Below are positions 1-64,000 of a stretch of 64,000 bases of DNA, in pieces. The DNA is taken from the NCBI GenBank assembly GCA_017541105.1, contig JAFXZS010000008.1, positions 179,743 through 243,742 on the forward strand, in the 5' to 3' direction. The stretch is from Clostridia bacterium. GTDB taxonomy: Bacteria > Bacillota > Clostridia > Christensenellales > Aristaeellaceae. Each line of letters starts with the position of its first letter. Positions within the stretch are counted from its first letter, which is position 1. The position numbers and the translations under genes were made by a program. The notes beneath the pieces are model-generated. The model did not search any database. It was not told the DNA's origin and saw nothing but the letters and a program-made list of their open reading frames with translations.

Positions 1-1
1 C

Positions 2-679
2 TGCGTCATTACGGCCACCGCGAAGGACGGCAGCCGTGTGAAGGCCAGCTGCGTCGTGAAAGTGGAATATTCCGAGATCAGTGCCGGCGGCCTGAAGTTC
101 AAGCTGAACAACAGGGATAATACAGCGGCGGTCATCGGAGCAGCCAGCCTGTCAGCGGAAGAAATCACCATTCCTGAAACGGTGAAGGCCAACAAGCGCC
201 GATACAATGTGACGTCCATTGCAAGCTGCGCATTTCAGAATATGAAAAAACTGAGCCATGTGACACTGGGTAAGAAAATTGCTGTGATTGGGGAAAGCGC
301 TTTTGAATCCTGCACCGCGCTGAGGAGCATGCTCCAGAATTCCAACATTACCAAGATTGACGACTGGGCCTTCGCAGACTGTAAAAAGCTGGGTGTGATC
401 TATATTCCGAAGACCTGCGCGTTCATTTCGGACTGTGCTTTTGCCGGAGACTCCCATCTGACGATCATCGGGAAAGAAAACACTTACCCGGCCAAGTATG
501 CGCATCGAAACGATATTCCATTCGCAACATTGAATACGCTCTGGCGGACCGTTGTTCAATATATTAATGGCAGCGATTCATTGGCTGTTATGACTGAAAG
601 CCTTGACACCAACGGAGACGGGATCATCAGTGTAATAGATTACAAATATGCGCAGAGGCTTGAGGAAAGCCTGAAATGA
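2..679 (+). CDS. Secreted Ig-like/leucine-rich-repeat protein with dockerin-like C-terminus (5' partial)
   Basis: The reading frame is open from the window edge, so the N-terminus lies outside. The first visible residues (TATAKDGS, then VKASCVVKV) look like the last strands of a bacterial Ig-like (Big_2) domain. Next come BspA-type leucine-rich repeats (LRR_5 pattern, e.g. ITSIASCAFQNMKKLSHVTLG and IDDWAFADCKKL). The C-terminus carries a calcium-loop-like segment (DTNGDGIISVIDYKYAQRL) resembling one half of a type I dockerin. The protein is probably exported and surface or complex associated; its ligand is unknown. A strong terminator follows. A GTG at 38 is only an internal codon. Family features are clear; function is inference. 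Confidence 0.8.
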   Translation, partial: CVITATAKDGSRVKASCVVKVEYSEISAGGLKFKLNNRDNTAAVIGAASLSAEEITIPETVKANKRRYNVTSIASCAFQNMKKLSHVTLGKKIAVIGESAFESCTALRSMLQNSNITKIDDWAFADCKKLGVIYIPKTCAFISDCAFAGDSHLTIIGKENTYPAKYAHRNDIPFATLNTLWRTVVQYINGSDSLAVMTESLDTNGDGIISVIDYKYAQRLEESLK

Positions 680-767
680 GCAGCCGGTCTGCATGCAGGA
701 TATCTGAAACAACGTTCTGCCGGAAAACAGGCTTGCCGCTTCGGCAATGATGTCATGATAAAACTAC

Positions 768-797
768 GCCGGGAGCCTTTGCGCTCCCGGCTTTTTT
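768..797 (+). terminator. Rho-independent terminator
   Basis: A perfect 8-bp stem (GCCGGGAG with CTCCCGGC) and an 8-nt loop are followed by six T residues, 90 bases after the stop of the leucine-rich-repeat gene. The neighbouring gene on the other strand ends at 820, so this closes the plus-strand transcript. Confidence 0.9.
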
Positions 798-819
798 GGT
801 TTCCACCATCTCCGTGCGT

Positions 820-2330
820 TCAACGCTGATACTTGATCTTTACGGAAGACGAGACAACAACCCCATCATGACGCGCAACGTCATCCTCACAATCAGGGGT
901 CGGATTTGCCGCAACCTTTGCGGCCAGGATGGGGCACTTCCTCAGATCCAGCGTCTTGATTTTAAGTCCGTATGCGTCTAACCGCTCCAGCTTTTTGTTC
1001 TTCATGGTAAGCTTTTTGATGGGATTGTTCCCACACGACAGATACACCAGTTTTTTGTTGGTGCTTACATCGAGAGATTTTAGCCGGTTAGAATTGCAAT
1101 ACAGTTTCTCCAGCTTTTGGTTGTTGCTTACGTCAAGAGAGGTCAGTTGACAAGCAGAACACCACAGGATCCTGAGTTTTGTGCACTTGCTGATGTCCAG
1201 CTTTTGCAGTGCGGAACAACCCTGGCAATATATTTCCTCCAACTGTGTGTTTTTGCTCAGATCCAGTTCTTTCAGCTGTTCGTTCGAGGTAACGTGCAGG
1301 ATCTTCAGATTTTTCAGGTATTGGATCCCTTCCACCGACCCGGCACCCACTCCAAACTCTACGATGTTTTCGATTTCTTCGTCATCCAGATATCCGTCCT
1401 GATTCAGATCGTATTCCATTAATCCCGTGCGAAAATACTCATTCGGGAAATGAACTGCGTCAGCCATGACACCTGCCGGTTTGACTGGATCCTTCGGCTC
1501 CAGAGGCTGACTGGTTATGCTGCCCGCGATGACCGTAACGTTTGAATCAAAGATAAAAGAGAAGCCATGATCATCGCAGTCAAAATAAGGATTATATTTT
1601 CGCGGATTCTCCTTCACCAGGCTGCATAAAGCCTTGCACCGGCTGACGTCCAGCCGGGTCAGTGGGTTGGAATAGCACTCCAGCTCGTAGAGAGACGGAT
1701 TATGGCTCACATCCAGCGTTGTCAGCCGGTTGGAATCACAATAAAGACAGGATAATTCTTTGTTTTTGCTCACATCCAGCGTTGTCAACTGGTTGGAATA
1801 GCAGTACAGCTCGGATATTTTTTTGCTGACATCAAGAGAAGTCAGCTGGTTTCGGGAGCACTCCAGCTGATTCAGGTTTTGCACTGGCTCACATCCAGGG
1901 ATATCAGCTGATTTTGATAACATCACAGAGTCTTCAGCGCGGGAAGGCACCCGATTTTCAGCGACGTCAGATGATTGTCATGGATATATACTTCCTTCAG
2001 TGCGGTGTTTTTGCTCAGATCCAGTGTCTTCATGCTGCCATAGTGGCAATCCAGGTATTCAAGATTCGTTAAATACTCAATTCCGGTCAGGTCGACTTCG
2101 GATGCTCTATCCGAAAAGCCTTATTCTCCGCTGATATGCACCCACGTCGCTTCCCTGATTTCGCTTTCGCTCAGCACGCCATCGTGGTTTTTATCGAAAC
2201 GCAATTCTAAAAAACTACGGAAAGTCGGGTCCGGAAAATGTTCTTCATCGATTTTGACATCCGCCATCGCTGCCGTGCACAGGATTGCCAGAAGAAGGCA
2301 AACAAGAATGCCTGTTATCCTTTTCATCAT
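820..2330 (-). pseudogene. Decayed secreted leucine-rich-repeat protein
   Basis: The intact start is ATG at 2330 after CCGGAGGGATC, giving a signal peptide (MMKRITGILVCLL...) and an EF-hand-like segment (FDKNHDGVLSESEI). The frame then meets TAA at 2121-2123, yet coding similarity continues in the same frame (DLTGIEYLTNLEYLDC, LKEVYIHDNHLTSL) to a TGA at 1923-1925, where repeat pattern predicts a Trp. A one-base loss in an A-run near 1878-1882 then shifts frame into the remaining leucine-rich repeats (LTSLDVSKN/LTTLDVSHN type), which stay open to 820. A second EF-hand-like segment (DLNQDGYLDDEEIE) lies midway. Three separate lesions within about 250 bp argue for a recently dead gene rather than one sequencing error. 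The promoter at 2366-2394 is still intact. Confidence 0.8.
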
Positions 2331-2365
2331 GATCCCTCCGGTATTTTGTTTCATTTTCTGCTGTT

Positions 2366-2394
2366 ATTATAGTCTTTCCGCCGTACGGCTGCAA
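2366..2394 (-). promoter_or_regulatory. Promoter of the decayed leucine-rich-repeat gene
   Basis: On the minus strand TTGCAG (-35, 2389-2394), a 17-base spacer and TATAAT (-10, 2366-2371) lie about 36 bases before the start codon at 2330. Confidence 0.7.
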
Positions 2395-2436
2395 GATTTC
2401 CTTTTATTTCCAGTAATAAATTCCTTCCAAACGCCG

Positions 2437-2465
2437 CCGGGCGGCATCGCGTGGATGCCGCCCGG
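2437..2465 (-). terminator. Strong hairpin downstream of the small SH3-like gene
   Basis: A perfect 12-bp stem (CCGGGCGGCATC with GATGCCGCCCGG) and a 5-nt loop begin 21 bases past the stop at 2486. No real U-tract follows, only GTTT a few bases later, so termination is likely but not certain. Confidence 0.55.
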
Positions 2466-2485
2466 AATGGCCCGCCTGACAGATC

Positions 2486-2887
2486 TCAATGGCAGAGTTC
2501 GAGCCATACCGTTCCGGCGGAAACGAAACCTTCCTCGCCGTCCCACAGCCGCTCCAGCTTGTACCATCTGCCGCTGAAACCGTCCAGGCTCTCATAGATC
2601 CCGGTGATCATGAACCCGGCGCGGGGCGCGATGGTTCCGATCTGTTCGAACTGGATTCCCGGGCCCTTGCGGATCCGCAGCACCTGCCGCCCGTGGGCGA
2701 CGCGGAAGACCTTCTTCACAAGGAACTCCTCAAACGGTTCGCTCTCCTCCGCCTCCGCTTTTTCGGTTTCGTTGACGATGATTCCCGTTCCGTTGTAGGT
2801 ACGGTAAGAGGTTTCCGCCACTGCGGCGGGCAGCAGGATGGACATCACCAGGACCAGGCTGAGCAGCATTCCGACAAACTTTTTCAT
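2486..2887 (-). CDS. Small secreted SH3-like protein
   Basis: 133 residues. The N-terminus is a signal peptide (MKKFVGMLLSLVLVMS..., cleavage probably after AVA). A short acidic stretch (residues about 38-55) leads to one bacterial SH3-type domain, with LRIRKGPG, WYKL and EGFVSAGTV at the conserved places. This domain is a clear paralogue of that in the protein at 3110-3925 (shared HG.Q.LR.R.GPG, WYKL, GFV.AGTV). SH3b domains usually bind peptidoglycan or other wall material, so a wall-side role is inferred. A GGAG site precedes the ATG. It lies 222 bases beyond the kinase operon and may have its own promoter, which I could not define. Confidence 0.8.
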   Translation of the reverse strand: MKKFVGMLLSLVLVMSILLPAAVAETSYRTYNGTGIIVNETEKAEAEESEPFEEFLVKKVFRVAHGRQVLRIRKGPGIQFEQIGTIAPRAGFMITGIYESLDGFSGRWYKLERLWDGEEGFVSAGTVWLELCH

Positions 2888-3109
2888 AACGATTCTCCTT
2901 CTCGTTTTTTATTGCTCGGTGGGTTTTCCCCGCCTGCAGGTGTATCCTATCCACCCTTTCCGCTCCTCCGTAGTTCGGGTTTTCCCATTCCGGACAGCAC
3001 TAAAAGATCCGGGATACATAATCCATCCTATTGCTGTATTTGTATTTTCCTCCGCAAAAACACATTATTTACGGAGCTTCTTATATAGGATTATTACTGA
3101 ACTTTATTC

Positions 3110-3925
3110 CTACTCCACCCGGACCGTTCCGGCGATGACAAAACCGTCCTGCTGGTCCCATGTTTTTGCCAGCTTGTACCATTTTTCTCCGGAGCCGTCG
3201 TCACTGTAATAGGTTGCCACGATTTCAAACTTCTGATTCTTTGGCAGCGTCGCAATCTGCGGATGGTTGGTTCCCGGGCCGCTGCGCACGCGCAGATCCT
3301 GTTTGCCGTGCCCGATCATAAATTTTTTGTTGATCAGATGATCCGCGTATTCATCCGCCTCGCCGGAATCTTCGACAGGATCCGGCGCCGCAGAAGGCGC
3401 TGGATCCTCCGCAGCAGCCGGATCCTCGGCTGTCTGTCCGCTCATCAGCGCATATTGAGTCCATGTCGCCTGCGGATCCACAATTGTCAGACAATCCACT
3501 TCCGCGAAACAGTCGATCGTATTTCCTTTCGTCTGTCCGTACTGCTGATAGGCAATCGGCGGAGTTTCAGGCAGATCCGGCGAACCTTCTGCCGTATCTG
3601 TCTCAATAAGCCAGACCTGCTGGGACAGGCAGTATAGGTATAACAAATGCGTATTCCCCATGCTTGCATCATGGATGGCAAATACATTTGCCTGCTGATC
3701 CCGTATCGCCTCACGGAACGCTGCGGAAAAATCAGGGGATTGTTTCGATAACTCCATGGCCAGGATCGCCGCGGCGTATGAATGCAGCTTTCCGTCATTC
3801 AACTGGAGCACCTCATATGTGAATCCTTCCAGCTTCTTGACTTCACTGACCTCTGCGTCTGCCATGGCCAGTGAAACCTGCAGTGCCAGTATCAGGCACC
3901 CCAGAAAACCTATAATCCTTCTCAT
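3110..3925 (-). CDS. Secreted SH3-domain protein of the kinase operon
   Basis: 271 residues from ATG 3925, chosen because GGAGGAG sits 8 bases upstream and a signal peptide follows at once (MRRIIGFLGCLILALQ...). An upstream in-frame GTG at 3973 overlaps the kinase stop and gives a poor leader. Residues about 25-160 form an unrecognised globular region. A Pro/Ala/Glu/Asp linker follows (about 165-200), then an SH3-type domain (LRVRSGPG, WYKL, GFVIAGTV) matching the small protein at 2486-2887. It starts 45 bases after the Ser/Thr kinase stop, so it is very probably cotranscribed and may be an extracellular partner of the kinase. No enzyme signature is visible. Confidence 0.8.
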   Translation of the reverse strand: MRRIIGFLGCLILALQVSLAMADAEVSEVKKLEGFTYEVLQLNDGKLHSYAAAILAMELSKQSPDFSAAFREAIRDQQANVFAIHDASMGNTHLLYLYCLSQQVWLIETDTAEGSPDLPETPPIAYQQYGQTKGNTIDCFAEVDCLTIVDPQATWTQYALMSGQTAEDPAAAEDPAPSAAPDPVEDSGEADEYADHLINKKFMIGHGKQDLRVRSGPGTNHPQIATLPKNQKFEIVATYYSDDGSGEKWYKLAKTWDQQDGFVIAGTVRVE

Positions 3926-3969
3926 GCCAGTCTCCTCCGTTTTCCGCAGTATCCTTTTCCCGGATCTGC

Positions 3970-6315
3970 TCACTTCAGGGTAAATTTGCTTGTTTCCGGT
4001 GCTCCGGCATCGGTAATCATCTGTATATACGCCGCTTCCTTTCCGGCAGGAATCACAAAAACAGCAGCGTCGCTGATCCGGGCAAAAGCGTTTTCACCGA
4101 TGGAAAGCACCCCGGTCCTCTTGAAAACAATTTTCTCAAGCATCTCGCATCCGTCAAAAGCGCTTTCCCCAATCTCTTCCACACCCGCGCCGACTGTAAA
4201 TTCCGTCAGTGATTCGCACTGCCGGAAAGCTTCGTCTCCGATCATTCTCAGTGTTTTGCCTTCCACAGCAACTTTCTGAAGCGCGGTGCAGCCTGAAAAC
4301 GCGCCTGTTCCGATTGTCTCCACACCGGACCGAATGGTAAAACCTATCAGTGCTGTACAGGATCGGAAGGCGTCGTCTTCAATGGATTGGATATGATAAC
4401 CTCCGATGATTCTTTCCAATGACTCACATCCGCAGAACGCGTTGCTGCCGATGGTTGTCACATTGGCCCCGATTGTCACTTCTTTCAGCAAAGAGGATCC
4501 CCGGAATGCCTCAGCAGCGATTCCTGTCACGGGAATATCCTGAATCGTATCCGGAATGATCAGGATCTCATCGCTGGCTCCTGCCATGCCAGCCAGCACA
4601 TAAGAAGCTCCCTCCGAACGGTACATCAGGCCGCCGATGGAAACGAGTCCGGCATCTGTTTTTTCCCCTCCTGCCAGAAGCCAGGATGAACTCTGCGCCG
4701 GGGTCGGCGTTTCCGTCGGCGCCGCAGTCGGCGTTTCCGTCGGTGCCGGGGTCGGCGTATCCGTCGGCGCCGCAGTCGGCGTTTCCGTCGGCGCCGCAGT
4801 CGGCGTTTCCGTCGGTGCCGGGGTCGGCGTATCCGTTGGCGCCGGGGTCAGCGTATTCGTCGGTGCCGGAGTCGGCGTATCCGTCGGTACCGGGGTCGGC
4901 GTATCCGTTGGCGCCGGGGTCGGCGTATTCGTCGGTGCCGGGGTCGGCGTATCCGTCGGCGCCTGGGTCGGTGTATCCGTCGGCGCCGCAGTCGGCGTTT
5001 CCGTCGGTGCCGGAGTCGGCGTATCCGTCGGTACCGGGGTCGGCGTATCCGTTGGCGCCGGGGTCGGCGTATTCGTCGGTGCCGGAGTCGGCGTATCCGT
5101 CGGTGCCGGGGTCGGCGTATCCGTCGGCACCTGGGTCGGTGTATCCGTCGGCACCGGCGTCGGTGTATCATCGATAACCGGAATTGCCGGCACTGCGGGG
5201 GATACAACCGGCGTCGGTTCCGGCGATGCAGGCACCCACAGCTTCCGGCAGATCCATACGGTGGTTCCGGCAACCAACAATACGCACAGGAGGAGGATGC
5301 CGATCCTCCTGCCGGATCCTTGTTTCTTGTTTTTCCCTTCGGAAGGTCTTTCGCCGGCCGTTATGGAAACCGGTGGTTCCGTAGCTAATTCCCTGAGTTC
5401 CTTCAGCATTTCCTCAGCACTGTGATAGCGGTCATCCGGTTTCGCCTGACAGGCCTTCAGGATGATTCCAGCCAGCTGCGGAGACGCATATTGAGGCGGT
5501 GTAAGCTTTTCCCCTTCAATCACTCTGCGTTTGAAAGCCCGGTTGCGTTCCGCGGCAGTAATTTCTTTTTCCGGATTTTCAAATGGGTAATGCATTCCGT
5601 GGCAGAGACGGTACATCAGGATACCCAGCGAATAGATATCCGTTTTCGCCGCGGAATCGATATCCGTTTCAATCAAAGAAGCGTTATAGACCTCCGGTGC
5701 CATATACAGGGGTTTCCCCGCAATGGATGCAAGGCCTCCTGTCGTCCCTTCAAGAACCTTTGATACACCGAAGTCCCCCAGTTTATAATTGCCTTCGTGA
5801 AAGAAAATGTTGTCAAGGGACACATCACGGTGAACAATGTTCTTCTTCCGGCAGATACTCAGCGCCGTGCACAGATCCATCCCCAGTTTGATGGTTTCCT
5901 TTTCATCCAGACGGTTCGGATCAATCTTCTGAAGCAATTCCATCCGAATCAGGATATACCAGGCTTTCCGATCCGCATCATGGCAGCGCTTATAATCGTA
6001 AATATTGACGATGTTGGTGCGCCCGCCGAGGTCCTCCATCGCACGGATTTCCCGAAGGGATTCATCCACAATCCCCTGAAAGAAGCGTTGTGTCTGATCG
6101 ACTGTCTTGCCTTCCGACAGCATTCGGTCCCAATCGCTTTCACAATGAGGAATACGTATCACCTTGATGGCAGAATCCCTGTCTCCGAGAATTTTGTCCC
6201 TGCGGGTTGCGCGAAACACTGTCGCAAATGCTCCGCTGCCGATCGGTTCGAGAACTTCCCATTCAGGCCAGACCATCTGAATAACTTCAATATATTCCTT
6301 GTATTGATCCGGCAT
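3970..6315 (-). CDS. Membrane Ser/Thr protein kinase with Thr-Pro stalk and BspA-like ectodomain
   Basis: 781 residues. The N-terminal Hanks-type kinase domain (about 15-290) is complete: glycine loop [13 protein letters not shown] lysine, HRDVSLDN catalytic loop, DFG and APE. A single membrane segment (about 340-362, [12 protein letters not shown]...) is followed by about 160 residues of PTDTPTPA-type octapeptides. The extracellular end (about 555-780) has BspA-like leucine-rich repeats of the LRR_5 type. The family usually senses the wall through PASTA domains; here the sensor would be the leucine-rich repeats. It is 39 bases downstream of the PP2C phosphatase, a standard kinase/phosphatase pair. 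Kinase activity is well supported by motifs; ligand and substrates are unknown. Confidence 0.92.
4692..5172 (-). repeat. 24-bp tandem repeat encoding the Thr-Pro stalk
   Basis: About 20 units of 24 bp encode the octapeptide PTDTPTPA and variants ([24 protein letters not shown]). Higher-order blocks recur, indicating segmental duplication. Copy number is likely to vary between strains. Such Thr/Pro-rich stretches act as rigid wall-spanning spacers and are often glycosylated; that role is inference. Confidence 0.9.
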
Positions 6316-6354
6316 CTTCTCACCCCCCCGGGATTCTGCCGCCCTGTATCAGCA

Positions 6355-7128
6355 TTATTCCTGTTTTTTCAGTCGAATCAGCACGAAAGTGATATTATCC
6401 CTGCCACCGGCATCCAGTGCTGCTTTCAGCAGCATCCGGCCCGCTTCCTCCCCGGAAAACGTCCGGATGGTTTCCGCAATCTTTTCCTCAGAAACCATAT
6501 CCGTCAGTCCGTCTGAACAGATCAGATAGGTATCTCCCTCCACCGCGTCATAAACCGCAGTGTGCGGTTCGATCCGGATCTCATTTTCCGGAATCCCCAG
6601 GAACTGCAGCAGGGGCGGTTTTCTGTATCTGCCAATCTGCAGTACATCGTCCTCCGACAGCTGTTCCATACCCTGATCTGTCAGGCGGTAAATCCTGCTG
6701 TCTCCGATATCGCACCGCACCACGCCCATAGGGTCAAACAACAAGGCGGCTACTGTTGTCCCGCAGGTATTAAGCCCGTTCTTCTCTGTAAAGCGGACTA
6801 TCTCGCGGTTGCTCTCCATGCAGGCTTTAACCAGGGATTGTTCCCTTCCTGCCATTGGGGTTGCCTGAAACGTCTTTGCCGCAAGAAAAGAGGCCATTTC
6901 ACCGCGTTCTTCCCCGCCCATTCCGTCAAAGACAGCAAAGAGAATCGGCTCCTCCGTGCCGGCTGTCCCAGTGATGATTTCCTCCAGGCTGTCATGGTTT
7001 GCCGGCAGAAACTGCCCCAGGCAGAGAAAGTTGTCCTGATTGGTTCTGCGGAGAATTCCGCGATGAGAGGTGTAGATGTAATCCATTCGATAGAACATTC
7101 TTCCCACCTTCTCCGTTTTGATAAGCAT
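6355..7128 (-). CDS. PP2C-family Ser/Thr phosphatase
   Basis: 257 residues with the metal-dependent phosphatase signature: RRTNQDNF near the N-terminus, FAVFDGMGGEERGE, GDSRIYRL, ICSDGLTDMV and GGRDNITFVLI at the end. These supply the Asp/Gly metal-binding positions of PrpC/Stp-type enzymes. It should dephosphorylate targets of the kinase whose gene starts 39 bases downstream. ATG 7128 has GGAG 10 bases upstream; ATG 7098, preceded by GGAGAAGGTGGGAAG, is an alternative that would start nearer the conserved core. The operon continues from the 428-residue regulator-like gene upstream. Confidence 0.93.
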   Translation of the reverse strand: MLIKTEKVGRMFYRMDYIYTSHRGILRRTNQDNFLCLGQFLPANHDSLEEIITGTAGTEEPILFAVFDGMGGEERGEMASFLAAKTFQATPMAGREQSLVKACMESNREIVRFTEKNGLNTCGTTVAALLFDPMGVVRCDIGDSRIYRLTDQGMEQLSEDDVLQIGRYRKPPLLQFLGIPENEIRIEPHTAVYDAVEGDTYLICSDGLTDMVSEEKIAETIRTFSGEEAGRMLLKAALDAGGRDNITFVLIRLKKQE

Positions 7129-7209
7129 ACCTTATCAGCTCCTTTCTATGATTACCAGCATCATACGGAAAGGAGCCGTGTTCCCGTAGTTTCCTTTTCC
7201 CTGTCCGGG

Positions 7210-8490
7210 TCAGTATGATAGTTCCCAGACGTCCGAGAAGGAACCCAGCGGATCATCTGCAAGCATACACATCAGTAAAAAGCTTTCATACGGGTTTGCC
7301 ACATACAGCGGTTCCATATCGCTTTCCCGCAGAACACGGTTGGCCTCATTGATAAAGTATTCATACCGTTCGCCGGGAGACTCAAACCGGTCTGTTTCTC
7401 CTGTTGCAAGGAAGAAACAGAGTGTAATCAGCTCAAACCGGTTAATCGGTGTCTTCCCTTCCTGAATATCCATAATTCTCTGCCGGGTCATCCGCTTCCC
7501 GACAAACGGATCATTCAGGGAGGATTCCTTCATGGGAGTCAGATTCCCGTTTCGATCCTTGGGCACGGCGGAATAAAGGACATTCTCCAGATCAACAGGC
7601 ATAATATCCTCAGCGGAATACCGGTGGAAGGAATCCCGTTCTTTTCGGATGCGTTCATTTTTCTGGTAATCATAATACCTGTCACTGTGGGAAACCAATT
7701 CCGCGAGGCGGTCCGCGCTTTTCCCCGCATCGTCCTCGTCCATCTCTGTTTTCATTTTTGCCACCAGCCCGCATGCTTTACGGTACAGCTCATCAAACTG
7801 CTTCCGGGCGGAAACGCTCTGCCTGCCGGCGCGATGGACAAGATCCAGCCTGCCAAGATAATCAATCAGCTGATCTTCCGTTCCGATGCTTTCCATGTTT
7901 CTTCTGACGCGCACGGTGCTGTCCAGAACGAACTCGGATTCTTCGGCATGGCTCAGTTCGCCGGAGACGATCCTGCCCCAGAGTTCCTCCTGCTTCGCGT
8001 ACGGCAGCCTGTACTGATAACAGTACCAGCAGATCACTTCAAATGGATCCTTCGGATTGATACGGGGTTCCCGCAAGGCTTTCGTCAAAAAGCTGTTTAC
8101 CTCATCCGGTGTCATTTCCAGCGCGAATCCAAGCAGCAGCACTACATTGCGGCTTACCGCACGCTGCGTCAGCCAGTTCTTTGCAAGAGACCTCAGCTTC
8201 GCGGTGGTAGGAGTAAAGGACGGCGGAACATTTGTCTTTTTAAACGCGTCGCAAAGCACGTCCAGATCGTCTGAATCCTGTCCGTTGATCTGTTTTCTGC
8301 GGATATACCGCTTCAGATAATCGCCGAAAGCAACGGAGCGGATTTCATCGGTCAGCGCTTCATAGATCATCTCCGGATCTCTGTCCCGGAAATAAGGGTC
8401 CTGCGTGGTTTTCTCAATGGACTGCCTGGCATGGACCGTAAAATCCATTTCGGATAGTTTGTTGCCTTCTTCGGACTGATTCATAGCCAT
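7210..8490 (-). CDS. Unrecognised protein with two XRE-like modules, head of the kinase operon
   Basis: 426 residues from ATG 8490, which lies 9 bases after GGGAGG; ATG 8496 is only 3 bases after it. It is soluble, with no signal peptide or membrane segment. I do not recognise a named family. A helical module (about residues 105-175: SRNVVLLLGFALEMTPDEV...) resembles the helix-turn-helix-like module of the neighbour at 8699-9148 (SRDTVIQLAFAMGAGVAET...). A second, looser copy sits near the C-terminus (MTRQRIMDIQEGKTPINRF...). The middle is charged and may be coiled. As first gene before PP2C and kinase, behind a good promoter, it may be a regulator or substrate of the pair. That is inference. 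Confidence 0.7.
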   Translation of the reverse strand: MAMNQSEEGNKLSEMDFTVHARQSIEKTTQDPYFRDRDPEMIYEALTDEIRSVAFGDYLKRYIRRKQINGQDSDDLDVLCDAFKKTNVPPSFTPTTAKLRSLAKNWLTQRAVSRNVVLLLGFALEMTPDEVNSFLTKALREPRINPKDPFEVICWYCYQYRLPYAKQEELWGRIVSGELSHAEESEFVLDSTVRVRRNMESIGTEDQLIDYLGRLDLVHRAGRQSVSARKQFDELYRKACGLVAKMKTEMDEDDAGKSADRLAELVSHSDRYYDYQKNERIRKERDSFHRYSAEDIMPVDLENVLYSAVPKDRNGNLTPMKESSLNDPFVGKRMTRQRIMDIQEGKTPINRFELITLCFFLATGETDRFESPGERYEYFINEANRVLRESDMEPLYVANPYESFLLMCMLADDPLGSFSDVWELSY

Positions 8491-8644
8491 TCTCATATTC
8501 CTCCCTGCGCTTTTTTACAGGCTGATCTGATCCGGAATCAAAGAAGCACAGAATATGCGGCAATTCACGCATGCCGCAATACTGTTCCGTACAGTCCTGT
8601 TATCACCGTATCCTGCCTGACGGTTTCGCAATATCCTTTTTTGT

Positions 8645-8673
8645 ATAATATCCAAATTTCACCAAAAGGTCAA
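8645..8673 (-). promoter_or_regulatory. Promoter of the kinase/phosphatase operon
   Basis: Minus strand TTGACC (8668-8673), 17-base spacer and TATTAT (8645-8650). The leader of about 150 bases contains an inverted repeat (TGCGGCA 8556-8562, TGCCGCA 8572-8578) that could fold in the RNA. Confidence 0.75.
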
Positions 8674-8698
8674 GAATTCGCCAGTGCTTCTGCCTCGT

Positions 8699-9148
8699 TC
8701 ACCGGTCCCTGCCGCCCAGCACCGTCAGCCCCAGCCTTTCCAGAATCAGCCCTGTATCTGTCAGTCCCCTCCGATTATGCAGGCAGAAAATAAGAACCGC
8801 ATCCCGCTTAATCTGCGGGTACAGCAGGCTTTTCCTCGCGGTTTTCAGCATTTCCTGCGTTTCCGCCACGCCCGCTCCCATGGCAAAAGCCAGTTGGATC
8901 ACCGTATCCCGGGAGGGCCGCCGCTTCCCGCTGAACAGTTGATGCCCAAAGGATTTGTCCAGATTGGCGCGGCGGATCAGATGTTCCGGCACCACCTGAT
9001 GGCAGGAGCACCAGGCATTCAGAAAATCGGCGAATGTCTCATTCAGAAAAGCTGGCTCGCAGCGCTGCAAAAGCTGCTCCAGGTCCTTTTCCTGCAGCAG
9101 CATCGCCAGCAGCTCATCGGCGCCGATCTGTTTCGGGTCAATCATCAT
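8699..9148 (-). CDS. Small XRE-like regulator-type protein
   Basis: 149 residues from ATG 9148, preceded by AAGGGG. Upstream in-frame starts at 9229 and 9202 are excluded because they fall inside the promoter (9201-9229). A helix-turn-helix-like stretch (about residues 70-115: HLIRRANLDKSFGHQLFSG, KRRPSRDTVIQLAFAMG) is followed by a helical tail ending LGLTVLGGRDR. The module recurs in the 426-residue protein downstream. The operon promoter at 8645-8673 separates the two genes, so they may be separately controlled. DNA binding is plausible but unproven; a protein-interaction role is possible. Confidence 0.7.
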   Translation of the reverse strand: MMIDPKQIGADELLAMLLQEKDLEQLLQRCEPAFLNETFADFLNAWCSCHQVVPEHLIRRANLDKSFGHQLFSGKRRPSRDTVIQLAFAMGAGVAETQEMLKTARKSLLYPQIKRDAVLIFCLHNRRGLTDTGLILERLGLTVLGGRDR

Positions 9149-9200
9149 TCCGAGCCCCTTGAGATTATTCACCTGAAACTCCTCAGGTTTCTGCCAGTTC

Positions 9201-9229
9201 ATGATACCGGGTCTGCAGCCGGCTGTCAA
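9201..9229 (-). promoter_or_regulatory. Promoter of the small XRE-like gene
   Basis: Minus strand TTGACA (9224-9229), 17-base spacer and TATCAT (9201-9206). It fixes the start of the gene below position 9195. A divergent promoter for the thioredoxin-like gene begins at 9250. Confidence 0.78.
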
Positions 9230-9249
9230 TGAAAAGACAGAGAAAAGTC

Positions 9250-9278
9250 TTGCGGTCCGAGGCGCGGAATGATATGAT
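9250..9278 (+). promoter_or_regulatory. Promoter of the thioredoxin-like gene
   Basis: TTGCGG (9250-9255), 17-base spacer and TATGAT (9273-9278), about 58 bases before the ATG at 9336. Confidence 0.65.
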
Positions 9279-9335
9279 TTCCATGATTGGTTCCCCTGTC
9301 TGTTTCATATTGCCCGAAAAAGAAAGGAAGTCTGA

Positions 9336-10151
9336 ATGCCCATGAAAAAAAGACTGATCATGTGGATCGCGCTCCTCCTGGCCGCCATGATTCCCTTTAC
9401 CGCCCTGGCGGATACCGCTTCGGATGTCAGTGCGAATCCTGCCCTCTCCTTCAGCACCACCACGCTGGCAGGCAAGAAGATCGACAGCAGCATCATGCAG
9501 AAGTATGACCTGATTCTGGTCAATTTCTGGGGAGAATGGTGTTACTGGTGTTTATACGAGATGCCTGACCTGCAAAAGATCACTCAGAATTATAAAAACG
9601 TCTTAATCCTCGGTGTATGGTATGGAAACAGTGCTTCCGATGCATTGGCAACCGCAAAGGAAAAAGGAGTTTCCTATCCGTTGCTGCATCCTGATGCCAA
9701 TCTGTCAAAGATTATGTCTTCCGTAAGCAGCTGGCCTACGACATATTTCTATGATAAAAACGGCAATGAAGTTCGTTCACGCATTGTCGGCGCAATGGAT
9801 TACAACAGCTGGTCGTCAACAATTAGCGCAGTGCTCGCATCTCTTCCGAAGACGGATCCGGAACCCAAGGCCACGGCTCCGACGATTTCCACCCAGCCGA
9901 AATCCGCGACGATCAAAGCCGGTAAAACCGCAAAGTTCAAGGTGAAAGCCAACGGCGACGGACTGACCTATCAGTGGTATTACCGGACCTCATCCAAGGG
10001 AAGCTGGCTCAAGGTTTCGAAGAAGGGGACCTCCGCCACCTGTTCCGTTAAGGTAACTGCCCAGATGAACGGCTGGCAGTTCCGCTGCCTGGTGAAGAAC
10101 AGCGCAGGAGAAATATATACCAAAACCGTCAAACTGAAGGTGAAGAAATAA
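9336..10151 (+). CDS. Secreted TlpA/thioredoxin-like protein with Ig-like tail
   Basis: 271 residues. A signal peptide (MKKRLIMWIALLLAAMI..., cut near ALA) leads to a thioredoxin-fold domain (about 30-170) with the redox motif CYWC in GEWCYWCLYEMPDL and a cis-Pro site in SWPTTYFYD. This is the TlpA/AhpC-TSA type, used for disulfide reduction or exchange outside the cell. After a Pro/Thr linker comes an Ig-like domain (about 185-271: ISTQPKSATIKAGKTAKF..., LTYQWYYR, FRCLVKNSAG). CYWC is an unusual spelling of the active site. ATG 9336 follows AAAGGAAG; ATG 9342 is possible. The 3' end overlaps the convergent GNAT gene by 23 bases. Confidence 0.85.
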   Translation: MPMKKRLIMWIALLLAAMIPFTALADTASDVSANPALSFSTTTLAGKKIDSSIMQKYDLILVNFWGEWCYWCLYEMPDLQKITQNYKNVLILGVWYGNSASDALATAKEKGVSYPLLHPDANLSKIMSSVSSWPTTYFYDKNGNEVRSRIVGAMDYNSWSSTISAVLASLPKTDPEPKATAPTISTQPKSATIKAGKTAKFKVKANGDGLTYQWYYRTSSKGSWLKVSKKGTSATCSVKVTAQMNGWQFRCLVKNSAGEIYTKTVKLKVKK

Positions 10152-10614
10152 TCTTCTCCATCCCGATCTTCTGGGGTCTGAGCCCCATGGCTTCATAGAA
10201 TTTCATCGCCTGCGGATTGCAGCACCAGACGTTCAGGGTCACATTGTAGCATCCGCAGGCCTGCGCGTAAGCCAGCACATGGCGGTACAGCGCGGTTCCC
10301 GCGCCTTGTCCCCTGAAGGCTTCATCCACGCAGATATCGTCGATATACAGCGTCCGGACATCTGTCCGGACGCTGTCTCCTTTGATCTGCTCATGGATGC
10401 AGAAAGCGTGCCCCAGCACGGTTCCGTTCTCATCCGTGCAGACAAATACCGGTGTCTCCTCGTTGCCGAGGATGGATTCCAGCTCATGCGCGTTATACTT
10501 CGTCGCCGGTCCTTTAAACAGATCCGGCCGTCCCCGGTGATGCACCAGGTCCACCTGTACCAGCAGTTCCAGAATACGCGGAATATCTTTCCGGGTCGCT
10601 CGCCTGACTTCCAT
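10129..10614 (-). CDS. GNAT-family N-acetyltransferase
   Basis: 161 residues covering a single GNAT domain. The acetyl-CoA-binding region reads DDICVDEAFRGQGAGTALYRHVLAYA (R/Q-x-x-G-x-G/A type), followed by NVTLNVWCCNPQAMKFYEAMGL. The substrate cannot be told from sequence. ATG 10614 has GGAGG 5 bases upstream. It lies 42 bases after the helicase stop and is probably cotranscribed with it; its 3' end overlaps the thioredoxin-like gene on the other strand. Confidence 0.88.
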   Translation of the reverse strand: MEVRRATRKDIPRILELLVQVDLVHHRGRPDLFKGPATKYNAHELESILGNEETPVFVCTDENGTVLGHAFCIHEQIKGDSVRTDVRTLYIDDICVDEAFRGQGAGTALYRHVLAYAQACGCYNVTLNVWCCNPQAMKFYEAMGLRPQKIGMEKIISSPSV

Positions 10615-10656
10615 TGGATCCTCCTTCCGATCAAACGGTTCTTCTGAATCAGCCGC

Positions 10657-13029
10657 CTATCTTCGTCCGCGCCCGTGGCAGCTGTCGCACAGGCGGTAAG
10701 GCCAGTTCCACGGCAGGTGCCGCCTGCAGGAAGGGCATGTACGCTGCTGCAGCTTCTGCGTGGAAAGAATATGCACAATGCCCTGGGAAATCAGATCCTT
10801 TCGGCGCTGGATCTCCGCCAGCAGTCCGTCCGGATCCTCCAGAAACAGCCGGGTGTAATTGTAATACAGGTCACATTGCCGGTAATCCGCTTCCAGCCCG
10901 TCCAGCATGCGGATCGTACAGCTTTCCGGATCCATGATCTCCGGCATTTCTTCCAGCACGCTGATATGTTCCCCGCAGCATTCCGCCTGGTACATGAGTT
11001 TCCACCGGGACAGCAGCTCCGGATCCTTCTCGTCAAAAGGAATGCAGAGAAACCGGTACAGCAGGTGGCGGTCGGTCCGGGATGTTTCCATCATGGCAGC
11101 CAGTTCCGCCATGCGCGCCGTGGATGCTTTGGAAAAGCATCCTTTATCCTGCATTCGGATCCATTGTTCCAGAATCCGGGTCAGGGGCATGGGAATCCCA
11201 AGCAGGGAATCCGGAAAGCCGATGACGCCTTCCGTCAGGGGCAGCAGCGGCCGCTCCAGTGCCCGGGCAATTTCCTTCTTGAAGCCGAAAGCATTCACGT
11301 ATCCGACCTCGTATTTCCCGTATCTGCCCGCGCGCCCCGCAATCTGTTTGATTTCCGCGTCTGTCAGCATCCGGGTCTGGTCTCCGTCATACTTCTCCGA
11401 TTCCAGAAATACAACCCGCTGAATCGGCAGGTTCATTCCCATGGCAATCGCGTCCGTGGAAACCACAACCTCCGTTTCTCCCCGCATGAACCTGTCCGCC
11501 TGGTTTCGCCGGACATCCGGAGGCAGTGCGCCGTAGATCAGGGATACCTTGTATCCCCTGCTTCTCAGTTCCGCGGCCGCCGCGTGTACCCGGGCCTTGG
11601 AAAAAACGATCAGCGCGTCCCCCGGCCGCACGGAGGTGGGAAACTGGAATCCGCCTTTCTCCACTTCCAGAGGCGTCATTCGTTCATGCCGGACAATGGT
11701 CAGTTCATCCCTGCAGTCCTCAATGATCCCGGTCAGCAGCTTCTCCGCGTCCGGAGAGGCGCATGCATGGATTTCTTCGGCACACAGGCCGAGAATTGCC
11801 GCTGTCCAGGCGCCGCCCCGTTCCCGGTCCGCAATCATCTGGCATTCGTCAATGACCGCCACATCATAGCGTGTCTTCAGATCTGCCATCTCCACCGTGG
11901 AGGACTGCACCCGGCTGCAGGGCACCCGAATCTGTTCCTCCCCTGTCACCAGGGAGCAGGGGACATCGTCCAGGTTCAGCGCTTCAAACTGTTCCGCGGC
12001 CAGCAGGCGCAGCGGCCCGAGATAAACTCCATTTTCCGCCCCATGAAGCCGCTGAACGCCTTCATAGGTTTTTCCGGAATTGGTCGGCCCCAGATGCAGA
12101 TAGAAATGCCTTTTCATTTGCCTCGCCAGGGGGTACAGATCCCGGTAATGCTCCGGAATCGCATCCAGCAGCGCAGCCCGGATCCGTTTTTCCCGCTGAT
12201 ATGCGGCATCTGCCTGCTTCTGCAGGCGGATCAGGCCCTGGTTCCGTTCCAGCAGGCGGCGGATCCTTTCCCCGGGAAACTGCCTGCTCAGGGTATTGAG
12301 CAGCAGATTCGCTGCCCGATCCGTTTCACGGCGGAGCACAGCGCCTGCCGTCTCTCCTGAGGGAAGCCGGACGTTCCGGCATGCCGCCAGTTCCGGAAAT
12401 GCTTTGATGGCTTCGCCGCACAGAAACGCATTCATTGAACCGGGAGAAAAAGCACGGTCCGCCATGCGCATCGTCAGTCCGCCGGAAAAATGCTGCCGCA
12501 TCACCCGGCGAACCACCGACCGCTCCGTTTCCGGCTCTCCGGGACCCACGGCAAGGTCTCCTGTACGCAGCCAGAGTACAATCCTGTTCTCCGCCTGGCG
12601 TGTATGCCGGCCGATTTCCTCGACGAAGAACTTCCGCAAACGGCCTTCCCGGATGACTTCCAGGACCCTGTACGCCTTCTCCAGCGATACCCGGCTCCGT
12701 TCCACCGTCCGCAGGAACGGCAGATCCACCGGATGCCCCTTCCGGACTTCCGTCGCAACCAGCCGTGCCAGGCGGTCATACTCTGCCCGGTCCCCCGCCT
12801 GAATCAGATCACCCCGTTTCAGCCCCTGATACACCCGGTCCCGTCGCTGCAGCTGGCGGAGTGTGTTCCGGAAAGCCTCACTCCGATAATACTCCTCCTT
12901 CTCCGCCGGTTTCATGCTCCGGGTAATCACCCGGACTTTGTTGAGCGCATGCTGGTACAGAGCCTTCTCCCGTTCGGACAGCACAGCCTGTATATATGCT
13001 TCCAGCGCTCCCCTGTCCTCCCGATTCAT
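10657..13029 (-). CDS. Suv3-like superfamily 2 RNA helicase
   Basis: 790 residues. A helical N-terminal part (1-300) precedes a Suv3-type helicase core: motif I GPTNSGKTY, motif Ia LGPLRLLA, motif II DECQM, motif V-like STDAIAMGMNLP and motif VI QIAGRAGRYG. The GPTNSGKT and DECQM spellings mark the Suv3 mitochondrial degradosome group rather than DEAD-box enzymes. The C-terminus ends with two CxxC pairs (CPSCRR...LCDSCHGRG), a small zinc ribbon that could bind RNA. An RNA unwinding/degradation role is expected from the family. The ATG follows GGAGGG. The 3' neighbour is the GNAT gene. Confidence 0.9.
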   Translation of the reverse strand: MNREDRGALEAYIQAVLSEREKALYQHALNKVRVITRSMKPAEKEEYYRSEAFRNTLRQLQRRDRVYQGLKRGDLIQAGDRAEYDRLARLVATEVRKGHPVDLPFLRTVERSRVSLEKAYRVLEVIREGRLRKFFVEEIGRHTRQAENRIVLWLRTGDLAVGPGEPETERSVVRRVMRQHFSGGLTMRMADRAFSPGSMNAFLCGEAIKAFPELAACRNVRLPSGETAGAVLRRETDRAANLLLNTLSRQFPGERIRRLLERNQGLIRLQKQADAAYQREKRIRAALLDAIPEHYRDLYPLARQMKRHFYLHLGPTNSGKTYEGVQRLHGAENGVYLGPLRLLAAEQFEALNLDDVPCSLVTGEEQIRVPCSRVQSSTVEMADLKTRYDVAVIDECQMIADRERGGAWTAAILGLCAEEIHACASPDAEKLLTGIIEDCRDELTIVRHERMTPLEVEKGGFQFPTSVRPGDALIVFSKARVHAAAAELRSRGYKVSLIYGALPPDVRRNQADRFMRGETEVVVSTDAIAMGMNLPIQRVVFLESEKYDGDQTRMLTDAEIKQIAGRAGRYGKYEVGYVNAFGFKKEIARALERPLLPLTEGVIGFPDSLLGIPMPLTRILEQWIRMQDKGCFSKASTARMAELAAMMETSRTDRHLLYRFLCIPFDEKDPELLSRWKLMYQAECCGEHISVLEEMPEIMDPESCTIRMLDGLEADYRQCDLYYNYTRLFLEDPDGLLAEIQRRKDLISQGIVHILSTQKLQQRTCPSCRRHLPWNWPYRLCDSCHGRGRR

Positions 13030-13071
13030 TGTTTTTTCCCTCCGGTTTTCCCTTGTTTCCCCACATCCCGG

Positions 13072-13494
13072 TTAAATCCCGGCCGTACTTTCCTGTTTCC
13101 GGATCAGATCGCTCAGCTTTTTGCTGTAGAAGAAATCATGCACCAGCCGGTCATATTCCTCCCACAGCGGCAGTGTCTGGCAGGCGCTCTTCCGCGGGCA
13201 GTCGTTTTCCTTTCCCGCCAGGCAGGCGACCGGAGACAGCGACCCTTCCATCAGTTCGATGATCTCCCCTATATTGTATTCCTCGGGCTTCCTGCAGAGC
13301 CTGTAACCGCCGCCCTTTCCGCTGGCGCCTGTCAGAATTCCGCCGGCCACCAGGTCCTTGACGATAATCTCCAGATATTTCTTGGAAATTCCCTGCCGCG
13401 CCGCAATATCCTTCAGGGGAATATATTCACCCCTGCTGTTTTCCGCCAGGTCAATCAGGACACGAATGGCATAACGTCCCTTGGTCGAGATCAT
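13072..13494 (-). CDS. Rrf2-family transcriptional regulator
   Basis: 140 residues from ATG 13494, 7 bases after GGGAGG; an upstream TTG at 13500 is less likely. The N-terminal winged helix (STKGRYAIRVLIDLAEN, ISKKYLEIIVKDLVAGG, GKGGGYRL) is typical of Rrf2/IscR. The three cysteines (CLAGKENDCPRKSAC, about residues 91-105) match the Fe-S ligand region, so it may sense iron-sulfur status or redox. It is divergent from aroB with back-to-back promoters and a palindrome TCAAGCTTGA between them, suggesting it controls itself and perhaps aroB. Confidence 0.92.
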   Translation of the reverse strand: MISTKGRYAIRVLIDLAENSRGEYIPLKDIAARQGISKKYLEIIVKDLVAGGILTGASGKGGGYRLCRKPEEYNIGEIIELMEGSLSPVACLAGKENDCPRKSACQTLPLWEEYDRLVHDFFYSKKLSDLIRKQESTAGI

Positions 13495-13523
13495 AAGCAA
13501 ACCTCCCGTCTCTCTTTCAGCCT

Positions 13524-13553
13524 ATTATACCGCAGGGCAAATAGGCAGTTCAA
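13524..13553 (-). promoter_or_regulatory. Promoter of the Rrf2 gene
   Basis: Minus strand TTGAAC (13548-13553), 18-base spacer and TATAAT (13524-13529). Its -35 box overlaps the perfect palindrome TCAAGCTTGA at 13550-13559, a candidate operator. Confidence 0.72.
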
Positions 13554-13555
13554 GC

Positions 13556-13585
13556 TTGATTTTGGGAAAAGTCATCGTCTATAAT
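13556..13585 (+). promoter_or_regulatory. Promoter of aroB
   Basis: TTGATT (13556-13561), 18-base spacer and TATAAT (13580-13585). The -35 box shares the TCAAGCTTGA palindrome with the divergent Rrf2 promoter, so one bound protein could block both. Confidence 0.7.
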
Positions 13586-13654
13586 AAATCATTCATAAAT
13601 CCGGTCCGGCCCTTTTGGAGGTTGGAATACAGGCCGGGGAAAGAGAGATCCGCT

Positions 13655-14770
13655 ATGAGCATTTTCCGGGTGGAGCTGAAAAAAGTTGTGGACGACAGCT
13701 ATGAAATCGAAGTGGGCCGTTCTCTTGCGGAAAAGCTGGCGGATGATCTGGCGCATGGGCTGATGGACAGCCGCAGCAGGTTTGCCCTAATTACAGACAG
13801 CCGGGTGGAAAAGCTGTATGCGGAACCGATCTGCCGCAGACTGCTGGATCTGGGGCTGAAAGGGCAGCTTTTTTCCTTCCCCGCCGGGGAAAAGAGCAAG
13901 ACGCGATCCACCAAGGCCGAACTGGAAGACCGGATGCTCGAAGCCGGGTATCACAGGGATTGTTTCGTTCTGGCCGTGGGAGGCGGCGTGGTTTCCGATC
14001 TGGCCGGTTTTCTGGCCGGCACCTTCGGCCGGGGGGTCCCATTCATCAACTATGCCACCACGCTGCTGGCCGCGGCAGACGCTTCCGTCGGCGGGAAGAC
14101 TGCGGTGGATACGCCGCTGGCAACCAATCTGATCGGCCTGTTCTATCAACCCCGGAAAGTGTATATCGATATCGACTGCTGGAATACGCTGCCTCCCCGG
14201 GAAATCTCCAGCGGCCTGGCCGAAACCGTTAAACATGCCTGCCTGGCCGACAGTACATTCTTTGAATATCTGGAGCGCCATATGGCGGAGATCCGGGCCG
14301 TCTCTCCTGATGCCTGTGAATATATTGCCCGCAGAAACTGTGAAATCAAGTATGGCGTTGTCATGCGGGACGAGCGTGAAACCGGTCTGCGCGAAGTGCT
14401 GAATCTGGGGCACACCGTAGGCCGTGCCGTTGAAGTGCTCAGCGGCTACCGGCTGCTGCACGGGGAAGCTGTTTCCATCGGCCTGGCGGCCCAGACCGCG
14501 CTGTCCGTCCGCATGGGGTATATAACTCCCGCGGATGCTGCCCGGGTCACCTCGCTGCTGGAACAGGCAGGCCTTCCAGTCCGGATTCCGGAATATATCG
14601 ACCGGAATATGCTGGTAAAAAAGCTCTATACCGACAAGAAGGTCCGGAACGGCCGGCTGCGTTTCGTTCTTCAGCGGGGGATCGGAAACGTCGTGGAATT
14701 CAGTCCCGGCGTTTTCGCCGCTGAAATCGGGGAAAGCACCGTCCGGGATATCCTGCTGGCCATGCCATGA
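13655..14770 (+). CDS. aroB: 3-dehydroquinate synthase
   Basis: 371 residues from ATG 13655, the usual family length; in-frame sequence upstream contains the promoter. The enzyme turns DAHP into 3-dehydroquinate, step two of the shikimate pathway, using NAD and a divalent metal. Core motifs are intact: GGGVVSDLAGFLAGTFGRG, ATTLLAAADASVGGKTAVD, SGLAETVKHA, LNLGHTVGRA and HGEAVSIGL, which provide the NAD site and the Glu/His metal ligands. No other aromatic pathway gene is adjacent. Confidence 0.96.
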   Translation: MSIFRVELKKVVDDSYEIEVGRSLAEKLADDLAHGLMDSRSRFALITDSRVEKLYAEPICRRLLDLGLKGQLFSFPAGEKSKTRSTKAELEDRMLEAGYHRDCFVLAVGGGVVSDLAGFLAGTFGRGVPFINYATTLLAAADASVGGKTAVDTPLATNLIGLFYQPRKVYIDIDCWNTLPPREISSGLAETVKHACLADSTFFEYLERHMAEIRAVSPDACEYIARRNCEIKYGVVMRDERETGLREVLNLGHTVGRAVEVLSGYRLLHGEAVSIGLAAQTALSVRMGYITPADAARVTSLLEQAGLPVRIPEYIDRNMLVKKLYTDKKVRNGRLRFVLQRGIGNVVEFSPGVFAAEIGESTVRDILLAMP

Positions 14771-14802
14771 CCTCCCGGCGCGGTCCGGATCCGGATCATG
14801 GA

Positions 14803-14831
14803 TTGACAGTCCTGGTAATCAGCGGTATGAT
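14803..14831 (+). promoter_or_regulatory. Promoter of the MerR gene
   Basis: TTGACA (14803-14808), 17-base spacer and TATGAT (14826-14831), close to consensus. Confidence 0.82.
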
Positions 14832-14842
14832 GGCTCTGTATT

Positions 14843-14861
14843 AAAGTTTACTCAAAGTTTA
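14843..14861 (+). promoter_or_regulatory. Direct repeat AAAGTTTA, possible operator
   Basis: AAAGTTTA occurs at 14843-14850 and 14854-14861, starts 11 bases apart (about one helical turn), just after the -10 box and before the MerR gene. Autoregulatory binding here is inference; MerR proteins more often bind inverted repeats between -35 and -10. Confidence 0.4.
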
Positions 14862-14884
14862 GTGGTGAAAGGAGAATCCCGCGG

Positions 14885-15259
14885 ATGTATTCCATTCAGG
14901 AAGTCTGCAGCAAAACAGGGCTTTCCGCCCATACGCTCCGGTATTATGAAAAAGAAGGCCTGCTGACCAACGTAAGCCGCAGCTCCGGCGGTTTCCGCCA
15001 GTATTCCGACGAGGATCTGGAGTGGCTGGGGCTGATCTGCTGCCTCAAAAACACCGGTATGCCGCTCCAGGAGATCGCGCGCTTTGTCCAGCTTGCCCAT
15101 CAGGGCAATTCCACCCTGCGCGAACGGGTTGGGCTGCTCAAGGATCATCGGGAAAAGCTTATCAGCCGGATGGAGGAGATGCAGCGCTACCTGGACAAAA
15201 TCACCTGGAAAGTGGACTTCTTTTCAGCAAAGCTCCGGGAGTACGAACAGACGCTCTGA
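14885..15259 (+). CDS. MerR-family transcriptional regulator
   Basis: 124 residues. The N-terminal winged helix is typical (YSIQEVCSKTGLSAHTLRYYEKEGLL, GGFRQYSDEDLEWL), followed by a long dimerisation helix (about 75-120). There is no cysteine-rich metal loop or sizeable effector domain, so the inducer cannot be predicted; short MerR proteins of this kind often respond to aldehydes or small organics. The ATG follows AAAGGAG. The gene has its own promoter and stands alone; the next gene has a separate promoter at 15286-15314. Confidence 0.92.
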   Translation: MYSIQEVCSKTGLSAHTLRYYEKEGLLTNVSRSSGGFRQYSDEDLEWLGLICCLKNTGMPLQEIARFVQLAHQGNSTLRERVGLLKDHREKLISRMEEMQRYLDKITWKVDFFSAKLREYEQTL

Positions 15260-15285
15260 GTCTCTCCTGTCGTTACGGGTTTTGA

Positions 15286-15314
15286 TTGACAAGCATATCG
15301 ATTCCCTGTAGAAT
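15286..15314 (+). promoter_or_regulatory. Promoter of the sensor diguanylate cyclase
   Basis: TTGACA (15286-15291), 17-base spacer and TAGAAT (15309-15314), 70 bases before the GTG start. Confidence 0.82.
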
Positions 15315-15384
15315 GAGAAAAGACCTTGAATGATAAATACAGACGTGCGGCCGGTCGCGCAGCCGGCAGGAAAAGAGGCTTTCC

Positions 15385-17241
15385 GTGGCGGAGAAGATAT
15401 ACCGCATTGCATATTTTACAGTGGACTGGAACTATGAGCTGGTGGAAAACACGCTGCATGGGTTAAAGCAGTATGTGGATGAACACCGGAATATTCGTCT
15501 GCGTATCTTTGACTGTTTCGGAAAAGATCTGGACAATGCCAAGGACAGAAGCGAATACACCATTTTCTCCCTGCCGGATCTTTCCAAGTTTGACGGGGCA
15601 ATTCTTTTAAGCAACCAGATTATTCTCCGGCGTGTCCGGGAGCAGCTGATCCGGCGCATCAATGAATCGGGTATTCCCGCCGTTACGGTCGGGTGCCCTC
15701 TGCCGGGCTGCGTTCTTGTGGCGCATGACAACCGGGCTGCCCAGCGGGAAATCGCCAATCATGTCATCCGGGAGCACAATGCCCGCCGTCTGGTATACCT
15801 GACCGGTATCATCAACAATGACTCTCCGGAAGCCCAGCAGCGGCTGGACGGATTTCTGGATGCCTGCCGGGAAAACCGGCTCCCTCCCGAGAACTTCCGT
15901 GTTCTGAACAAAACCTGGCGTACTTCCGATGGTCTGGAAACTGCCCGTACGTATGTGAAGGAGGGCCGGGCCCTTCCGGATGCCTTTATCTGCGCGAATG
16001 ATGAAATGGCCCTTGGCATGATTAACGGCCTGCAGGAATATGGCATCCATGTCCCGGATGATGTAATCGTCACCGGCTATGACAACCTGGAAAGCGGCCA
16101 GCTCTCCTTCCCCCGGCTGTCCTCTGTTTCCTGCGACTATCATAAGCTGAACTACCAGGCGATGGATGTCCTGATGGGCATGCTGCAGGGAAAAGAAACC
16201 CCGCCGGTGGTCAATGTGAATTATGATTTGGTCTTCTCCGAGTCCTGCGGCTGCAGGGATGCCGCGCGGCCCGGGCTGATCCGGGACAGGTATTTCCGTC
16301 AGACCCGTTTCCTCCGTTCTTTCTACACCCTGCAGGATCAGCTGGCAGAAGAACTGTTTGAAGCCAATAACCTGGTGGACCTGACCAATGCCGTTCTCCA
16401 TAACCGGGCTATCTTTGGCTGCAATGATATCTTCCTCTGTTTCAACGATTATTACTACGATAACTATGAAAAGAATGAGTGGACGCAGAACTCCGAGTCC
16501 TATGGCCGATATATGGTGCTTGCGAACCGGAATTTCATGCGTTTCCCGACCCATCAGCTCCTGCCTGAATCCTGCCTGTCCAAGGAACGCTTCCTGATTA
16601 TCTATCCCCTTCACTACAACACCTATTCCATTGGTTATATTGCCTTGGACGGCATCAGCGAGGCCGCCAAGATGAACCTCCATGAGAGCATCTTCAGCTT
16701 CCTGGAAATCGCGATTGAAAACATCCGGAAAAAGGAACTGCTCCGCCGCTTCAATGAAATGCTGGACGATCTCTATGTCCACGACGGGCTGACCGGGCTG
16801 TACAACCGTTTCGGTTACGAACGCTTCGCGCCGGAGCTGCGAGAACGCCTGCTGAAAGAATACGGCTCCATTCAGGTGCTTTTTATGGATGTGGATGATA
16901 TGAAGGAAATCAACGATTCCTTCGGCCATGACCTGGGGGATACCGCGCTGCGTGCTATGGCCCGCCTGCTGAAGAGCAACTGTGAGGAAGGAACCTTCAT
17001 CATGCGGTACGGCGGCGATGAGTTTGTCATCATCTCCAGTGGGAAGCCGGCGGATCTGAAAGACCGGATTCTGTCAGCTGTGGATGATTATAACCGGTCC
17101 TCCGGAATGCCCTTCCAGCTGAATATCTCCATTGGCCTCGTCCGGACCACAGCCAGGGAAAACCGTTCCCTGGGCGACTGCGTCCGGGAGGCGGATTCCC
17201 GCATGTACCAGATCAAGACAGCCAAAAAAGTCGGGCGCTGA
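15385..17241 (+). CDS. Diguanylate cyclase with LacI-type ligand-binding domain
   Basis: 618 residues from GTG 15385 (AGGAAAAGAGG upstream). Residues about 5-285 match a LacI/periplasmic-binding-protein-I fold (IAYFTVDWNYELVENTLHGL, DAFICANDEMALGMINGL, VIVTGYDN), but there is no helix-turn-helix and no signal peptide, so ligand sensing would be cytoplasmic. A linker of about 150 residues follows, then a GGDEF domain (about 455-615) with active-site RYGGDEFVII and DVDDMKEINDSFGHDLGD. The RxxD product-inhibition site upstream of GGDEF is absent. It should make c-di-GMP in response to a small molecule, perhaps a sugar. A strong hairpin follows the stop. Confidence 0.9.
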   Translation: MAEKIYRIAYFTVDWNYELVENTLHGLKQYVDEHRNIRLRIFDCFGKDLDNAKDRSEYTIFSLPDLSKFDGAILLSNQIILRRVREQLIRRINESGIPAVTVGCPLPGCVLVAHDNRAAQREIANHVIREHNARRLVYLTGIINNDSPEAQQRLDGFLDACRENRLPPENFRVLNKTWRTSDGLETARTYVKEGRALPDAFICANDEMALGMINGLQEYGIHVPDDVIVTGYDNLESGQLSFPRLSSVSCDYHKLNYQAMDVLMGMLQGKETPPVVNVNYDLVFSESCGCRDAARPGLIRDRYFRQTRFLRSFYTLQDQLAEELFEANNLVDLTNAVLHNRAIFGCNDIFLCFNDYYYDNYEKNEWTQNSESYGRYMVLANRNFMRFPTHQLLPESCLSKERFLIIYPLHYNTYSIGYIALDGISEAAKMNLHESIFSFLEIAIENIRKKELLRRFNEMLDDLYVHDGLTGLYNRFGYERFAPELRERLLKEYGSIQVLFMDVDDMKEINDSFGHDLGDTALRAMARLLKSNCEEGTFIMRYGGDEFVIISSGKPADLKDRILSAVDDYNRSSGMPFQLNISIGLVRTTARENRSLGDCVREADSRMYQIKTAKKVGR

Positions 17242-17253
17242 CCCGGAAACAGG

Positions 17254-17287
17254 CAGCAGCGGCGTGACCGAAGTCACGCCGCTGCTG
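17254..17287. terminator. Bidirectional hairpin between convergent genes
   Basis: A perfect 15-bp stem (CAGCAGCGGCGTGAC paired with its complement) and a CGAA tetraloop lie between the cyclase stop (17241) and the SIMPL stop (17306). No U-tract is present on either strand; termination or transcript protection is inferred. Confidence 0.65.
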
Positions 17288-17305
17288 TCGTATAATCGTT
17301 CCGGT

Positions 17306-18013
17306 TTATTCCGCAATGAAGGTAATGCTGACTGTCGCATTCACGATCAGTTTTGCGGCCTGAACCACCGTGCCGCCGCTGCCTTCCGCTGCTCCATCCA
17401 TCATCTTCGCTGAAAAATTCCCCACGGTATTGTCGTAGCTGTACACACCGCCCTCCGTGATGATCTCCATGCCGGTAATCTTCAGTCCGGCGGCTTCCGC
17501 AAGCACCTCCGCCTTGGCTTTCGCTTCCGCCACGGCCGCTTTCAGGGATTCCGCCTTGGCTGCTTCCGTGTCAGAAGCGGAGAAGGTAATCCCGTTCAGG
17601 GTATTCGCGCCGGCACCGAAAGCCTCATCAATCAGGGCGCCTACGCTCTCCATATCCGTCACCTTGACCGCCAGGGTGGAATTCGCGCTGTATGCCTTTA
17701 CCTGTTCCTGGTCTCCCTCATAATCATAGATAGCATAGATGTTCATATAATCCGTATTGATGCATTCTTCCTTCACGCCCTGTTCCGTCAGCGCTTTCCG
17801 GATCGCCGCGATCGCCTCGTTCACCTTCTGCTGCGCTTTCAGCACATCCTTGTCCCGTGCGCTCACACCCAGAGAAATGACCGCAGTATCCGCACTGACC
17901 TGAGTCTCTCCTGTACCGTTCACCGTAATCTTTGTCTCCGCCGCGGCTCCGGAAACCATCAGCAGTATCGCTGCCATCATCAGGGCCGCCATCTTCATCA
18001 TACCGGTTTTCAT
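17306..18013 (-). CDS. Secreted SIMPL-domain (DUF541) protein
   Basis: 235 residues from ATG 18013, chosen for AAGGAGG 9 bases upstream and an immediate signal peptide (MKMAALMMAAILLMVSGAAA). The rest is one SIMPL domain: ITVNGTGETQVSADTAVISLGV, then a repeated Ala/Lys/Glu-rich helix (AKAESLKAAVAEAKAKAEVLAEAAG) and a C-terminal strand region. The family (E. coli YggE and relatives) is exported, can oligomerise and is linked to oxidative stress, but its biochemical role is unknown. Monocistronic by context. Confidence 0.88.
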   Translation of the reverse strand: MKTGMMKMAALMMAAILLMVSGAAAETKITVNGTGETQVSADTAVISLGVSARDKDVLKAQQKVNEAIAAIRKALTEQGVKEECINTDYMNIYAIYDYEGDQEQVKAYSANSTLAVKVTDMESVGALIDEAFGAGANTLNGITFSASDTEAAKAESLKAAVAEAKAKAEVLAEAAGLKITGMEIITEGGVYSYDNTVGNFSAKMMDGAAEGSGGTVVQAAKLIVNATVSITFIAE

Positions 18014-18287
18014 TGAATCTTTTCCTCCTTTATTTTCGGGCCCTCTCCCGGGCCTCATACTGTCAGACGCTTCCATTCGGATAAAGTTCCCATTTTTTTA
18101 TTTTTTCTCTTTCCTTTTCCATTATCCTTCCCGGATGCCGGATTTTCGGACAACCGATCTCCGGAGGGAAGCGACGAACAGGAAATCTTCCGGAAGCACG
18201 CCGGAAACTCCATAATATCCTTCCCATTTCATTCGGGGACATGTTATAATAAAATATAGTTCCGCGAAAACACGGAGGGACAGATTA

Positions 18288-20630
18288 ATGGCAGACTGGA
18301 TCATGGTCATTGATGATGACACCCCTACCCTGAAGGTTGCAGGGCGGATTCTGAGCAGGGCGGGAATGCGTGTCACTGCTTTCAGTTCCGGTCAGCTGGC
18401 ACTGGAATACATCCGGAAGCATAGTTTTCCGGATATGATTCTGCTGGATCTGAACATGCCGGATATGGACGGCTTTGAAACACTGAAGCTGCTGAAAGCC
18501 GAAATGGCGCCGGGAAAGGAAGTTCCCATCGCGTTTCTGACCGCGGATGAAAGCAGCAACCGGGAGACCCGGGCTCTTGAGGCCGGCGCCATTGACTACA
18601 TCCGGAAGCCCTTCGATCCGGAGGTGCTGATCCAGCGTGTCCGCAAAACCCTGGATATTCGCCACCAGATCGACCGGTTTGCGAAAAACGCGGAAACGGA
18701 TCCCCTTACGGGGCTTCTGAATAAAGCCGCTTCCGAAGCGCTGATGACCCGCCTCTGCGCGCAGGAAAAAGGTCTGCTCTGTATGGTGGATCTGGACGCC
18801 TTCAAATCAATCAACGACATTTTCGGCCACGATATGGGAGACCGGATCCTGATCATGTTTTCCCGGATCATTGAAAAGAATCTTCCCAATCCGAATGACT
18901 GCGGAAGAATCGGCGGGGACGAATTTGTCGCTTTTCTGAGAAACAGAAGCAGGAGTACGGACCTGGCTCATTTTTCGGAAAAGGTCAATGCGGAATATCT
19001 GGCCGGGGTTCACGCCATTCTGGGGGATCGGACGCCTTTTTCGACAGGTGTTTCCATCGGAGCGGTTTCCATCCCGGAACACGGCAGGGATTTCCCGGAT
19101 CTTTTCCATCTTGCGGATCAGGCGCTCTACATCATCAAGCGGAACGGAAAACACGGCGGACGCCTGTACCGCTCTGCAGAACAGATTGATGACAATCAGC
19201 GCAGGGATATGGATCTCGAAACCATTACCGCCATTCTCGAGGAAAGAATTGAAGCGCCGAACGCCATGTGGATGGGCCGGGATGTTTTCGGCAGTATCTA
19301 TAAGTATATGGTCCGCTATATGGACCGGTATCACAGCAGTGCCTTCCGCGTGTTGCTGACACTGAAGGTTCATCCCGGCATCACGGACGCGGACCGTGCG
19401 GAGTGTATCGTCCATTTCCGGCAGACCATCCGGACCTCTCTGCGGAACAGCGATGTGATGATGGAATGCGGGGAAAACCAGCTGTTCCTTCTTCTTCCGG
19501 AAATCCAGAGCCATGATATTGAGCGGGTCATCGGGCGTCTGCTGCATAAATGGAACCATTCGGAGTATCCGGAACGCGCTGAAATCGTTTCTGAATACGG
19601 ACCGGTGCATTCTCCCCGGCCCGAGGATGCCGAAAGATCGCCGGAAGGTCATGAATGGGTCGTCGTGGTGGATGATGATGAAAGCACCCTGCATTATCTG
19701 GAGGGAATCCTGGCCCAGCAGCATCTGAAAGTCACAACGCTCTCCTCCGGTTCCGAACTGCTGAGCCTGACAAAGGAAAACCTGCCGGATCTGATTCTGC
19801 TCGATCTGCTCATGCCGGATCCGGACGGGCTGGAAACGCTTCGCCAGCTGCAGCAGCAGCATCCCGGCATCCTGCTTCCGGTCGTTTTCCTGACAGCCAG
19901 CAGCGATCCGGTATCCGAAGGGCACTGCCTGCAGTACGGTGCCCTGGACCTGATCCACAAACCGATTGTCCCGGAAGTGCTGACGCTTCGCGTCCGGAAT
20001 ATGATCGAACTGGTGCACCTCCGGAAAAGCTTTTCGGAGGCGGTCCTTCGGAAAAACAAAGAAAGCGGCCAGCTGTCGCTGCATCTGGTGCAAACCCTGG
20101 CGGAAGCTGTCGATTCCAGAGATGAATACTCAAGCGGCCATTCCACGCGTGTCGCCGAATACTCCCGGGAAATCGGGCGCCGCATCGGCTATACCTCCCG
20201 GCAGCAGGACGAGCTGTACATCATGGCGCTCCTTCATGATATTGGAAAAATCGGCATCCCGGAAAGAATTATCAACAAGCCCGGGGATCTGTCCGGGGAC
20301 GAATATGCGGAAATCCAATCCCATTCCCGGATCGGGGCCCGGATTCTTCGGAAAATTGAGGAGATCCCGCGGCTGGTCGAAGGTGCCCGCTGGCACCACG
20401 AATGGTATGATGGAAGCGGCTACCCGGACGGCCTGTCCGGAGACAATATTCCGGAATCCGCACGGATTATTGCCGTCGCGGATGCCTTTGATGCCATGTC
20501 CAGTCCGCGAAGCTACCGGGATCGGCTGCCTCGCGAAGACATAAAAAAAGAGATCAAAAAGGGCAAAGGCACCCAATTTGATCCCAGATTCGCGGATATC
20601 ATGCTGGCTATGATGGATGAGGAAGCCTGA
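18288..20630 (+). CDS. REC-GGDEF-(degenerate GGDEF)-REC-HD-GYP c-di-GMP protein
   Basis: 780 residues. Receiver 1 (1-120; IDDD, LLDLNMPDMDG phospho-Asp, K in YIRKPF), GGDEF (about 130-295; GRIGGDEFVAF, DLDAFKSINDIFGHDMGD), a GGDEF-like domain with ruined signature (about 320-450; ECGENQLFLLLPE), receiver 2 (about 465-585; VDDDESTLHYLEG, LLDLLMPDPDG, HKP) and HD-GYP phosphodiesterase (about 610-775; LLHDIGKIGIPE, HHEWYDGSGYPDGL, AVADAFDAM). It could both make and destroy c-di-GMP, switched by two phosphorylation inputs. No histidine kinase is nearby. GGAGGG precedes the ATG, and TATAAT at 18245-18250 is a likely -10. Confidence 0.93.
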   Translation: MADWIMVIDDDTPTLKVAGRILSRAGMRVTAFSSGQLALEYIRKHSFPDMILLDLNMPDMDGFETLKLLKAEMAPGKEVPIAFLTADESSNRETRALEAGAIDYIRKPFDPEVLIQRVRKTLDIRHQIDRFAKNAETDPLTGLLNKAASEALMTRLCAQEKGLLCMVDLDAFKSINDIFGHDMGDRILIMFSRIIEKNLPNPNDCGRIGGDEFVAFLRNRSRSTDLAHFSEKVNAEYLAGVHAILGDRTPFSTGVSIGAVSIPEHGRDFPDLFHLADQALYIIKRNGKHGGRLYRSAEQIDDNQRRDMDLETITAILEERIEAPNAMWMGRDVFGSIYKYMVRYMDRYHSSAFRVLLTLKVHPGITDADRAECIVHFRQTIRTSLRNSDVMMECGENQLFLLLPEIQSHDIERVIGRLLHKWNHSEYPERAEIVSEYGPVHSPRPEDAERSPEGHEWVVVVDDDESTLHYLEGILAQQHLKVTTLSSGSELLSLTKENLPDLILLDLLMPDPDGLETLRQLQQQHPGILLPVVFLTASSDPVSEGHCLQYGALDLIHKPIVPEVLTLRVRNMIELVHLRKSFSEAVLRKNKESGQLSLHLVQTLAEAVDSRDEYSSGHSTRVAEYSREIGRRIGYTSRQQDELYIMALLHDIGKIGIPERIINKPGDLSGDEYAEIQSHSRIGARILRKIEEIPRLVEGARWHHEWYDGSGYPDGLSGDNIPESARIIAVADAFDAMSSPRSYRDRLPREDIKKEIKKGKGTQFDPRFADIMLAMMDEEA

Positions 20631-20648
20631 TCCTGCGGCAGTCCGTTC

Positions 20649-21350
20649 TCAGTCCAGGCCGTCCTGCGTTTTGCTGATGAGGGTATATGTTTCCCCTTCC
20701 GTGCACAGGGCCGTCAGCCGGCCGCCCTTACCGCATCCGGTATCGATGCACAGCACGCCGGTTGCCGGCAGGCGGTAAACCTTCCCGTCCTCCGGTTCCT
20801 CGGTGGTTTCACCGTCACCGGCAAACCAGGTCGCCTTATCCAGGGCGATATGGCCTGTGATCGTCAGCTTTCCGGAAAACAGGTTTTCCGTCACGCTATG
20901 ATGGTCATGCACCAGGGTTGTCAGATCATTTACCTCCGGCGGATCTACCCGAATCCCCGCGTGCACGCATTGAAAACGCTCTTCTTTCCAGAAATACCTC
21001 ACATGCTTCCGCAGCCAGGGAATCATATCCTCCATCTTCTCGCCCGCACTGCGAAAGGAACGCACCGTTGCCGCGCGGCCGACCCGTTCCCACATGATGC
21101 GCTGCATCCATGTCAGCTTCTCCTGAAGCAGGTAATCTTCATGGTTTCCCCGAAGCAGAATAAACCGTTCCCCGAAGTCGGCTGCCAGCTGCTGCACCGT
21201 CTGAAAAACATCCCTGGATTCCGGGCCCCTGTCAAACAGATCTCCCAGCAGCACCAGCCGGTCCCGGCCTGCATCGGCGCCCGCTTTCTCCAGCAAAGCC
21301 CGCAGTGCGCCGTTACAGCCATGAATATCCCCGATAATGATCGTTCTCAC
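20649..21350 (-). CDS. PPP-family metallophosphatase
   Basis: 233 residues with all PPP metal motifs: GDIHGC, GDLFDRGP, LRGNHEDY, then His ligands in CVHAG and ITGHIA. The size and layout match bacterial PrpA/PrpE-type protein phosphatases or diadenosine tetraphosphatases; sequence alone does not decide between them. It lies 41 bases after the nucleotidyltransferase stop on the same strand and is probably the last gene of the long peptide/sugar operon. It could reverse phosphorylation made by the HPr-kinase-like protein of that operon, but this is speculation. Confidence 0.88.
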   Translation of the reverse strand: MRTIIIGDIHGCNGALRALLEKAGADAGRDRLVLLGDLFDRGPESRDVFQTVQQLAADFGERFILLRGNHEDYLLQEKLTWMQRIMWERVGRAATVRSFRSAGEKMEDMIPWLRKHVRYFWKEERFQCVHAGIRVDPPEVNDLTTLVHDHHSVTENLFSGKLTITGHIALDKATWFAGDGETTEEPEDGKVYRLPATGVLCIDTGCGKGGRLTALCTEGETYTLISKTQDGLD

Positions 21351-21391
21351 TGGCTTCCGGTATCCTTTTTATCTTTCTTCTGCCTCACCGG

Positions 21392-22114
21392 TCATCTGTC
21401 CGGACCGGCATAACTGTCCCTGACTCTTTCATAGCTTTCCAGATTGCCGATGTCATACCGTTTCCCCGGCATCACCATGGAATGCATGGGGCTCCTCCGG
21501 CACATCCAGGCAACCAGGCTGCCCGGCGCATCCGTGCCGCATCCGTCCGCAATCGCATTGCGGATTTGTTTTACATCCGAAGCAATGTAGTAATAGAACG
21601 GCGGTGTGCACCAGTGAGAACGGGGAGCCGCGGGTTTTTCCTCAAAACCTGTCAGCCGGTCGCCTTCCACCTCGGCCACACCGGCCCGGCGGAGTTTAAC
21701 GTCATCATCCTCCCAGTAGCGCATCGTACAGCTGGTTTTCTTCTCCCGGGCATAGTCAATGAAGGAACAGAGGCTGAAATCCAGGACATTGTCCCCGGCA
21801 ATCACCAGAAGATCATCGTCCAGTCCAAGCCGGTCGATCGCGAACTGAATATCACACACCGCGCCGAGACGTGTTTCATTTGTACTGGTTCCGTCGTCAA
21901 CGACCGTGATGTTTCGGCCTTCTGCCCATTTTGTAAAATGATCGGCAAACTTATGATTGCTGATCACCGCAAACGCTTCCGCCCGGTCTCCGATATCGTC
22001 CACCATCCAGTCCAGGATGGTTTTTTTGCCGACCCGCAGCAGCGGTTTCGGAAAATTCTCCGTCAGCGGATACATTCGTGTCGCATATCCGGCCGCCAGA
22101 ATGACACACTTCAT
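21392..22114 (-). CDS. Sugar-1-phosphate nucleotidyltransferase
   Basis: 240 residues from ATG 22114, which overlaps the upstream stop as ATGA. The N-terminal signature AAGYATRMYPLTENFPKPLL is the nucleotide-binding loop of NTP transferases, and GDNVLDFS holds the metal-binding Asp. These enzymes join a sugar 1-phosphate to NTP. Translational coupling to a galacturonokinase-like gene suggests it makes UDP-galacturonate or a related UDP-uronic acid from the kinase product. Substrate assignment is inference from the neighbours. Confidence 0.88.
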   Translation of the reverse strand: MKCVILAAGYATRMYPLTENFPKPLLRVGKKTILDWMVDDIGDRAEAFAVISNHKFADHFTKWAEGRNITVVDDGTSTNETRLGAVCDIQFAIDRLGLDDDLLVIAGDNVLDFSLCSFIDYAREKKTSCTMRYWEDDDVKLRRAGVAEVEGDRLTGFEEKPAAPRSHWCTPPFYYYIASDVKQIRNAIADGCGTDAPGSLVAWMCRRSPMHSMVMPGKRYDIGNLESYERVRDSYAGPDR

Positions 22115-23292
22115 AGAGTGACCCCCAGTCCGTCCGCGCTCCGGCAAATGTGAAAGGAGTATCTCCCTTTCATTTCCGGGAATGCGTCGAGATATTTCTT
22201 TTCCACGGTTTCCGCCACGGTCTCTGCCCGGTCAGGGTCAATCAGCGCCATGCAGCATCCCTTGAATCCCGCGCCGGAAAAACGCCCGCCGTAAATTCCG
22301 TCTGTTTCCCGCATAATCTCATAGAGTTTGATTTGCTCCGGCGCGCCGGATTCCCAGTTATGAATACTGCTCCATCCGGATTCAAAGCTCAGCCGGCCGT
22401 ATGCTTCCAAGTCGCCTCTTCGCCAGGCTTCCGCGCCGGCCTCAACCCGCTGATACTCCGTATACCAGTGTTCACAGCGCAGCTGCCATTGTTTCGGAAG
22501 CCGGTCCTTATATGCCTGATAGACGCTGAAAGATACATCCCTGGCATTCGCCTCGCTGAACTTGCCGTACTCCGCTCCGCTGAATGCCTGAAGCGCATAG
22601 ACACCCGCCCGCAGTTCATCCACGCGCATATTGTATTTGCTTCCGGCCAGGGAATGCTCAAGCCCGGAAAAGAAAATGGCGATCTGATATGCCTTCATGT
22701 CCGGATGTGTCGGAATCAGTTCATAACGGTTATCCCTGCAGTCCAGATACAGCAGATGGTCTTTCCGGCTCAGCACCTCACAGCTCTGGTCCAGTGTTCC
22801 GACATTCACACCGACATAATTCTTTTCCGCGTCAAAGGCGATGGCAATCAGTTCTGACATTGTCAGACGGATTCCGTTGATCTTTGCCAGGGCATCCAGA
22901 AACGCCAGAATCACCGCCGCGGACGAGGACAGTCCGCCGATGGGCAGGCTGCCTTCGATCACCCCGCACATTCCCATTGTCAGCGCATGCTCCTTGGCAA
23001 GCGCCCATGTCGCGCCGCGCAGATAATCCGCCCAGTCACCGGTTCTTGGGGGAATCTCCCGGATATGCCACTGGGCTCTCTTGGGGAACTGGAGGCTGGT
23101 CATCTCAATCACGCCGTTTTTTTTGCAGCTGAAGGCAATATGGATTCCCTTGTCAATGGCCAGTCCGGTGATTTTTCCCAGGTTGTGATCGCTGTGTGCG
23201 CCGATGGGACAGATCCGATACGGAGAAAAAGCCAGGCCTTCCGCGTCCCGGCTGTAAATCTCATAAAATTTTTTCTCGCAATGCATCGCCAT
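22111..23292 (-). CDS. GHMP kinase, galacturonokinase-like
   Basis: 393 residues of the galactokinase/GHMP family. Motif 1 reads PYRICPIGAHSDHNLG instead of the GEHTDYNGG-like sequence of galactokinases; from memory this is close to plant galacturonokinase (PYRICPLGAH.DH). Motif 2 is GGLSSSAAV (ATP loop) and motif 3 GGRFSGAGFKGC. It would phosphorylate C1 of galacturonate or another hexose. It lies 9 bases after the UDP-glucuronate 4-epimerase stop and overlaps the nucleotidyltransferase start by 4 bases, so the trio looks like a salvage-plus-interconversion set for UDP-galacturonate. Confidence 0.85.
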   Translation of the reverse strand: MAMHCEKKFYEIYSRDAEGLAFSPYRICPIGAHSDHNLGKITGLAIDKGIHIAFSCKKNGVIEMTSLQFPKRAQWHIREIPPRTGDWADYLRGATWALAKEHALTMGMCGVIEGSLPIGGLSSSAAVILAFLDALAKINGIRLTMSELIAIAFDAEKNYVGVNVGTLDQSCEVLSRKDHLLYLDCRDNRYELIPTHPDMKAYQIAIFFSGLEHSLAGSKYNMRVDELRAGVYALQAFSGAEYGKFSEANARDVSFSVYQAYKDRLPKQWQLRCEHWYTEYQRVEAGAEAWRRGDLEAYGRLSFESGWSSIHNWESGAPEQIKLYEIMRETDGIYGGRFSGAGFKGCCMALIDPDRAETVAETVEKKYLDAFPEMKGRYSFHICRSADGLGVTL

Positions 23293-23301
23293 GTGCAGCC
23301 C

Positions 23302-24372
23302 TCATTTTCTGTAGTATGCGGCATACCATTCCGCAAAGGCACGCAGGCCTTCCCGGATTCCGATCTTCGGGGTAAACCCGTAATCCCTTTCCAGCGCTTC
23401 GGAATCCGCGTATGTCACCGGAACATCTCCCGGCTGCATTCCCACAAGTTCACGATGGCCCTCAAAATCGTAATTTTCCGGCAGGACTCCGGCCCGGACC
23501 AGCTCCTCCTGCAGCACCGCAATATATTCCAGCAGGTTTTCCGGCGTTCCTCCGCCGATGTTATACACCGCATACGGCGGGATCGGAAGGCCGTCCGCCC
23601 CGGCAGCTTTTTCCGGCGCGCCTGCCATGACCCGGAAAATGCCCTCTACGATATCGTCGATATATGTGAAGTCCCGTTTCATCCTGCCGTAGTTGAAAAT
23701 CCGGATGTTTTTCCCGGCTGCCAGGCGCTCGGTCGCAGAATAATAAAACATATCCGGCCGCCCGGCAGGACCGTATACCGTAAAGAAACGCAGGCCCGTG
23801 GAGGGAATGTTATAGAGCTTGGAATAGCTGTGCGCCAGCAGCTCGTTGGATTTCTTGGTGGCCGCGTACAGGGAGACCGGATGGTCCACCGGATCCTCCG
23901 TGGAAAACGGTACCTTTTTGTTTCCGCCGTAGACGGAGGAAGAGCTTGCATACACCAAGTGCTCCACCGGATGATGCCGGCAGGCTTCCAGAATGTTGTA
24001 AAAGCCGATGAGATTGCTCTCGATATACACATCCGGATGATCGATGGAATAGCGCACTCCCGCCTGTGCCGCCAGGTTGACCGCCACATCAAAATGATAC
24101 TGATCAAAAAGCCCGTTCACCAGTTCCCGGTCTGCGATGTTTCCTTTCACAAACACATGCGCAGCCGGGCTGCTTTTCGCGGCTTCCTCAATCTGTGCCA
24201 GCCGGTATTCTTTGAGTCCCGGGTCATAATAATCATTCAGGTTGTCCAGGCTGACCACCGTGCCGGCAGAAAGCTCCCTCAGCAGCCGCAGGACCAGGTT
24301 TGCCCCGATAAACCCGGGAGAGCCGGTTACCAGAATGGTTTTTCCGTTCAGTTCAACGGCGGTTTTCTTCAT
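23302..24372 (-). CDS. UDP-glucuronate 4-epimerase-like SDR enzyme
   Basis: 356 residues, extended short-chain dehydrogenase fold. NAD site VTGSPGFIGANLV; the NLNDYYDPGLKEYRL stretch typical of UDP-glucuronate 4-epimerases; catalytic SSSVYG Ser and YAATK Tyr/Lys. It would convert UDP-glucuronate to UDP-galacturonate. The likely supplier of UDP-glucuronate is the dehydrogenase at 29395-30861. The ATG is 3 bases past the stop of the kinase-like/PqqD fusion, placing sugar metabolism in the same transcript as the peptide-modifying genes. Confidence 0.9.
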   Translation of the reverse strand: MKKTAVELNGKTILVTGSPGFIGANLVLRLLRELSAGTVVSLDNLNDYYDPGLKEYRLAQIEEAAKSSPAAHVFVKGNIADRELVNGLFDQYHFDVAVNLAAQAGVRYSIDHPDVYIESNLIGFYNILEACRHHPVEHLVYASSSSVYGGNKKVPFSTEDPVDHPVSLYAATKKSNELLAHSYSKLYNIPSTGLRFFTVYGPAGRPDMFYYSATERLAAGKNIRIFNYGRMKRDFTYIDDIVEGIFRVMAGAPEKAAGADGLPIPPYAVYNIGGGTPENLLEYIAVLQEELVRAGVLPENYDFEGHRELVGMQPGDVPVTYADSEALERDYGFTPKIGIREGLRAFAEWYAAYYRK

Positions 24373-24375
24373 CGG

Positions 24376-24645
24376 TCATTCTTCCTCAATCACGCCGTAA
24401 CCCTTCAGTTTCTCAAGCAGCGCGTCCAGATCCGCCGCCGCCACGGCCTTCTCCACTTCGAACTCGTCCAGGATCGCCTTCAGCAGATCGTCCCTGGACA
24501 CGGGGTTCTGCAGCTTTTCCCATACCAGCGCAGAAACCTCGTTCAGCAGCACCGTGCCGTTAAACTTGCCGATATTATCTCCTGTCGGCATCAGGATGTA
24601 TTCATCCACTACGTTTCTGAGAACAAATCCGGCCTTTGCTTTCAT
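24376..24645 (-). other. Internal translation start for a stand-alone PqqD-like domain
   Basis: ATG 24645 with AAGGAGG at 24654-24660 sits in frame at the domain junction. It would give an 89-residue PqqD-like protein. The site reads as KEE in the fusion, as if an old stop between two genes had been lost. Confidence 0.5.
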
Positions 24646-25467
24646 GTCTGTTTCCTCCTTAAGATGTTTATGTTGTTGAAGGGCGTCATACAGCGCCTGG
24701 GCATCCCTGTCAGAAGGCCCGCTGAACGCACGGACCAGGTTGCCCCCGGCAGCCAGGCGGGCAATGTTTGCCATCTGGATCGCCGCGGTCTCCGTATCCC
24801 ACATCGGCATAAAGCTTTGCCGCATCAGCAGCTTTCGGCGCTGTCCGAAAGTCATTGCCCGGACATAGCATGACTCCGACCGGCGTACCTCGCAGATTGC
24901 CTTCAGCGGATAATGCACATTCCGGAAGCACTTTTCCTTGCCGTCCCACGGCACCCCGTACAGTTCCAGATTTCGCACATCGATCAGCGGCCGGTCCCCG
25001 TTAACCAGTTGCGCTCCCAGCGCTTTCCCCCAGGCGAAGGCCCGGGTGGATTTCCCGATCCCGGAAGGCCCGGAAAAGAGAAAGGCCTCCCCCTCCACTT
25101 CAACCGCTGCGGAATGCAGGGAAATATATCCCCAACGGGCAAACCAGCATTCCAGAGCGATGCGGATCAGCCACTCCGCCTCGCCGAAAAGCTCATTCCC
25201 TGCCGCTCCGTAGAACCGCAGATGCTTGTAATCCGCACTGACATACAGCCCCTGCTCGTCCGTTCTCCTCGTGGTGAAAAACCAGCCATCCGAAAGCTTG
25301 CGATGCGTAATACTGCCGGAAATCTGCTTCCCGCCGTCCGGGGGAATTTCATCGGTTTTCTCAAGCGTTACATCAGCCCCCGCCGGTTCACAGGCAAAAG
25401 CGGCAAAAGAACACAGGATAAAACTGGATTTCAATGTCAGTTCCGCGATTCTGTAATAATTGTACAT
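24376..25467 (-). CDS. HPr-kinase-like protein fused to a PqqD-type peptide-binding domain
   Basis: 363 residues. The N-terminal 270 resemble the HprK-like ATPases seen in peptide clusters: P-loop FSGPSGIGKSTRAF, then NGDRPLIDV and a WDGKEKC segment. Residues 275-363 are a PqqD-like domain (FVLRNVVDEYILMPTG, LNEVSALVWEKL, VSRDDLLKAILDEF), the RRE fold that grips leader peptides. Inside the coding frame a canonical AAGGAGG (24654-24660) lies 8 bases before ATG 24645, so the PqqD part may also be made alone. The start at 25467 follows CAGGAGG and overlaps the ABC transporter by 31 bases. Phosphorylation of a peptide residue is suggested by lasso-peptide relatives, not shown here. Confidence 0.85.
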   Translation of the reverse strand: MYNYYRIAELTLKSSFILCSFAAFACEPAGADVTLEKTDEIPPDGGKQISGSITHRKLSDGWFFTTRRTDEQGLYVSADYKHLRFYGAAGNELFGEAEWLIRIALECWFARWGYISLHSAAVEVEGEAFLFSGPSGIGKSTRAFAWGKALGAQLVNGDRPLIDVRNLELYGVPWDGKEKCFRNVHYPLKAICEVRRSESCYVRAMTFGQRRKLLMRQSFMPMWDTETAAIQMANIARLAAGGNLVRAFSGPSDRDAQALYDALQQHKHLKEETDMKAKAGFVLRNVVDEYILMPTGDNIGKFNGTVLLNEVSALVWEKLQNPVSRDDLLKAILDEFEVEKAVAAADLDALLEKLKGYGVIEEE

Positions 25468-27170
25468 GGTTCCTCCTGTTCCGTCAAGAACGCAGTTTTA
25501 CGTGCCATTTTCCCCTCGGTCAGATGCAGCCTGTAATCACAGATAGCTAGCGCGGCCCTGCGATGGGTCACAATCAGGCAGGTCTTGTCCCGCATGGCGG
25601 ATATGTTTTGCAGCATCCGGGCTTCTGTCTCTTCGTCCAGCGCGCTGGTAGACTCATCCAGCAGCAGAATCGGCGCGTGCGTCAGCAGCGCGCGGGCTAC
25701 GGCGACGCGCTGCGCCTGTCCCTCTGAAATGCCTACCCCGCGTTCCCCGAGTTCCGCGTCCAGCCCGATCTCCCCCGCCAGATCCTCCAGGCAGGCAGCC
25801 CGAAGCGCTTCCTGAATCTGTTCCTCCGTTGCCTCGTCCGTGAACATGGTCAGGTTCTCCCGCAGCGTGCCGGAAAAGAGGGTATTCCCCTGCGGCACAT
25901 AGGCAAACAGGGCCCTCGATTCCCTGCAGGCTTCCGTCTCGGCGGATCCGTTCCGGAAAACCACCTTTCCGGTGTTGGGAGTATAAATCCCGAGCAGCAG
26001 CTGGAACAGGGATGATTTGCCTCCGCCGGAAGCCCCGGTCAGTGCGACAAACTCTCCCTTCTGAATCCTGCAGCTGATATCCCGCAGCACGTCGTCCGTC
26101 CCGTCCTCATACCGGAACGTTACATGATCGATACAGATTTCGTCAAAGTCTTTCAGCGGCTCGCCCAGCGTCTCCGACGGAAGATCCGTCAGCGCCATCA
26201 GCCGCTCTGTGGATGCAATTACTCTGTATAATTCGCCGGCAATACTTACCGCGCTGGCAATCGGTCCCTGGACACGTCCAATGAGCTGAATCATCGCCGC
26301 CAGGGATCCGTAGGTCAGTTCCCCGCGAAAAATCGCCGCGCTTCCCCAAAGCATACAGAACATCCAGGAAAATTCAAACATCAGCCCCATACTGTTATTC
26401 ATCACAGCTGAGAATTTTCCCTGTCGGATCTGTTCCTTTTCCATGGTCTCCTGCCGGCTGTCAATCTGGCGGAACACTCGTTTCTCGGAAATGCTTGCCT
26501 TAATCAGGCGTATGTTCTCCAGCGTTTCCTGAATCGACGCATGCAGTTTGTCCTCTGCCTTCTGCATGCGTGTATACCGCTCCTTCATCGGTTTCCGGAA
26601 CAGGGTCACAATCACGGTGCCGATGCATCCCGCTCCGGCCAGCAGCAGTACAAACCGCCAGTCCAGTGCGATCAGAATGGCGGCGGCACCGATAAAACTG
26701 ACTGCGGTGCTGACGATTCCCGGCAGGATTCCCAATACGCCGCTTTTAATCGCACTGGTATCGGAGAAAACCCGGTTCACCAGTTCACCGCTGTGGTAGC
26801 TTTTCAGGGAAGCATATTCCTTCAGAAGAATATCCCGAACCAGCCCGCCCTGCAGACTGCGCTGCAGCTTCGCGGAAGCGTGGGTCCTCAGCAGGGAAAG
26901 CGTGAAGCGAAGCGCAATATCCACCAGGCCAAGCGCCACCATCAACAGCCCGAAATGCCACAATGCATCCGTTCTGGAAGAGACCGCCGCATCGATCAGT
27001 CCCTTGGTCACCAGCGTCATACCCAGGGAACACAAGACCATCACCGTATTAAGTACACAGATCAGAAGAACCCTTCCATGGACACATCTGGACCATTTGA
27101 TGACCTGTGCCATCGCGGGGCTCCTGAAGAGTTTCTTGAATTTCTGGAAATCTTCTGAATTGATCCTCAC
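25437..27170 (-). CDS. ABC transporter, fused permease and ATPase
   Basis: 577 residues from GTG 27170, which overlaps the peptidase stop as GTGA; an upstream GTG at 27218 would add 16 residues. The N-terminal half has about six membrane helices (LICVLNTVMVLCSLGMTLV, GIVSTAVSFIGAAAILIAL). The ATPase has Walker A TGASGGGKSS, signature ISEGQAQRVAVARAL, Walker B ILLLDESTSALDE and H-loop THRR. There is no C39 peptidase domain, so leader removal would be done by another protein, probably the S26-like peptidase upstream. Likely role: export of the modified peptide. Confidence 0.9.
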   Translation of the reverse strand: MRINSEDFQKFKKLFRSPAMAQVIKWSRCVHGRVLLICVLNTVMVLCSLGMTLVTKGLIDAAVSSRTDALWHFGLLMVALGLVDIALRFTLSLLRTHASAKLQRSLQGGLVRDILLKEYASLKSYHSGELVNRVFSDTSAIKSGVLGILPGIVSTAVSFIGAAAILIALDWRFVLLLAGAGCIGTVIVTLFRKPMKERYTRMQKAEDKLHASIQETLENIRLIKASISEKRVFRQIDSRQETMEKEQIRQGKFSAVMNNSMGLMFEFSWMFCMLWGSAAIFRGELTYGSLAAMIQLIGRVQGPIASAVSIAGELYRVIASTERLMALTDLPSETLGEPLKDFDEICIDHVTFRYEDGTDDVLRDISCRIQKGEFVALTGASGGGKSSLFQLLLGIYTPNTGKVVFRNGSAETEACRESRALFAYVPQGNTLFSGTLRENLTMFTDEATEEQIQEALRAACLEDLAGEIGLDAELGERGVGISEGQAQRVAVARALLTHAPILLLDESTSALDEETEARMLQNISAMRDKTCLIVTHRRAALAICDYRLHLTEGKMARKTAFLTEQEEPCTIITESRN

Positions 27171-27640
27171 CCGGCACCTCGCACTTTCAGTTTTTTGATT
27201 CTTCGCACGATCCCGCACTTATACCTGTTCAGCAGACGATGTATGTTTCTTTCCTGGTGCCAGATCTTTGCCCAAAACATTCCCTTCTTCGGATCCGGAT
27301 GAATCTTCTTTCTGCCGCGTTCAATCAGCACCACTTTCCCCCAGATGGCGTCGGGAGGAAACCATCCGTCCGGCTTATCGCAATTATCCCCCCAGGTCAT
27401 GATCATTCCGTCCTTTATTTCCCATACCCGATGAACCACATATCGATCCGTGTTCGGTGCGCAGAACAGGACGATATCACCGACAACCGGAAATTCCTTC
27501 AGCTGTGCCAGCGTCACATAATCCCGGTTCCATCGGATCAGGGGCTGCATGCTTGCCCCATTCAGCAAAATACGTACCGGCGGTGCTTTCCCTGCAGCGG
27601 CCAGCATGTGCCATTCCACAATGGACAGCGTTTTGTTCAA
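27167..27640 (-). CDS. S24/S26-type peptidase, candidate leader peptidase
   Basis: About 157 residues from TTG 27640, which has GGGGGAG 8-9 bases upstream; ATG 27658 is an alternative without a ribosome site. The Ser motif LNGASMQPLI and the second motif DRYVVHRVWEI fit S26 peptidases using Ser and His, the SipW/eukaryotic style, rather than Ser and Lys. WGDNCDKPDGW...WGKV matches the GD box. No membrane segment is visible, unlike normal signal peptidases, so it may cut peptides inside the cell or at the exporter. It follows a terminator-like hairpin after the precursor gene and overlaps the ABC gene. Confidence 0.78.
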   Translation of the reverse strand: MNKTLSIVEWHMLAAAGKAPPVRILLNGASMQPLIRWNRDYVTLAQLKEFPVVGDIVLFCAPNTDRYVVHRVWEIKDGMIMTWGDNCDKPDGWFPPDAIWGKVVLIERGRKKIHPDPKKGMFWAKIWHQERNIHRLLNRYKCGIVRRIKKLKVRGAG

Positions 27641-27674
27641 TCCGCATCTCTCCCCCATCACCAGCATTATACAC

Positions 27675-27703
27675 AAAAAAGGCATCCCGATAAAGAGATG
27701 CCT
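27675..27703 (-). terminator. Terminator/attenuator after the precursor gene
   Basis: On the minus strand AGGCATC, a 10-base loop and GATGCCT are followed by a run of T (27675-27680). Placed between the precursor and the rest of the operon, it would raise precursor mRNA over that of the enzymes, a common RiPP arrangement. The stem is only 7 bp, so read-through is likely. Confidence 0.7.
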
Positions 27704-27776
27704 GAATAAAATTACACTTTCCCAAAAGAATTATTTGGCTGATCCGGAAAAGCCGGTGGGTCAGCATGCCACGCTT

Positions 27777-28013
27777 TCAGCAGGTAACTCCCCAGCCCGC
27801 TGCCCAATAAGATGATGTTCCTCCGTTATTCTGGCCCCCGTTATTCTGACCCCCGTTATTCTGGCCTCCATTATTCTGGCCGCCACCGGTGCACGTACAA
27901 TATGGACCGGGAATATAACTCAAGATTTGTTCCCCGGGAGAGCAGGCTTCGACGGATTCGGTGTAATCGAATTCCATTTTTTCAGCGGTGGGAGTGTTGT
28001 ACTTTCTCTTCAT
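27777..28013 (-). CDS. Candidate RiPP precursor peptide with NNGGQ repeats
   Basis: 78 residues from ATG 28013, 9 bases after GGAGG. The N-terminal leader (MKRKYNTPTAEKMEFDYTES, then VEACS) has the KY..P..E...F pattern common in Clostridia peptide precursors. The core has Cys at 24, 39, 41 and 78, a PGPYCTCT segment, four GGQNN repeats (residues 44-65) and a tail rich in aromatic residues (SSYWAAGWGVTC). It sits between a radical SAM/SPASM enzyme and a PqqD/peptidase/exporter block. No known RiPP class is recognised; the modified residues are unknown. A terminator directly follows. Confidence 0.8.
   Translation of the reverse strand: MKRKYNTPTAEKMEFDYTESVEACSPGEQILSYIPGPYCTCTGGGQNNGGQNNGGQNNGGQNNGGTSSYWAAGWGVTC
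27822..27881 (-). repeat. 15-bp tandem repeat in the precursor core
   Basis: Four units of 15 bp encode GGQNN each time, with synonymous differences (AAT/AAC, GGA/GGC/GGG/GGT). Silent divergence with fixed amino acids points to selection on the peptide sequence. Confidence 0.88.
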
Positions 28014-28032
28014 TTTCAAAATCCTCCATCTC

Positions 28033-28061
28033 ATAATATTATTTGATTCCTTGGTGTGCAA
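28033..28061 (-). promoter_or_regulatory. Possible promoter of the precursor gene
   Basis: Minus strand TTGCAC (28056-28061), 17-base spacer and TATTAT (28033-28038). The leader would be only about 13 bases, leaving the ribosome site at the very 5' end, so this is tentative. Confidence 0.3.
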
Positions 28062-28134
28062 TAACTCTGTATTTCTGTCTTCCCCGATTGTACGGACAAG
28101 AAGGCATTCGGATGAATAAGATCCATCTCAGGTC

Positions 28135-29280
28135 TCACTCGCACTCCGGAATAGGCCTGACTCCATGACAGACAAACTGTTTTGTCTGTTCACACAAGGC
28201 AACCGGGAGCTTCCCGGGTTCAGCGAACCGCATTTGGTTTCCGGCACAATTGTTGCAAACCTGATAATACACGCAGCCCTCGCATTCCGGAACCCTGGGC
28301 CAGCTGTTGGCTGCATGATTCACCTTGGCCCATGCGGACTGAATCCCTTCCTGCAGCGGATAAGCCCGGATCATTTCCATGCGGTTGCATGGCATCATGG
28401 TTCCTTGCCAATCAATCACAAATCCGGACCGCCCTCCGCCGCAGCGAAGCCCGCACTCCTTGCATTCGTGATTAGGCCCGCCGGCAGGCGGGAGCAGTGA
28501 TTCGTCAATCTCCTTCGTTTCCGTCCCGTCCAGTTCGTTGATCAGCCGGTAAAGCCGGATATACAGATCCGTTTCCGAATCTGCATCCTGTTCAGACCGG
28601 CCTGTTTCCTTACGCGGAGAAAACAGTGCGGAGTTCACCGTGACAACCCTGGAGATTTTTTTTGCTGCCCGTACCGTTTCCAGCACATCCTCGCCGAGAA
28701 AAATGCTTGGCGTCACATTGAGAAAGACCGGAAGCCCGGCATCAATCGCTTTCCTGATGTTTTCGGTGACGACACCGAAAGCCCGCTGCCCGGTCACTCG
28801 CTCGTAAACATCGTCGTTCCATCCGTACAGTGTGACCTGAATCCTGGCCGGCTTGTGCTCTTTGAAAAACTGAATTCTCCGATCATCCAGCAAAAAACCG
28901 TTCGTCAGGACAGCAACCTCGCACCCAAGGCTGTGCAGATAAAGGAAAAGTTCATCAAAATCCGGATAAACCAGGCATTCTCCGCCGGTCAGCGTCGCCT
29001 GAATCATTCCGGCCTGCCAGGATTGATAAATCAGCTCTTTCCAGGCCCCCACCGAAAGAACAGACCGGTCGTTCAACTGTTCCGGGGTCAGATGAACATA
29101 ACACATCCTGCAGCTGAAATTGCACAGCGGGGTCAGCTCAAACTGGTTGCTCAGCGGAATTCCCTTTTCCCGGGCCTTCAAGCCCAGATAACGGGAGATG
29201 CCGCTGAAATACTGAATCTGCTTTCCGTTCTTTTCACGGAGCATTTCCAGCAGTTCAAACGCATTGGCCGGTTCCTTCAT
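28135..29280 (-). CDS. Radical SAM/SPASM peptide-modifying enzyme
   Basis: 381 residues. The radical SAM cluster motif CNFSCRMC (about residues 53-60) is followed by TGGECLVYPDF and a standard partial barrel. The C-terminal SPASM region is Cys-rich (CKECGLRCGGG, MMPCNRM, CEGCVYYQVCNNCAG), enough for two auxiliary Fe-S clusters. SPASM enzymes near PqqD domains make thioether, C-C or other radical links in peptides. There is no fused RRE, so the PqqD domain at 24376-24645 could supply leader binding. It is the first gene of the operon, with a near-consensus promoter, and its stop lies 121 bases before the precursor. Confidence 0.92.
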   Translation of the reverse strand: MKEPANAFELLEMLREKNGKQIQYFSGISRYLGLKAREKGIPLSNQFELTPLCNFSCRMCYVHLTPEQLNDRSVLSVGAWKELIYQSWQAGMIQATLTGGECLVYPDFDELFLYLHSLGCEVAVLTNGFLLDDRRIQFFKEHKPARIQVTLYGWNDDVYERVTGQRAFGVVTENIRKAIDAGLPVFLNVTPSIFLGEDVLETVRAAKKISRVVTVNSALFSPRKETGRSEQDADSETDLYIRLYRLINELDGTETKEIDESLLPPAGGPNHECKECGLRCGGGRSGFVIDWQGTMMPCNRMEMIRAYPLQEGIQSAWAKVNHAANSWPRVPECEGCVYYQVCNNCAGNQMRFAEPGKLPVALCEQTKQFVCHGVRPIPECE

Positions 29281-29315
29281 CTGCCTGTTCCTTTCCCCGT
29301 GTTCCGGACAAAGAC

Positions 29316-29344
29316 ATTATATGCGACCATTGACAGAATGTAAA
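29316..29344 (-). promoter_or_regulatory. Promoter of the radical SAM gene and peptide operon
   Basis: Minus strand TTTACA (29339-29344), 17-base spacer and TATAAT (29316-29321), about 36 bases before the ATG at 29280. It overlaps the divergent dehydrogenase promoter. Confidence 0.8.
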
Positions 29345-29358
29345 GGATGATTTATGCT
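29330..29358 (+). promoter_or_regulatory. Promoter of the HTH-UDP-glucose dehydrogenase gene
   Basis: TTGACA (29330-29335), 17-base spacer and TATGCT (29353-29358). Each promoter has its -35 box inside the spacer of the other, so polymerase can occupy only one at a time. Confidence 0.8.
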
Positions 29359-29364
29359 AATCAT
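29347..29364. promoter_or_regulatory. Inverted repeat around the -10 box, candidate XRE operator
   Basis: ATGATT (29347-29352) and AATCAT (29359-29364) flank the -10 hexamer TATGCT exactly. A tandem TTGTAAT/TTGTAAC follows at 29366-29379. An XRE protein is encoded directly downstream, so autoregulation is a reasonable inference. Confidence 0.55.
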
Positions 29365-29394
29365 GTTGTAATTTGTAACATTCGGAGGTTCTGC

Positions 29395-30861
29395 ATGAAA
29401 AATTTTTCCATCTCCAAACTGGCTGAAATGATTCTGACCCATCGGAAGCTCCTGAATCTTACTCAGCAGGAGCTTGCGGACAAGGCAGGCATCAACCGTT
29501 CCATGCTCTGCCGGCTTGAAAACCAGGATTATGTCCCCTCTATGGATCAGCTTACCCGTCTGGCCAATACCCTGCAGTTTGATGTGGCTGATGTGTTCAT
29601 TGAGTATAACCCACCCGTGTTCCATCACGTTGTTCCCAGAAATATTACGGTCTTCGGTGCCGGTTATGTCGGCCTTTCGATTGCCACCCTGCTGGCCCGC
29701 CACCATCGGGTCACCCTGGTGGATATTCTGCCGGAAAAAGTCGAAAAAATCAATCAAAGAATCAGCCCAATTCAGGATGAATACATTGAAAAGCATTTCT
29801 CCCGGGCGAATCTGAATCTGACCGCCACACTGGACGGAGAAGCAGCCTGCCGGGAAGCGGAGTTCGTGGTCATCGCCGCGCCCACCAACTATGATCCAAA
29901 GAAAAACTACTTTGACACGTCCGCTGTCGAGTCTGTCATCGAAACGGTTCTGAAAAGCAATCCGGATACTGTAATGGTAATCAAGAGTACGGTTCCGGTA
30001 GGTTATACCGCCTCCGTGCGGGAAAAATACGGCACGAAGAACATCCTCTTTTCCCCGGAGTTCCTCCGGGAATCAAAAGCGCTGTACGACAATCTGTACC
30101 CCAGCCGAATCATCGTGGGCTGCGATGAAAGCACCCGGGACCGGGCTGAGGTTTTCGCCGGACTTCTGCGAAACAGCGCCATGAAAAAAGATGTGGAGGT
30201 TTTGCTCATGGGGCTGACGGAGGCCGAAGCCGTAAAGCTCTTTGCCAACACCTATCTTGCACTTCGCGTTTCCTATTTCAACGAACTGGACACATACGCG
30301 GAAACCAAAGGGCTGAACACCCGGGACATCATCCAGGGGGTATGCCTGGATCCCCGGATCGGCACACATTACAATAACCCGTCCTTTGGTTACGGCGGAT
30401 ATTGCCTTCCAAAGGACACAAAGCAGCTGCTGGCCAATTTTGATCAGGTTCCTCAGAATATGATGACCGCGATTGTGGAAAGCAACCGAACCCGGAAAGA
30501 CTATATCGCAGACCGGGTACTGGAGCTGGCCGGCGCTTATGAAGCAAATGACTCCTGGGATGAAGCGAAGGAGAAAAAGGTCGTCATCGGTGTATTCCGC
30601 CTGACCATGAAGAGCAACTCCGACAACTTCCGCCATAGTTCCATCCAGGGCATCATGAAACGTATTAAGGCCAAAGGCGCTACGGTCATTGTCTATGAAC
30701 CCACGCTGGAAGATGGAGCAACTTTTTTCGGCAGTAAAATCGTCAATGACCTGAAAAAATTCAAAAAGCAAAGCGACGCCATTATCGCCAACCGCTTTGA
30801 CCCCTGCCTGAATGATGTGGAAAGCAAAGTTTATACCCGGGACATATTCCGCAGAGATTAA
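29395..30861 (+). CDS. UDP-glucose 6-dehydrogenase with N-terminal XRE DNA-binding domain
   Basis: 488 residues from ATG 29395 (CGGAGG upstream). Residues about 1-70 are an XRE helix-turn-helix ([40 protein letters not shown]). The rest is a full nucleotide-sugar dehydrogenase: NAD site [16 protein letters not shown], middle domain with [22 protein letters not shown], catalytic Cys in [11 protein letters not shown], and a UDP-binding end ([17 protein letters not shown]). It should oxidise UDP-glucose to UDP-glucuronate. The domain pairing suggests an enzyme that also binds DNA, perhaps at the inverted repeat in its own promoter, and reports UDP-sugar or NAD state. Confidence 0.92.
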
Positions 30862-30897
30862 CAGGTTATTTCCGGAGACTGTAGGGTTCGCCGGCTT

Positions 30898-32418
30898 TTA
30901 TTGCTTCCGCGGTTTCTTCTTTTTATTGATACGGTATTTTTTCAACACCTTTCCTGTTCCATAGCCTATAAATCCTCCAAGGCTGTTGCTGATCACGTCA
31001 TCCATATCACACCAACCCAAACCTGTAACATATTGGGTTAATTCAATAATCAAAGAAATGATGATCACAATAAGAAGTGCTTTTTTTTGAGGGAACAGCT
31101 GATAAAGAATTGCGCCTAAAGGAATAAACAGCCAAATATTCTTAATAATACTTGATTTGGCCTCATCATTCACAAAAAACTGCCTATATGCGCTGAAAGA
31201 AAAAAAAGCGTTTGTTGAAAGAGGTTTTTCTCTGTACATCAATGTAAAGTAGAGAACAGCAATAAAATAGAAAATAAGAATTATTATATTCAACCGTTTA
31301 TTGATCATAAACGATAGAATGACCACTCCAAGCGCAAACACTATCGCGAAAACAGGTTGCTGATTTAAGAAAGTCTTTATATTGAATTGTTCATATCCAT
31401 TGGCATCAAGATAAACAACTTTACCATTTGTTGTTTTTGTTCCGTATTGCCCTTCAGGCAATTTGAAGGGGTTACCGTCAATGTCCAAATATCTTTCTAT
31501 ATAACTGCTTCCCTGATAGTCCTTTAATACTGTTGTAAATCCTTTTGTTGTGATGATTGGATTTCCTTCTGCATCCAGACATGTTATGACAGTATTGTCA
31601 CCATTTTCATTATACTCCCTATGTATGCCATATTGTCCCAAGGAGAGCGCCACAGGTTCGCCCTGCGCGTCATAATAAAATTCGTACTCAATCTTTCCGT
31701 TCTCAGCACCTTTGGACAAATAAAAAGTACGTAATATCGAAGCATATCCATTTTTAACAACCATAGGATTTCCTGATTGATCAAGATAGGTAACCTTAAA
31801 AACTCTCCCTTCCGGGTTATACTCATATTGCTTTCCATATCCTTCAGCAGCCGAGCAGACAGGATTTCTGTTTGCATCAAGAAATAGTATTGTCTCTTTT
31901 TGCCCGGAATCATTAAACAGGTTCTTCTCTATTGAGTACCCTGAGGGAAGCATTACAGGTTCTCCATCATCTCCGAGGAATATATTAAAAGTATTATACC
32001 CTTCATCATCGTATTCGTGATATACAGAATAATAGCCCGAGACACATTTAACAGGATTTCCTTCCGAATCATAGTACGCTTCAGTCTTCCCACCATGAGT
32101 TTTTGTAATAATTTTCGTGGCGTATCCAAGATCATATGCTACAGTAATATTGCCATGTTCATCCAGATAATCTGTTCTTTCGACATTTCCTGCAACTACA
32201 GTTTTTTCCGCCAGCATGGAAGAACGATACTCCGAAGCCGCTTGTTTAGGAGAATAATCAATAATTATAAAAGACAAAATCAGGAAAAAAACAAGTAATA
32301 ATACAGAACAGATTCCGCGAATAACAGAATAATCCTTTTCTGATTTATTTTGCAATTTCAATCTTTCATCCTCACCAATGTCCCGGAAAAAGTCAGCTGT
32401 TCCATCTTGACTTTGCAT
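30898..32418 (-). CDS. Membrane protein: 32-residue-type repeats joined to a VanZ domain
   Basis: 506 residues. An N-terminal membrane anchor (about 35-55, ICSVLLLVFFLILSFIII) leads to about eight extracellular repeats (YYDSEGNPVKCVSGY, YLDQSGNPMVVKNGY, CLDAEGNPIITTKGF) of the same type as the giant protein at 55363-61224. The C-terminal 140 residues have four membrane helices with a VanZ signature (LFIPLGAILYQLFP, ELTQYVTGLGWCDMDDVISN). VanZ domains are tied to teicoplanin resistance and lipid/wall effects, without a settled mechanism. It closes the capsule locus and converges on the dehydrogenase gene. A fusion of these modules is unfamiliar to me. Confidence 0.85.
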   Translation of the reverse strand: MQSQDGTADFFRDIGEDERLKLQNKSEKDYSVIRGICSVLLLVFFLILSFIIIDYSPKQAASEYRSSMLAEKTVVAGNVERTDYLDEHGNITVAYDLGYATKIITKTHGGKTEAYYDSEGNPVKCVSGYYSVYHEYDDEGYNTFNIFLGDDGEPVMLPSGYSIEKNLFNDSGQKETILFLDANRNPVCSAAEGYGKQYEYNPEGRVFKVTYLDQSGNPMVVKNGYASILRTFYLSKGAENGKIEYEFYYDAQGEPVALSLGQYGIHREYNENGDNTVITCLDAEGNPIITTKGFTTVLKDYQGSSYIERYLDIDGNPFKLPEGQYGTKTTNGKVVYLDANGYEQFNIKTFLNQQPVFAIVFALGVVILSFMINKRLNIIILIFYFIAVLYFTLMYREKPLSTNAFFSFSAYRQFFVNDEAKSSIIKNIWLFIPLGAILYQLFPQKKALLIVIIISLIIELTQYVTGLGWCDMDDVISNSLGGFIGYGTGKVLKKYRINKKKKPRKQ

Positions 32419-32482
32419 TCCTGGCCTTTACGGTCCCGCAGTCTCTTTGCTGCACTCATCGCTGGTGAACTGCCGCACAAGT

Positions 32483-33619
32483 TCATTGCTTTTGATCAAG
32501 ATCTTTGATCACAACGCCAAGTTCTTCAAGCATTTTTTTATGCCTCTTAATTGAGCAGTAATGCTTTGCCATAAACGGTATATCTTTAATGAATTGCGTT
32601 CCTTTCCACAACCAGGCAAAAGCTCTTAGGCCTGGTATTTTTACGTTTTTCCATTCCTCTTTTCCCTTTTGCTGCAGTTCTTTGAGTGCAGTATTTGGGT
32701 GTCTGATTTTTATAAATCTGTAGAAAGACTTCTTCTCTTCCGTTGTTTTCTTCCTTCCAAAGTTTCCGCTGGTCAGAACATGTCTCATCAGTTGGGAGCA
32801 AAGGCTTTCATCGGAATGTTTACGCCATGGATGTGCCGGCATTCCAAGATACATCTCACACATTCTGGTTGTGGCAGTAGCCAGGGTTTCCAGGCCGACC
32901 CGAGTAGCCAGCTCCATGAATTGTGTCCAGGCCGTCTCATCTGTCAGACATTTGTCAGCAAACAGCATCCAGTCTATGACATGCCTTAAGCCAAGTCCGC
33001 TTTCCAGATGCTGATTAATGTGTTCAATCAGAATAAGTCCGTTCATTAGATCCGGAAGAACATGAGAGTTGCCTATTTGTTCGAAAATCAGTGAATCGAA
33101 CATTTTTGCTTTTTCCGGATCATTCATGATTGCGAAAGAATAATGAACCTCCACAAGAATACCGTTTTTGGTGAATGTTCTGTGACGGCCTTCCTGTATA
33201 TCAGAAAGACTTGTACTTTCCCGATACCCATTCAGCAGAAGGGATTCGCATGCAGCCTCTGTATCCTCTGGCTTTGTAAGAATATCAATATCACCCAATG
33301 TCCGTAATTCTGGATTTGGATAGTACTGAGCTGCAGACGTCCCTTTTAGCACAACATAAGGCACTGAAATAGGAAGCACCGACTCCGCATATCGACAGGT
33401 TACATTATATGAAATCTGTTTCAGAATCTCAGTCTTCCACTGATCATGAAGTTCTTTGGGCATCTCAACGGATGCGAGCAGTTGTGCTGGAAGAGCCAGA
33501 ATCGAATGGTGCCGCATTTCATCAAAATCTTCCCAGGTCACTTTTTCAATAGAGGTTCCCCATATTGAACCCCGAACCAGCGGAAGCGGTATGGTGTTAT
33601 GGCTGATGATGTTCATCAT
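32483..33619 (-). CDS. Uncharacterised nucleotidyltransferase-family protein (NTP_transf_5 type)
   Basis: 378 residues. The polymerase-beta-like core reads VPYVVLKGTSAAQYYPNPELRTLGDIDIL, with the GDIDIL acidic pair expected to bind metal, then an HHxH-poor helical C-terminus (LILIEHINQHLESGLGLRHVIDWMLF). Such proteins turn up near HprK-like kinases, PqqD proteins and S26 peptidases in peptide clusters, and the rest of such a set lies only a few kb away (24376-29280). Here it is placed at the end of the capsule locus instead. Target unknown. ATG 33619 follows GGGGAG. Confidence 0.8.
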   Translation of the reverse strand: MMNIISHNTIPLPLVRGSIWGTSIEKVTWEDFDEMRHHSILALPAQLLASVEMPKELHDQWKTEILKQISYNVTCRYAESVLPISVPYVVLKGTSAAQYYPNPELRTLGDIDILTKPEDTEAACESLLLNGYRESTSLSDIQEGRHRTFTKNGILVEVHYSFAIMNDPEKAKMFDSLIFEQIGNSHVLPDLMNGLILIEHINQHLESGLGLRHVIDWMLFADKCLTDETAWTQFMELATRVGLETLATATTRMCEMYLGMPAHPWRKHSDESLCSQLMRHVLTSGNFGRKKTTEEKKSFYRFIKIRHPNTALKELQQKGKEEWKNVKIPGLRAFAWLWKGTQFIKDIPFMAKHYCSIKRHKKMLEELGVVIKDLDQKQ

Positions 33620-33782
33620 TCTGATAATCTCCCCTATTCATGTTTTACAATGCCGCCGATGTAAATAATTATCTTTCTACATTTTCTATTAGATAATCTA
33701 ATTCTGACGATTTGAGCTGTAAATAAACAATCTTATTTCGGAGTAGGTTTACGTATCAAGCCTGCCTGCCCGACATATACAA

Positions 33783-34871
33783 TCAATTATTGGTCAAATG
33801 GCTTACAAATCTTGTAATTCTGCATTCTATGATCTCAAACAGATTATTGATTCTTATCGCTCTGAAAACCAATTGACGTATATAATCTATTATTGCACAA
33901 GCGATATATATACCAACGACAGTACCAAGTATACAAACAATCATGATGAATAGATTTTTATCATGAAATTGTGAAGGATTGATTGTTTTCCACAAAACTG
34001 GCCTAAGGCATGGATTATCATGTATAAGGTATACGCCAAATGAACAGCTTGCCAATAAATTAATTAACCGAATACATATACTGTTTTGAATTCTGATATC
34101 TAAAAATACTAAAAAGAGACATATCGATGCAAAAAGGAATAAAGGATTATTGTTAAAAAACAAAAATCTATGTTGATCCCCATATCCAAACATGATGCAC
34201 AGTTTTATCATTACATATTCTGCAAGCACCGTTGCTAAACATGGGATAATGACGAATAGAACTTTGGGTTTGGAATGTATATAATGCAATCTTAAATAAG
34301 CCCCGATAAAATATAAGGTTAAAAACCAATAAAAATCATTACCCTGACTAAAAAAACTCTTTGACCACACAAAAACACTTGGTATAATTGAATAAACAAA
34401 AATGAGTAACACAAGTATTCGTTTTAATTGTTGTTTTGTTGTTTTATGTATGAAAAAATTCAGAAATGGGCTGAAAAGTAAAACCAGCATATAATATGTT
34501 ACAAACCAGTATTCTCCGCTGATTACAGGAGTAATTGATTGAACAATTTGTTTGATGTCCACCCCTGCATAAACAGAATATAAAGCAATCCCTATAATTG
34601 AATAAAAAAGTACTTGAGTCTCTATATTCAGAACTCGTTTAATTGAAAAGTTCATATTACACAAAAAATACGAACTGATGAGTATAAAACAATTTACGCC
34701 CATATCGCTAAACGCGCGAAAGCTATTCGTAACAAAGTACTCTTTGGACCCAAATTCAACCTGATCAGATAAGCCGCCATGACTTAAAATATGAAGAGTA
34801 ATGATCATCATCATAGAAATGATTCTTAAAGCATCCAGCCCCGAATTCCGTTCTTGCTGATATCTTGTCAT
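33783..34871 (-). CDS. Membrane acyltransferase (acyltransferase 3 family)
   Basis: 362 residues from ATG 34871, 9 bases after GGGGAG. About ten membrane helices. The N-terminal signature GLDALRIISMMMIITLHILSH carries the conserved Arg and His of the family, which O-acetylates or otherwise acylates sugars on exported glycans. In a capsule locus the obvious substrate is the repeat unit or its lipid-linked form. The sequence is strongly A+T rich like its neighbours. Confidence 0.88.
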   Translation of the reverse strand: MTRYQQERNSGLDALRIISMMMIITLHILSHGGLSDQVEFGSKEYFVTNSFRAFSDMGVNCFILISSYFLCNMNFSIKRVLNIETQVLFYSIIGIALYSVYAGVDIKQIVQSITPVISGEYWFVTYYMLVLLFSPFLNFFIHKTTKQQLKRILVLLIFVYSIIPSVFVWSKSFFSQGNDFYWFLTLYFIGAYLRLHYIHSKPKVLFVIIPCLATVLAEYVMIKLCIMFGYGDQHRFLFFNNNPLFLFASICLFLVFLDIRIQNSICIRLINLLASCSFGVYLIHDNPCLRPVLWKTINPSQFHDKNLFIMIVCILGTVVGIYIACAIIDYIRQLVFRAIRINNLFEIIECRITRFVSHLTNN

Positions 34872-34891
34872 AGCCAGTCTCCCCAAAAAGT

Positions 34892-36358
34892 TTACATATT
34901 GCTTAATTGACTGTCCTTGTGCACAATCTTCTTTATGATATTCAAAAGATAATTGAAAGAATCGTTTTTAGTTGTCTTACTTAATAAAACATAGACAAAT
35001 ATCCCAACGAGAATCTGTATGATCAGCGTCATCATCGTAGTACAGCCAATAAGTTCCACACATTTGACACATATACCCATGAAAGCACACATCATGAACG
35101 TCTGAGCTATATCCCCAATCTGCTCCTTAATGCGATATCCTAATAAACGGTTGGCATAATAACCATAGCATACAACACTTAGCACAGTTGTAAGCAAAGA
35201 TCCAATCGCAATCAGGAAGACACTTTTAAAGGCAAAAACGGCAATAATCACCGTAGAAAGCGCAAATATGTTGACGATAAGCATTATTCTGAAAATAATG
35301 TCGCTTTTTCCGATTCCCAGTATTGCCTGCCTGCAGGATGTTTCTAATGGGCGTGTAAAATAACAAATACAAAAGATTCGGATATACGGAACTGCAAGTA
35401 TCCATTTTTCAGTAAGAATAATACTTACAAAACCATTCGAAACAACCATAAAACCTACCATTACCGGAGCAAGAATGTATACACCAAGTCGAATTGTTTT
35501 ACGCAAGGTGTTTTTTAATTCCAATAGATTTTCCTGCTGTTTTGAATATGCCGGAAGCATTACTTTGCTGATTGCCGCATTGATGTTGGTTACAACTAAA
35601 CCCGGATATTTCTTCCCTTCTTCGTAATATGCAAGATCTGATGATCCAAATACTTTTCCGACGATCAGTGTTCTGATATCACCCTCCAGTGTGGCAACCA
35701 GTTCCGATGCTAATAATCTCCATCCAAAAGAAACGATTCTTTTGGCACTTGTCCTCGAATACTGAAATCTTGGTTTCCAGCCGCATATAAACCATAAGGC
35801 AATGGTGTCCACGGTAGTATTCGTGAGATACTGCGCAACTAATGCCCATACTCCATATCCATGAAATGCAAGTAAAACACCTACAATTCCTGAAACAACA
35901 GTGCCGAACAATGTGGCAATAAAGAAACTCTTGAACGCCATTTGTCTCTGAATATAAGCCTGCTGAATACTGTTCAATGCCGCTAATGGCAGCCTGAGCG
36001 CCATTACGCGCAGCACGATTGCCAGATCATCCATCGCATAATATCTTTCAATGAGCGGTGACACCAAAAACAGCAGGAAATACAAAAGCAAAGAAATTGT
36101 CATACTCAATGCGAATGCAGTATTAAAATCTATGCTGCTTGCTTTTTGCTGTTGAACAATTGCATTTCCAAATCCGCTGGTAACAAACACATTGCAAAGA
36201 TTTATGAAGATGATTACAATGGCGACTATACCATAATGCTCTGGATCGAGCAAACGCGCCAATACAATAGAAACAACAGTAGTTACCAGTTGCGCTGTAA
36301 TCCTTTCACCAAAGGACCAAATGAGTCCGCCCTTTATACTGTTCGGCTTTGTTTTCAA
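34892..36358 (-). CDS. Polysaccharide repeat-unit flippase (Wzx/MOP type)
   Basis: About 488 residues from TTG 36358, preceded by AAGGTG and overlapping the ATP-grasp stop as TTGA. The protein then starts just before the family-typical GGLIWSFGERI. Upstream ATGs at 36442 and 36385 lie inside the previous gene. Twelve to fourteen hydrophobic segments are visible, with the MOP pattern VVSIVLARLLDPEHYGIVA. It should flip lipid-linked repeat units to the outside for the polymerase at 39292-40659. Confidence 0.9.
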   Translation of the reverse strand: MKTKPNSIKGGLIWSFGERITAQLVTTVVSIVLARLLDPEHYGIVAIVIIFINLCNVFVTSGFGNAIVQQQKASSIDFNTAFALSMTISLLLYFLLFLVSPLIERYYAMDDLAIVLRVMALRLPLAALNSIQQAYIQRQMAFKSFFIATLFGTVVSGIVGVLLAFHGYGVWALVAQYLTNTTVDTIALWFICGWKPRFQYSRTSAKRIVSFGWRLLASELVATLEGDIRTLIVGKVFGSSDLAYYEEGKKYPGLVVTNINAAISKVMLPAYSKQQENLLELKNTLRKTIRLGVYILAPVMVGFMVVSNGFVSIILTEKWILAVPYIRIFCICYFTRPLETSCRQAILGIGKSDIIFRIMLIVNIFALSTVIIAVFAFKSVFLIAIGSLLTTVLSVVCYGYYANRLLGYRIKEQIGDIAQTFMMCAFMGICVKCVELIGCTTMMTLIIQILVGIFVYVLLSKTTKNDSFNYLLNIIKKIVHKDSQLSNM

Positions 36359-37539
36359 CTTTTTTTCACCTTGTTTCGACCGCATTTTTGTGATATCATT
36401 TGCCAATACCATGGAATTGTTCCAGATAAATCTTTTATCCACATCTTGTTAAACGCACTTGTATGCAATAAATCAGCAATCCAGGAGCTCGCACTTATTC
36501 TTCTGTCGTAAACATGATGAATATCGGATGTCTCATTCATAAAGTATTTCTCATCTTCAAATACTTCTTCTGATTTTGCCAGGGATATCTCTTCACCTTC
36601 AGCATCACTTACCCAAATATAGGGTATATTGAGTCCGTTCTTAACAAGCGCCCATGTATTCCCGCTGTTTCGAAAATTAATCTCATTCAGCAGGTAATCT
36701 CCCTCATCTGTTTCAAGCAATTCAAAATCGAACAATCCTGAATACCCTATATCAGTTAACAAATCAATGACATTGTATATCATCTTTTCATTTTTCGTAA
36801 AACAGGCGAATGAAAGGGATGCCCCTGCTTCATATGGATAATAGCGTATTTTTTTCAGCGTGCCAAAGTATGCTTTCCGACTGTTCTCTGTAATACAGCC
36901 AAAACAGCATAATTCATTCTTCTTAAAAACAAACTCCTGAATCAGTATTTCATTATACTTTTTTTGTCGATAATAATTGATTGCTTCTGCCAGCCCGGAT
37001 TCACTTTCAATACGTTTTATATCGGTTTTATTCCCTTTTGCGCTGATTCGCGGTTTCATAATACAGGGATAACCAATGCTGCTTGCCACTTTGTCGAATA
37101 TGGTTTTTTCATCCTTGTCAAGCTCTGCCACTATGCTTTTCGCCATTCGGATATTGTAAGATTGCGCAAGTTCTATTTGTTTATACTTATCCATGTATTC
37201 GCAAATTAATCGTTGTTTTTTTGCTATAGAGGGAAGGAGAAACTTTTCTGAAAGGACATCAAAATGCAAATCAATGCACATTGCCGCAAAGTCTGACGTT
37301 GGAATGATCGGTATAATACCGCCATGCCATGAAAGAAGAAAATCCAGCAAGGCTTGTTCGGATTCTTGAATCGACACCTTCTTGCCTCGGCAATACTTTG
37401 AATGAAAGCATAAGGGCTTCTTCTCTTTTGACCCAAAAATAACCGTATGAACTATGATCCCCTGAGAGCCTAATGCTCTGATAACTCCCAAAGTGTTTTG
37501 ATGATCAGAGCCAATCACTAAAGATTCACGTACTGGCAC
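36355..37539 (-). CDS. ATP-grasp ligase
   Basis: 394 residues from GTG 37539. The N-terminal half is a Rossmann-like pre-ATP-grasp domain (SLVIGSDHQNTLGVIRALGSQG). The ATP-grasp core has the Lys in YPCIMKPRIS, the loop RISAKGNKTD and metal ligands in LLNEINFRNSGNTW (E-N-R-N type). Enzymes of this shape join a carboxylate to an amine, as in D-aspartate ligase, so it could add an amino acid or amine to a uronic acid of the capsule. That fits the UDP-uronate genes but is inference. Tightly coupled to the flippase. Confidence 0.82.
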   Translation of the reverse strand: MPVRESLVIGSDHQNTLGVIRALGSQGIIVHTVIFGSKEKKPLCFHSKYCRGKKVSIQESEQALLDFLLSWHGGIIPIIPTSDFAAMCIDLHFDVLSEKFLLPSIAKKQRLICEYMDKYKQIELAQSYNIRMAKSIVAELDKDEKTIFDKVASSIGYPCIMKPRISAKGNKTDIKRIESESGLAEAINYYRQKKYNEILIQEFVFKKNELCCFGCITENSRKAYFGTLKKIRYYPYEAGASLSFACFTKNEKMIYNVIDLLTDIGYSGLFDFELLETDEGDYLLNEINFRNSGNTWALVKNGLNIPYIWVSDAEGEEISLAKSEEVFEDEKYFMNETSDIHHVYDRRISASSWIADLLHTSAFNKMWIKDLSGTIPWYWQMISQKCGRNKVKKS

Positions 37540-37566
37540 GTTTTTCTTCTCACTTTCTCAATCAAT

Positions 37567-38079
37567 CTATTTCAGCAGTTCCTGCAAATATGTTTTTTTG
37601 TCATGTTTATATTTCTCTGAATCGTATGGTTTCATCGTTCTTAAGCATTTTTCAGCATATTCCATAGTTGTCATAATTACTTTTGCAGGAACCCCTGCGG
37701 CCACCATTCCATCCGGAATATCTTTTGTAACCACGCTTCCCGCCGCGATTACGCATCTTTTTCCGATAGTTACTCCGGGCATTATTGTACTGTTGCATCC
37801 AACAAAGGAACGTTCTCCTATATATATTTTCCCATACTTTATTATCTTTGAATATTGGGGGATATCACGAAACGACCATGTCCCGCCGTCATGGGTAACA
37901 AATGATACTCCAAATGATATTCTGACATGATCCCCTAGTGTTATTAAATATGGCTCCGAACCAAATTCGCAGTTTCCCATTACCGAAACACCTTTTCCCG
38001 CATGCAATCCTTCTTTAAGCGCCATTTTATACGATCCAAAGACCAATCGTTCGATCTTATGAAAAAAAGCTTTACTCAT
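37567..38079 (-). CDS. Hexapeptide-repeat O-acetyltransferase
   Basis: 170 residues with a left-handed beta-helix: imperfect hexapeptides across about 45-145 (VRISFGVSFVTHDGG, IGERSFVGCNSTIMPGVTIG, CVIAAGSVVTKDIPDG). The His in VTHDGG and the pattern match maltose/galactoside acetyltransferases. It likely O-acetylates a sugar or a biosynthetic intermediate. The start overlaps the deacetylase-like stop as ATGA, so the two are translated together. Confidence 0.88.
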   Translation of the reverse strand: MSKAFFHKIERLVFGSYKMALKEGLHAGKGVSVMGNCEFGSEPYLITLGDHVRISFGVSFVTHDGGTWSFRDIPQYSKIIKYGKIYIGERSFVGCNSTIMPGVTIGKRCVIAAGSVVTKDIPDGMVAAGVPAKVIMTTMEYAEKCLRTMKPYDSEKYKHDKKTYLQELLK

Positions 38080-39002
38080 CGTAATTCTCCATCAAGATAT
38101 AAATGTCTGAATTGAGATAAACTGCAACCCTGATAATTTAATTCTGAGACATACGCAAAGAATTTTTCGATTATCGTATAAAAGTGCTCACATTGTTCCG
38201 ATGTCCGGGTATACGGGCTTCCTCCAGGCATCAGTTCTGATGAATGAACCATAAACTCCAAATATGAATCAGGCGTTTTCTTCCTTATCCATTCAGTGAG
38301 AATTTCCATCTCCTTGTTTCCCTTGATCGGCCTTAACCATAAGGGATCGCCTAAAAACAATGTTCTGATTCTGCTGCGAATTGACCCTTCTCCAGGCAAC
38401 CATCTGACAATTCCCGTAGTCATTGGTATTTCAAGAAGATTATCCGCGATATAATACACCCTGTGCAATTCTTTCGAGTAGTCACTTCCAACGTTTTTCA
38501 TGCGGCCGGGAAGATTGGACAAATCCAACCCTGGCGCAACTGAACAATCTATCTGAATTCCATGCTTTGTAAGGTTTCGGAAATATGTTTTGTTTGTCGC
38601 CCATCTTCCGGCCCTGTGTGAGATGATATCCATTTCAAATCGATTACGGAGCAAATCCATCATAGTTGATACTTTTTTATCCACTACCTCGTCAGGATAC
38701 TCGGTGATGTAGGGGTTGCCGCCGTATTTGTTCTGCAGCATATATTCTGGTGGTGTATTCCATGCATGAAGATGCATACCAATTTCGCATTTCCCATCAC
38801 GCGCTTTTCTTCTGCCGTAATCAACCCATCTTGAATCCATAGCCATCTCATAATTCGTCAGATATGTGGGGACAAAACCATATTGCTCACATAAGGATTG
38901 GAACCGCGGAATAAAAAGAGTGTTTTCTGTCGTTATCGTCTGTCCTTCATGCCAGTTCCAAAGATTATCACCTTCAGTATCAACTGTTATAAGAAAATAC
39001 AT
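38076..39002 (-). CDS. Polysaccharide-deacetylase-like protein
   Basis: 308 residues from ATG 39002, directly after GGAGGATTGAAG; the open frame upstream has no supporting start. The fold is of the NodB/WalW type: early DTEGD aspartates, then CEIGMHLHAW (HxH metal motif) and ISHRAGRWA. Enzymes of this family remove N- or O-acetyl groups from sugars, though the capsule-locus members are mostly uncharacterised. It is coupled by a 4-base overlap to an acetyltransferase gene, so the pair may set the acetylation pattern. Confidence 0.8.
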   Translation of the reverse strand: MYFLITVDTEGDNLWNWHEGQTITTENTLFIPRFQSLCEQYGFVPTYLTNYEMAMDSRWVDYGRRKARDGKCEIGMHLHAWNTPPEYMLQNKYGGNPYITEYPDEVVDKKVSTMMDLLRNRFEMDIISHRAGRWATNKTYFRNLTKHGIQIDCSVAPGLDLSNLPGRMKNVGSDYSKELHRVYYIADNLLEIPMTTGIVRWLPGEGSIRSRIRTLFLGDPLWLRPIKGNKEMEILTEWIRKKTPDSYLEFMVHSSELMPGGSPYTRTSEQCEHFYTIIEKFFAYVSELNYQGCSLSQFRHLYLDGELR

Positions 39003-39291
39003 CTTCAATCCTCCAGGTTGGCTTGTCTTTTTTTTACAGCCTGTATTGAGTGATTCCTTGCATGATCTTAGCGCATAAAAGAGAAGCACCCAGACAAACA
39101 GCAACTCCAACTGTGGTTTTTTCCACACTAAATATTGTCAGTACCCGTAACGCATATTCACAAACAATATAATGCGATAATCACAAACTTCCCCGTACTT
39201 TGAAAAAACCTCCGCAGAAAGTATCTCTTATTTCAATCATAGCAAAAAGATGGAAAGAAAAACAAACAAGAAAAACAGACACGCATCCCTG

Positions 39292-40659
39292 TCAATGAAT
39301 GATATATTTGCTGGTTGTTTTGCGTAATGAAGATACCCCTTCTTGACATTCGTTTTCTTGTTCATGGTTTTCCTCTCGCAGTGAAAGTGCCAAAGTCATA
39401 ATTAAATGAGGGAATAACATGTAGTATGGATTAATGATTTGCCCGGTTAATGAGTATAAAAAGCATCCTGCGAATGCTGCTATTTGAATACCCTGATTGC
39501 TGCTGTTATACTTCTTCCCGGATAAATACCTGTCCTTAACGCTTACACCCCACAAACCTATAAACATAATAAACCCAAGAATTCCTAAATCAACTAATAA
39601 TTGTACCAGCGAAGTATGACTTGATTCTCCTACCGGGATGTTCAACCGATAATTTGGCTTTATTACACCTGCTCCGAATAAATACACATCCGGATAACTG
39701 AAAAAGGCCTCTATGTATTCATAAACCAAATACACTCGTCTGTTACCTTCACCATCAGCAACGTCTGATTCGTTAACCCGGGCAATAAAACCTTCAAACA
39801 CCTCTGGTACTTGCCGTACAATAATCAGACCGAGTCCAACAGCCAAAACTAAAATACTGATCATTATTACAAGTGATTTTACCGATTTTTTTCTGGTCCA
39901 GAACAAAAGGGCAAAAAACACTGCCATCACAACAAACCATGCCCTGGATAATGAAAAGACAGCGGCCACAACGAGTATGCAAATACAGGCGATTATTATT
40001 CCCTTATATTTCTTTGATGTATATAACAAACCGATAGACAGCATTACCGCAACAGCAGAAAACATCGAAACAGAGTTTGGATTCAGACTGATATGAACGC
40101 CATCTTCTACCCTAAATTGGCCTATTCTGAACCAGCCTTTTGAAAGCAAATAAACCCAATTGGATGGAGCGTGTCGAAATGAAAACAGTACTATAATACT
40201 CAAACAAAGTGTTGTTCCCCAGATATAATTTTGCACACATTCCTTTACATGTATATTTTCATCGAACATAATCACGAAGAAAACAGATATATGTGCTATG
40301 TATCCAAACAATTCTTTATAATCGAATTGTCGATAGCCAAAGGATGCAAACACCTCCAGCAAACTGAAAACACATATTGCCAACACCTGTGATTTATTAA
40401 TACCGGGAGTTTTAATAAAATACAATATCAAAGCAGCCAGCATAAGATAATTAGCCGGCAAACCACACAGCAGCGGAAAAAGGAAGCACAGCATTTCAAT
40501 CATTTCAGAATGATTGGCGAAAAATAAAAAAGAAACTTCAACGACTAAAAATATCACCTTTGGTAATGAGATCAAAAATACATCCCGTATAAAGAGCAGG
40601 AAAACATTCGTTAGTATGAATATTAACATCAAACCCTTACGAGTTTCAAATTGTTCCAT
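39292..40659 (-). CDS. O-antigen/capsule polymerase-like membrane protein (Wzy type)
   Basis: 455 residues with ten or more membrane helices and a large outside loop holding the ligase/polymerase-type segment SLNPNSVSMFSAVAVM plus GVIKPNYRLNIPVGESSHTS. Wzy proteins share little sequence but this layout, with the ESSHTSLVQLLVDLGILG run, matches the Wzy_C family. It would link repeat units at the outer face of the membrane after the flippase. The 289 bases between it and the deacetylase gene are A+T rich, and I see no gene or clear promoter there. Confidence 0.85.
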   Translation of the reverse strand: MEQFETRKGLMLIFILTNVFLLFIRDVFLISLPKVIFLVVEVSFLFFANHSEMIEMLCFLFPLLCGLPANYLMLAALILYFIKTPGINKSQVLAICVFSLLEVFASFGYRQFDYKELFGYIAHISVFFVIMFDENIHVKECVQNYIWGTTLCLSIIVLFSFRHAPSNWVYLLSKGWFRIGQFRVEDGVHISLNPNSVSMFSAVAVMLSIGLLYTSKKYKGIIIACICILVVAAVFSLSRAWFVVMAVFFALLFWTRKKSVKSLVIMISILVLAVGLGLIIVRQVPEVFEGFIARVNESDVADGEGNRRVYLVYEYIEAFFSYPDVYLFGAGVIKPNYRLNIPVGESSHTSLVQLLVDLGILGFIMFIGLWGVSVKDRYLSGKKYNSSNQGIQIAAFAGCFLYSLTGQIINPYYMLFPHLIMTLALSLREENHEQENECQEGVSSLRKTTSKYIIH

Positions 40660-40666
40660 TTTAACC

Positions 40667-41743
40667 TCATTTTTTGGCTTTCATATCCAGATAATACTTT
40701 AAATATTGATTCGCCATTTCCGGAGCAGAGTATTTCCTGACAATCTCTTTTGATTTGCTGCGCATCAGTTGAATTTGTTCATCATCGGCGGAAATCATTC
40801 GTATCATGGCTTCACTCAGTGCGTCGTCATCGTGATCAGGGATGATAAATCCATTTCCATGAATTACATCTTTCAAGCCTCCCACGTCTGTTGAAATAAT
40901 CGGAAGGCCTGAAGCTAATGCTTCCAGTACTGACATTGGCATTGCTTCACGATGCGATGATTGGATATAAACGTCTGATACAGCATAATACTGTTCAGGA
41001 TCTGATACCATTCCCGGCAGATCGACTGAGGATTCCATGTTCAGTTCTTTTACTAACCTGATTAGCTGCTGATGTGTAGGGCCATCGCCGGCCAGAATCA
41101 GTTTTGCGTCCGGATGCACTTGTTTGATTTTACTGAACGCATAGATGATTGCGGCTTGATTCTTATTATCATCTTGTCTCGAAACATTAATGAATGTAAA
41201 ATGATTATGTTTCTTTTGATAAAATTTTTCTATTTCTACGCCATTATTGATACAAACGATCCTTTTATCATGAATGCAGAAGTATTGCTGCATCAGAATC
41301 AGGTTTTCTTCAGAAACAGCTGCGATCCTGATTTTCTTTTTTTTCAATCCCCATTTTATCAAAGGGAGAACGGCAGCAGGAAATGCCTGGTCGGGTCTCG
41401 TATGCGCTGTAATTAATAGGGGAATATTATGCAATAAAGCCCAGGGAACGGCATATGCCATTCCGCCCAAATGAACATGAACGATATCCGGTTTTCTTTT
41501 GCTGATCTCAGCAAATATACGAAGCATTTTCCCGGGCGTTATCTTTCCCCTCTCATGCAGAAATTCAACAGAGCAGTTCTTTTCAACTTCTTTTTCAAGT
41601 TCTGAGTATGTCTGCCCTTCATAACATAATACGGATATTTCAATACCTGTTTTATCAATATTTTTGACGATCTGGGCTGCTACCATCTGTCCGCCGCCAA
41701 CGGACAGACTTCCGATGAATATCAGCAAGCGTAATTTTTCCAT
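40667..41743 (-). CDS. Glycosyltransferase family 4
   Basis: 358 residues, GT-B fold. N-terminal GSLSVGGGQMVAAQIVKNI acceptor loop; C-terminal nucleotide-sugar site FINVSRQDDNKNQAAIIYAF, LAGDGP and EAMPMSVLEALASGLPIISTDVGG (E-x7-E). A retaining transferase using a nucleotide sugar; the sugar cannot be predicted. It is 7 bases from the polymerase gene, in the same transcript. Confidence 0.92.
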   Translation of the reverse strand: MEKLRLLIFIGSLSVGGGQMVAAQIVKNIDKTGIEISVLCYEGQTYSELEKEVEKNCSVEFLHERGKITPGKMLRIFAEISKRKPDIVHVHLGGMAYAVPWALLHNIPLLITAHTRPDQAFPAAVLPLIKWGLKKKKIRIAAVSEENLILMQQYFCIHDKRIVCINNGVEIEKFYQKKHNHFTFINVSRQDDNKNQAAIIYAFSKIKQVHPDAKLILAGDGPTHQQLIRLVKELNMESSVDLPGMVSDPEQYYAVSDVYIQSSHREAMPMSVLEALASGLPIISTDVGGLKDVIHGNGFIIPDHDDDALSEAMIRMISADDEQIQLMRSKSKEIVRKYSAPEMANQYLKYYLDMKAKK

Positions 41744-41808
41744 ATGTGGATCCCTTTTCAGTCGATTGTTGCATTATAATCACGAGGCAAAATGTTATGA
41801 AACAGAAA

Positions 41809-42390
41809 CTAATTCATATCTAGCATATTTGACAGATTGCTATGTGAATCATTTTGAGAAATCATTCTGGCTGGCACGCCGCCCCACGTTGTGCCGGGTA
41901 TATCAATATCCTTAACAACAACCGCATTTGCGCCAATCGCAACATTATCCGCGATTGTTATATGTCCAATGATTTTAGCGCCCGTTGCAATAAATACATT
42001 ATTGCCAATCACTGCTGCACCTTTTTTCCCATTCGTTGAACCAATGCAAACCCCTTCATGAATACGACAGTTCTCGCCAATCACTGTTGTCCCATTAATA
42101 ACTAAACTGCCATAATGCGCTATCGAAAACCCCTTCCCGATCTTTGTCGAAAATGGTATTGTAAAACCCAGTTTGGTTGACAGATGATGATACCTGATTC
42201 TCCAAAGCAAAAATGGGAAAAAAACTGTTTTATGCTTTTTCCTTTTATTATAATAATAATTGCAATATCTCAAACAATATTGAAATTTCCAAATTTCATC
42301 TCCAAATAGTTTAGGAGTTATTCCGTTATGTTTGGATGCTTTCGCGTCTTGATTCAGATATTCGATCAATTGTTCCTTTGTATAAATCAC
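41809..42390 (-). CDS. Serine-acetyltransferase-like hexapeptide transferase
   Basis: 193 residues from GTG 42390, 7 bases after GGGAGG. The C-terminal half is a left-handed beta-helix (GKGFSIAHYGSLVINGTTVIG, IGNNVFIATGAKIIG, IADNVAIGANAVVVKDI) like CysE; the AHYGSLVING His-containing segment matches the serine acetyltransferase active site region. In capsule loci such proteins usually acetylate a sugar rather than serine. Substrate unknown. Confidence 0.82.
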   Translation of the reverse strand: MIYTKEQLIEYLNQDAKASKHNGITPKLFGDEIWKFQYCLRYCNYYYNKRKKHKTVFFPFLLWRIRYHHLSTKLGFTIPFSTKIGKGFSIAHYGSLVINGTTVIGENCRIHEGVCIGSTNGKKGAAVIGNNVFIATGAKIIGHITIADNVAIGANAVVVKDIDIPGTTWGGVPARMISQNDSHSNLSNMLDMN

Positions 42391-42449
42391 AATAAAACCT
42401 CCCAAAACATACCATATTCAAGTTTAGCTATTTGCAATTTATTGAGGTG

Positions 42450-43562
42450 TCAGATATCATTTTTCTTGTTCATTTTATTTTCTGCAACCTGCAATAAGAA
42501 CTCTTCCCATTGGTTGATAATCACTTCTGTTTTGAAATTCTCTGCTGTTTCTCTTGCTTTACGCCCCATCTCAAGCGCAGTTTCTTCATGATCCATATAT
42601 TCTCTTAACGCATCTGCCATCATTGCTTCATCATTAACAGATACGAGTATTCCATTGATCCCATTTTGTACGATTGCACGTGCTCCCCCGCCCTTACAAT
42701 CAGTGGATATTACAGGAAGTCCCATTGCCATTGCCTCCATAAGTCCATTTGGTAATCCTTCGTAATCAGAACTAAGAACAAAGGCATAAGCATCATGTGT
42801 ATCTGATGCGATATTGTGGCTTCTCCCCGGCAGGCTCACTTTTGATTCAATTCCATATTGTGCAATAAGCTTTTCAAGATCTGCTCGTTGATCGCCATCT
42901 CCATATATAGTCAAGTGAAATTCCGGATGCTCAGGGATAACGCTGGCAAATGCATTGATGAGCAAATCAAATCTTTTTTGTCTGCTTAGACGACCATAAG
43001 ATATGATTTCTTTTTTTCTCTTGGTTGGTTCTTTGATATCAAAAAAGCTGCTCTCAATTGGATTAATGATCACACGGGCATGTTTCTGAATCCATTGTGG
43101 ATACCATTGTAGCACCTGGTTTGTTTGAAACACACAAGCATCTGCTATGGAATAAAAGCAGATCGCAATGATCCCTTGCAATTTTGTCCGGTAAGCAGAA
43201 GCCGGGTCTATTCTTACAGAAATAATACTTTTGGTCTTCATGAAGGATGTTGCAAGTACTGCCTTGAAATTAGCTTCTCGCATAAATGAGATAAGAATAT
43301 CTGCATTCTCCTCAATGCATATTTTACGAAGTTTTGATATTCTGCGAAATGTTCTTAATAAAGCGTTCCCCTTATGACGGCTGAATTCTCCATCCATGCT
43401 GCTTCTTGCCACATCGGGCGATATTGCATATTCATTTTGAGCAGTATAATCCGTTACAAGATGAACTGTATGCCCTCTCTTCGACAGCTCGTTAACTAAT
43501 ACAGACATGACTCGTTCAGCACCGCCGCCATATACCCTATTGATATAACATACTATATTCAT
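42450..43562 (-). CDS. Glycosyltransferase family 4
   Basis: 370 residues. Acceptor loop INRVYGGGAERVMSVLVNEL; donor site ISYGRLSRQKRFDLLINAFA, YGDGDQRADLEKL and SSDYEGLPNGLMEAMAMGLPVISTDC (E-x7-E). It is a GT-B retaining enzyme, similar in layout to the one at 44741-45838; both may add successive sugars of the repeat unit. Confidence 0.92.
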   Translation of the reverse strand: MNIVCYINRVYGGGAERVMSVLVNELSKRGHTVHLVTDYTAQNEYAISPDVARSSMDGEFSRHKGNALLRTFRRISKLRKICIEENADILISFMREANFKAVLATSFMKTKSIISVRIDPASAYRTKLQGIIAICFYSIADACVFQTNQVLQWYPQWIQKHARVIINPIESSFFDIKEPTKRKKEIISYGRLSRQKRFDLLINAFASVIPEHPEFHLTIYGDGDQRADLEKLIAQYGIESKVSLPGRSHNIASDTHDAYAFVLSSDYEGLPNGLMEAMAMGLPVISTDCKGGGARAIVQNGINGILVSVNDEAMMADALREYMDHEETALEMGRKARETAENFKTEVIINQWEEFLLQVAENKMNKKNDI

Positions 43563-43601
43563 CTTTTATCCTCGTAAAATCTTGAAAAATGTGCTTTATG
43601 C

Positions 43602-44564
43602 TTATGCACGGGAATTCTGTTGCAACAACAACATATTCCCGCATTTTAAATCCCATTCCTCCGGTTCAAACGGAATCCCCGTCCCGCAAGGATAAAATGT
43701 CAACTCTGAAAAGTACACTTTCCCTTTTACTGAATATAAATCAACCCTGACAAAATCATTATCTATCGCATCGGCGATTTTCTTGCATATTTTCAGCATT
43801 TCCTCATAATTGTCAGGCAGTTTCAGTGGTTCTCCTATTGGCCTGAAGTCTTTTCTGTGAAAGGGTAATTCTTTTCCATCCAGATCGTAAAAAGAAATGG
43901 ATGCTGTTGTATGATCTTCCAATCCTTTTGATATATACAGCATTTTTGCTTCCCCGTTAAATACGAAAAACTTATAATCGGTAATCCCCGTTTGCCTGGA
44001 TTCCGGAGACTCTTCCAAATACTGTTCTGCAAATACCAATGGTTTAACATGCTTATATGGCCACTCTCTGCTTCCCCAATAGTAATTCGTTCTTAACGCG
44101 GTTTTCAGTTTCTTTTTTATTTCCGCTATATCGAAATCCGATTTGTTCCGGCATATAAATACGCTGCCGCTGTCATGATTGCACTTTAAGACAAACTGAT
44201 CAGGGAGTTCGTCCAGGTTAATATCATCTGGATTGTCCCATATTTTTATTGTCGGAATGGTGTATCCTCCTCCGAGAATTCCATCAATCACACTTTTTAC
44301 TTTAATTTTGTCCACATATGTTACGTAATCTTTTCTATGATCATAAAGTAACAGCCATTGTATCTTTTCATTAAAGGATTTTGGATTTTTCAGGTTCAAC
44401 TTCCTTCCAAAGTTCATAAAGTATCTGAATTTAACATATGGCACATCCGGGACAATTCGCAATAAAAACATCTTAATTCTCGAAACACGATTATAGAAGG
44501 CCGTGTATTTGGCGCTTTTTCTCTTCAGATCTCTTAACAGTTGTTTTACATCACTGAGTATCAT
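43602..44564 (-). CDS. TupA-like ATP-grasp protein
   Basis: 320 residues matching the TupA-type ATP-grasp family: KLNLKNPKSFNEKIQWLLLYD, then QFVLKCNHDSGSVFIC (the Lys and loop of the ATP site), FAEQYLEE and VRVDLYSVKGKVYFSELTF (acid pair). From memory the founding TupA protein takes part in teichuronopeptide synthesis, joining amino acids to a uronic-acid polymer; here this fits a uronate-containing capsule, though related proteins are also annotated as glycosyltransferases. ATG 44564 follows GGAGGG. Confidence 0.82.
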   Translation of the reverse strand: MILSDVKQLLRDLKRKSAKYTAFYNRVSRIKMFLLRIVPDVPYVKFRYFMNFGRKLNLKNPKSFNEKIQWLLLYDHRKDYVTYVDKIKVKSVIDGILGGGYTIPTIKIWDNPDDINLDELPDQFVLKCNHDSGSVFICRNKSDFDIAEIKKKLKTALRTNYYWGSREWPYKHVKPLVFAEQYLEESPESRQTGITDYKFFVFNGEAKMLYISKGLEDHTTASISFYDLDGKELPFHRKDFRPIGEPLKLPDNYEEMLKICKKIADAIDNDFVRVDLYSVKGKVYFSELTFYPCGTGIPFEPEEWDLKCGNMLLLQQNSRA

Positions 44565-44740
44565 CGTTCCCTCCTGCCTGGATACTGCTTTCCCGGAATA
44601 CTATACGATGGATCTTTATGCAAATGCCTGAAGCCCGTTTGATTTCAGCGATTTGGTTCTTTTTACCCCAACAGCAATCAAAACACAGTATCAATTCTGC
44701 AGCGTTTTGCATTTGGATTAAGTTTTAAATTCCAGCCGGA

Positions 44741-45838
44741 TCAGATGCCGGAAACATCTGACAAATGATTTATAATAGCTTTTTCCCATTTTCCAAGAAC
44801 AATATCTGACTTGTACTCTTGCGCTTTAATAAGCGCTCCCTTGCGAAGCTTATCATACAGTACCTTGTTTTCTAACAATAATAGAACAGCATCAGCAAGC
44901 GCCTTTACATCACCGCGGGGAACTATCAATCCACTGATGTTGTTTTGTACAACTTCATCCGCGCCGGGATAGTCGGTAGTGATAACAGGTTTTCCAAGCA
45001 TCATTGCTTCAATGAGTGCATTGGACTGTCCCTCATATTCAGATGTCAGGACAAATACCTGCGATTTTGCTATCCACTTATGAACATCTGTTTTTTGACC
45101 GGCTAAACTCACAGTATGACCAAGTTGGAGTTCCTCTATTCGCTGCTGTAACAGCTGCTTCTCTGGGCCATCACCATAGATTTCACACTTTATGGTCGGG
45201 ATCTTTTCTTTCAGCAGTTTCATGCTGTCAATTAACATCAGATGGTTTTTTTGTGTTGCCAGTCTTCCTGCCGTACAGATCAGATTACGTTCCGTCTCAC
45301 TTCCATTAATCTGTTCCACACTGACAGGATTTGGAATAACGATACTCTTATGCTTTAAGCTCTTAGCAAAGCACCGGCTTTCGTACTCCGTTTGAAACAC
45401 GATTAATCTGGCTCTGTGATATATTAAATTACAATACGTCAGCATGATTTTGCTTCGGCCATCATGACGAGGATCATTCCTTTCAGACACTATGATCGGA
45501 ATATTCAAACCTAAAACAGCAGTAAGAACCAGTGCGTTAATTCTTCCGATAAAAGAGACAATGCAGTCCGGCTTATTGTTTTTTACATATTTCCGAACAG
45601 CCCTGAGCCAACTGACTGCGTTTTTCTTGTAGGACGATCTGTCTCCGGATAGATCGATAATATGAATATTCTTGTCAAGCGGAAACTGCCGGCTGTTCAC
45701 TTCATTGCTCAGCAGCAGCACGATATCGACCTTCCAGCCGGATTGCACAAAGTGATTGGCCAGGAGCTGAATGACCCGTTCTGCGCCTCCCCTGACCATA
45801 CTGCCGATAAAAAAGCTGATGTACATAGCGCGTCTCAC
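44741..45838 (-). CDS. Glycosyltransferase family 4
   Basis: 365 residues from GTG 45838 overlapping the upstream stop as GTGA; ATG 45826 is an alternative. FFIGSMVRGGAERVIQLLANHF acceptor loop split after 20 residues by the usual first helix; donor site ICTAGRLATQKNHLMLIDSM, YGDGPEKQLL and TSEYEGQSNALIEAMMLGKPV. Retaining GT-B enzyme of the capsule repeat unit. It is the last gene on the A+T-rich side; the next gene upstream is G+C richer. The 176 bases after its stop, before the TupA-like gene, hold nothing I can identify. Confidence 0.9.
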   Translation of the reverse strand: MRRAMYISFFIGSMVRGGAERVIQLLANHFVQSGWKVDIVLLLSNEVNSRQFPLDKNIHIIDLSGDRSSYKKNAVSWLRAVRKYVKNNKPDCIVSFIGRINALVLTAVLGLNIPIIVSERNDPRHDGRSKIMLTYCNLIYHRARLIVFQTEYESRCFAKSLKHKSIVIPNPVSVEQINGSETERNLICTAGRLATQKNHLMLIDSMKLLKEKIPTIKCEIYGDGPEKQLLQQRIEELQLGHTVSLAGQKTDVHKWIAKSQVFVLTSEYEGQSNALIEAMMLGKPVITTDYPGADEVVQNNISGLIVPRGDVKALADAVLLLLENKVLYDKLRKGALIKAQEYKSDIVLGKWEKAIINHLSDVSGI

Positions 45839-46695
45839 TTTCTGTGCGAGCGAATGAAAATCCTCAGAAAATGAAGCAAATCCGTCTTTTCATGATATAT
45901 ATCGGCTGCTTCGTATGTCCCGTCACCGGTCCACTGATGAATACGGTTCGGACGGCTCGCAAGCCTGAGTGTATCGACCGTGATCCGCTTCACTTCGTGT
46001 TCTACATATTCTCCATTCCGGTTCAGGTCATCCACTTCATACAGGATCAGAGCTTCCCCGTATTTTTCGGAGCAGTCCTGGGCCGGACGCATGAGCCTGT
46101 TGTTTTCCAGATACAGTCTTCCGCCGGGCCTTGCAACATTCTTCGCATACTTCTTCCCGGACAGCAGGCGGACTTCCTGCTTCTCCATATCCAGCTCGAA
46201 TACATGGATTTCGAAACCGCCTGCCATCGTGTAGCTGATGAGATAATAGCGGTCGCCGTCCTGATACACAGTGGAATCAACATATTTTTTGCCTTGAATC
46301 AGCGTTTTGACCTTTCGCCACCGGTCCGGAAAATGGTCCGCTGTATACAGATCTACCGTATCGTTCGCTGAGGACTCCGGAATCATATAGAATCTGTCTC
46401 CATATGTAAACACATCCGGATAGCTCATATGGTAAGTGTTTTCAATGATGATTCCCTGATTGACAGGAGCGCCGTTTTCAAAACTGAAATACCCGATGCA
46501 GCCTTTATCCCGATCCTTCCGGTATTGTTCCACAAAGATATAATGATGCTCTCCGTCTGAAAAAGCAAACGGATCGGCACACCACTGCCCATCCGGCGCT
46601 GCTGCCGTTTTCCAGTTGTTCCCGCCGGAATCCCTGTATACAACAGACCATTCCCCGCCGGTCACTGCTTTTTTGATCAGATTAAGAATGTTCAT
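45835..46695 (-). CDS. Beta-propeller glycan transferase-like protein
   Basis: 286 residues. The repeated WCADPFAFSDGEHHYIFVE, SYPDVFTYGDRFYMIPES and STVYQDGDRYYLISYT blades resemble the five-bladed propeller of glycosidase family 43 and of the N-terminal domain of glucosamine-inositolphosphorylceramide transferase-type proteins. Such proteins occur in bacterial polysaccharide loci with unproved function. It overlaps the glycosyltransferase gene at 46682 by 14 bases and the next one by 4, so all three are coupled. Confidence 0.72.
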   Translation of the reverse strand: MNILNLIKKAVTGGEWSVVYRDSGGNNWKTAAAPDGQWCADPFAFSDGEHHYIFVEQYRKDRDKGCIGYFSFENGAPVNQGIIIENTYHMSYPDVFTYGDRFYMIPESSANDTVDLYTADHFPDRWRKVKTLIQGKKYVDSTVYQDGDRYYLISYTMAGGFEIHVFELDMEKQEVRLLSGKKYAKNVARPGGRLYLENNRLMRPAQDCSEKYGEALILYEVDDLNRNGEYVEHEVKRITVDTLRLASRPNRIHQWTGDGTYEAADIYHEKTDLLHFLRIFIRSHRK

Positions 46696-47803
46696 TGCTG
46701 CCGAATGCCTCTTTATAGATTTCGTACAGTTCCTGCTTCACCACTTCGCAGGAATACTCCTGCACTTTTCCCCGGTTATATTCGCCCATCTGGCTTCTGA
46801 GTGCCGGATCGTCCATAAGTTTCCTGAAAGCATTGGAAAATGCTTCCGGATCCCTGGGGTCGCAGATGAATCCGCCGTTTTTGTCAATCAGGTCTCTGAT
46901 CCCTCTCGTATCAGAGCCCACGCAGGGCAATCCCAGATCCATGGCTTCAAGGACGGAACGGGGCATTCCCTCGCGGAAGGACATCATGGTAAACGCGTCT
47001 GAAGCAGCCATTACTTCAGGCATGTCAGTCCGATATCCTGCCAGATGAAAGTTGGGTGAAACCTTCAGTGTTTCCGCAAGGTTTTTCAGGTTTTCTTCCT
47101 CCGGTCCCATACCGCACGCAATATAATGAATGTTCTGTCCCTTCAGCTTTTCAAGGGCTCTGACGATCACTTCCGTGTTTTTGTTCCTGTTCAGTTCTCC
47201 GGCGGATACGACAACAAAAGCGTCCTCCGGCACTCCAAGCTCCCGGCGTTTGGATGCCCTGTCGATATTCACCCGGACACCGACATTCACTCCTGCGCCG
47301 TGAACCAGAAAAGGGGACATACCGCTGCGCAGTTTCAGCGCCTGCGCCGCTTCATAGTCTTCTTTCGTAATAGTGATCAGATAATCTGTGTAATGCGCCA
47401 GAATGTCTTCTTCCCATTTGTATACCGTGCGGTTAATCAGCGGCGCACCTTTGAAAAACAGAAAACCGTGCGCTTCATACAGAACAGGCCGGATCTTCTT
47501 TTTCCTGGCCGCAAGTCTGGCAAGGGCCCCGCCGATCGGCGTGCTGCAGAGCACTCCTTCGATCCGATATCTGTCCATCATCTGCTGCAGCTGCCGATAG
47601 GCCTTCCGATTGCCTGAATGCAGCGGATTTGTATGGATACTGATTTGCTCTGTTATACAGGGAATATCGGATTTGTTGCCGACAAACCCCGAGAAATCCG
47701 CAGCCCAGATAACCTCATGCCCAAGCCGGAAAAGAGGCTCCAGGATATTGCGGTATTGCAGCGGGAATGTCTTTATTTTGTTTGATACCATCAGAAGCCG
47801 CAT
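46682..47803 (-). CDS. Glycosyltransferase family 4
   Basis: 373 residues. It lacks the usual GGAE loop but has an early WAADFSGFVGNKSDIP region and a good donor site: VVSAGELNRNKNTEVIVRAL, CGMGPEEENL and MMSFREGMPRSVLEAMDLGLP (E-x7-E). Retaining GT-B enzyme. It starts 4 bases after the phosphonopyruvate decarboxylase stop, and may transfer a sugar that carries or accepts the phosphonate group; this is inference from position. Confidence 0.9.
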   Translation of the reverse strand: MRLLMVSNKIKTFPLQYRNILEPLFRLGHEVIWAADFSGFVGNKSDIPCITEQISIHTNPLHSGNRKAYRQLQQMMDRYRIEGVLCSTPIGGALARLAARKKKIRPVLYEAHGFLFFKGAPLINRTVYKWEEDILAHYTDYLITITKEDYEAAQALKLRSGMSPFLVHGAGVNVGVRVNIDRASKRRELGVPEDAFVVVSAGELNRNKNTEVIVRALEKLKGQNIHYIACGMGPEEENLKNLAETLKVSPNFHLAGYRTDMPEVMAASDAFTMMSFREGMPRSVLEAMDLGLPCVGSDTRGIRDLIDKNGGFICDPRDPEAFSNAFRKLMDDPALRSQMGEYNRGKVQEYSCEVVKQELYEIYKEAFGSNEHS

Positions 47804-47807
47804 ATTC

Positions 47808-48929
47808 TTATAACTCCGCCAAGTATTTCATAAAGGATGTCTTGTTTTCCCGGGCCGTTGTTGTCGGCCTTCCCAGATCCTCCCTGGCTCCGATGGAGCA
47901 TTTCACTTCAATCAGGCTCAGTTCATTTCTGTTCTTTGCTTCTTCCAGTTCCCGGTCCAGATCCTCGAAAGAATTCACACAGGCAGCATACGGATATCCG
48001 CATGCCTTTGCGATAGTAACCAGGTCAATCTGTCCGGCCACCGTAGGCATCCCGCCGACGGTCTCATGTGCGCTGTTGTTAATAACCACATGAATCAGGT
48101 TTTTCGGCCGGTTGGCGCCGATCACTGCCATGGCGCCCATATGCATCAGAACAGCGCCGTCCCCGTCAATACACCAGATTCGCTGCTTCGGTTTGTTCAG
48201 GGCAACCCCCAGCGCAATGGAACTGCTGTGCCCCATGGAACCCACTGTCAGGAAATCATACTTGTGGCTTTGTCCGTCCGCGGTACGGATCTCGAAAAGC
48301 TCCCTGCTGGCTTTCCCGGTTGTGGAAACAATTGGATCTTCTCCGGAAATCTGCACAATATGCCGGATGATTTCTTCGCGTCGCATGGAATGACTGTTCT
48401 GATAGGTAACCTTCCCGCTGTATTCGAGGGCACCTTTTCGAATCACAAAGGCGACATCCCTGCCGGTATTCAGGACTTCCCTGAATCCGTTCATGGCTTC
48501 GGCTGCTTCCTCGTCCGTAGTTTCCTTTCCGATAACAAACACCGCGATCCCCATATCCTCCAGGAGCCTGACGGTAACTTCGCCCTGATAAATATGCTGC
48601 GGTTCATCATGAACCCCCGGTTCGCCGCGCCACCCGACAATGAACACCGCGGGAATCGCATAAACCTTGTCATTCAGCAGGCTGGCCACCGGGTTAATGA
48701 TATTGCCTTCTCCGGAATTCTGCAGATAAACCACCGGAACTTTCCCGGTGGCAAGGTGATATCCGGCCGCCAGAGCTGCACAGTTTCCTTCATTGGCAGC
48801 AATGATATGATGATGAGGATCAATGCCGTAAATGTTCATCAGATAATTGCACAAGGCCTTCAGCTGGCTGTCCGGAACACCCGTGTAAAAATCTGCTCCG
48901 ATGATTTCAACCAGTTTTTCGACTTTCAT
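47808..48929 (-). CDS. aepY: Phosphonopyruvate decarboxylase
   Basis: 373 residues of the thiamine-diphosphate decarboxylase family in the short phosphonopyruvate form: TGVPDSQLKALCNYL, ANEGNCAALAAGYHLATG (Glu that activates thiamine), GWRGEPGVHDEPQH, and the cofactor site WCIDGDGAVLMHMGAM...NNSAHE (GDG-x-NN). It turns phosphonopyruvate into phosphonoacetaldehyde and so pulls the PEP mutase reaction forward; that mutase is encoded 55 bases upstream. No aminotransferase for 2-aminoethylphosphonate is in the window. The ATG follows GGAGG. Confidence 0.93.
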   Translation of the reverse strand: MKVEKLVEIIGADFYTGVPDSQLKALCNYLMNIYGIDPHHHIIAANEGNCAALAAGYHLATGKVPVVYLQNSGEGNIINPVASLLNDKVYAIPAVFIVGWRGEPGVHDEPQHIYQGEVTVRLLEDMGIAVFVIGKETTDEEAAEAMNGFREVLNTGRDVAFVIRKGALEYSGKVTYQNSHSMRREEIIRHIVQISGEDPIVSTTGKASRELFEIRTADGQSHKYDFLTVGSMGHSSSIALGVALNKPKQRIWCIDGDGAVLMHMGAMAVIGANRPKNLIHVVINNSAHETVGGMPTVAGQIDLVTIAKACGYPYAACVNSFEDLDRELEEAKNRNELSLIEVKCSIGAREDLGRPTTTARENKTSFMKYLAEL

Positions 48930-48984
48930 ACGCAGCCTCCTGATCCTCTGATCTGACCTGAGAATATAAATTTCCTGCCCTGTC

Positions 48985-50994
48985 TCAGATTTCTGACGGA
49001 ATCAGCCTGATAATGTCCTTGAAGGGCATCAGCATCGAATCACACTCTTCCGCCCTGTGGTTTTCAAGAATGATTTCCGCTGCTTTCTGCATTGCGGGAA
49101 CCTCCGCCCGCATGAGCTGATTGGCATAAATGATAATATTGGCACCGCGTTCTTTCCATTCTTCTTCCGTAACGGAATTGAAGGATGTCGGCACCAGTAC
49201 AATCGGTGTCGTCCGGTCTTTTTCACGGAATCTGGCGATAAATTCCTGAATTTCCGCGGGATCCTTTTTCCGGCTGTGAATCATAATCGCGTCAGCCCCT
49301 GCCTCGGCAAAAGCAAACGCCCTGGTCAGCGCGTCTTCCATTCCGCGTTCCAGAATCAGGCTTTCAATCCGTGCGCAGATCATGAATTCTGTCGTTCGCT
49401 GGGCTTTTTTGCCGGCACGGATTTTTGCCGAAAAATGTTCTATGCTGTCCTGGGTCTGGACAACTTCCGTGCCAAACAGGGAGTTTTTCTTCAGCCCGGT
49501 CTTGTCCTCGATAATCACCATGGATACACCGAGGCGTTCCAGGCTTCGTACGGTATATACAAAATGCTCTGTCTTTCCGCCGGTATCTCCGTCAAATATG
49601 ATCGGCTTGGTCGTGACTTCCGTGATATCTTCAATCGTCCGGAATCGGCTGGTCATATCCACCAGCTCAATATCCGGTTTCCCCTTGGCAGTACTGTCGC
49701 AAAGGCTCGAAATCCACATGGCGTCAAACTGATGGGCTCCGCCGTCCTGATGTACCACCGTATTCTCCACAATCAGTCCGGTCAGCCCGTCATGGGCTTC
49801 CATCACCGTGATAAGCCCTTTCATTTCCAGGACTTTCCTGAGCCGCCCGCGGCGGATATCCGGCATGGCAAGGTCGGCGCGGGTCCTTGCTTCAATAGCG
49901 CGGTATTTATCATCGCCGCTGTAGGGATATTCCACCAGTTTCCCCCCGTAGGACGCCAGAATGGAAACCACCTCGTCCCGGATAGGCTTCTGGAAGCCGG
50001 TGCACCAGTCGTCCCCGTGAACGACGATATCCGGATGGAGCTTCTCCAGATTTTCCCGGTAAGACAGGGTTTTCTGATCGACCACCCTGTAAACACCTGA
50101 AATGTTCTCAAACAGTTGTTTTCTTTCCGAAGCAGGCACCAGCGGCAGCCGTTTGTAGGAAACAACGGCCTCATCGGATAAAACACCGATAATCAGCTTG
50201 CCGTGTTTCTGCGCCTTCCGGATAATCGAAATATGGCCTCCGTGAATCAGATCCGATGAAAAGCACATATATACCGTACGTGATTCAATCTCCGCCAGCT
50301 TTGCGCTGACCCGTGTCAGATCCTCCGGATTGTCAATTTCCGCACAGAGAAGGTTCTGCACATCCAAAGCATGGATCCCTGCACCACCGTTCAGTTCATT
50401 CAGGGCGTTTTCCGCGTAAACCTTCCGGTTTCCTCCCTCGCAGAAAGCCGTGATTCTGTCCAGCCATTTCCGCCAGTCCTGTCTTTGCAGATAATACAGA
50501 GGCTGCGCCTCCATCGCGTCATTAAAGAATTCAATACCGACCTGATAAATAATCCCGCCTTTTACAACGGCTTTAAAGTCTTTTTCGGGCAAAGGAAGCG
50601 TGGAGGACACCGTCATGCAGGAAACGCCGGAAGAAAGAACTTTCTCCAGCACTTCGTTCTCAAACACCAGATCGCCGTGCATCAGGAGAATATCATCATC
50701 CAGATACTCCCTGGCACAATAAATGCTGTAAATATAATTTGTATCCTGATACTCCGGATTCCTGACAAACGTATAATGCAGGGGCAGATCGAGATTCTGG
50801 CAATAGTTGACCAGTACGGAATCAAACAGGCCCGTCGTGATGACAATTTCTGTAATGCCTTCATCCGCCAGCATTTTCAGCTGTCTGGACAGAATCGTTT
50901 CATGTGCCGAGATCTCCGTCATGCATTTTGGATGTTCCGAAGTCAGAACTCCCATTCGGGTACCCATGCCGGAATTCAGTATTAATGCCTTCAT
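48985..50994 (-). CDS. Triple-domain PEP mutase with two nucleotidyltransferase domains
   Basis: 669 residues. Domain 1 (1-225) is an NTP transferase (LILNSGMGTRMGVLTSEHPK, MHGDLVFE). Domain 2 (about 238-380) is a cytidylyltransferase fold (VYMCFSSDLIHGGHISIIRKA, HxGH-type motif; GDDWCTG). Domain 3 (about 390-669) is phosphoenolpyruvate mutase (EAHDGLTG, DAMWISSLCDSTAKGKPD, active loop EDKTGLKKNS). The mutase makes the C-P bond of phosphonopyruvate, and the transferase domains could activate a phosphonate and/or glycerol phosphate as CMP/CDP forms for transfer to the glycan. It overlaps the CDP-glycerol-type transferase by 4 bases. Confidence 0.92.
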   Translation of the reverse strand: MKALILNSGMGTRMGVLTSEHPKCMTEISAHETILSRQLKMLADEGITEIVITTGLFDSVLVNYCQNLDLPLHYTFVRNPEYQDTNYIYSIYCAREYLDDDILLMHGDLVFENEVLEKVLSSGVSCMTVSSTLPLPEKDFKAVVKGGIIYQVGIEFFNDAMEAQPLYYLQRQDWRKWLDRITAFCEGGNRKVYAENALNELNGGAGIHALDVQNLLCAEIDNPEDLTRVSAKLAEIESRTVYMCFSSDLIHGGHISIIRKAQKHGKLIIGVLSDEAVVSYKRLPLVPASERKQLFENISGVYRVVDQKTLSYRENLEKLHPDIVVHGDDWCTGFQKPIRDEVVSILASYGGKLVEYPYSGDDKYRAIEARTRADLAMPDIRRGRLRKVLEMKGLITVMEAHDGLTGLIVENTVVHQDGGAHQFDAMWISSLCDSTAKGKPDIELVDMTSRFRTIEDITEVTTKPIIFDGDTGGKTEHFVYTVRSLERLGVSMVIIEDKTGLKKNSLFGTEVVQTQDSIEHFSAKIRAGKKAQRTTEFMICARIESLILERGMEDALTRAFAFAEAGADAIMIHSRKKDPAEIQEFIARFREKDRTTPIVLVPTSFNSVTEEEWKERGANIIIYANQLMRAEVPAMQKAAEIILENHRAEECDSMLMPFKDIIRLIPSEI

Positions 50995-52172
50995 GCTTGC
51001 TCCTTTATGTTCAGTCGGTCAGCCAGTTCGGACAGAATCTGTTCCGTTGCCGATCCTCCCGCTTCAATGTATTCATCCCGGAAACACCTGTACTGCTCTT
51101 TGTCTGTACCGTTTGCAACCTGTCTGATCCGCCGGATCACCTCGTCCTCCGTGGACAGCACCCCGCCCGGGTATACTTGCCGGAGATCATAATAAAACCC
51201 GCGTTCCTCGCGATAGGTGTCATAATCAAATCCAAAGCAGATAAATGGGATTCCGGCAATTGCGGCATCGTATACGATCGTGGAATAATCCGTCACAAGG
51301 ACGTCCGTGATTGCAAGGATCTCATTCAGGTTTTCGTATCCTGATACATCCACGGCGAAATCATCATAAGTCATTTCAAATTTCGTCGTAAACGTATGCA
51401 TACGGAACAGCAAAACATACTCGCCGGACAGTTCCGTACGCCACCTGTCGATATGAATCGGCGGAGCAAATTCATAGGTCATCCCGCCGTCCCGGCTGTC
51501 GCGCCAGGTCGGAGCGTACAAAACAACCTTCCTGTTTTTCGGAATATGGAACCGTGCCCGTAGTTCGGATTTTCTTTCATCTGTCAGGCTGAACAGTTCG
51601 TCATTCCGCGGAAAGCCGATCCTGCGAATGGCCTGCGGATTGCACAGGAAATCCCGGAGGAAGATCTCCCGCTCGAAATTGCTCTGGACCAGCATCAGAT
51701 CCACAGCGGAAAAATCATAATCCTTTCTGCCATTGCATGCGTTGCCGATCTTTTTTGTGCCGGCGCCATGCCATGTGTTGATGTAAATTGTACCCTTCTT
51801 TTTGAAATGAAGCCCCCGCTCGATATTTACAGAAGAAATCCACACCTTCGCCTTCAGCGCTGTTCTGAAATAGGTGGCGGAATCGATCCGGATGCATTCG
51901 GCATGCTCAATATGAAACTTCTTCGGTTCCTCAAATGCCCAGACAAACCTGTATCCTCTGAAACGCGGATCCCGGACCATTGCTTCAAACAATACTCTGG
52001 GGCTGTCGTTATATTTCCGTCCGCCGAATGAGTTGAACAGGATCAGCTGCTGATCTGTTTTCATCACGCGGCCTGCCATGCGAAGGATCAGGCTGATACA
52101 CTTCTTGTACAGGTATTGGAAGCCTACGTTATGCTTTATGATATACTCAAGTCTTTTCTTGGCACCAGACAT
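50991..52172 (-). CDS. CDP-glycerol glycerophosphotransferase-like enzyme
   Basis: 393 residues from ATG 52172, 8 bases after GGGAG; the open frame further upstream overlaps the previous gene. The TagB/TagF-type catalytic core is clear: YINTWHGAGTKKIG (His), NFEREIFLRDF, VVLYAPTWRDS, LLFRMHTF (His) and ILAITDVLVTDYSTIVYDAA. It transfers a glycerol-phosphate-like group from a CDP donor; next to a PEP mutase with cytidylyltransferase domains the donor could instead be a CMP-phosphonate. Stop and next start overlap as ATGA. Confidence 0.88.
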   Translation of the reverse strand: MSGAKKRLEYIIKHNVGFQYLYKKCISLILRMAGRVMKTDQQLILFNSFGGRKYNDSPRVLFEAMVRDPRFRGYRFVWAFEEPKKFHIEHAECIRIDSATYFRTALKAKVWISSVNIERGLHFKKKGTIYINTWHGAGTKKIGNACNGRKDYDFSAVDLMLVQSNFEREIFLRDFLCNPQAIRRIGFPRNDELFSLTDERKSELRARFHIPKNRKVVLYAPTWRDSRDGGMTYEFAPPIHIDRWRTELSGEYVLLFRMHTFTTKFEMTYDDFAVDVSGYENLNEILAITDVLVTDYSTIVYDAAIAGIPFICFGFDYDTYREERGFYYDLRQVYPGGVLSTEDEVIRRIRQVANGTDKEQYRCFRDEYIEAGGSATEQILSELADRLNIKEQA

Positions 52173-52194
52173 CCATCCTGCTCCCATCCGCGAT

Positions 52195-53589
52195 TCATTT
52201 GTCCGAATGATGTGATTGTGTATTGTCTTTCCGGGGTTCTGTTCTTTCACTGTAAACCAGTGAGACGCTTTCATCGCCCAGGCCTTCCGTACTGCGTTTG
52301 TCAAAAAGGATGCGTATGGTTTCAAGCGCGATCTGGAGGTCCATAAACAGGGAAGCGCCGGAAATATACATCAGGTCCATCAGAAGCTTGTCATAGGGCG
52401 TGGTGTTATATTTCCCGTACACCTGTGCATAACCGGTCAGCCCGGCCTTCGCCTGAAGCCGCAGGCTGAATTCTGGCAGCTGTTTCTCATAAACTGCGGC
52501 AATTTCCGGCCGTTCAGGCCGCGGGCCTACGATACTCATATCCCCCGCGAAAATGTTCAGAAGCTGTGGAAGTTCATCCACACGGCAGGCCCGAATGATT
52601 CTCCCGACCTTTGTAATTCTTGGATCGTCTTTGCCGGAACTCAGTACCGCTCCGCTCATCTTTTCCGCGTCCACACACATGCTGCGGAATTTCAGGATCT
52701 TGAACTCTTTGCCGCCGATCGTCAGCCGGGTTTGCTTGTAAAACGCCGGACCCCCGTCCATTTTCACCGCAATGGCGGTCACCAGCATCACCGGAGAGAA
52801 AAGGATCAGCGCCACGCCTGAAAACGCAATATCCAGGATCCGCTTAAGCACCCTGTATTCTGACAGCGGCCGGTATCTTTTGCTGCGCAGGAAAGGAAGA
52901 TGCAGCATGTGCATCTGCTCCGCTCCGCTCATCAGCACATCGCCGACCCGGGGGATAATATATACCTGAATGTCCCTGTAGATGCATTCCTTCAGAATAT
53001 TGTTCCTTTCGCGGCTGTGGATTCCGCTCAAGAAGACCGTTTCGATCTCATCCAGAACGTCCAGATGGTTCAGGATTTCCTCCACCGGGATCACTTTCCG
53101 GATTTCATAGCGCTGTTCCAGCCCGTATGCGCTGATCAGTTTTTCAACCCCCTGCCGGGCGTCATAAACAACCAGCGTCCGCCACGGTTTGTGATGCTTA
53201 TAATACGATCGGTATTCCAGTTGGCAGAGGATAAAGATAATCACGCATTGACCCAGGAAACACAGAAATCCCGGGAACAAGTTGGGAAGCCAGATGGAGA
53301 GCATCCAGATCCCCAGTGCGGCGCAGACATCCGCCAATGCCGCGGAAATGATCTGGGAATAGATCATTTCGGTAATCCCTACTACGGAAGCCCGGAATCC
53401 GTCCAGTTTCAGGCACAGGGTATAATAGATTACGATATATACTGTAATGACCAGCGCGGAAACCTGTCTGGATGTGGCTGTTAACGTGTTCGGTTCGTAA
53501 TACAGAAACCAGCAAAGCAGAAAAGGACAGATCACCAGCAATGTATGAAATATTTTGATCATGTTCAGAGACATGATTCTTTTTTTCAT
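52195..53589 (-). CDS. Undecaprenyl-phosphate sugar phosphotransferase (capsule initiation)
   Basis: 464 residues. Four N-terminal membrane helices, a nucleotide-binding-like middle (TLVVYDARQGVEKLISAYGL), one more helix (about 270-295) and a C-terminal bacterial sugar transferase domain: FKILKFRSMCVDAE, DDPRITKVGRIIRACRVDELPQL, MSIVGPRPERPE, KAGLTGYAQVYGK. It links the first sugar phosphate to the lipid carrier. It is the first enzyme of the glycan block, just after the LoaP gene. Confidence 0.93.
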   Translation of the reverse strand: MKKRIMSLNMIKIFHTLLVICPFLLCWFLYYEPNTLTATSRQVSALVITVYIVIYYTLCLKLDGFRASVVGITEMIYSQIISAALADVCAALGIWMLSIWLPNLFPGFLCFLGQCVIIFILCQLEYRSYYKHHKPWRTLVVYDARQGVEKLISAYGLEQRYEIRKVIPVEEILNHLDVLDEIETVFLSGIHSRERNNILKECIYRDIQVYIIPRVGDVLMSGAEQMHMLHLPFLRSKRYRPLSEYRVLKRILDIAFSGVALILFSPVMLVTAIAVKMDGGPAFYKQTRLTIGGKEFKILKFRSMCVDAEKMSGAVLSSGKDDPRITKVGRIIRACRVDELPQLLNIFAGDMSIVGPRPERPEIAAVYEKQLPEFSLRLQAKAGLTGYAQVYGKYNTTPYDKLLMDLMYISGASLFMDLQIALETIRILFDKRSTEGLGDESVSLVYSERTEPRKDNTQSHHSDK

Positions 53590-53640
53590 TCTCCCACCAC
53601 CCGCTATATATTCAAGTGGAATTTTATCCTGCCATATTCT

Positions 53641-54117
53641 TTATTCTGTTCTGATGATCTCATATCCTGCCCACACCGTATGAATCTGTCCGTCAAATTC
53701 AAAGGAAACGCAGCATCTTTTTCTTTCACGGTCCAGTTTGACCACTTTTCCCTGCAGGTTTTCCCAGGCCGGATCCTTGATTCTGCATCGTCCGCCCTCC
53801 TGGATCAGGGGAATCGTGCCCATGACGCCTTCTCTGTGATAGATCATTTCTGCAAACTGCCGATCCTGCCCTTCCAGTTCGCCTTTCCCCAGAATCCGGA
53901 TAATCCCGTCGATATTAAAACGCCGGATGGTCGGCTCCTCCGTATAGAGAAAAAGGTAACCGGGAAGCCAGTCGTGGCTCGTTTCCGTCATGACGCCCTT
54001 CACCCATTTCCGTTGAACAAGCTGCGGAGAAAAGCATTGATATCCGCATGTTTTTCGGATGTACTCGGCAATCTGTCTGCATCGTTGTGTCTCACAGAAC
54101 AGACAATAGGCATGCAT
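53641..54117 (-). CDS. loaP: LoaP-type NusG paralogue (antiterminator)
   Basis: 158 residues. N-terminal NGN domain (YCLFCETQRCRQIAEYIRK, WLPGYLFLYTEE) and C-terminal KOW domain (GRCRIKDPAWENLQGKVVKL, CCVSFEFDGQIHTVW). The length and its place inside a long polysaccharide operon match LoaP, which keeps RNA polymerase going through terminators in large Clostridia and Bacillus operons. About 23 kb of co-directional genes follow. A hairpin with a U-run lies just upstream (54216-54248). LoaP usually recognises an RNA hairpin in the leader; I could not identify that element with confidence. Confidence 0.88.
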   Translation of the reverse strand: MHAYCLFCETQRCRQIAEYIRKTCGYQCFSPQLVQRKWVKGVMTETSHDWLPGYLFLYTEEPTIRRFNIDGIIRILGKGELEGQDRQFAEMIYHREGVMGTIPLIQEGGRCRIKDPAWENLQGKVVKLDRERKRCCVSFEFDGQIHTVWAGYEIIRTE

Positions 54118-54215
54118 CCGTCTGACCTCTCTTCCTGCATAGCTTCGCCGTCACGGAGTGCTTCATCCGGGGTTTTGAAATGCCATCCGCGTTATTCTCA
54201 AGCTATATAACCCTG

Positions 54216-54248
54216 AAAAAGGACGACCTGCCAATCCGGTCAGTGCCT
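54216..54248 (-). terminator. Possible intrinsic terminator between LCP and loaP
   Basis: Minus strand stem GG-AC-GACC with GGTC-GT-CC (two bulges) and a 9-base loop, followed by TTTTT. It could end transcription after the first three genes, with LoaP needed to pass it or others like it. Confidence 0.45.
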
Positions 54249-54262
54249 CCGTTTTCCGGTTC

Positions 54263-55342
54263 TCAGTCCTCCGCAAACAGGAATTCCTTGATCGCGGCCT
54301 CATTGGCCGCATAATCCACAATGTGCCCTTTCGTCCCGGCGACAATATCATACTCCTGCGTAGCTTCCAGCGGTAATACGAGATATGTCAGAAAATCATC
54401 AAAGATGCTGACGCCCTGGCGGGATGCCAGATAGGCTGCGCGGACCAGCGCGTTGGAAATATTCTGGATATCCTCCTCGGAAAGATTATGATAGGCCATC
54501 TGGAAAATCGGAGCCATTTCCGTTCGCAGAAAGGACAGATCCTCTTCTGTCATATCATCCAGATTGATCGCCCTGCGGTTGTTCAGATTCTCCGGATAAC
54601 CGGATTCGTTTGTATACAGAATGACTTTCTGCCTGATGTTACTGCCGACACTGCTGAACAGGTTTGCAATCACCTTGACCTCCCGCATGCAGCAATTATA
54701 GACGGAGTCATACTGCAGCCATCCGAAACCTACCGCCTGCAGGCCGTTCAGCTGTGTTTCCGGACCGTATTCTGACAGATAATTCTCCTCAGCCAGCTGC
54801 TCTACCATCATCTGGCTGAGCAGGCCCATATTGGCCTGCGCCTGAATGTTTTCCTTTTTGGCAGCCACCATACCGTTCAACGCGTTGCGCTCCGCTCTGG
54901 AAACATCCACTTTCACACCGCCGTACGCGTCGATCAGGGAAGCCAGATTCAGATAATTCAGCGACATAAACAGTTTAATATCCATATTGAAGTTGGCATT
55001 GAATACTCTCATGGTTTCTTCAGGACCGTTATTCCGGTAGGGCATGTCAAGTCTCTGCAGCACATCATACCCCTGATACCGGATAAATGTATCCCACGTC
55101 AGCATCATCAGCCGGATTTTCCCCGTATCCGGATTCATGGAGACAACCATCATGGTGTTCCCGGCGTTTCCGCCCGTGTTGCTCATCCCCTCGTTACAGA
55201 CCAGAACAAAATCCACCCATCCCCGTTCGTCCTTCGGCAGATCCTCTGCCGGAGCAGAAAACGGAAACAGGACGAGAATCAGCGCGGTCACACCTGCCAT
55301 CCATTTCACAAGCATCTTCCTGCGGATCATTCTGTTCTTCAT
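54263..55342 (-). CDS. LytR-CpsA-Psr (LCP) family protein
   Basis: 359 residues with a signal peptide or anchor (MLVKWMAGVTALILVLFPF). The LCP core is recognisable: TMMVVSMNPDTGKIRLMMLTWDTFI, DIKLFMSLNYLNLASLIDAYGGVKVDV and LNGLQAVGFGWLQYDS near the usual catalytic Arg region. LCP enzymes move finished polymers from the lipid carrier to peptidoglycan. The typical R-x-D-x-D end of the motif is not obvious, so catalytic residues deserve checking. It is 20 bases after the giant repeat protein. Confidence 0.82.
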   Translation of the reverse strand: MKNRMIRRKMLVKWMAGVTALILVLFPFSAPAEDLPKDERGWVDFVLVCNEGMSNTGGNAGNTMMVVSMNPDTGKIRLMMLTWDTFIRYQGYDVLQRLDMPYRNNGPEETMRVFNANFNMDIKLFMSLNYLNLASLIDAYGGVKVDVSRAERNALNGMVAAKKENIQAQANMGLLSQMMVEQLAEENYLSEYGPETQLNGLQAVGFGWLQYDSVYNCCMREVKVIANLFSSVGSNIRQKVILYTNESGYPENLNNRRAINLDDMTEEDLSFLRTEMAPIFQMAYHNLSEEDIQNISNALVRAAYLASRQGVSIFDDFLTYLVLPLEATQEYDIVAGTKGHIVDYAANEAAIKEFLFAED

Positions 55343-55362
55343 ATCTGAATCTTTCCTTTCGG

Positions 55363-58300
55363 TTACGGCACCTGCTGCAGGTCTTGATCATACCTGCTTG
55401 AAATAATCAGGTTGCCTTCCTCATCATAATAACCGTTCCAGCTGGCGATACCGTCCTTGTTATTTGTCAGTTTGTTGTAGCGGTCCAGATAGCGTTCGGA
55501 AATCAGCCGTCCTTCACTGTCGTAACCGCGTTCCACGCTGAAATATCCATCACTGCAATTTGTCTGGGCATGGACTGCATCATAATACCCTTCCCAGACC
55601 CGGTTGCCGTTATCGTCTTCTTCATACTCCAGAATCGCGTAATTTTCTGTCGTCAGAATCGGTTGGCCGTTCGGATCAATATAGGTGATGACATGGATAC
55701 GGGTAGCCGGATAATAGAGCATCGTCATCCCCCATGCCCCATTATTGGCCGCGATGGGATCGCCCTTCTGGTCCTGATAATACTGGAAATATTTCGAAAC
55801 ATTTGTACTGTCGCTCAGATCGTAATCATACAGAATACTGGCATATCCATCGCTGTTGATCACAGGGTTTCCTTCTTCATCCAACCAGGATTCACGTTCC
55901 AGATTGGCATAGGCATTATAGTCCATGCGAACGCCGAACACGCCGTTCACTGCGATTGCTTTTCCGTTCTCGTCAAAGTATCGGATCAGGGAAACCTCCC
56001 CCCGGCTGGTGTATTCCCGGATCACTCTTGCGCTCCCTTCCGGGCCAATTGCCGGTTTGCCGTCCAGGCCGAAATAATCGCTCTCAATCGCCCTGCCGTA
56101 TTGATCATACGTCTGAATAATGGAAGCATAGAGGTCTTCTTCTGTGGCTGCTTCATTCTGAACATTCATGACATATGTGCGGTCCACAGCGTTTTCGGAA
56201 ATCAGGGTACGACGGCTGTATCCCTCAGCAATTGCAATGGGTTCCTGATTTTCACCCAGATAGTATTCTTCCTGGATCAGTCCGCTCGCTGTATAAGTTA
56301 CTTCGTGAACGGCGTATCCCTCCTTGTTCAGGACCAGCCTTTCATATTCGTCATAATAGTACTCGCTCAGAATGCGGTCCTGATCATCATAGTCCAGATA
56401 CGCAGCCGCATACCGTGCATCCAGCGGAATCACACCCAGATGCTTCGTATCATAATACTGTTCGGAAATCATGTTTCCCAGGTCATCATAGGTATAAACA
56501 ACCATGGCGTATTTCATCTGCGTATCCGTCAGATTGCCTTCAGTATCATAATAAGCTTCTTCCGTAACATTCCCCAAAGTATTATAAACCATGGTCTTTT
56601 TTGCATATCCGCGGAGACAGTTGAGCGGATTCCCTGCACGGTCATAATAGCTGATTGAAGTTTCACGTCCGGCCAGGTCATAGGTATACCGGACTTCCGC
56701 GTACTGCCCGGCATATAGCGTCGCTGTTCCGACCGTATCATAATACTTCACGGAAAGTGTTTTGCCATCCGGATCCACTTCCCTGCGCAGCCAGGAAAAC
56801 TGATAGCTATTGTGAATAGCAGGCTTTCCGTAGGCTGTCAGCAGATGCTCTTCTGTGCAGTGATTGCGCTCATCGTATGTGTAAAGAATCTCACTGTAGC
56901 CGTATTGACACCATGTCAGTTCTCCCGCTTTATTGTAGTAGGACTGGCGAATCAGATTGTCTGAATTGTCGTAAGCATAACTGATTGCGCTGTAGCCGCT
57001 GGTCAGCGTAAGGGGCTGGCCTTCTTCATCCAGATAAGCGTGCCGGATTATGCGCTTCCTTTCATCCCAGGTATTGCGTTCCATAGCATAACCGGCAGAA
57101 CACCGAACCGGATTGTCATTCAGATCCAGATAGGTTTCTGTCAGAATACTGCCGTTCTTATCCACAGTTCGGATCACCGCGGAATACCCGGCACTGATAT
57201 ATGTCCGGTTATTCCTCTCATCCAGATAGGTCAACCGGGTTACATACTGGTTTTCGTTGTACTGGTACTGAACGGTTGCGTAGCCATCCTTGAACAGGGT
57301 GGGTTGCCCGGATATATCCACAAAGGTTGTACGCCAAACTTTACCCTGCACGCCGTACTCATACTGAATGCCCGCATAGCCTGCGGCAATCTGTGTCGGC
57401 ATGCCCTGCCGGTTCAGATATGTTTCGCTGATCTTGCGATCCTGAACATCATAGCCGTACAGGATCGTGGCATATCCCATTGCTGTTTCCACCGGCTGCA
57501 GAGACGAATTCATATATTCAACGCGCACCAGATTTCCCCGGGTATCATAGGCCAGCCGATGGGAAGCAATGCGGTCGGTCAGGGAAGCAATGCGTTCCTG
57601 TTCATCCAGATACTGTTCCAGAATCACGTGGTTATACTTGTCATATTCGCGCTGCCAGACACTGAAGCCTTCCGGTACCCGCGTCAGTTTGTCCTGCTCA
57701 TCCAGATAGCGTACCTGCAGGGTATTCCCGGCATTATCATACACATAGCCAATGGCGGAGAAACCTTTTTCAATGGTGATGCGCGCCATGGACGCATCCA
57801 GATAGCTCTCCTGGATCTTGCGGTTTCGTGCGTCATATTTATACTCAATCGCAGCATATCCGCCCGTGATCATGACGATATCTTCATTATAGTAATAGAC
57901 AGAGAGGATGCAGTTTCCGGCTTCGTCATACTCGTGCGTAATCCGGTTGTGTCCGTCAGGCAGCAGGGTGGGCTGTCCTTCGAAGATGAACCACGCCTCT
58001 TCTGTACAATTTCCGTTGATATCCCGTGTATAGGTGATGTAGCTGTACCGGCCGGCCTGAAGAATATACTGTCTGTCAGCGCCAAAGTATCCGATGCTCG
58101 TCTGGTATCCCTGTTCATTCCAGGTCTGGACAATCCTTGCGTAACCTTCCGGCTGAACAATCAGGTTCCCTTTCCCGTCAGAGTATTCTTCTGTCAGGAG
58201 ATGCCCCATCTGGTCATAGGTGCACTCTTTCAACGCAAACCCCTTGGTTGAAATGACAGGCTGTCCGTCCAGTCCGAAATAGGCTTCTGTCAGTACATTT

Positions 58301-61224
58301 CCCATATGGTCATAGGTATAATACAGGGCCGCGTAATCACCGCGCAGCATATAGGGGGTTCCGGTTTCGTCGTAATAGCATTCGCTGAGAAGACGGTTTT
58401 CACTGTCAAACTCACGTTCCACGCGCGCTGCGCCGGCTACGACATTGGTAATTCTGCCGTTTTCATCGTAATAGACTTCGCGGATCAGATTCCCGTTCAG
58501 ATCGTATTCCCGGATAAAGGAGGAATACCCATCCAGGTTTTCGGTGGGCTTTCCGTCCGTACCGTAATACGCTTCAGACAGCTGGCGTCCTTCCGAATCC
58601 CAGGTATTGATCACCTTATGATAACCCCGGGAGATGGCTGTCGGTTCCAGGCTGGAGTTAAAATATGCTTCGCTTGTCTTGTTTCCCTGATAATCGTATG
58701 TAAGTTCCATCCGGGCATATCCAAAGGATGTATCCGCTGGCTGCCGGTCGGGCCCAAGATACATAACAGCGGTCATGACCCCGTTCGCGTCGTATTCCTG
58801 GGTCAGAACAGAATACTTGTCCCGGTTGACAATCAGGCTGCCGTCCGCATCATAATACGCTTCTTCCAGCACATGGCCCAGGTGGTCGCATAAGCGTTCA
58901 AAGCGGGCATACCCGGCAAACGCGGGGACTGTTGGCTGTCCGAACGCGTCATAATAGGCCCGCATAAGCAGGTTTCCGTACAGGTCATATTGCTGTTCAT
59001 ACGAAGAATACCCGGAGGTGCACAGAACGGGATTGCCGGCCTGATCCAGGTAAGCCGTCGATTTCAGAAGCCCTGTCTGCTCGTCATATGCCATTCTTCT
59101 TGCTGCGTATCCGTCGCTGATCAGAACCGGCTTCAGATCTGTCCCGAAATAAGCCTCATAAACCAAATGATGATTGTTGTCATATGCCCGTTCAGTTCTT
59201 GCCCGCCCGTTGACGTGAACAAGTTCATCCTCCGCGTTATAATATGTCGTGGATATGATATTTCCATTCACATCATAACTGTAGGCAATGGACGCATATC
59301 CTTCCGACTGCGTCAGAGGGTCTCCGGAAGCGGTAAAGTATTTCTCATGCGTGTGATGGCCGGAAGGATCATAGCTGTGTACCTGCGCGGCAAAAACACC
59401 GCCGACAGTGGTCAACTGACCGTTTTCATCAAGGTAGATTTCCCACAGCAGGCTTCCGTCCCTGTTATACTCCCGGTACACAGCCGCATATCCGGCATAG
59501 CCTTTAAAAGGTTTCCCTTCGCTGTCGTAATAACGGACGGACGTCTGCAAAAGATCTCCGTTATAACTGTATTCAACCCGATGCGCTCCGTTGGAAACCG
59601 ATGTATCCGGATTCCCTGAAGCATCCAGAAACTCCTCAGAGACCAGCAGATTTTTAAGCGGTCCGCCGTAGCTCATTTTCCGGGCATAGCAGCCGTCCGT
59701 GCTTTCACAGGGCTGCCTGTTCTGATCAAAGTATTCTTCATAAATCGGAGGCGCAGTATTGTCCAGGTTTTCATATACATAGCGGATTGTTGCGAATTGC
59801 CGCTCGTCATTCCGGACCGGTTCCCAGTTGTCATCATAATAGGTTGTCTGTGTCACCTGGCCGTGATAGTTCCTGTCATTGACCAGGCCTGCATATCCTG
59901 CCTTCACCGGAATAAGCTTCAGATCCGTACCGTAACGCTTCTCCTGCTGGATCGGATCGGCGAACAGATCCCAGAGTTCCTCCTCATTGTACCCGGTATA
60001 ACCCTTATAATAAACCCGTTCCAGGCGTGCGTACCCTCCCAGGCACATGGTGTATTCATCCACTGTATCATAGTAGGTGACACGCCAGTCATACCCCAGC
60101 CCGCTATATTCATATTCGGCCATGGAATATCCGTATGTCGTTGTGGTACGCTGATCATCTGCGCCGAAATAACGTTCAAAATGCGTTTTGTCTGAGGATC
60201 CATAGTATTCAAACGTAACCTTGGCATAGCCTTCCAGTACTTTCACAAGGCTTCCGTCCGCATCCCAGAACGCTGTCTCTGTTGTGCGTCCCAGTCCGTC
60301 AAACTGATGTGTAACAGAAGCATAGCCATCGGAAGACAGAATCGGTTCATCATCTGTGCCGAAATAATCGGTACGCAGCAAATGGCCGTCATTGTCATAG
60401 GTATTTTCCTGGCGATGCCAGTGTTCCGACCCCAGCACTTTCTGCCCGTCAGCTTTTTCAATGGTACAGGTCAGCAGCAGCGGCAGGTATTCGCCGCCTG
60501 TGCCCTGAACGGGAGCCGGAATCAGCTGGTCAAGCGCCACATAATCCAGAGCGATGTCCTGTGTCACGTATTTCTTTGGCGCATACACAAAAACCACAAC
60601 TTCCCCGCCTTCAGACCCGATCAGGGGGGATCCGTCCGCATCATAATAACTTTTGGTGACAATCGTTCTCTCTCTTGTCGCTTTTCTGTCGTACAGAATC
60701 TGAGCATACCCGCCGTTGGGCCGCGTCAGTTCTCCGCTGGCATTAAAGTATTCACTGGAAACAAGATTGTTGTCTTTCCAGGTATCCCGTCGGTAACTGT
60801 ACTCCCCTGGGATTTCTGCACGGCTCCCATCCGCGGCGTAACGATCCTCCGTAAGCACATGAGACTCTTTATTCCTGTCCGTAAAATAGGTGTACTCTGC
60901 CCGGGCATACCCTTTGTCGATAACCACAGGTTCCCCGGAAAGGCCGTAATATGCCTCCATAATCAGGTTGCTGTGCTGATCCCATTTATACTCCGCATAA
61001 TGGAAACCCCGGTTGTTGAGCGCGGGATCCCCGTTCAGATCATGCGTGGTTTCCCGAACCAGATTTCCCTGGTCATTCCAGGCGCAGTCTGTTTCCGTCA
61101 CGGCGGGAAGATCGAGTGTTCCCTTCCCCTCCGCCGCAGAAAAACAGATTACTGCGGCTATCATTAGAATCAGCAGGATTCCGGCCCATCGTTGCATCTT
61201 CATCAATCGTACAACCTCGATCAT
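55363..61224 (-). CDS. Giant secreted protein of about 32-residue YD-like repeats
   Basis: 1953 residues. A signal peptide (MQRWAGILLILMIAAVICF) precedes more than fifty tandem repeats of 32-33 residues with the pattern GYA.....YD..GN....E.YYD..G.P. The repeats resemble Rhs/YD or YwqK/MORN-like modules, but none of the toxin, core or peptidase parts of Rhs proteins is present. It lies between the CpsC/D and LCP genes, so an envelope role linked to capsule assembly or anchoring is likely; function unknown. ATG 61203 and 61197 are alternative starts. The same repeat appears at 30898-32418 and 63085-64000. Confidence 0.85.
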   Translation of the reverse strand: MIEVVRLMKMQRWAGILLILMIAAVICFSAAEGKGTLDLPAVTETDCAWNDQGNLVRETTHDLNGDPALNNRGFHYAEYKWDQHSNLIMEAYYGLSGEPVVIDKGYARAEYTYFTDRNKESHVLTEDRYAADGSRAEIPGEYSYRRDTWKDNNLVSSEYFNASGELTRPNGGYAQILYDRKATRERTIVTKSYYDADGSPLIGSEGGEVVVFVYAPKKYVTQDIALDYVALDQLIPAPVQGTGGEYLPLLLTCTIEKADGQKVLGSEHWHRQENTYDNDGHLLRTDYFGTDDEPILSSDGYASVTHQFDGLGRTTETAFWDADGSLVKVLEGYAKVTFEYYGSSDKTHFERYFGADDQRTTTTYGYSMAEYEYSGLGYDWRVTYYDTVDEYTMCLGGYARLERVYYKGYTGYNEEELWDLFADPIQQEKRYGTDLKLIPVKAGYAGLVNDRNYHGQVTQTTYYDDNWEPVRNDERQFATIRYVYENLDNTAPPIYEEYFDQNRQPCESTDGCYARKMSYGGPLKNLLVSEEFLDASGNPDTSVSNGAHRVEYSYNGDLLQTSVRYYDSEGKPFKGYAGYAAVYREYNRDGSLLWEIYLDENGQLTTVGGVFAAQVHSYDPSGHHTHEKYFTASGDPLTQSEGYASIAYSYDVNGNIISTTYYNAEDELVHVNGRARTERAYDNNHHLVYEAYFGTDLKPVLISDGYAARRMAYDEQTGLLKSTAYLDQAGNPVLCTSGYSSYEQQYDLYGNLLMRAYYDAFGQPTVPAFAGYARFERLCDHLGHVLEEAYYDADGSLIVNRDKYSVLTQEYDANGVMTAVMYLGPDRQPADTSFGYARMELTYDYQGNKTSEAYFNSSLEPTAISRGYHKVINTWDSEGRQLSEAYYGTDGKPTENLDGYSSFIREYDLNGNLIREVYYDENGRITNVVAGAARVEREFDSENRLLSECYYDETGTPYMLRGDYAALYYTYDHMGNVLTEAYFGLDGQPVISTKGFALKECTYDQMGHLLTEEYSDGKGNLIVQPEGYARIVQTWNEQGYQTSIGYFGADRQYILQAGRYSYITYTRDINGNCTEEAWFIFEGQPTLLPDGHNRITHEYDEAGNCILSVYYYNEDIVMITGGYAAIEYKYDARNRKIQESYLDASMARITIEKGFSAIGYVYDNAGNTLQVRYLDEQDKLTRVPEGFSVWQREYDKYNHVILEQYLDEQERIASLTDRIASHRLAYDTRGNLVRVEYMNSSLQPVETAMGYATILYGYDVQDRKISETYLNRQGMPTQIAAGYAGIQYEYGVQGKVWRTTFVDISGQPTLFKDGYATVQYQYNENQYVTRLTYLDERNNRTYISAGYSAVIRTVDKNGSILTETYLDLNDNPVRCSAGYAMERNTWDERKRIIRHAYLDEEGQPLTLTSGYSAISYAYDNSDNLIRQSYYNKAGELTWCQYGYSEILYTYDERNHCTEEHLLTAYGKPAIHNSYQFSWLRREVDPDGKTLSVKYYDTVGTATLYAGQYAEVRYTYDLAGRETSISYYDRAGNPLNCLRGYAKKTMVYNTLGNVTEEAYYDTEGNLTDTQMKYAMVVYTYDDLGNMISEQYYDTKHLGVIPLDARYAAAYLDYDDQDRILSEYYYDEYERLVLNKEGYAVHEVTYTASGLIQEEYYLGENQEPIAIAEGYSRRTLISENAVDRTYVMNVQNEAATEEDLYASIIQTYDQYGRAIESDYFGLDGKPAIGPEGSARVIREYTSRGEVSLIRYFDENGKAIAVNGVFGVRMDYNAYANLERESWLDEEGNPVINSDGYASILYDYDLSDSTNVSKYFQYYQDQKGDPIAANNGAWGMTMLYYPATRIHVITYIDPNGQPILTTENYAILEYEEDDNGNRVWEGYYDAVHAQTNCSDGYFSVERGYDSEGRLISERYLDRYNKLTNNKDGIASWNGYYDEEGNLIISSRYDQDLQQVP

Positions 61225-61246
61225 CAGAAATCTCTAGAGGATTTCC

Positions 61247-62653
61247 TCACATTGTCTTTTTGGAATAGTACTTGTTCTTGTAATATTTTCTTCCGTAATA
61301 GGAATTGCGCTTAACATTCTCGCCGTAATAGACAAAGCCCAGCACATTCATCCCGGTCATTTCCGCCGAAGTCAATGCCTTGGCAATCGCTCTGCGATCG
61401 GACCAGCCCTCACGGACAACCATCAGGGCGCCTGCCATAAATGAAGAAATCGCCAGAGGATCAGATACAATGTTAATTGGCGGTAAATCAATCAGAATCA
61501 GATCAAAATGCTGCTGCATTTCGGCCAGCAGTTCCTCCATCTCGGGCATCGCAAGCAGCTCTGCAGGATTCGGAGGTGCATGGCCGGCAGGCAGAACACT
61601 CAGGTTCTCCCGAACGTCTGTCTGTACCGCATCCCACCAGTTGCACTGCTGAATCAGAATATCCGAAAAACCGGGAACATCCGCCGGATATCCGAAAATC
61701 GCCTGCTGGGATGCCCGGCGCATATCGGCATCAATCAGCAGAACCCGTTTCCCGCCCATTGCACAGGAAACAGCCAGGTTTGCGGAAATCGTTGATTTTC
61801 CTTCTCCCGAAACTGCGCTGGTAATCCCGATTGCCTTGTTTTCCTTGTTAACCAATGTATATAGCAGGTTCATACGCATTTTGGCATAGCTTTCACTGAT
61901 TTCCAGCGGACTGTTCTCATCCAGGAGAAACGCCGTGGGATCACGGCTTTTTTTTCTGGCACGAATCACAGAAGACAGGATTGGCGGAGTAAACGCATCC
62001 GTCAGATCATCTTCCTCACGGATCTTGTGATTCAACAGAAACAGCAGAACCAGGAGTCCGGCGGCAGCAGCACCGCCGGCAAGCGCACCCATCATTCCCT
62101 TTTTCTGAGGATTTCGGTTATCTGGCATTAACGGCGGTTCTGCATAATCGATGACCTCTATGCTTCCCGCGTTCACCACGCGGATAATCTCAGCAGGAGC
62201 GACGTCAACCACCGCATTGCAGATATCCGCGGACAGCTGTGCGTTGCCCGTTACGCAGATAATCTGAAGCACACCCGTGTCAGCAACGGAACCCATAGAC
62301 AGAGAAGCGGAAATATAATCTGCCGTAATTCCGGGATATTTCGCCGTCAGTTTCTCCACCACCACACTCATCACTTTGGTGCTTCGAACCACGACCATAT
62401 AAGTATCTATCAGCTGTACTGCAGAATTGAGATCGCTGGCATTCGTATATTGGTAATTGACAAGATTGGGGTTCCCGTTGAGAACATACATGGTTGCGAA
62501 TGCGGTATAAGTATCTCTTTTATAGTCCCGGTAATAGGTGTACATCCCTGCATAACCGATCCCAGCACACAGGATCAGCAGCCAGATCCGTTTTAATATA
62601 TATATAAATAATTTTGCAATTTTAACCTGCTGGCCTTTTCCCACTGTCAGCAC
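61247..62653 (-). CDS. CpsC/CpsD fusion: chain-length regulator with BY-kinase
   Basis: 468 residues from GTG 62653. Residues about 1-205 are a Wzz-type domain with two membrane helices (LFIYILKRIWLLILCAG; ALAGGAAAAGLLVLLFLL). Residues about 240-450 are a bacterial tyrosine kinase: Walker A SAVSGEGKSTISAN, Walker A' VLLIDADMRR, Walker B LILIDLPPI. The tail is Tyr-rich (YYGRKYYKNKYYSKK), the autophosphorylation cluster. It controls polymer length and export. Most Gram-positive systems keep these as two proteins; a fusion is more like the Gram-negative Wzc layout. First gene of the capsule operon. Confidence 0.93.
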   Translation of the reverse strand: MLTVGKGQQVKIAKLFIYILKRIWLLILCAGIGYAGMYTYYRDYKRDTYTAFATMYVLNGNPNLVNYQYTNASDLNSAVQLIDTYMVVVRSTKVMSVVVEKLTAKYPGITADYISASLSMGSVADTGVLQIICVTGNAQLSADICNAVVDVAPAEIIRVVNAGSIEVIDYAEPPLMPDNRNPQKKGMMGALAGGAAAAGLLVLLFLLNHKIREEDDLTDAFTPPILSSVIRARKKSRDPTAFLLDENSPLEISESYAKMRMNLLYTLVNKENKAIGITSAVSGEGKSTISANLAVSCAMGGKRVLLIDADMRRASQQAIFGYPADVPGFSDILIQQCNWWDAVQTDVRENLSVLPAGHAPPNPAELLAMPEMEELLAEMQQHFDLILIDLPPINIVSDPLAISSFMAGALMVVREGWSDRRAIAKALTSAEMTGMNVLGFVYYGENVKRNSYYGRKYYKNKYYSKKTM

Positions 62654-62744
62654 CTCACCCTGTAAACTGTTCTGCGTCTGTCAGAAACTCAAAGGACCTG
62701 CTTTTCGAGAGATTCTAAAATACCAAACAACCTCTCAACTGTAT

Positions 62745-62773
62745 ATTCTATCACAAGGTTTGGTGGCTGTCCA
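62745..62773 (-). promoter_or_regulatory. Promoter of the capsule operon
   Basis: Minus strand TGGACA (62768-62773), 17-base spacer and TAGAAT (62745-62750), giving a leader of about 85 bases before the GTG at 62653. Confidence 0.68.
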
Positions 62774-62821
62774 CATTTGTATACATGGTTTTGGACGAAA
62801 AGTTACATATTTATTAAACAT

Positions 62822-62851
62822 TGGTTACATTTTATCAGTTGTGTGTAACCA
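62822..62851. promoter_or_regulatory. Inverted repeat upstream of the capsule promoter
   Basis: TGGTTACA (62822-62829) and TGTAACCA (62844-62851) are perfect 8-base arms with a 14-base spacer. A further half-site GTTACAT lies at 62802-62808. A dimeric regulator could bind; TGTAAC also occurs upstream of the XRE-dehydrogenase gene. Confidence 0.5.
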
Positions 62852-63084
62852 TTAATGATTCCCTACCTGTTATATGGCAACATATTCCGGAAAATCCTGG
62901 TTTCACCATGCATCCGGCATTATTCAGCCGGCTGCATCCCGCTCGAAATGTAAAATACAGAAAAAATACAATTTTCCTCTCATTGTTCACTGAATTCTCA
63001 CTTACTGAACCTCAGGGATTTGCCTTTGCTTCCTCATAAACCCAGTGGATCTCCAGATAACTATTTTTGCATAGCATTTGGTAA

Positions 63085-64000
63085 TCACCCGCCGTTCCCG
63101 TCAGACTCCTGCTCCATGCGGACATCGGTATCGTCCAGCGTCATCGGATTTCCTTCCTCGTCAAACCGCGCCTCGCTGATCACGTGGTCCGAATCCTGCC
63201 ATGTCCGATCGATCCGGTGGTACCCGTCCGTACAGCGGACCGGCTTCCCTTCCCCGTCCAGATACCATTCGGAAGCGATAAAGCCCTGGTTGTCATAGGT
63301 GCGTTTTCGGACCGCATATCCGTTTTTGCAGAGAACCGGCTGCCCGTCTGCGCCAAAATAACTTTCCGTGACGATCTTGCCGTTTTCGTCAAACTCCCGA
63401 TCCATTCGGACATAGGTGTCACCAAGCGTTATTGGATTTCCTTCCTCGTCAAACCACGCCTGGCTGGTCGCGTGGTCCGAATCCTGCCAGGTTCGGTCGA
63501 TCCGGTGGTACCCGCCCGTACAGCGGACCGGCTTTCCTTCCCCGTCCAGATACCATTCGGAAGCAATAAAGCCCTGTTCGTCATAGATGCGTTTCTTGAC
63601 CGCATATCCGTTTTTGCAGAAGATGCTCTGTCCGGCTGCGTCGAAATAGCTTTCCGTGACGATCTTGCCGTTTTCGTCATACTCCCGGTCCATCCGGACA
63701 TAGGTATCTCCCAGTGTTATCGGGTTTCCTTCCTCGTCAAACCACGCCTCGCTGGTCGCGTGGCTCGGATCCTGCCAGGTCCGGTCGATCCGGTGATACC
63801 CGCCGCTGCAGCGGATCGGTTTCCCTTTCCCGTCCAGATACCATTCGGAAGCAATAAAGCCCTGTTCATCATAGGTACGTTTCCGGACTGCGTATCCGTT
63901 TTTGCAGAAGATGCTCTGCCCGGTCGCGTCAAAATAGCTTTCCGTGACGATCTTGCCCTTTTCGTCAAACTCCCGGTCCACACGGACATAGGTGTCCCCC
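63085..64000 (-). CDS. 32-residue repeat protein, 5' end outside window, 3' end apparently frameshifted
   Basis: 305 visible residues, open through the window edge. Three near-identical blocks of 96 residues each hold three 32-residue repeats: YVRMDREYDENGKIVTESYF..., GYAVKKRIYDEQGFIASEWY... and GYHRIDRTWQDSDHATSQAW.... The repeat type is that of the giant protein at 55363-61224. The annotated stop at 63085 cuts a repeat short (MEQESDGNGG), while the adjacent frame continues with LCKNSYLEIHWVYEEAKANP to a stop at 63012, matching the next expected LCKNGYAVRKRTYDEQG. A one-base shift near 63088-63095 is therefore likely. Function unknown; probably surface exposed. Confidence 0.78.
   Translation of the reverse strand, partial: GDTYVRVDREFDEKGKIVTESYFDATGQSIFCKNGYAVRKRTYDEQGFIASEWYLDGKGKPIRCSGGYHRIDRTWQDPSHATSEAWFDEEGNPITLGDTYVRMDREYDENGKIVTESYFDAAGQSIFCKNGYAVKKRIYDEQGFIASEWYLDGEGKPVRCTGGYHRIDRTWQDSDHATSQAWFDEEGNPITLGDTYVRMDREFDENGKIVTESYFGADGQPVLCKNGYAVRKRTYDNQGFIASEWYLDGEGKPVRCTDGYHRIDRTWQDSDHVISEARFDEEGNPMTLDDTDVRMEQESDGNGG
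63121..63984 (-). repeat. 288-bp tandem repeat, three units
   Basis: The same landmark (CGGACATMGGT) recurs at exact 288-base steps (63121, 63409, 63697, 63985). Each unit codes for 96 residues. Units differ by scattered, partly silent changes, showing duplication followed by slight divergence. The array continues beyond the window. Confidence 0.92.

Follow-up and report, generated by a model that had tools for sequence, protein, structure and literature searches.

A putative radical SAM RiPP cassette encoded divergently from an HTH-fused UDP-glucose 6-dehydrogenase in a Clostridia genome

Gene Content of the Locus

Nine open reading frames on the minus strand fill positions 20649 to 29280 of the window (the whole 64,000-nucleotide stretch analyzed here), and an ORF check and domain searches returned the same coordinates, order and families as the initial annotation. 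The first encodes a radical SAM/SPASM peptide maturase (28135..29280, minus strand; Radical_SAM at 2.9e-22), in which 3 plus 6 cysteines are invariant among 16 relatives. It is followed by a precursor peptide of 78 amino acids (27777..28013, minus strand), assigned from its sequence and its leader family, with a YxxP leader and a core that contains (QNNGG)x4. The third gene encodes a soluble SEC11-like S26 peptidase, likely the leader peptidase (27167..27640, minus strand). It belongs to no Pfam family, matches TIGR02228 at 5.7e-10, which is below cut-off, and matches SEC11C in the PDB at 8.1e-4. When the window sequence and 20 of 27 extracted relatives were aligned, also with SEC11C, the triad S30, H70, and D85 was invariant in all 21, and no hydrophobic segment was apparent by eye.

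Domain models identify the next gene as an ABC exporter with fused membrane and ATPase domains (25437..27218, minus strand), with no peptidase domain among its matches, and, together with an alignment, the gene after it as an HprK-like kinase domain fused to a PqqD leader-binding domain (24376..25467, minus strand). The PqqD domain (6e-14) lies C-terminal to a P-loop domain that matches HprK-type models weakly: TIGR04352 at 3.5e-4 and TIGR00679 at 0.0046, both far below cut-off, and HPr kinase in the PDB at an E-value of only 0.83. The P-loop residues S135, G136, G138, K139, and S140 and the acidic D158 are invariant in 26 sequences. Where the two domains are encoded side by side, they are fused in 28 of 32 cases, and a plasmid search returned three partial HprK matches at 32–35%.

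Three sugar genes follow, all on the minus strand: an NDP-sugar epimerase, likely a UDP-glucuronate 4-epimerase (23302..24372; Epimerase model), a GHMP sugar kinase, possibly a galacturonokinase (22111..23292; GHMP and GalKase models), and a sugar-1-phosphate nucleotidyltransferase (21392..22147; NTP_transferase), for which an internal ATG at 22114 is the likelier start. The kinase has GAHSDH where galactokinases have GEHTDY, a possible resemblance to plant galacturonokinase, and its suggested specificity is tentative; a literature search on galacturonokinase turned up nothing helpful. A PPP-family metallophosphatase (20649..21350, minus strand; Metallophos model) ends the run. It had been counted with the sugar half, but synteny moves it to the peptide half, given that it adjoins an ABC or an HprK gene, with none of the three sugar genes between, at loci L055, L086, and L108 and in genomes G064, G035, and G008.

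Judged by its gene families and neighborhoods, the cassette is thus composed of the radical SAM/SPASM enzyme, the precursor, the SEC11-like S26 peptidase, the ABC exporter, the HprK-PqqD fusion, and the PPP phosphatase. The run had been described as joined with only a few bases of overlap or spacing, which is correct from the S26 gene through the phosphatase (a 52-nt overlap to a 41-nt gap). The precursor, however, has longer spacers on both sides, 121 nt before it and 136 nt after it, measured from its ATG at 28013 and from TTG at 27640 as the S26 start.

A Precursor Family With a Shared Leader

Of 83 family loci, 67 carry the leader KKxYxxPxxExxxFDYxxxVVAS, while none of 40 control regions does. 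Since the family's precursors were used to construct the leader model, recovery within the family is partly a matter of construction, whereas the control count is independent. The precursor set itself came from 117 regular-expression matches, reduced to 91 by a filter and to 84 by removing 7 rows by eye. In these 84 precursors, the YxxPxL pattern has its tyrosine in 83 and its proline in all 84, while the leucine position is occupied by alanine (49) or valine (26). Among 15 chosen genomes of the same genus, four match the precursor model at E<=1e-4. Three satellite radical SAM-precursor loci occur in this genome, with no exopolysaccharide (EPS) genes in view.

The precursor is therefore gene-encoded, with a conserved leader, a variable core, and an adjacent modifying enzyme, as in RiPPs. 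HprK accompanies it at 50 and PqqD at 60 of 78 homologous loci, many of which sit on short contigs, while leader, radical SAM, HprK, PqqD, and S26 were all absent from the 40 control 20-kb regions. Gly-Cys is the strongest residue pair in the cores (52 vs. 25.7 in shuffles, z 5.9), and aromatic-x-Cys is weakly enriched (25 vs. 16.9, z 2.2), both counted over 88 cores, a few of which were false rows; we claim no modification site from either. These sequence comparisons confirm a RiPP system at 20649–29280, and the initial impression that it is undescribed is supported: no NCBIfam model matched 34 precursors better than E 0.013, none of 25 listed NCBIfam radical SAM models reached its cut-off, and no description of a comparable peptide operon was found in the open-licence literature searched.

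Comparison With Known Peptide Systems

The closest parallels are phosphorylated or glycosylated lasso peptides (paeninodin with PadeK, pseudomycoidin with PsmK/PsmN, and Bradymonas bsf), which share the YxxP leader, a PqqD recognition protein, an HprK-like kinase, a nucleotidyltransferase gene, and an ABC exporter. However, lasso systems use a B2 protease and an asparagine-synthetase-like cyclase where this cassette has a radical SAM/SPASM enzyme and an S26 peptidase, and their kinases are not fused to PqqD. The cyclase family PF00733 is absent from the available sequence of this 62%-complete genome, and the transglutaminase-like B2 protease PF13471 has one match there, on another contig, at 21 of the 26 bits required; a lasso peptide was ruled out on these grounds. 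By likeness to the lasso-peptide kinases, phosphorylation of the peptide is likely, and in the bsf system the HprK-like kinase is described as greatly enhanced by a PqqD protein (PMC10368454).

Like radical SAM/SPASM RiPPs such as subtilosin sactipeptides, ranthipeptides, and tryglysin (WgkB), the cassette has a CxxxCxxC motif with extra cysteines and a short Cys-containing precursor beside the maturase, but the cassette differs in its HprK, S26, and PPP partners, and the maturase scores far under their models (AlbA, 63.7 of 850 bits; PapB, 36.7 of 340; WgkB, 42.3 of 650). Radical SAM/SPASM, PqqD, and HprK-related proteins also co-occur in the SynChlorMet and HPr-rel-A cassettes (TIGR04249-51, TIGR04352), but matches to these models fall well short of their cut-offs (ScmC, 16.5 of 125 bits; HprK_rel_A, 19.8 of 200).

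The Conserved Sugar Link

The peptide genes had been proposed to be joined to a nucleotide-sugar set. They are so joined in this genome; as conserved partners, the three sugar genes largely fail. Orthologs of the epimerase, kinase, and nucleotidyltransferase occur in only 2, 1, and 1 of the 78 homologous loci, HprK-PqqD runs straight into the phosphatase in the sister genome G064, and neither G064 nor G004 has the trio between HprK-PqqD and PPP. A conserved peptide-plus-sugar operon was therefore ruled out for these three genes.

Instead, the conserved sugar link, as far as synteny indicates, is a divergent gene that fuses an XRE-like HTH domain (HTH_3, 1.6e-9) to UDP-glucose 6-dehydrogenase (UDPG_MGDP_dh) within one ORF (HTH-UGDH; 29395..30861, plus strand; start chosen from homologs). 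This gene and the EPS locus beyond it fall outside the 20649–29280 first delimited. In five genomes, the radical SAM gene diverges from HTH-UGDH and the promoter-like pairs are arranged alike. A promoter-like TTTACA-17-TATAAT (29316..29344, minus strand; 11 of 12 consensus positions) is predicted for the radical SAM-precursor transcript, with such a pair at the same place in 5/5 loci that have the divergent radical SAM gene, and TTGACA-17-TATGCT (29330..29358, plus strand), supported by orthologous loci, is predicted for HTH-UGDH. By comparison, a strong promoter-like pair that points away from HTH-UGDH is also present in one (L173) of six HTH-UGDH loci without the radical SAM gene.

A palindrome, TGTTCCGGACAAAGACA (29300..29316), lies over the expected start site of the radical SAM-facing promoter, as placed from its -10 box, and a second, TGTTGTAATTTGTAACA (29364..29380), over that of the UGDH promoter. 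The regions upstream of 11 HTH-UGDH genes contain 17 such palindromes (mean in shuffles 0.155, maximum 2), although these regions are related and the sites not independent, and none was found in nine regions upstream of UGDH genes without the HTH. The perfect palindrome occurs at four places in 45 genomes, every one before an HTH-UGDH gene. It is absent from G000, G064, G011, G004, and G036, where the radical SAM gene adjoins and the sites are degenerate, and across the whole window the loose pattern is no more frequent than expected by chance (9 vs. 5.88). Operator-like sites thus recur at the promoter of HTH-UGDH itself, although those of the peptide-linked group are degenerate. A response regulator/GGDEF/HD protein encoded past the other end of the run (18288..20630, plus strand) has a homolog that is the divergent neighbor of HTH-UGDH in four other genomes.

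Enzymes such as PutA, in which a DNA-binding domain is fused to the catalytic part, are trigger enzymes that regulate their own genes. HTH-UGDH resembles them in its DNA-binding domain and in the palindromes at its promoter, but the enzyme is a UDP-glucose 6-dehydrogenase, for which the literature searched held nothing, by title or abstract, on a trigger-enzyme role. The best reading of the sites is that HTH-UGDH represses itself and the radical SAM-precursor transcript. The regulatory link, offered earlier as an alternative, is the best supported of the alternatives, though by this new route through HTH-UGDH.

The nine-gene run probably comprises two transcription units, because the precursor-S26 gap contains a terminator-like hairpin (27680..27703, minus strand) with TATAAT directly after it at 27671-27666; a hairpin plus TGTATAAT was seen by eye between precursor and S26 in 4/4 orthologous loci inspected. 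The second promoter predicted before S26 would escape the HTH-UGDH switch. Another terminator-like hairpin is predicted past the phosphatase (20561..20574, minus strand).

Candidate Functions and Alternatives

Beyond HTH-UGDH lies an EPS locus (30898..62653, minus strand) with VanZ, Wzx, Wzy, glycosyltransferases, a sugar-phosphate transferase, LCP, and Wzc-like genes, and it is the likelier user of UDP-uronate. EPS genes are near the precursor family in 18 of 38 cases vs. 1 of 40 controls, although the available DNA around 51 of 78 family loci shows no EPS-type gene; similar gene sets together with EPS glycosyltransferase genes have been reported in rumen Butyrivibrio (PMC7533575).

From the gene families, leader family, synteny, and recurrent palindromes, which can be read directly in the DNA, and from the predicted promoters and terminators, we infer the enzymatic steps, the DNA binding, and the user of UDP-uronate as follows. 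The PqqD domain would bind the YxxP leader of the precursor, the radical SAM/SPASM enzyme would modify the core, and the HprK domain fused to PqqD would phosphorylate it. The soluble S26 peptidase would then cut off the leader after V-x-A and the ABC protein export the peptide, while the phosphatase would reverse or edit the phosphorylation. HTH-UGDH, the presumed maker of UDP-glucuronate, would bind the palindromes at both divergent promoters and repress its own gene and the radical SAM-precursor transcript, tying expression to uronate metabolism. The trio would be a UDP-galacturonate module that entered the operon in this lineage and is used for the adjoining polysaccharide. We lean, by a little over even confidence, toward this reading as a whole: a RiPP cassette with a phosphorylated peptide, an HTH-UGDH repressor, and the trio as a polysaccharide-serving passenger.

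Since capsule loci gather mobile cassettes, the operon, HTH-UGDH, and the trio might simply be neighbors, linked neither by regulation nor by chemistry. G035 and G008 carry other peptide cassettes (ABC, PPP, HprK) within their capsule loci, the satellite loci of this genome show no EPS genes, and the trio moves independently, but the divergence of radical SAM and HTH-UGDH genes in five genomes and the palindromes at the same places make mere proximity rather improbable.

Alternatively, the peptide might be glycosylated: HprK would phosphorylate Ser/Thr and an NTP_transf_5 protein (PF14907; 32483..33619, minus strand), a candidate transferase acting on the phosphorylated peptide, would cap the phosphate with uronic acid or another sugar from the UDP-uronate pool of HTH-UGDH and the trio. 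The precedent is PsmN, a nucleotidyltransferase-like protein that adds a hexose to phospho-Ser of pseudomycoidin (PMC9266682). The NTP_transf_5 gene, 3.2 kb from the radical SAM gene, is the sole match in this 62%-complete genome. The GDxD motif of its product is the same in all 11 sequences compared, and a PDB search gave no relative below E 0.3. Of the 78 family loci, 10 have such a gene nearby (8 of the 38 long loci vs. 0 of 40 controls), and in L087 it lies inside the radical SAM-HprK run. However, most family loci lack one, and the gene here is on the EPS side, farther out than HTH-UGDH and VanZ. Nor is the trio a conserved companion of the peptide genes, and the review's passage on PsmN does not give its donor as a uronate and leaves open whether it is a true nucleotidyltransferase (PMC9266682). 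Uronic-acid decoration of the peptide is possible, but we consider this reading unlikely. We hold it more doubtful still that a capsule-held, radical SAM-modified peptide is phosphorylated by the PqqD-fused kinase, capped on the phosphate with uronic acid by NTP_transf_5, and timed to uronate supply by the UDP-glucuronate-making repressor. Finally, the kinase/phosphatase pair adjoins capsule genes and could target a capsule-machinery protein, leaving the peptide radical SAM-modified only, but the fusion to PqqD and the tracking of the precursor family by HprK and PqqD, often at loci that show no capsule gene, make this very improbable.

Returning to the phosphorylated peptide under HTH-UGDH repression, the system combines lasso-peptide parts (YxxP leader, PqqD, HprK-like kinase, nucleotidyltransferase) with radical SAM chemistry and a leader peptidase of SEC11-like type. 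Its precursor family spans gut and rumen Clostridia. Because the operon adjoins a sugar enzyme that possibly doubles as a gene switch, production of the peptide is probably linked to how much capsule sugar is available. HTH-UGDH offers a testable case in which a metabolic enzyme may control a peptide operon as well as its own gene, and such control, if true, would couple RiPP production to the supply of capsule sugar.

Operon Layout and the Sugar Trio

All nine minus-strand genes that the initial annotation had placed at 20649-29280 are present in the claimed order by an open reading frame check, and family scans agree with the family names: a radical SAM/SPASM protein (rSAM), precursor, S26-like peptidase, ABC exporter, HprK-PqqD fusion, the trio of epimerase, GHMP kinase and nucleotidyltransferase, and a PPP phosphatase. 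The precursor is flanked by gaps of 121 and 136 nt. Since the second gap, before the S26 gene, contains a terminator-like hairpin (27703-27680) followed by TATAAT, and the hairpin with TGTATAAT was found in all four orthologous loci inspected (the window, its sister genome G064, G011, and G004), the run is probably two transcription units.

The proposed joining of the sugar genes to the peptide operon holds for the window genome but not as a conserved partnership. Among the 78 loci with relatives of the window rSAM (from the best 80 of 298 stretches), orthologues of the epimerase (79-83%) were found in two (L047 and L095), and those of the kinase (81%) and nucleotidyltransferase (66%) in one (L095); L115 has a kinase-like match at 24%. 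The G064 operon runs from HprK-PqqD to the phosphatase without the trio between, with the epimerase across the divergent UDP-glucose 6-dehydrogenase gene (UGDH) from the operon and the kinase/nucleotidyltransferase pair 1.6 Mb away. The trio is a lineage-specific operon member.

The kinase and nucleotidyltransferase are paired in G004, G021, G035, and G064, with the epimerase alongside in G004, G021, and G035 and UGDH in G004 and G021, and this co-travel fits a single UDP-galacturonate module, in which UGDH and epimerase would act de novo and the kinase and nucleotidyltransferase in salvage. The window kinase has GAHSDH in place of the GEHTDY of galactokinases, a change like that of plant galacturonokinase. 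At the cut-offs used, epimerase, kinase, and UGDH are each represented by a single close copy in the window genome.

A Peptide Family with Variable Cores

An alignment of 16 rSAM proteins was used as the query, and 78 loci in named genomes were obtained from the best 80 of 298 confirmed stretches, mostly metagenome-assembled genomes of ruminant and other gut Clostridia; among those listed, three carry the label Bacteroidales or Prevotella and one that of Coriobacteriia. Short ORFs adjoining the rSAM genes have a common leader, K-K-x-Y-x-x-P-x-A-E-K-x-x-F-D-Y-x-x-x-V-V-A-S, whose Y, P, and F occur in 83, 84, and 78 of 84 curated precursors, respectively. Of 83 loci (the 78 from the best 80 of 298 stretches, the window, three other loci of its genome, and G064), 67 contained matches to a leader model, 95 ORFs in total; no match was obtained in 40 control regions of 20 kb, spaced regularly in four genomes of the same genus. 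NCBIfam models gave nothing better than E 0.013 against 34 precursors. The cores vary, with Cys in 84 of 88 script-cut cores and at least two in 75; the window core has a (QNNGG)x4 stretch ahead of a terminal YWAAGWGVTC, the latter resembling YYAPGWGQNCS (L048) and YFAPGYNLNC (L047). One core, GRGRGGGCDGVPYHRNARTFSSGRNSGC with slight variations, recurs nearly unchanged in precursor ORFs of L062, L067, L072, and L073 and at L114:11117-11416, all loci with PqqD, whereas cores elsewhere are variable.

The window genome encodes four rSAM genes of this kind and five precursors, four next to rSAM genes and one orphan. The satellite pairs L007 (C4:15672-17050), L005 (C14:171045-172416), and L006 (C14:52529-53861) and the orphan L191 (C6:120848-120991) lack their own HprK-PqqD, of which this 62% complete genome has one at E ≤ 1e-15. 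The window locus looks like a common processing/export hub, in a genome just 62% complete. Precursors outside the peptide operon also occur in G064.

Kinase, Peptidase, and Phosphatase

The HprK and S26 assignments are weak by model (in a PDB sequence search, HprK-PqqD reached HPr kinase at E 0.83 at best), and are based on catalytic residues conserved in relatives. The S26 protein aligns with SEC11 across the catalytic Ser, His, and Asp, which are invariant in 21 sequences (the window protein plus 20 of the 27 relatives extracted), and the V-x-A boundary of the leader agrees with the preference of signal peptidases for small residues at -3 and -1. The phosphatase adjoins the exporter or HprK gene in L055, L086, L108, G064, G035, and G008, and therefore the kinase/phosphatase pair is, by gene neighbourhood, part of the peptide cassette; the enzymatic steps of maturation are putative.

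In lasso systems, PqqD-type proteins bind YxxP leaders. In one such system, the HprK-like kinase was greatly enhanced by the PqqD protein (PMC10368454). In the window, kinase and PqqD are fused into a single protein, an arrangement shared by 28 of the 32 adjacent pairs among the family loci (from the best 80 of 298 stretches). Two capsule loci, L127 (G035) and L131 (G008), are without this rSAM family, yet encode an HprK, a PPP phosphatase, and a related ABC exporter, which may represent a different peptide system in a similar setting.

The Capsule Locus

An exopolysaccharide (EPS) locus with VanZ, NTP_transf_5, Wzx, Wzy, glycosyltransferases, sugar-phosphate transferase, LCP, and Wzc-like genes extends from 30898 to 62653, and is the likely consumer of the sugar product of the trio and UGDH. 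EPS-type genes (E ≤ 1e-8) were found in the examined flanks of 27 of the 78 family loci (best 80 of 298 stretches) and not in the other 51, many on short contigs, nor at the three satellite loci. Among loci of at least 15 kb, EPS-type genes occur in 18 of 38 vs. 1 of 40 control regions (Fisher p 2e-6) and strict capsule genes in 9 of 38 vs. none of 40 (p 9e-4). These p-values overstate the significance, since the loci share ancestry, with three of them belonging to the genus of the window, and the controls were drawn from four genomes. Five loci (L096, L097, L098, L100, and L117) have the cassette on the same strand as, and placed between, Wzc-like and sugar-phosphate transferase genes.

Inside the EPS locus (47808-50994), a phosphoenolpyruvate mutase-cytidylyltransferase fusion adjoins a TPP enzyme like phosphonopyruvate decarboxylase, which makes decoration with a phosphonate likely. 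EYDxxGN-like repeat units were noted at 55363-61224, 30898-32418, and 63085-64000: one protein of 1953 amino acids carries them, and at 30898 repeats of this kind come before the VanZ domain. Two GGDEF proteins adjoining the operon (15385-17241 and 18288-20630), one with a LacI-type sensor and the other a response regulator with an HD domain, suggest c-di-GMP control of the capsule region.

The Divergent Region and Its Predicted Promoters

The gene divergent from rSAM (29395..30861, plus strand) encodes a UGDH with an N-terminal HTH (HTH-UGDH), an arrangement found in five genomes: the window's, G064, G011, G004, and G036, the last with just the rSAM start left, as contig C6 ends there. Seven of 11 HTH-UGDH upstream regions carry a pair of TGTT-N10-ACA palindromes, spaced 63-64 bp and located near -96 and -32; three others have one (elsewhere in L177) and one has none. 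These 17 palindromes compare with a mean of 0.155 and a maximum of 2 in 2000 mononucleotide shuffles, and nine regions upstream of UGDH without HTH have none. Across 45 genomes, the perfect palindrome TGTTGCTGNNAGCAACA has four occurrences (G035, G001, G065, and G023), all directly upstream of an HTH-UGDH, and its reversed control has no match. The perfect palindrome is absent from all five genomes with a divergent rSAM, where the sites are degenerate, and matches to the loose pattern across the whole window do not exceed chance (9 vs. 5.88); therefore the case at rSAM-linked sites rests on position and conservation.

The region's strongest promoter-like pair lies between the two window palindromes, where TTTACA-17-TATAAT faces rSAM and TTGACA-17-TATGCT faces UGDH, and each palindrome overlaps the start site expected from one predicted promoter. 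All five loci with a divergent rSAM have the rSAM-facing pair in an equivalent position, its -10 being TATAAT in four and TAAAAT in G036; TATAAT is found in none of six HTH-UGDH loci without a divergent rSAM (L173 has TTGACA-18-CATAAT). In G001, G008, G023, and G035, the divergent neighbour of HTH-UGDH is a response-regulator gene, a homologue of which sits just beyond the phosphatase in the window and G064; the peptide operon thus separates two genes that adjoin each other in other genomes.

Overall Reading

Lasso clusters from the rumen that combine HprK, PqqD, and a nucleotidyltransferase have been published (PMC7533575), and no description of a radical SAM version was found in the open-licence literature searched. 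The 62% complete window genome has one NTP_transf_5, and peptide uronylation through it is possible by analogy with PsmN (PMC9266682). The window operon is an unusually built RiPP cassette bordering a capsule locus and, judging from sequence, is probably controlled by HTH-UGDH, a uronate-making enzyme.
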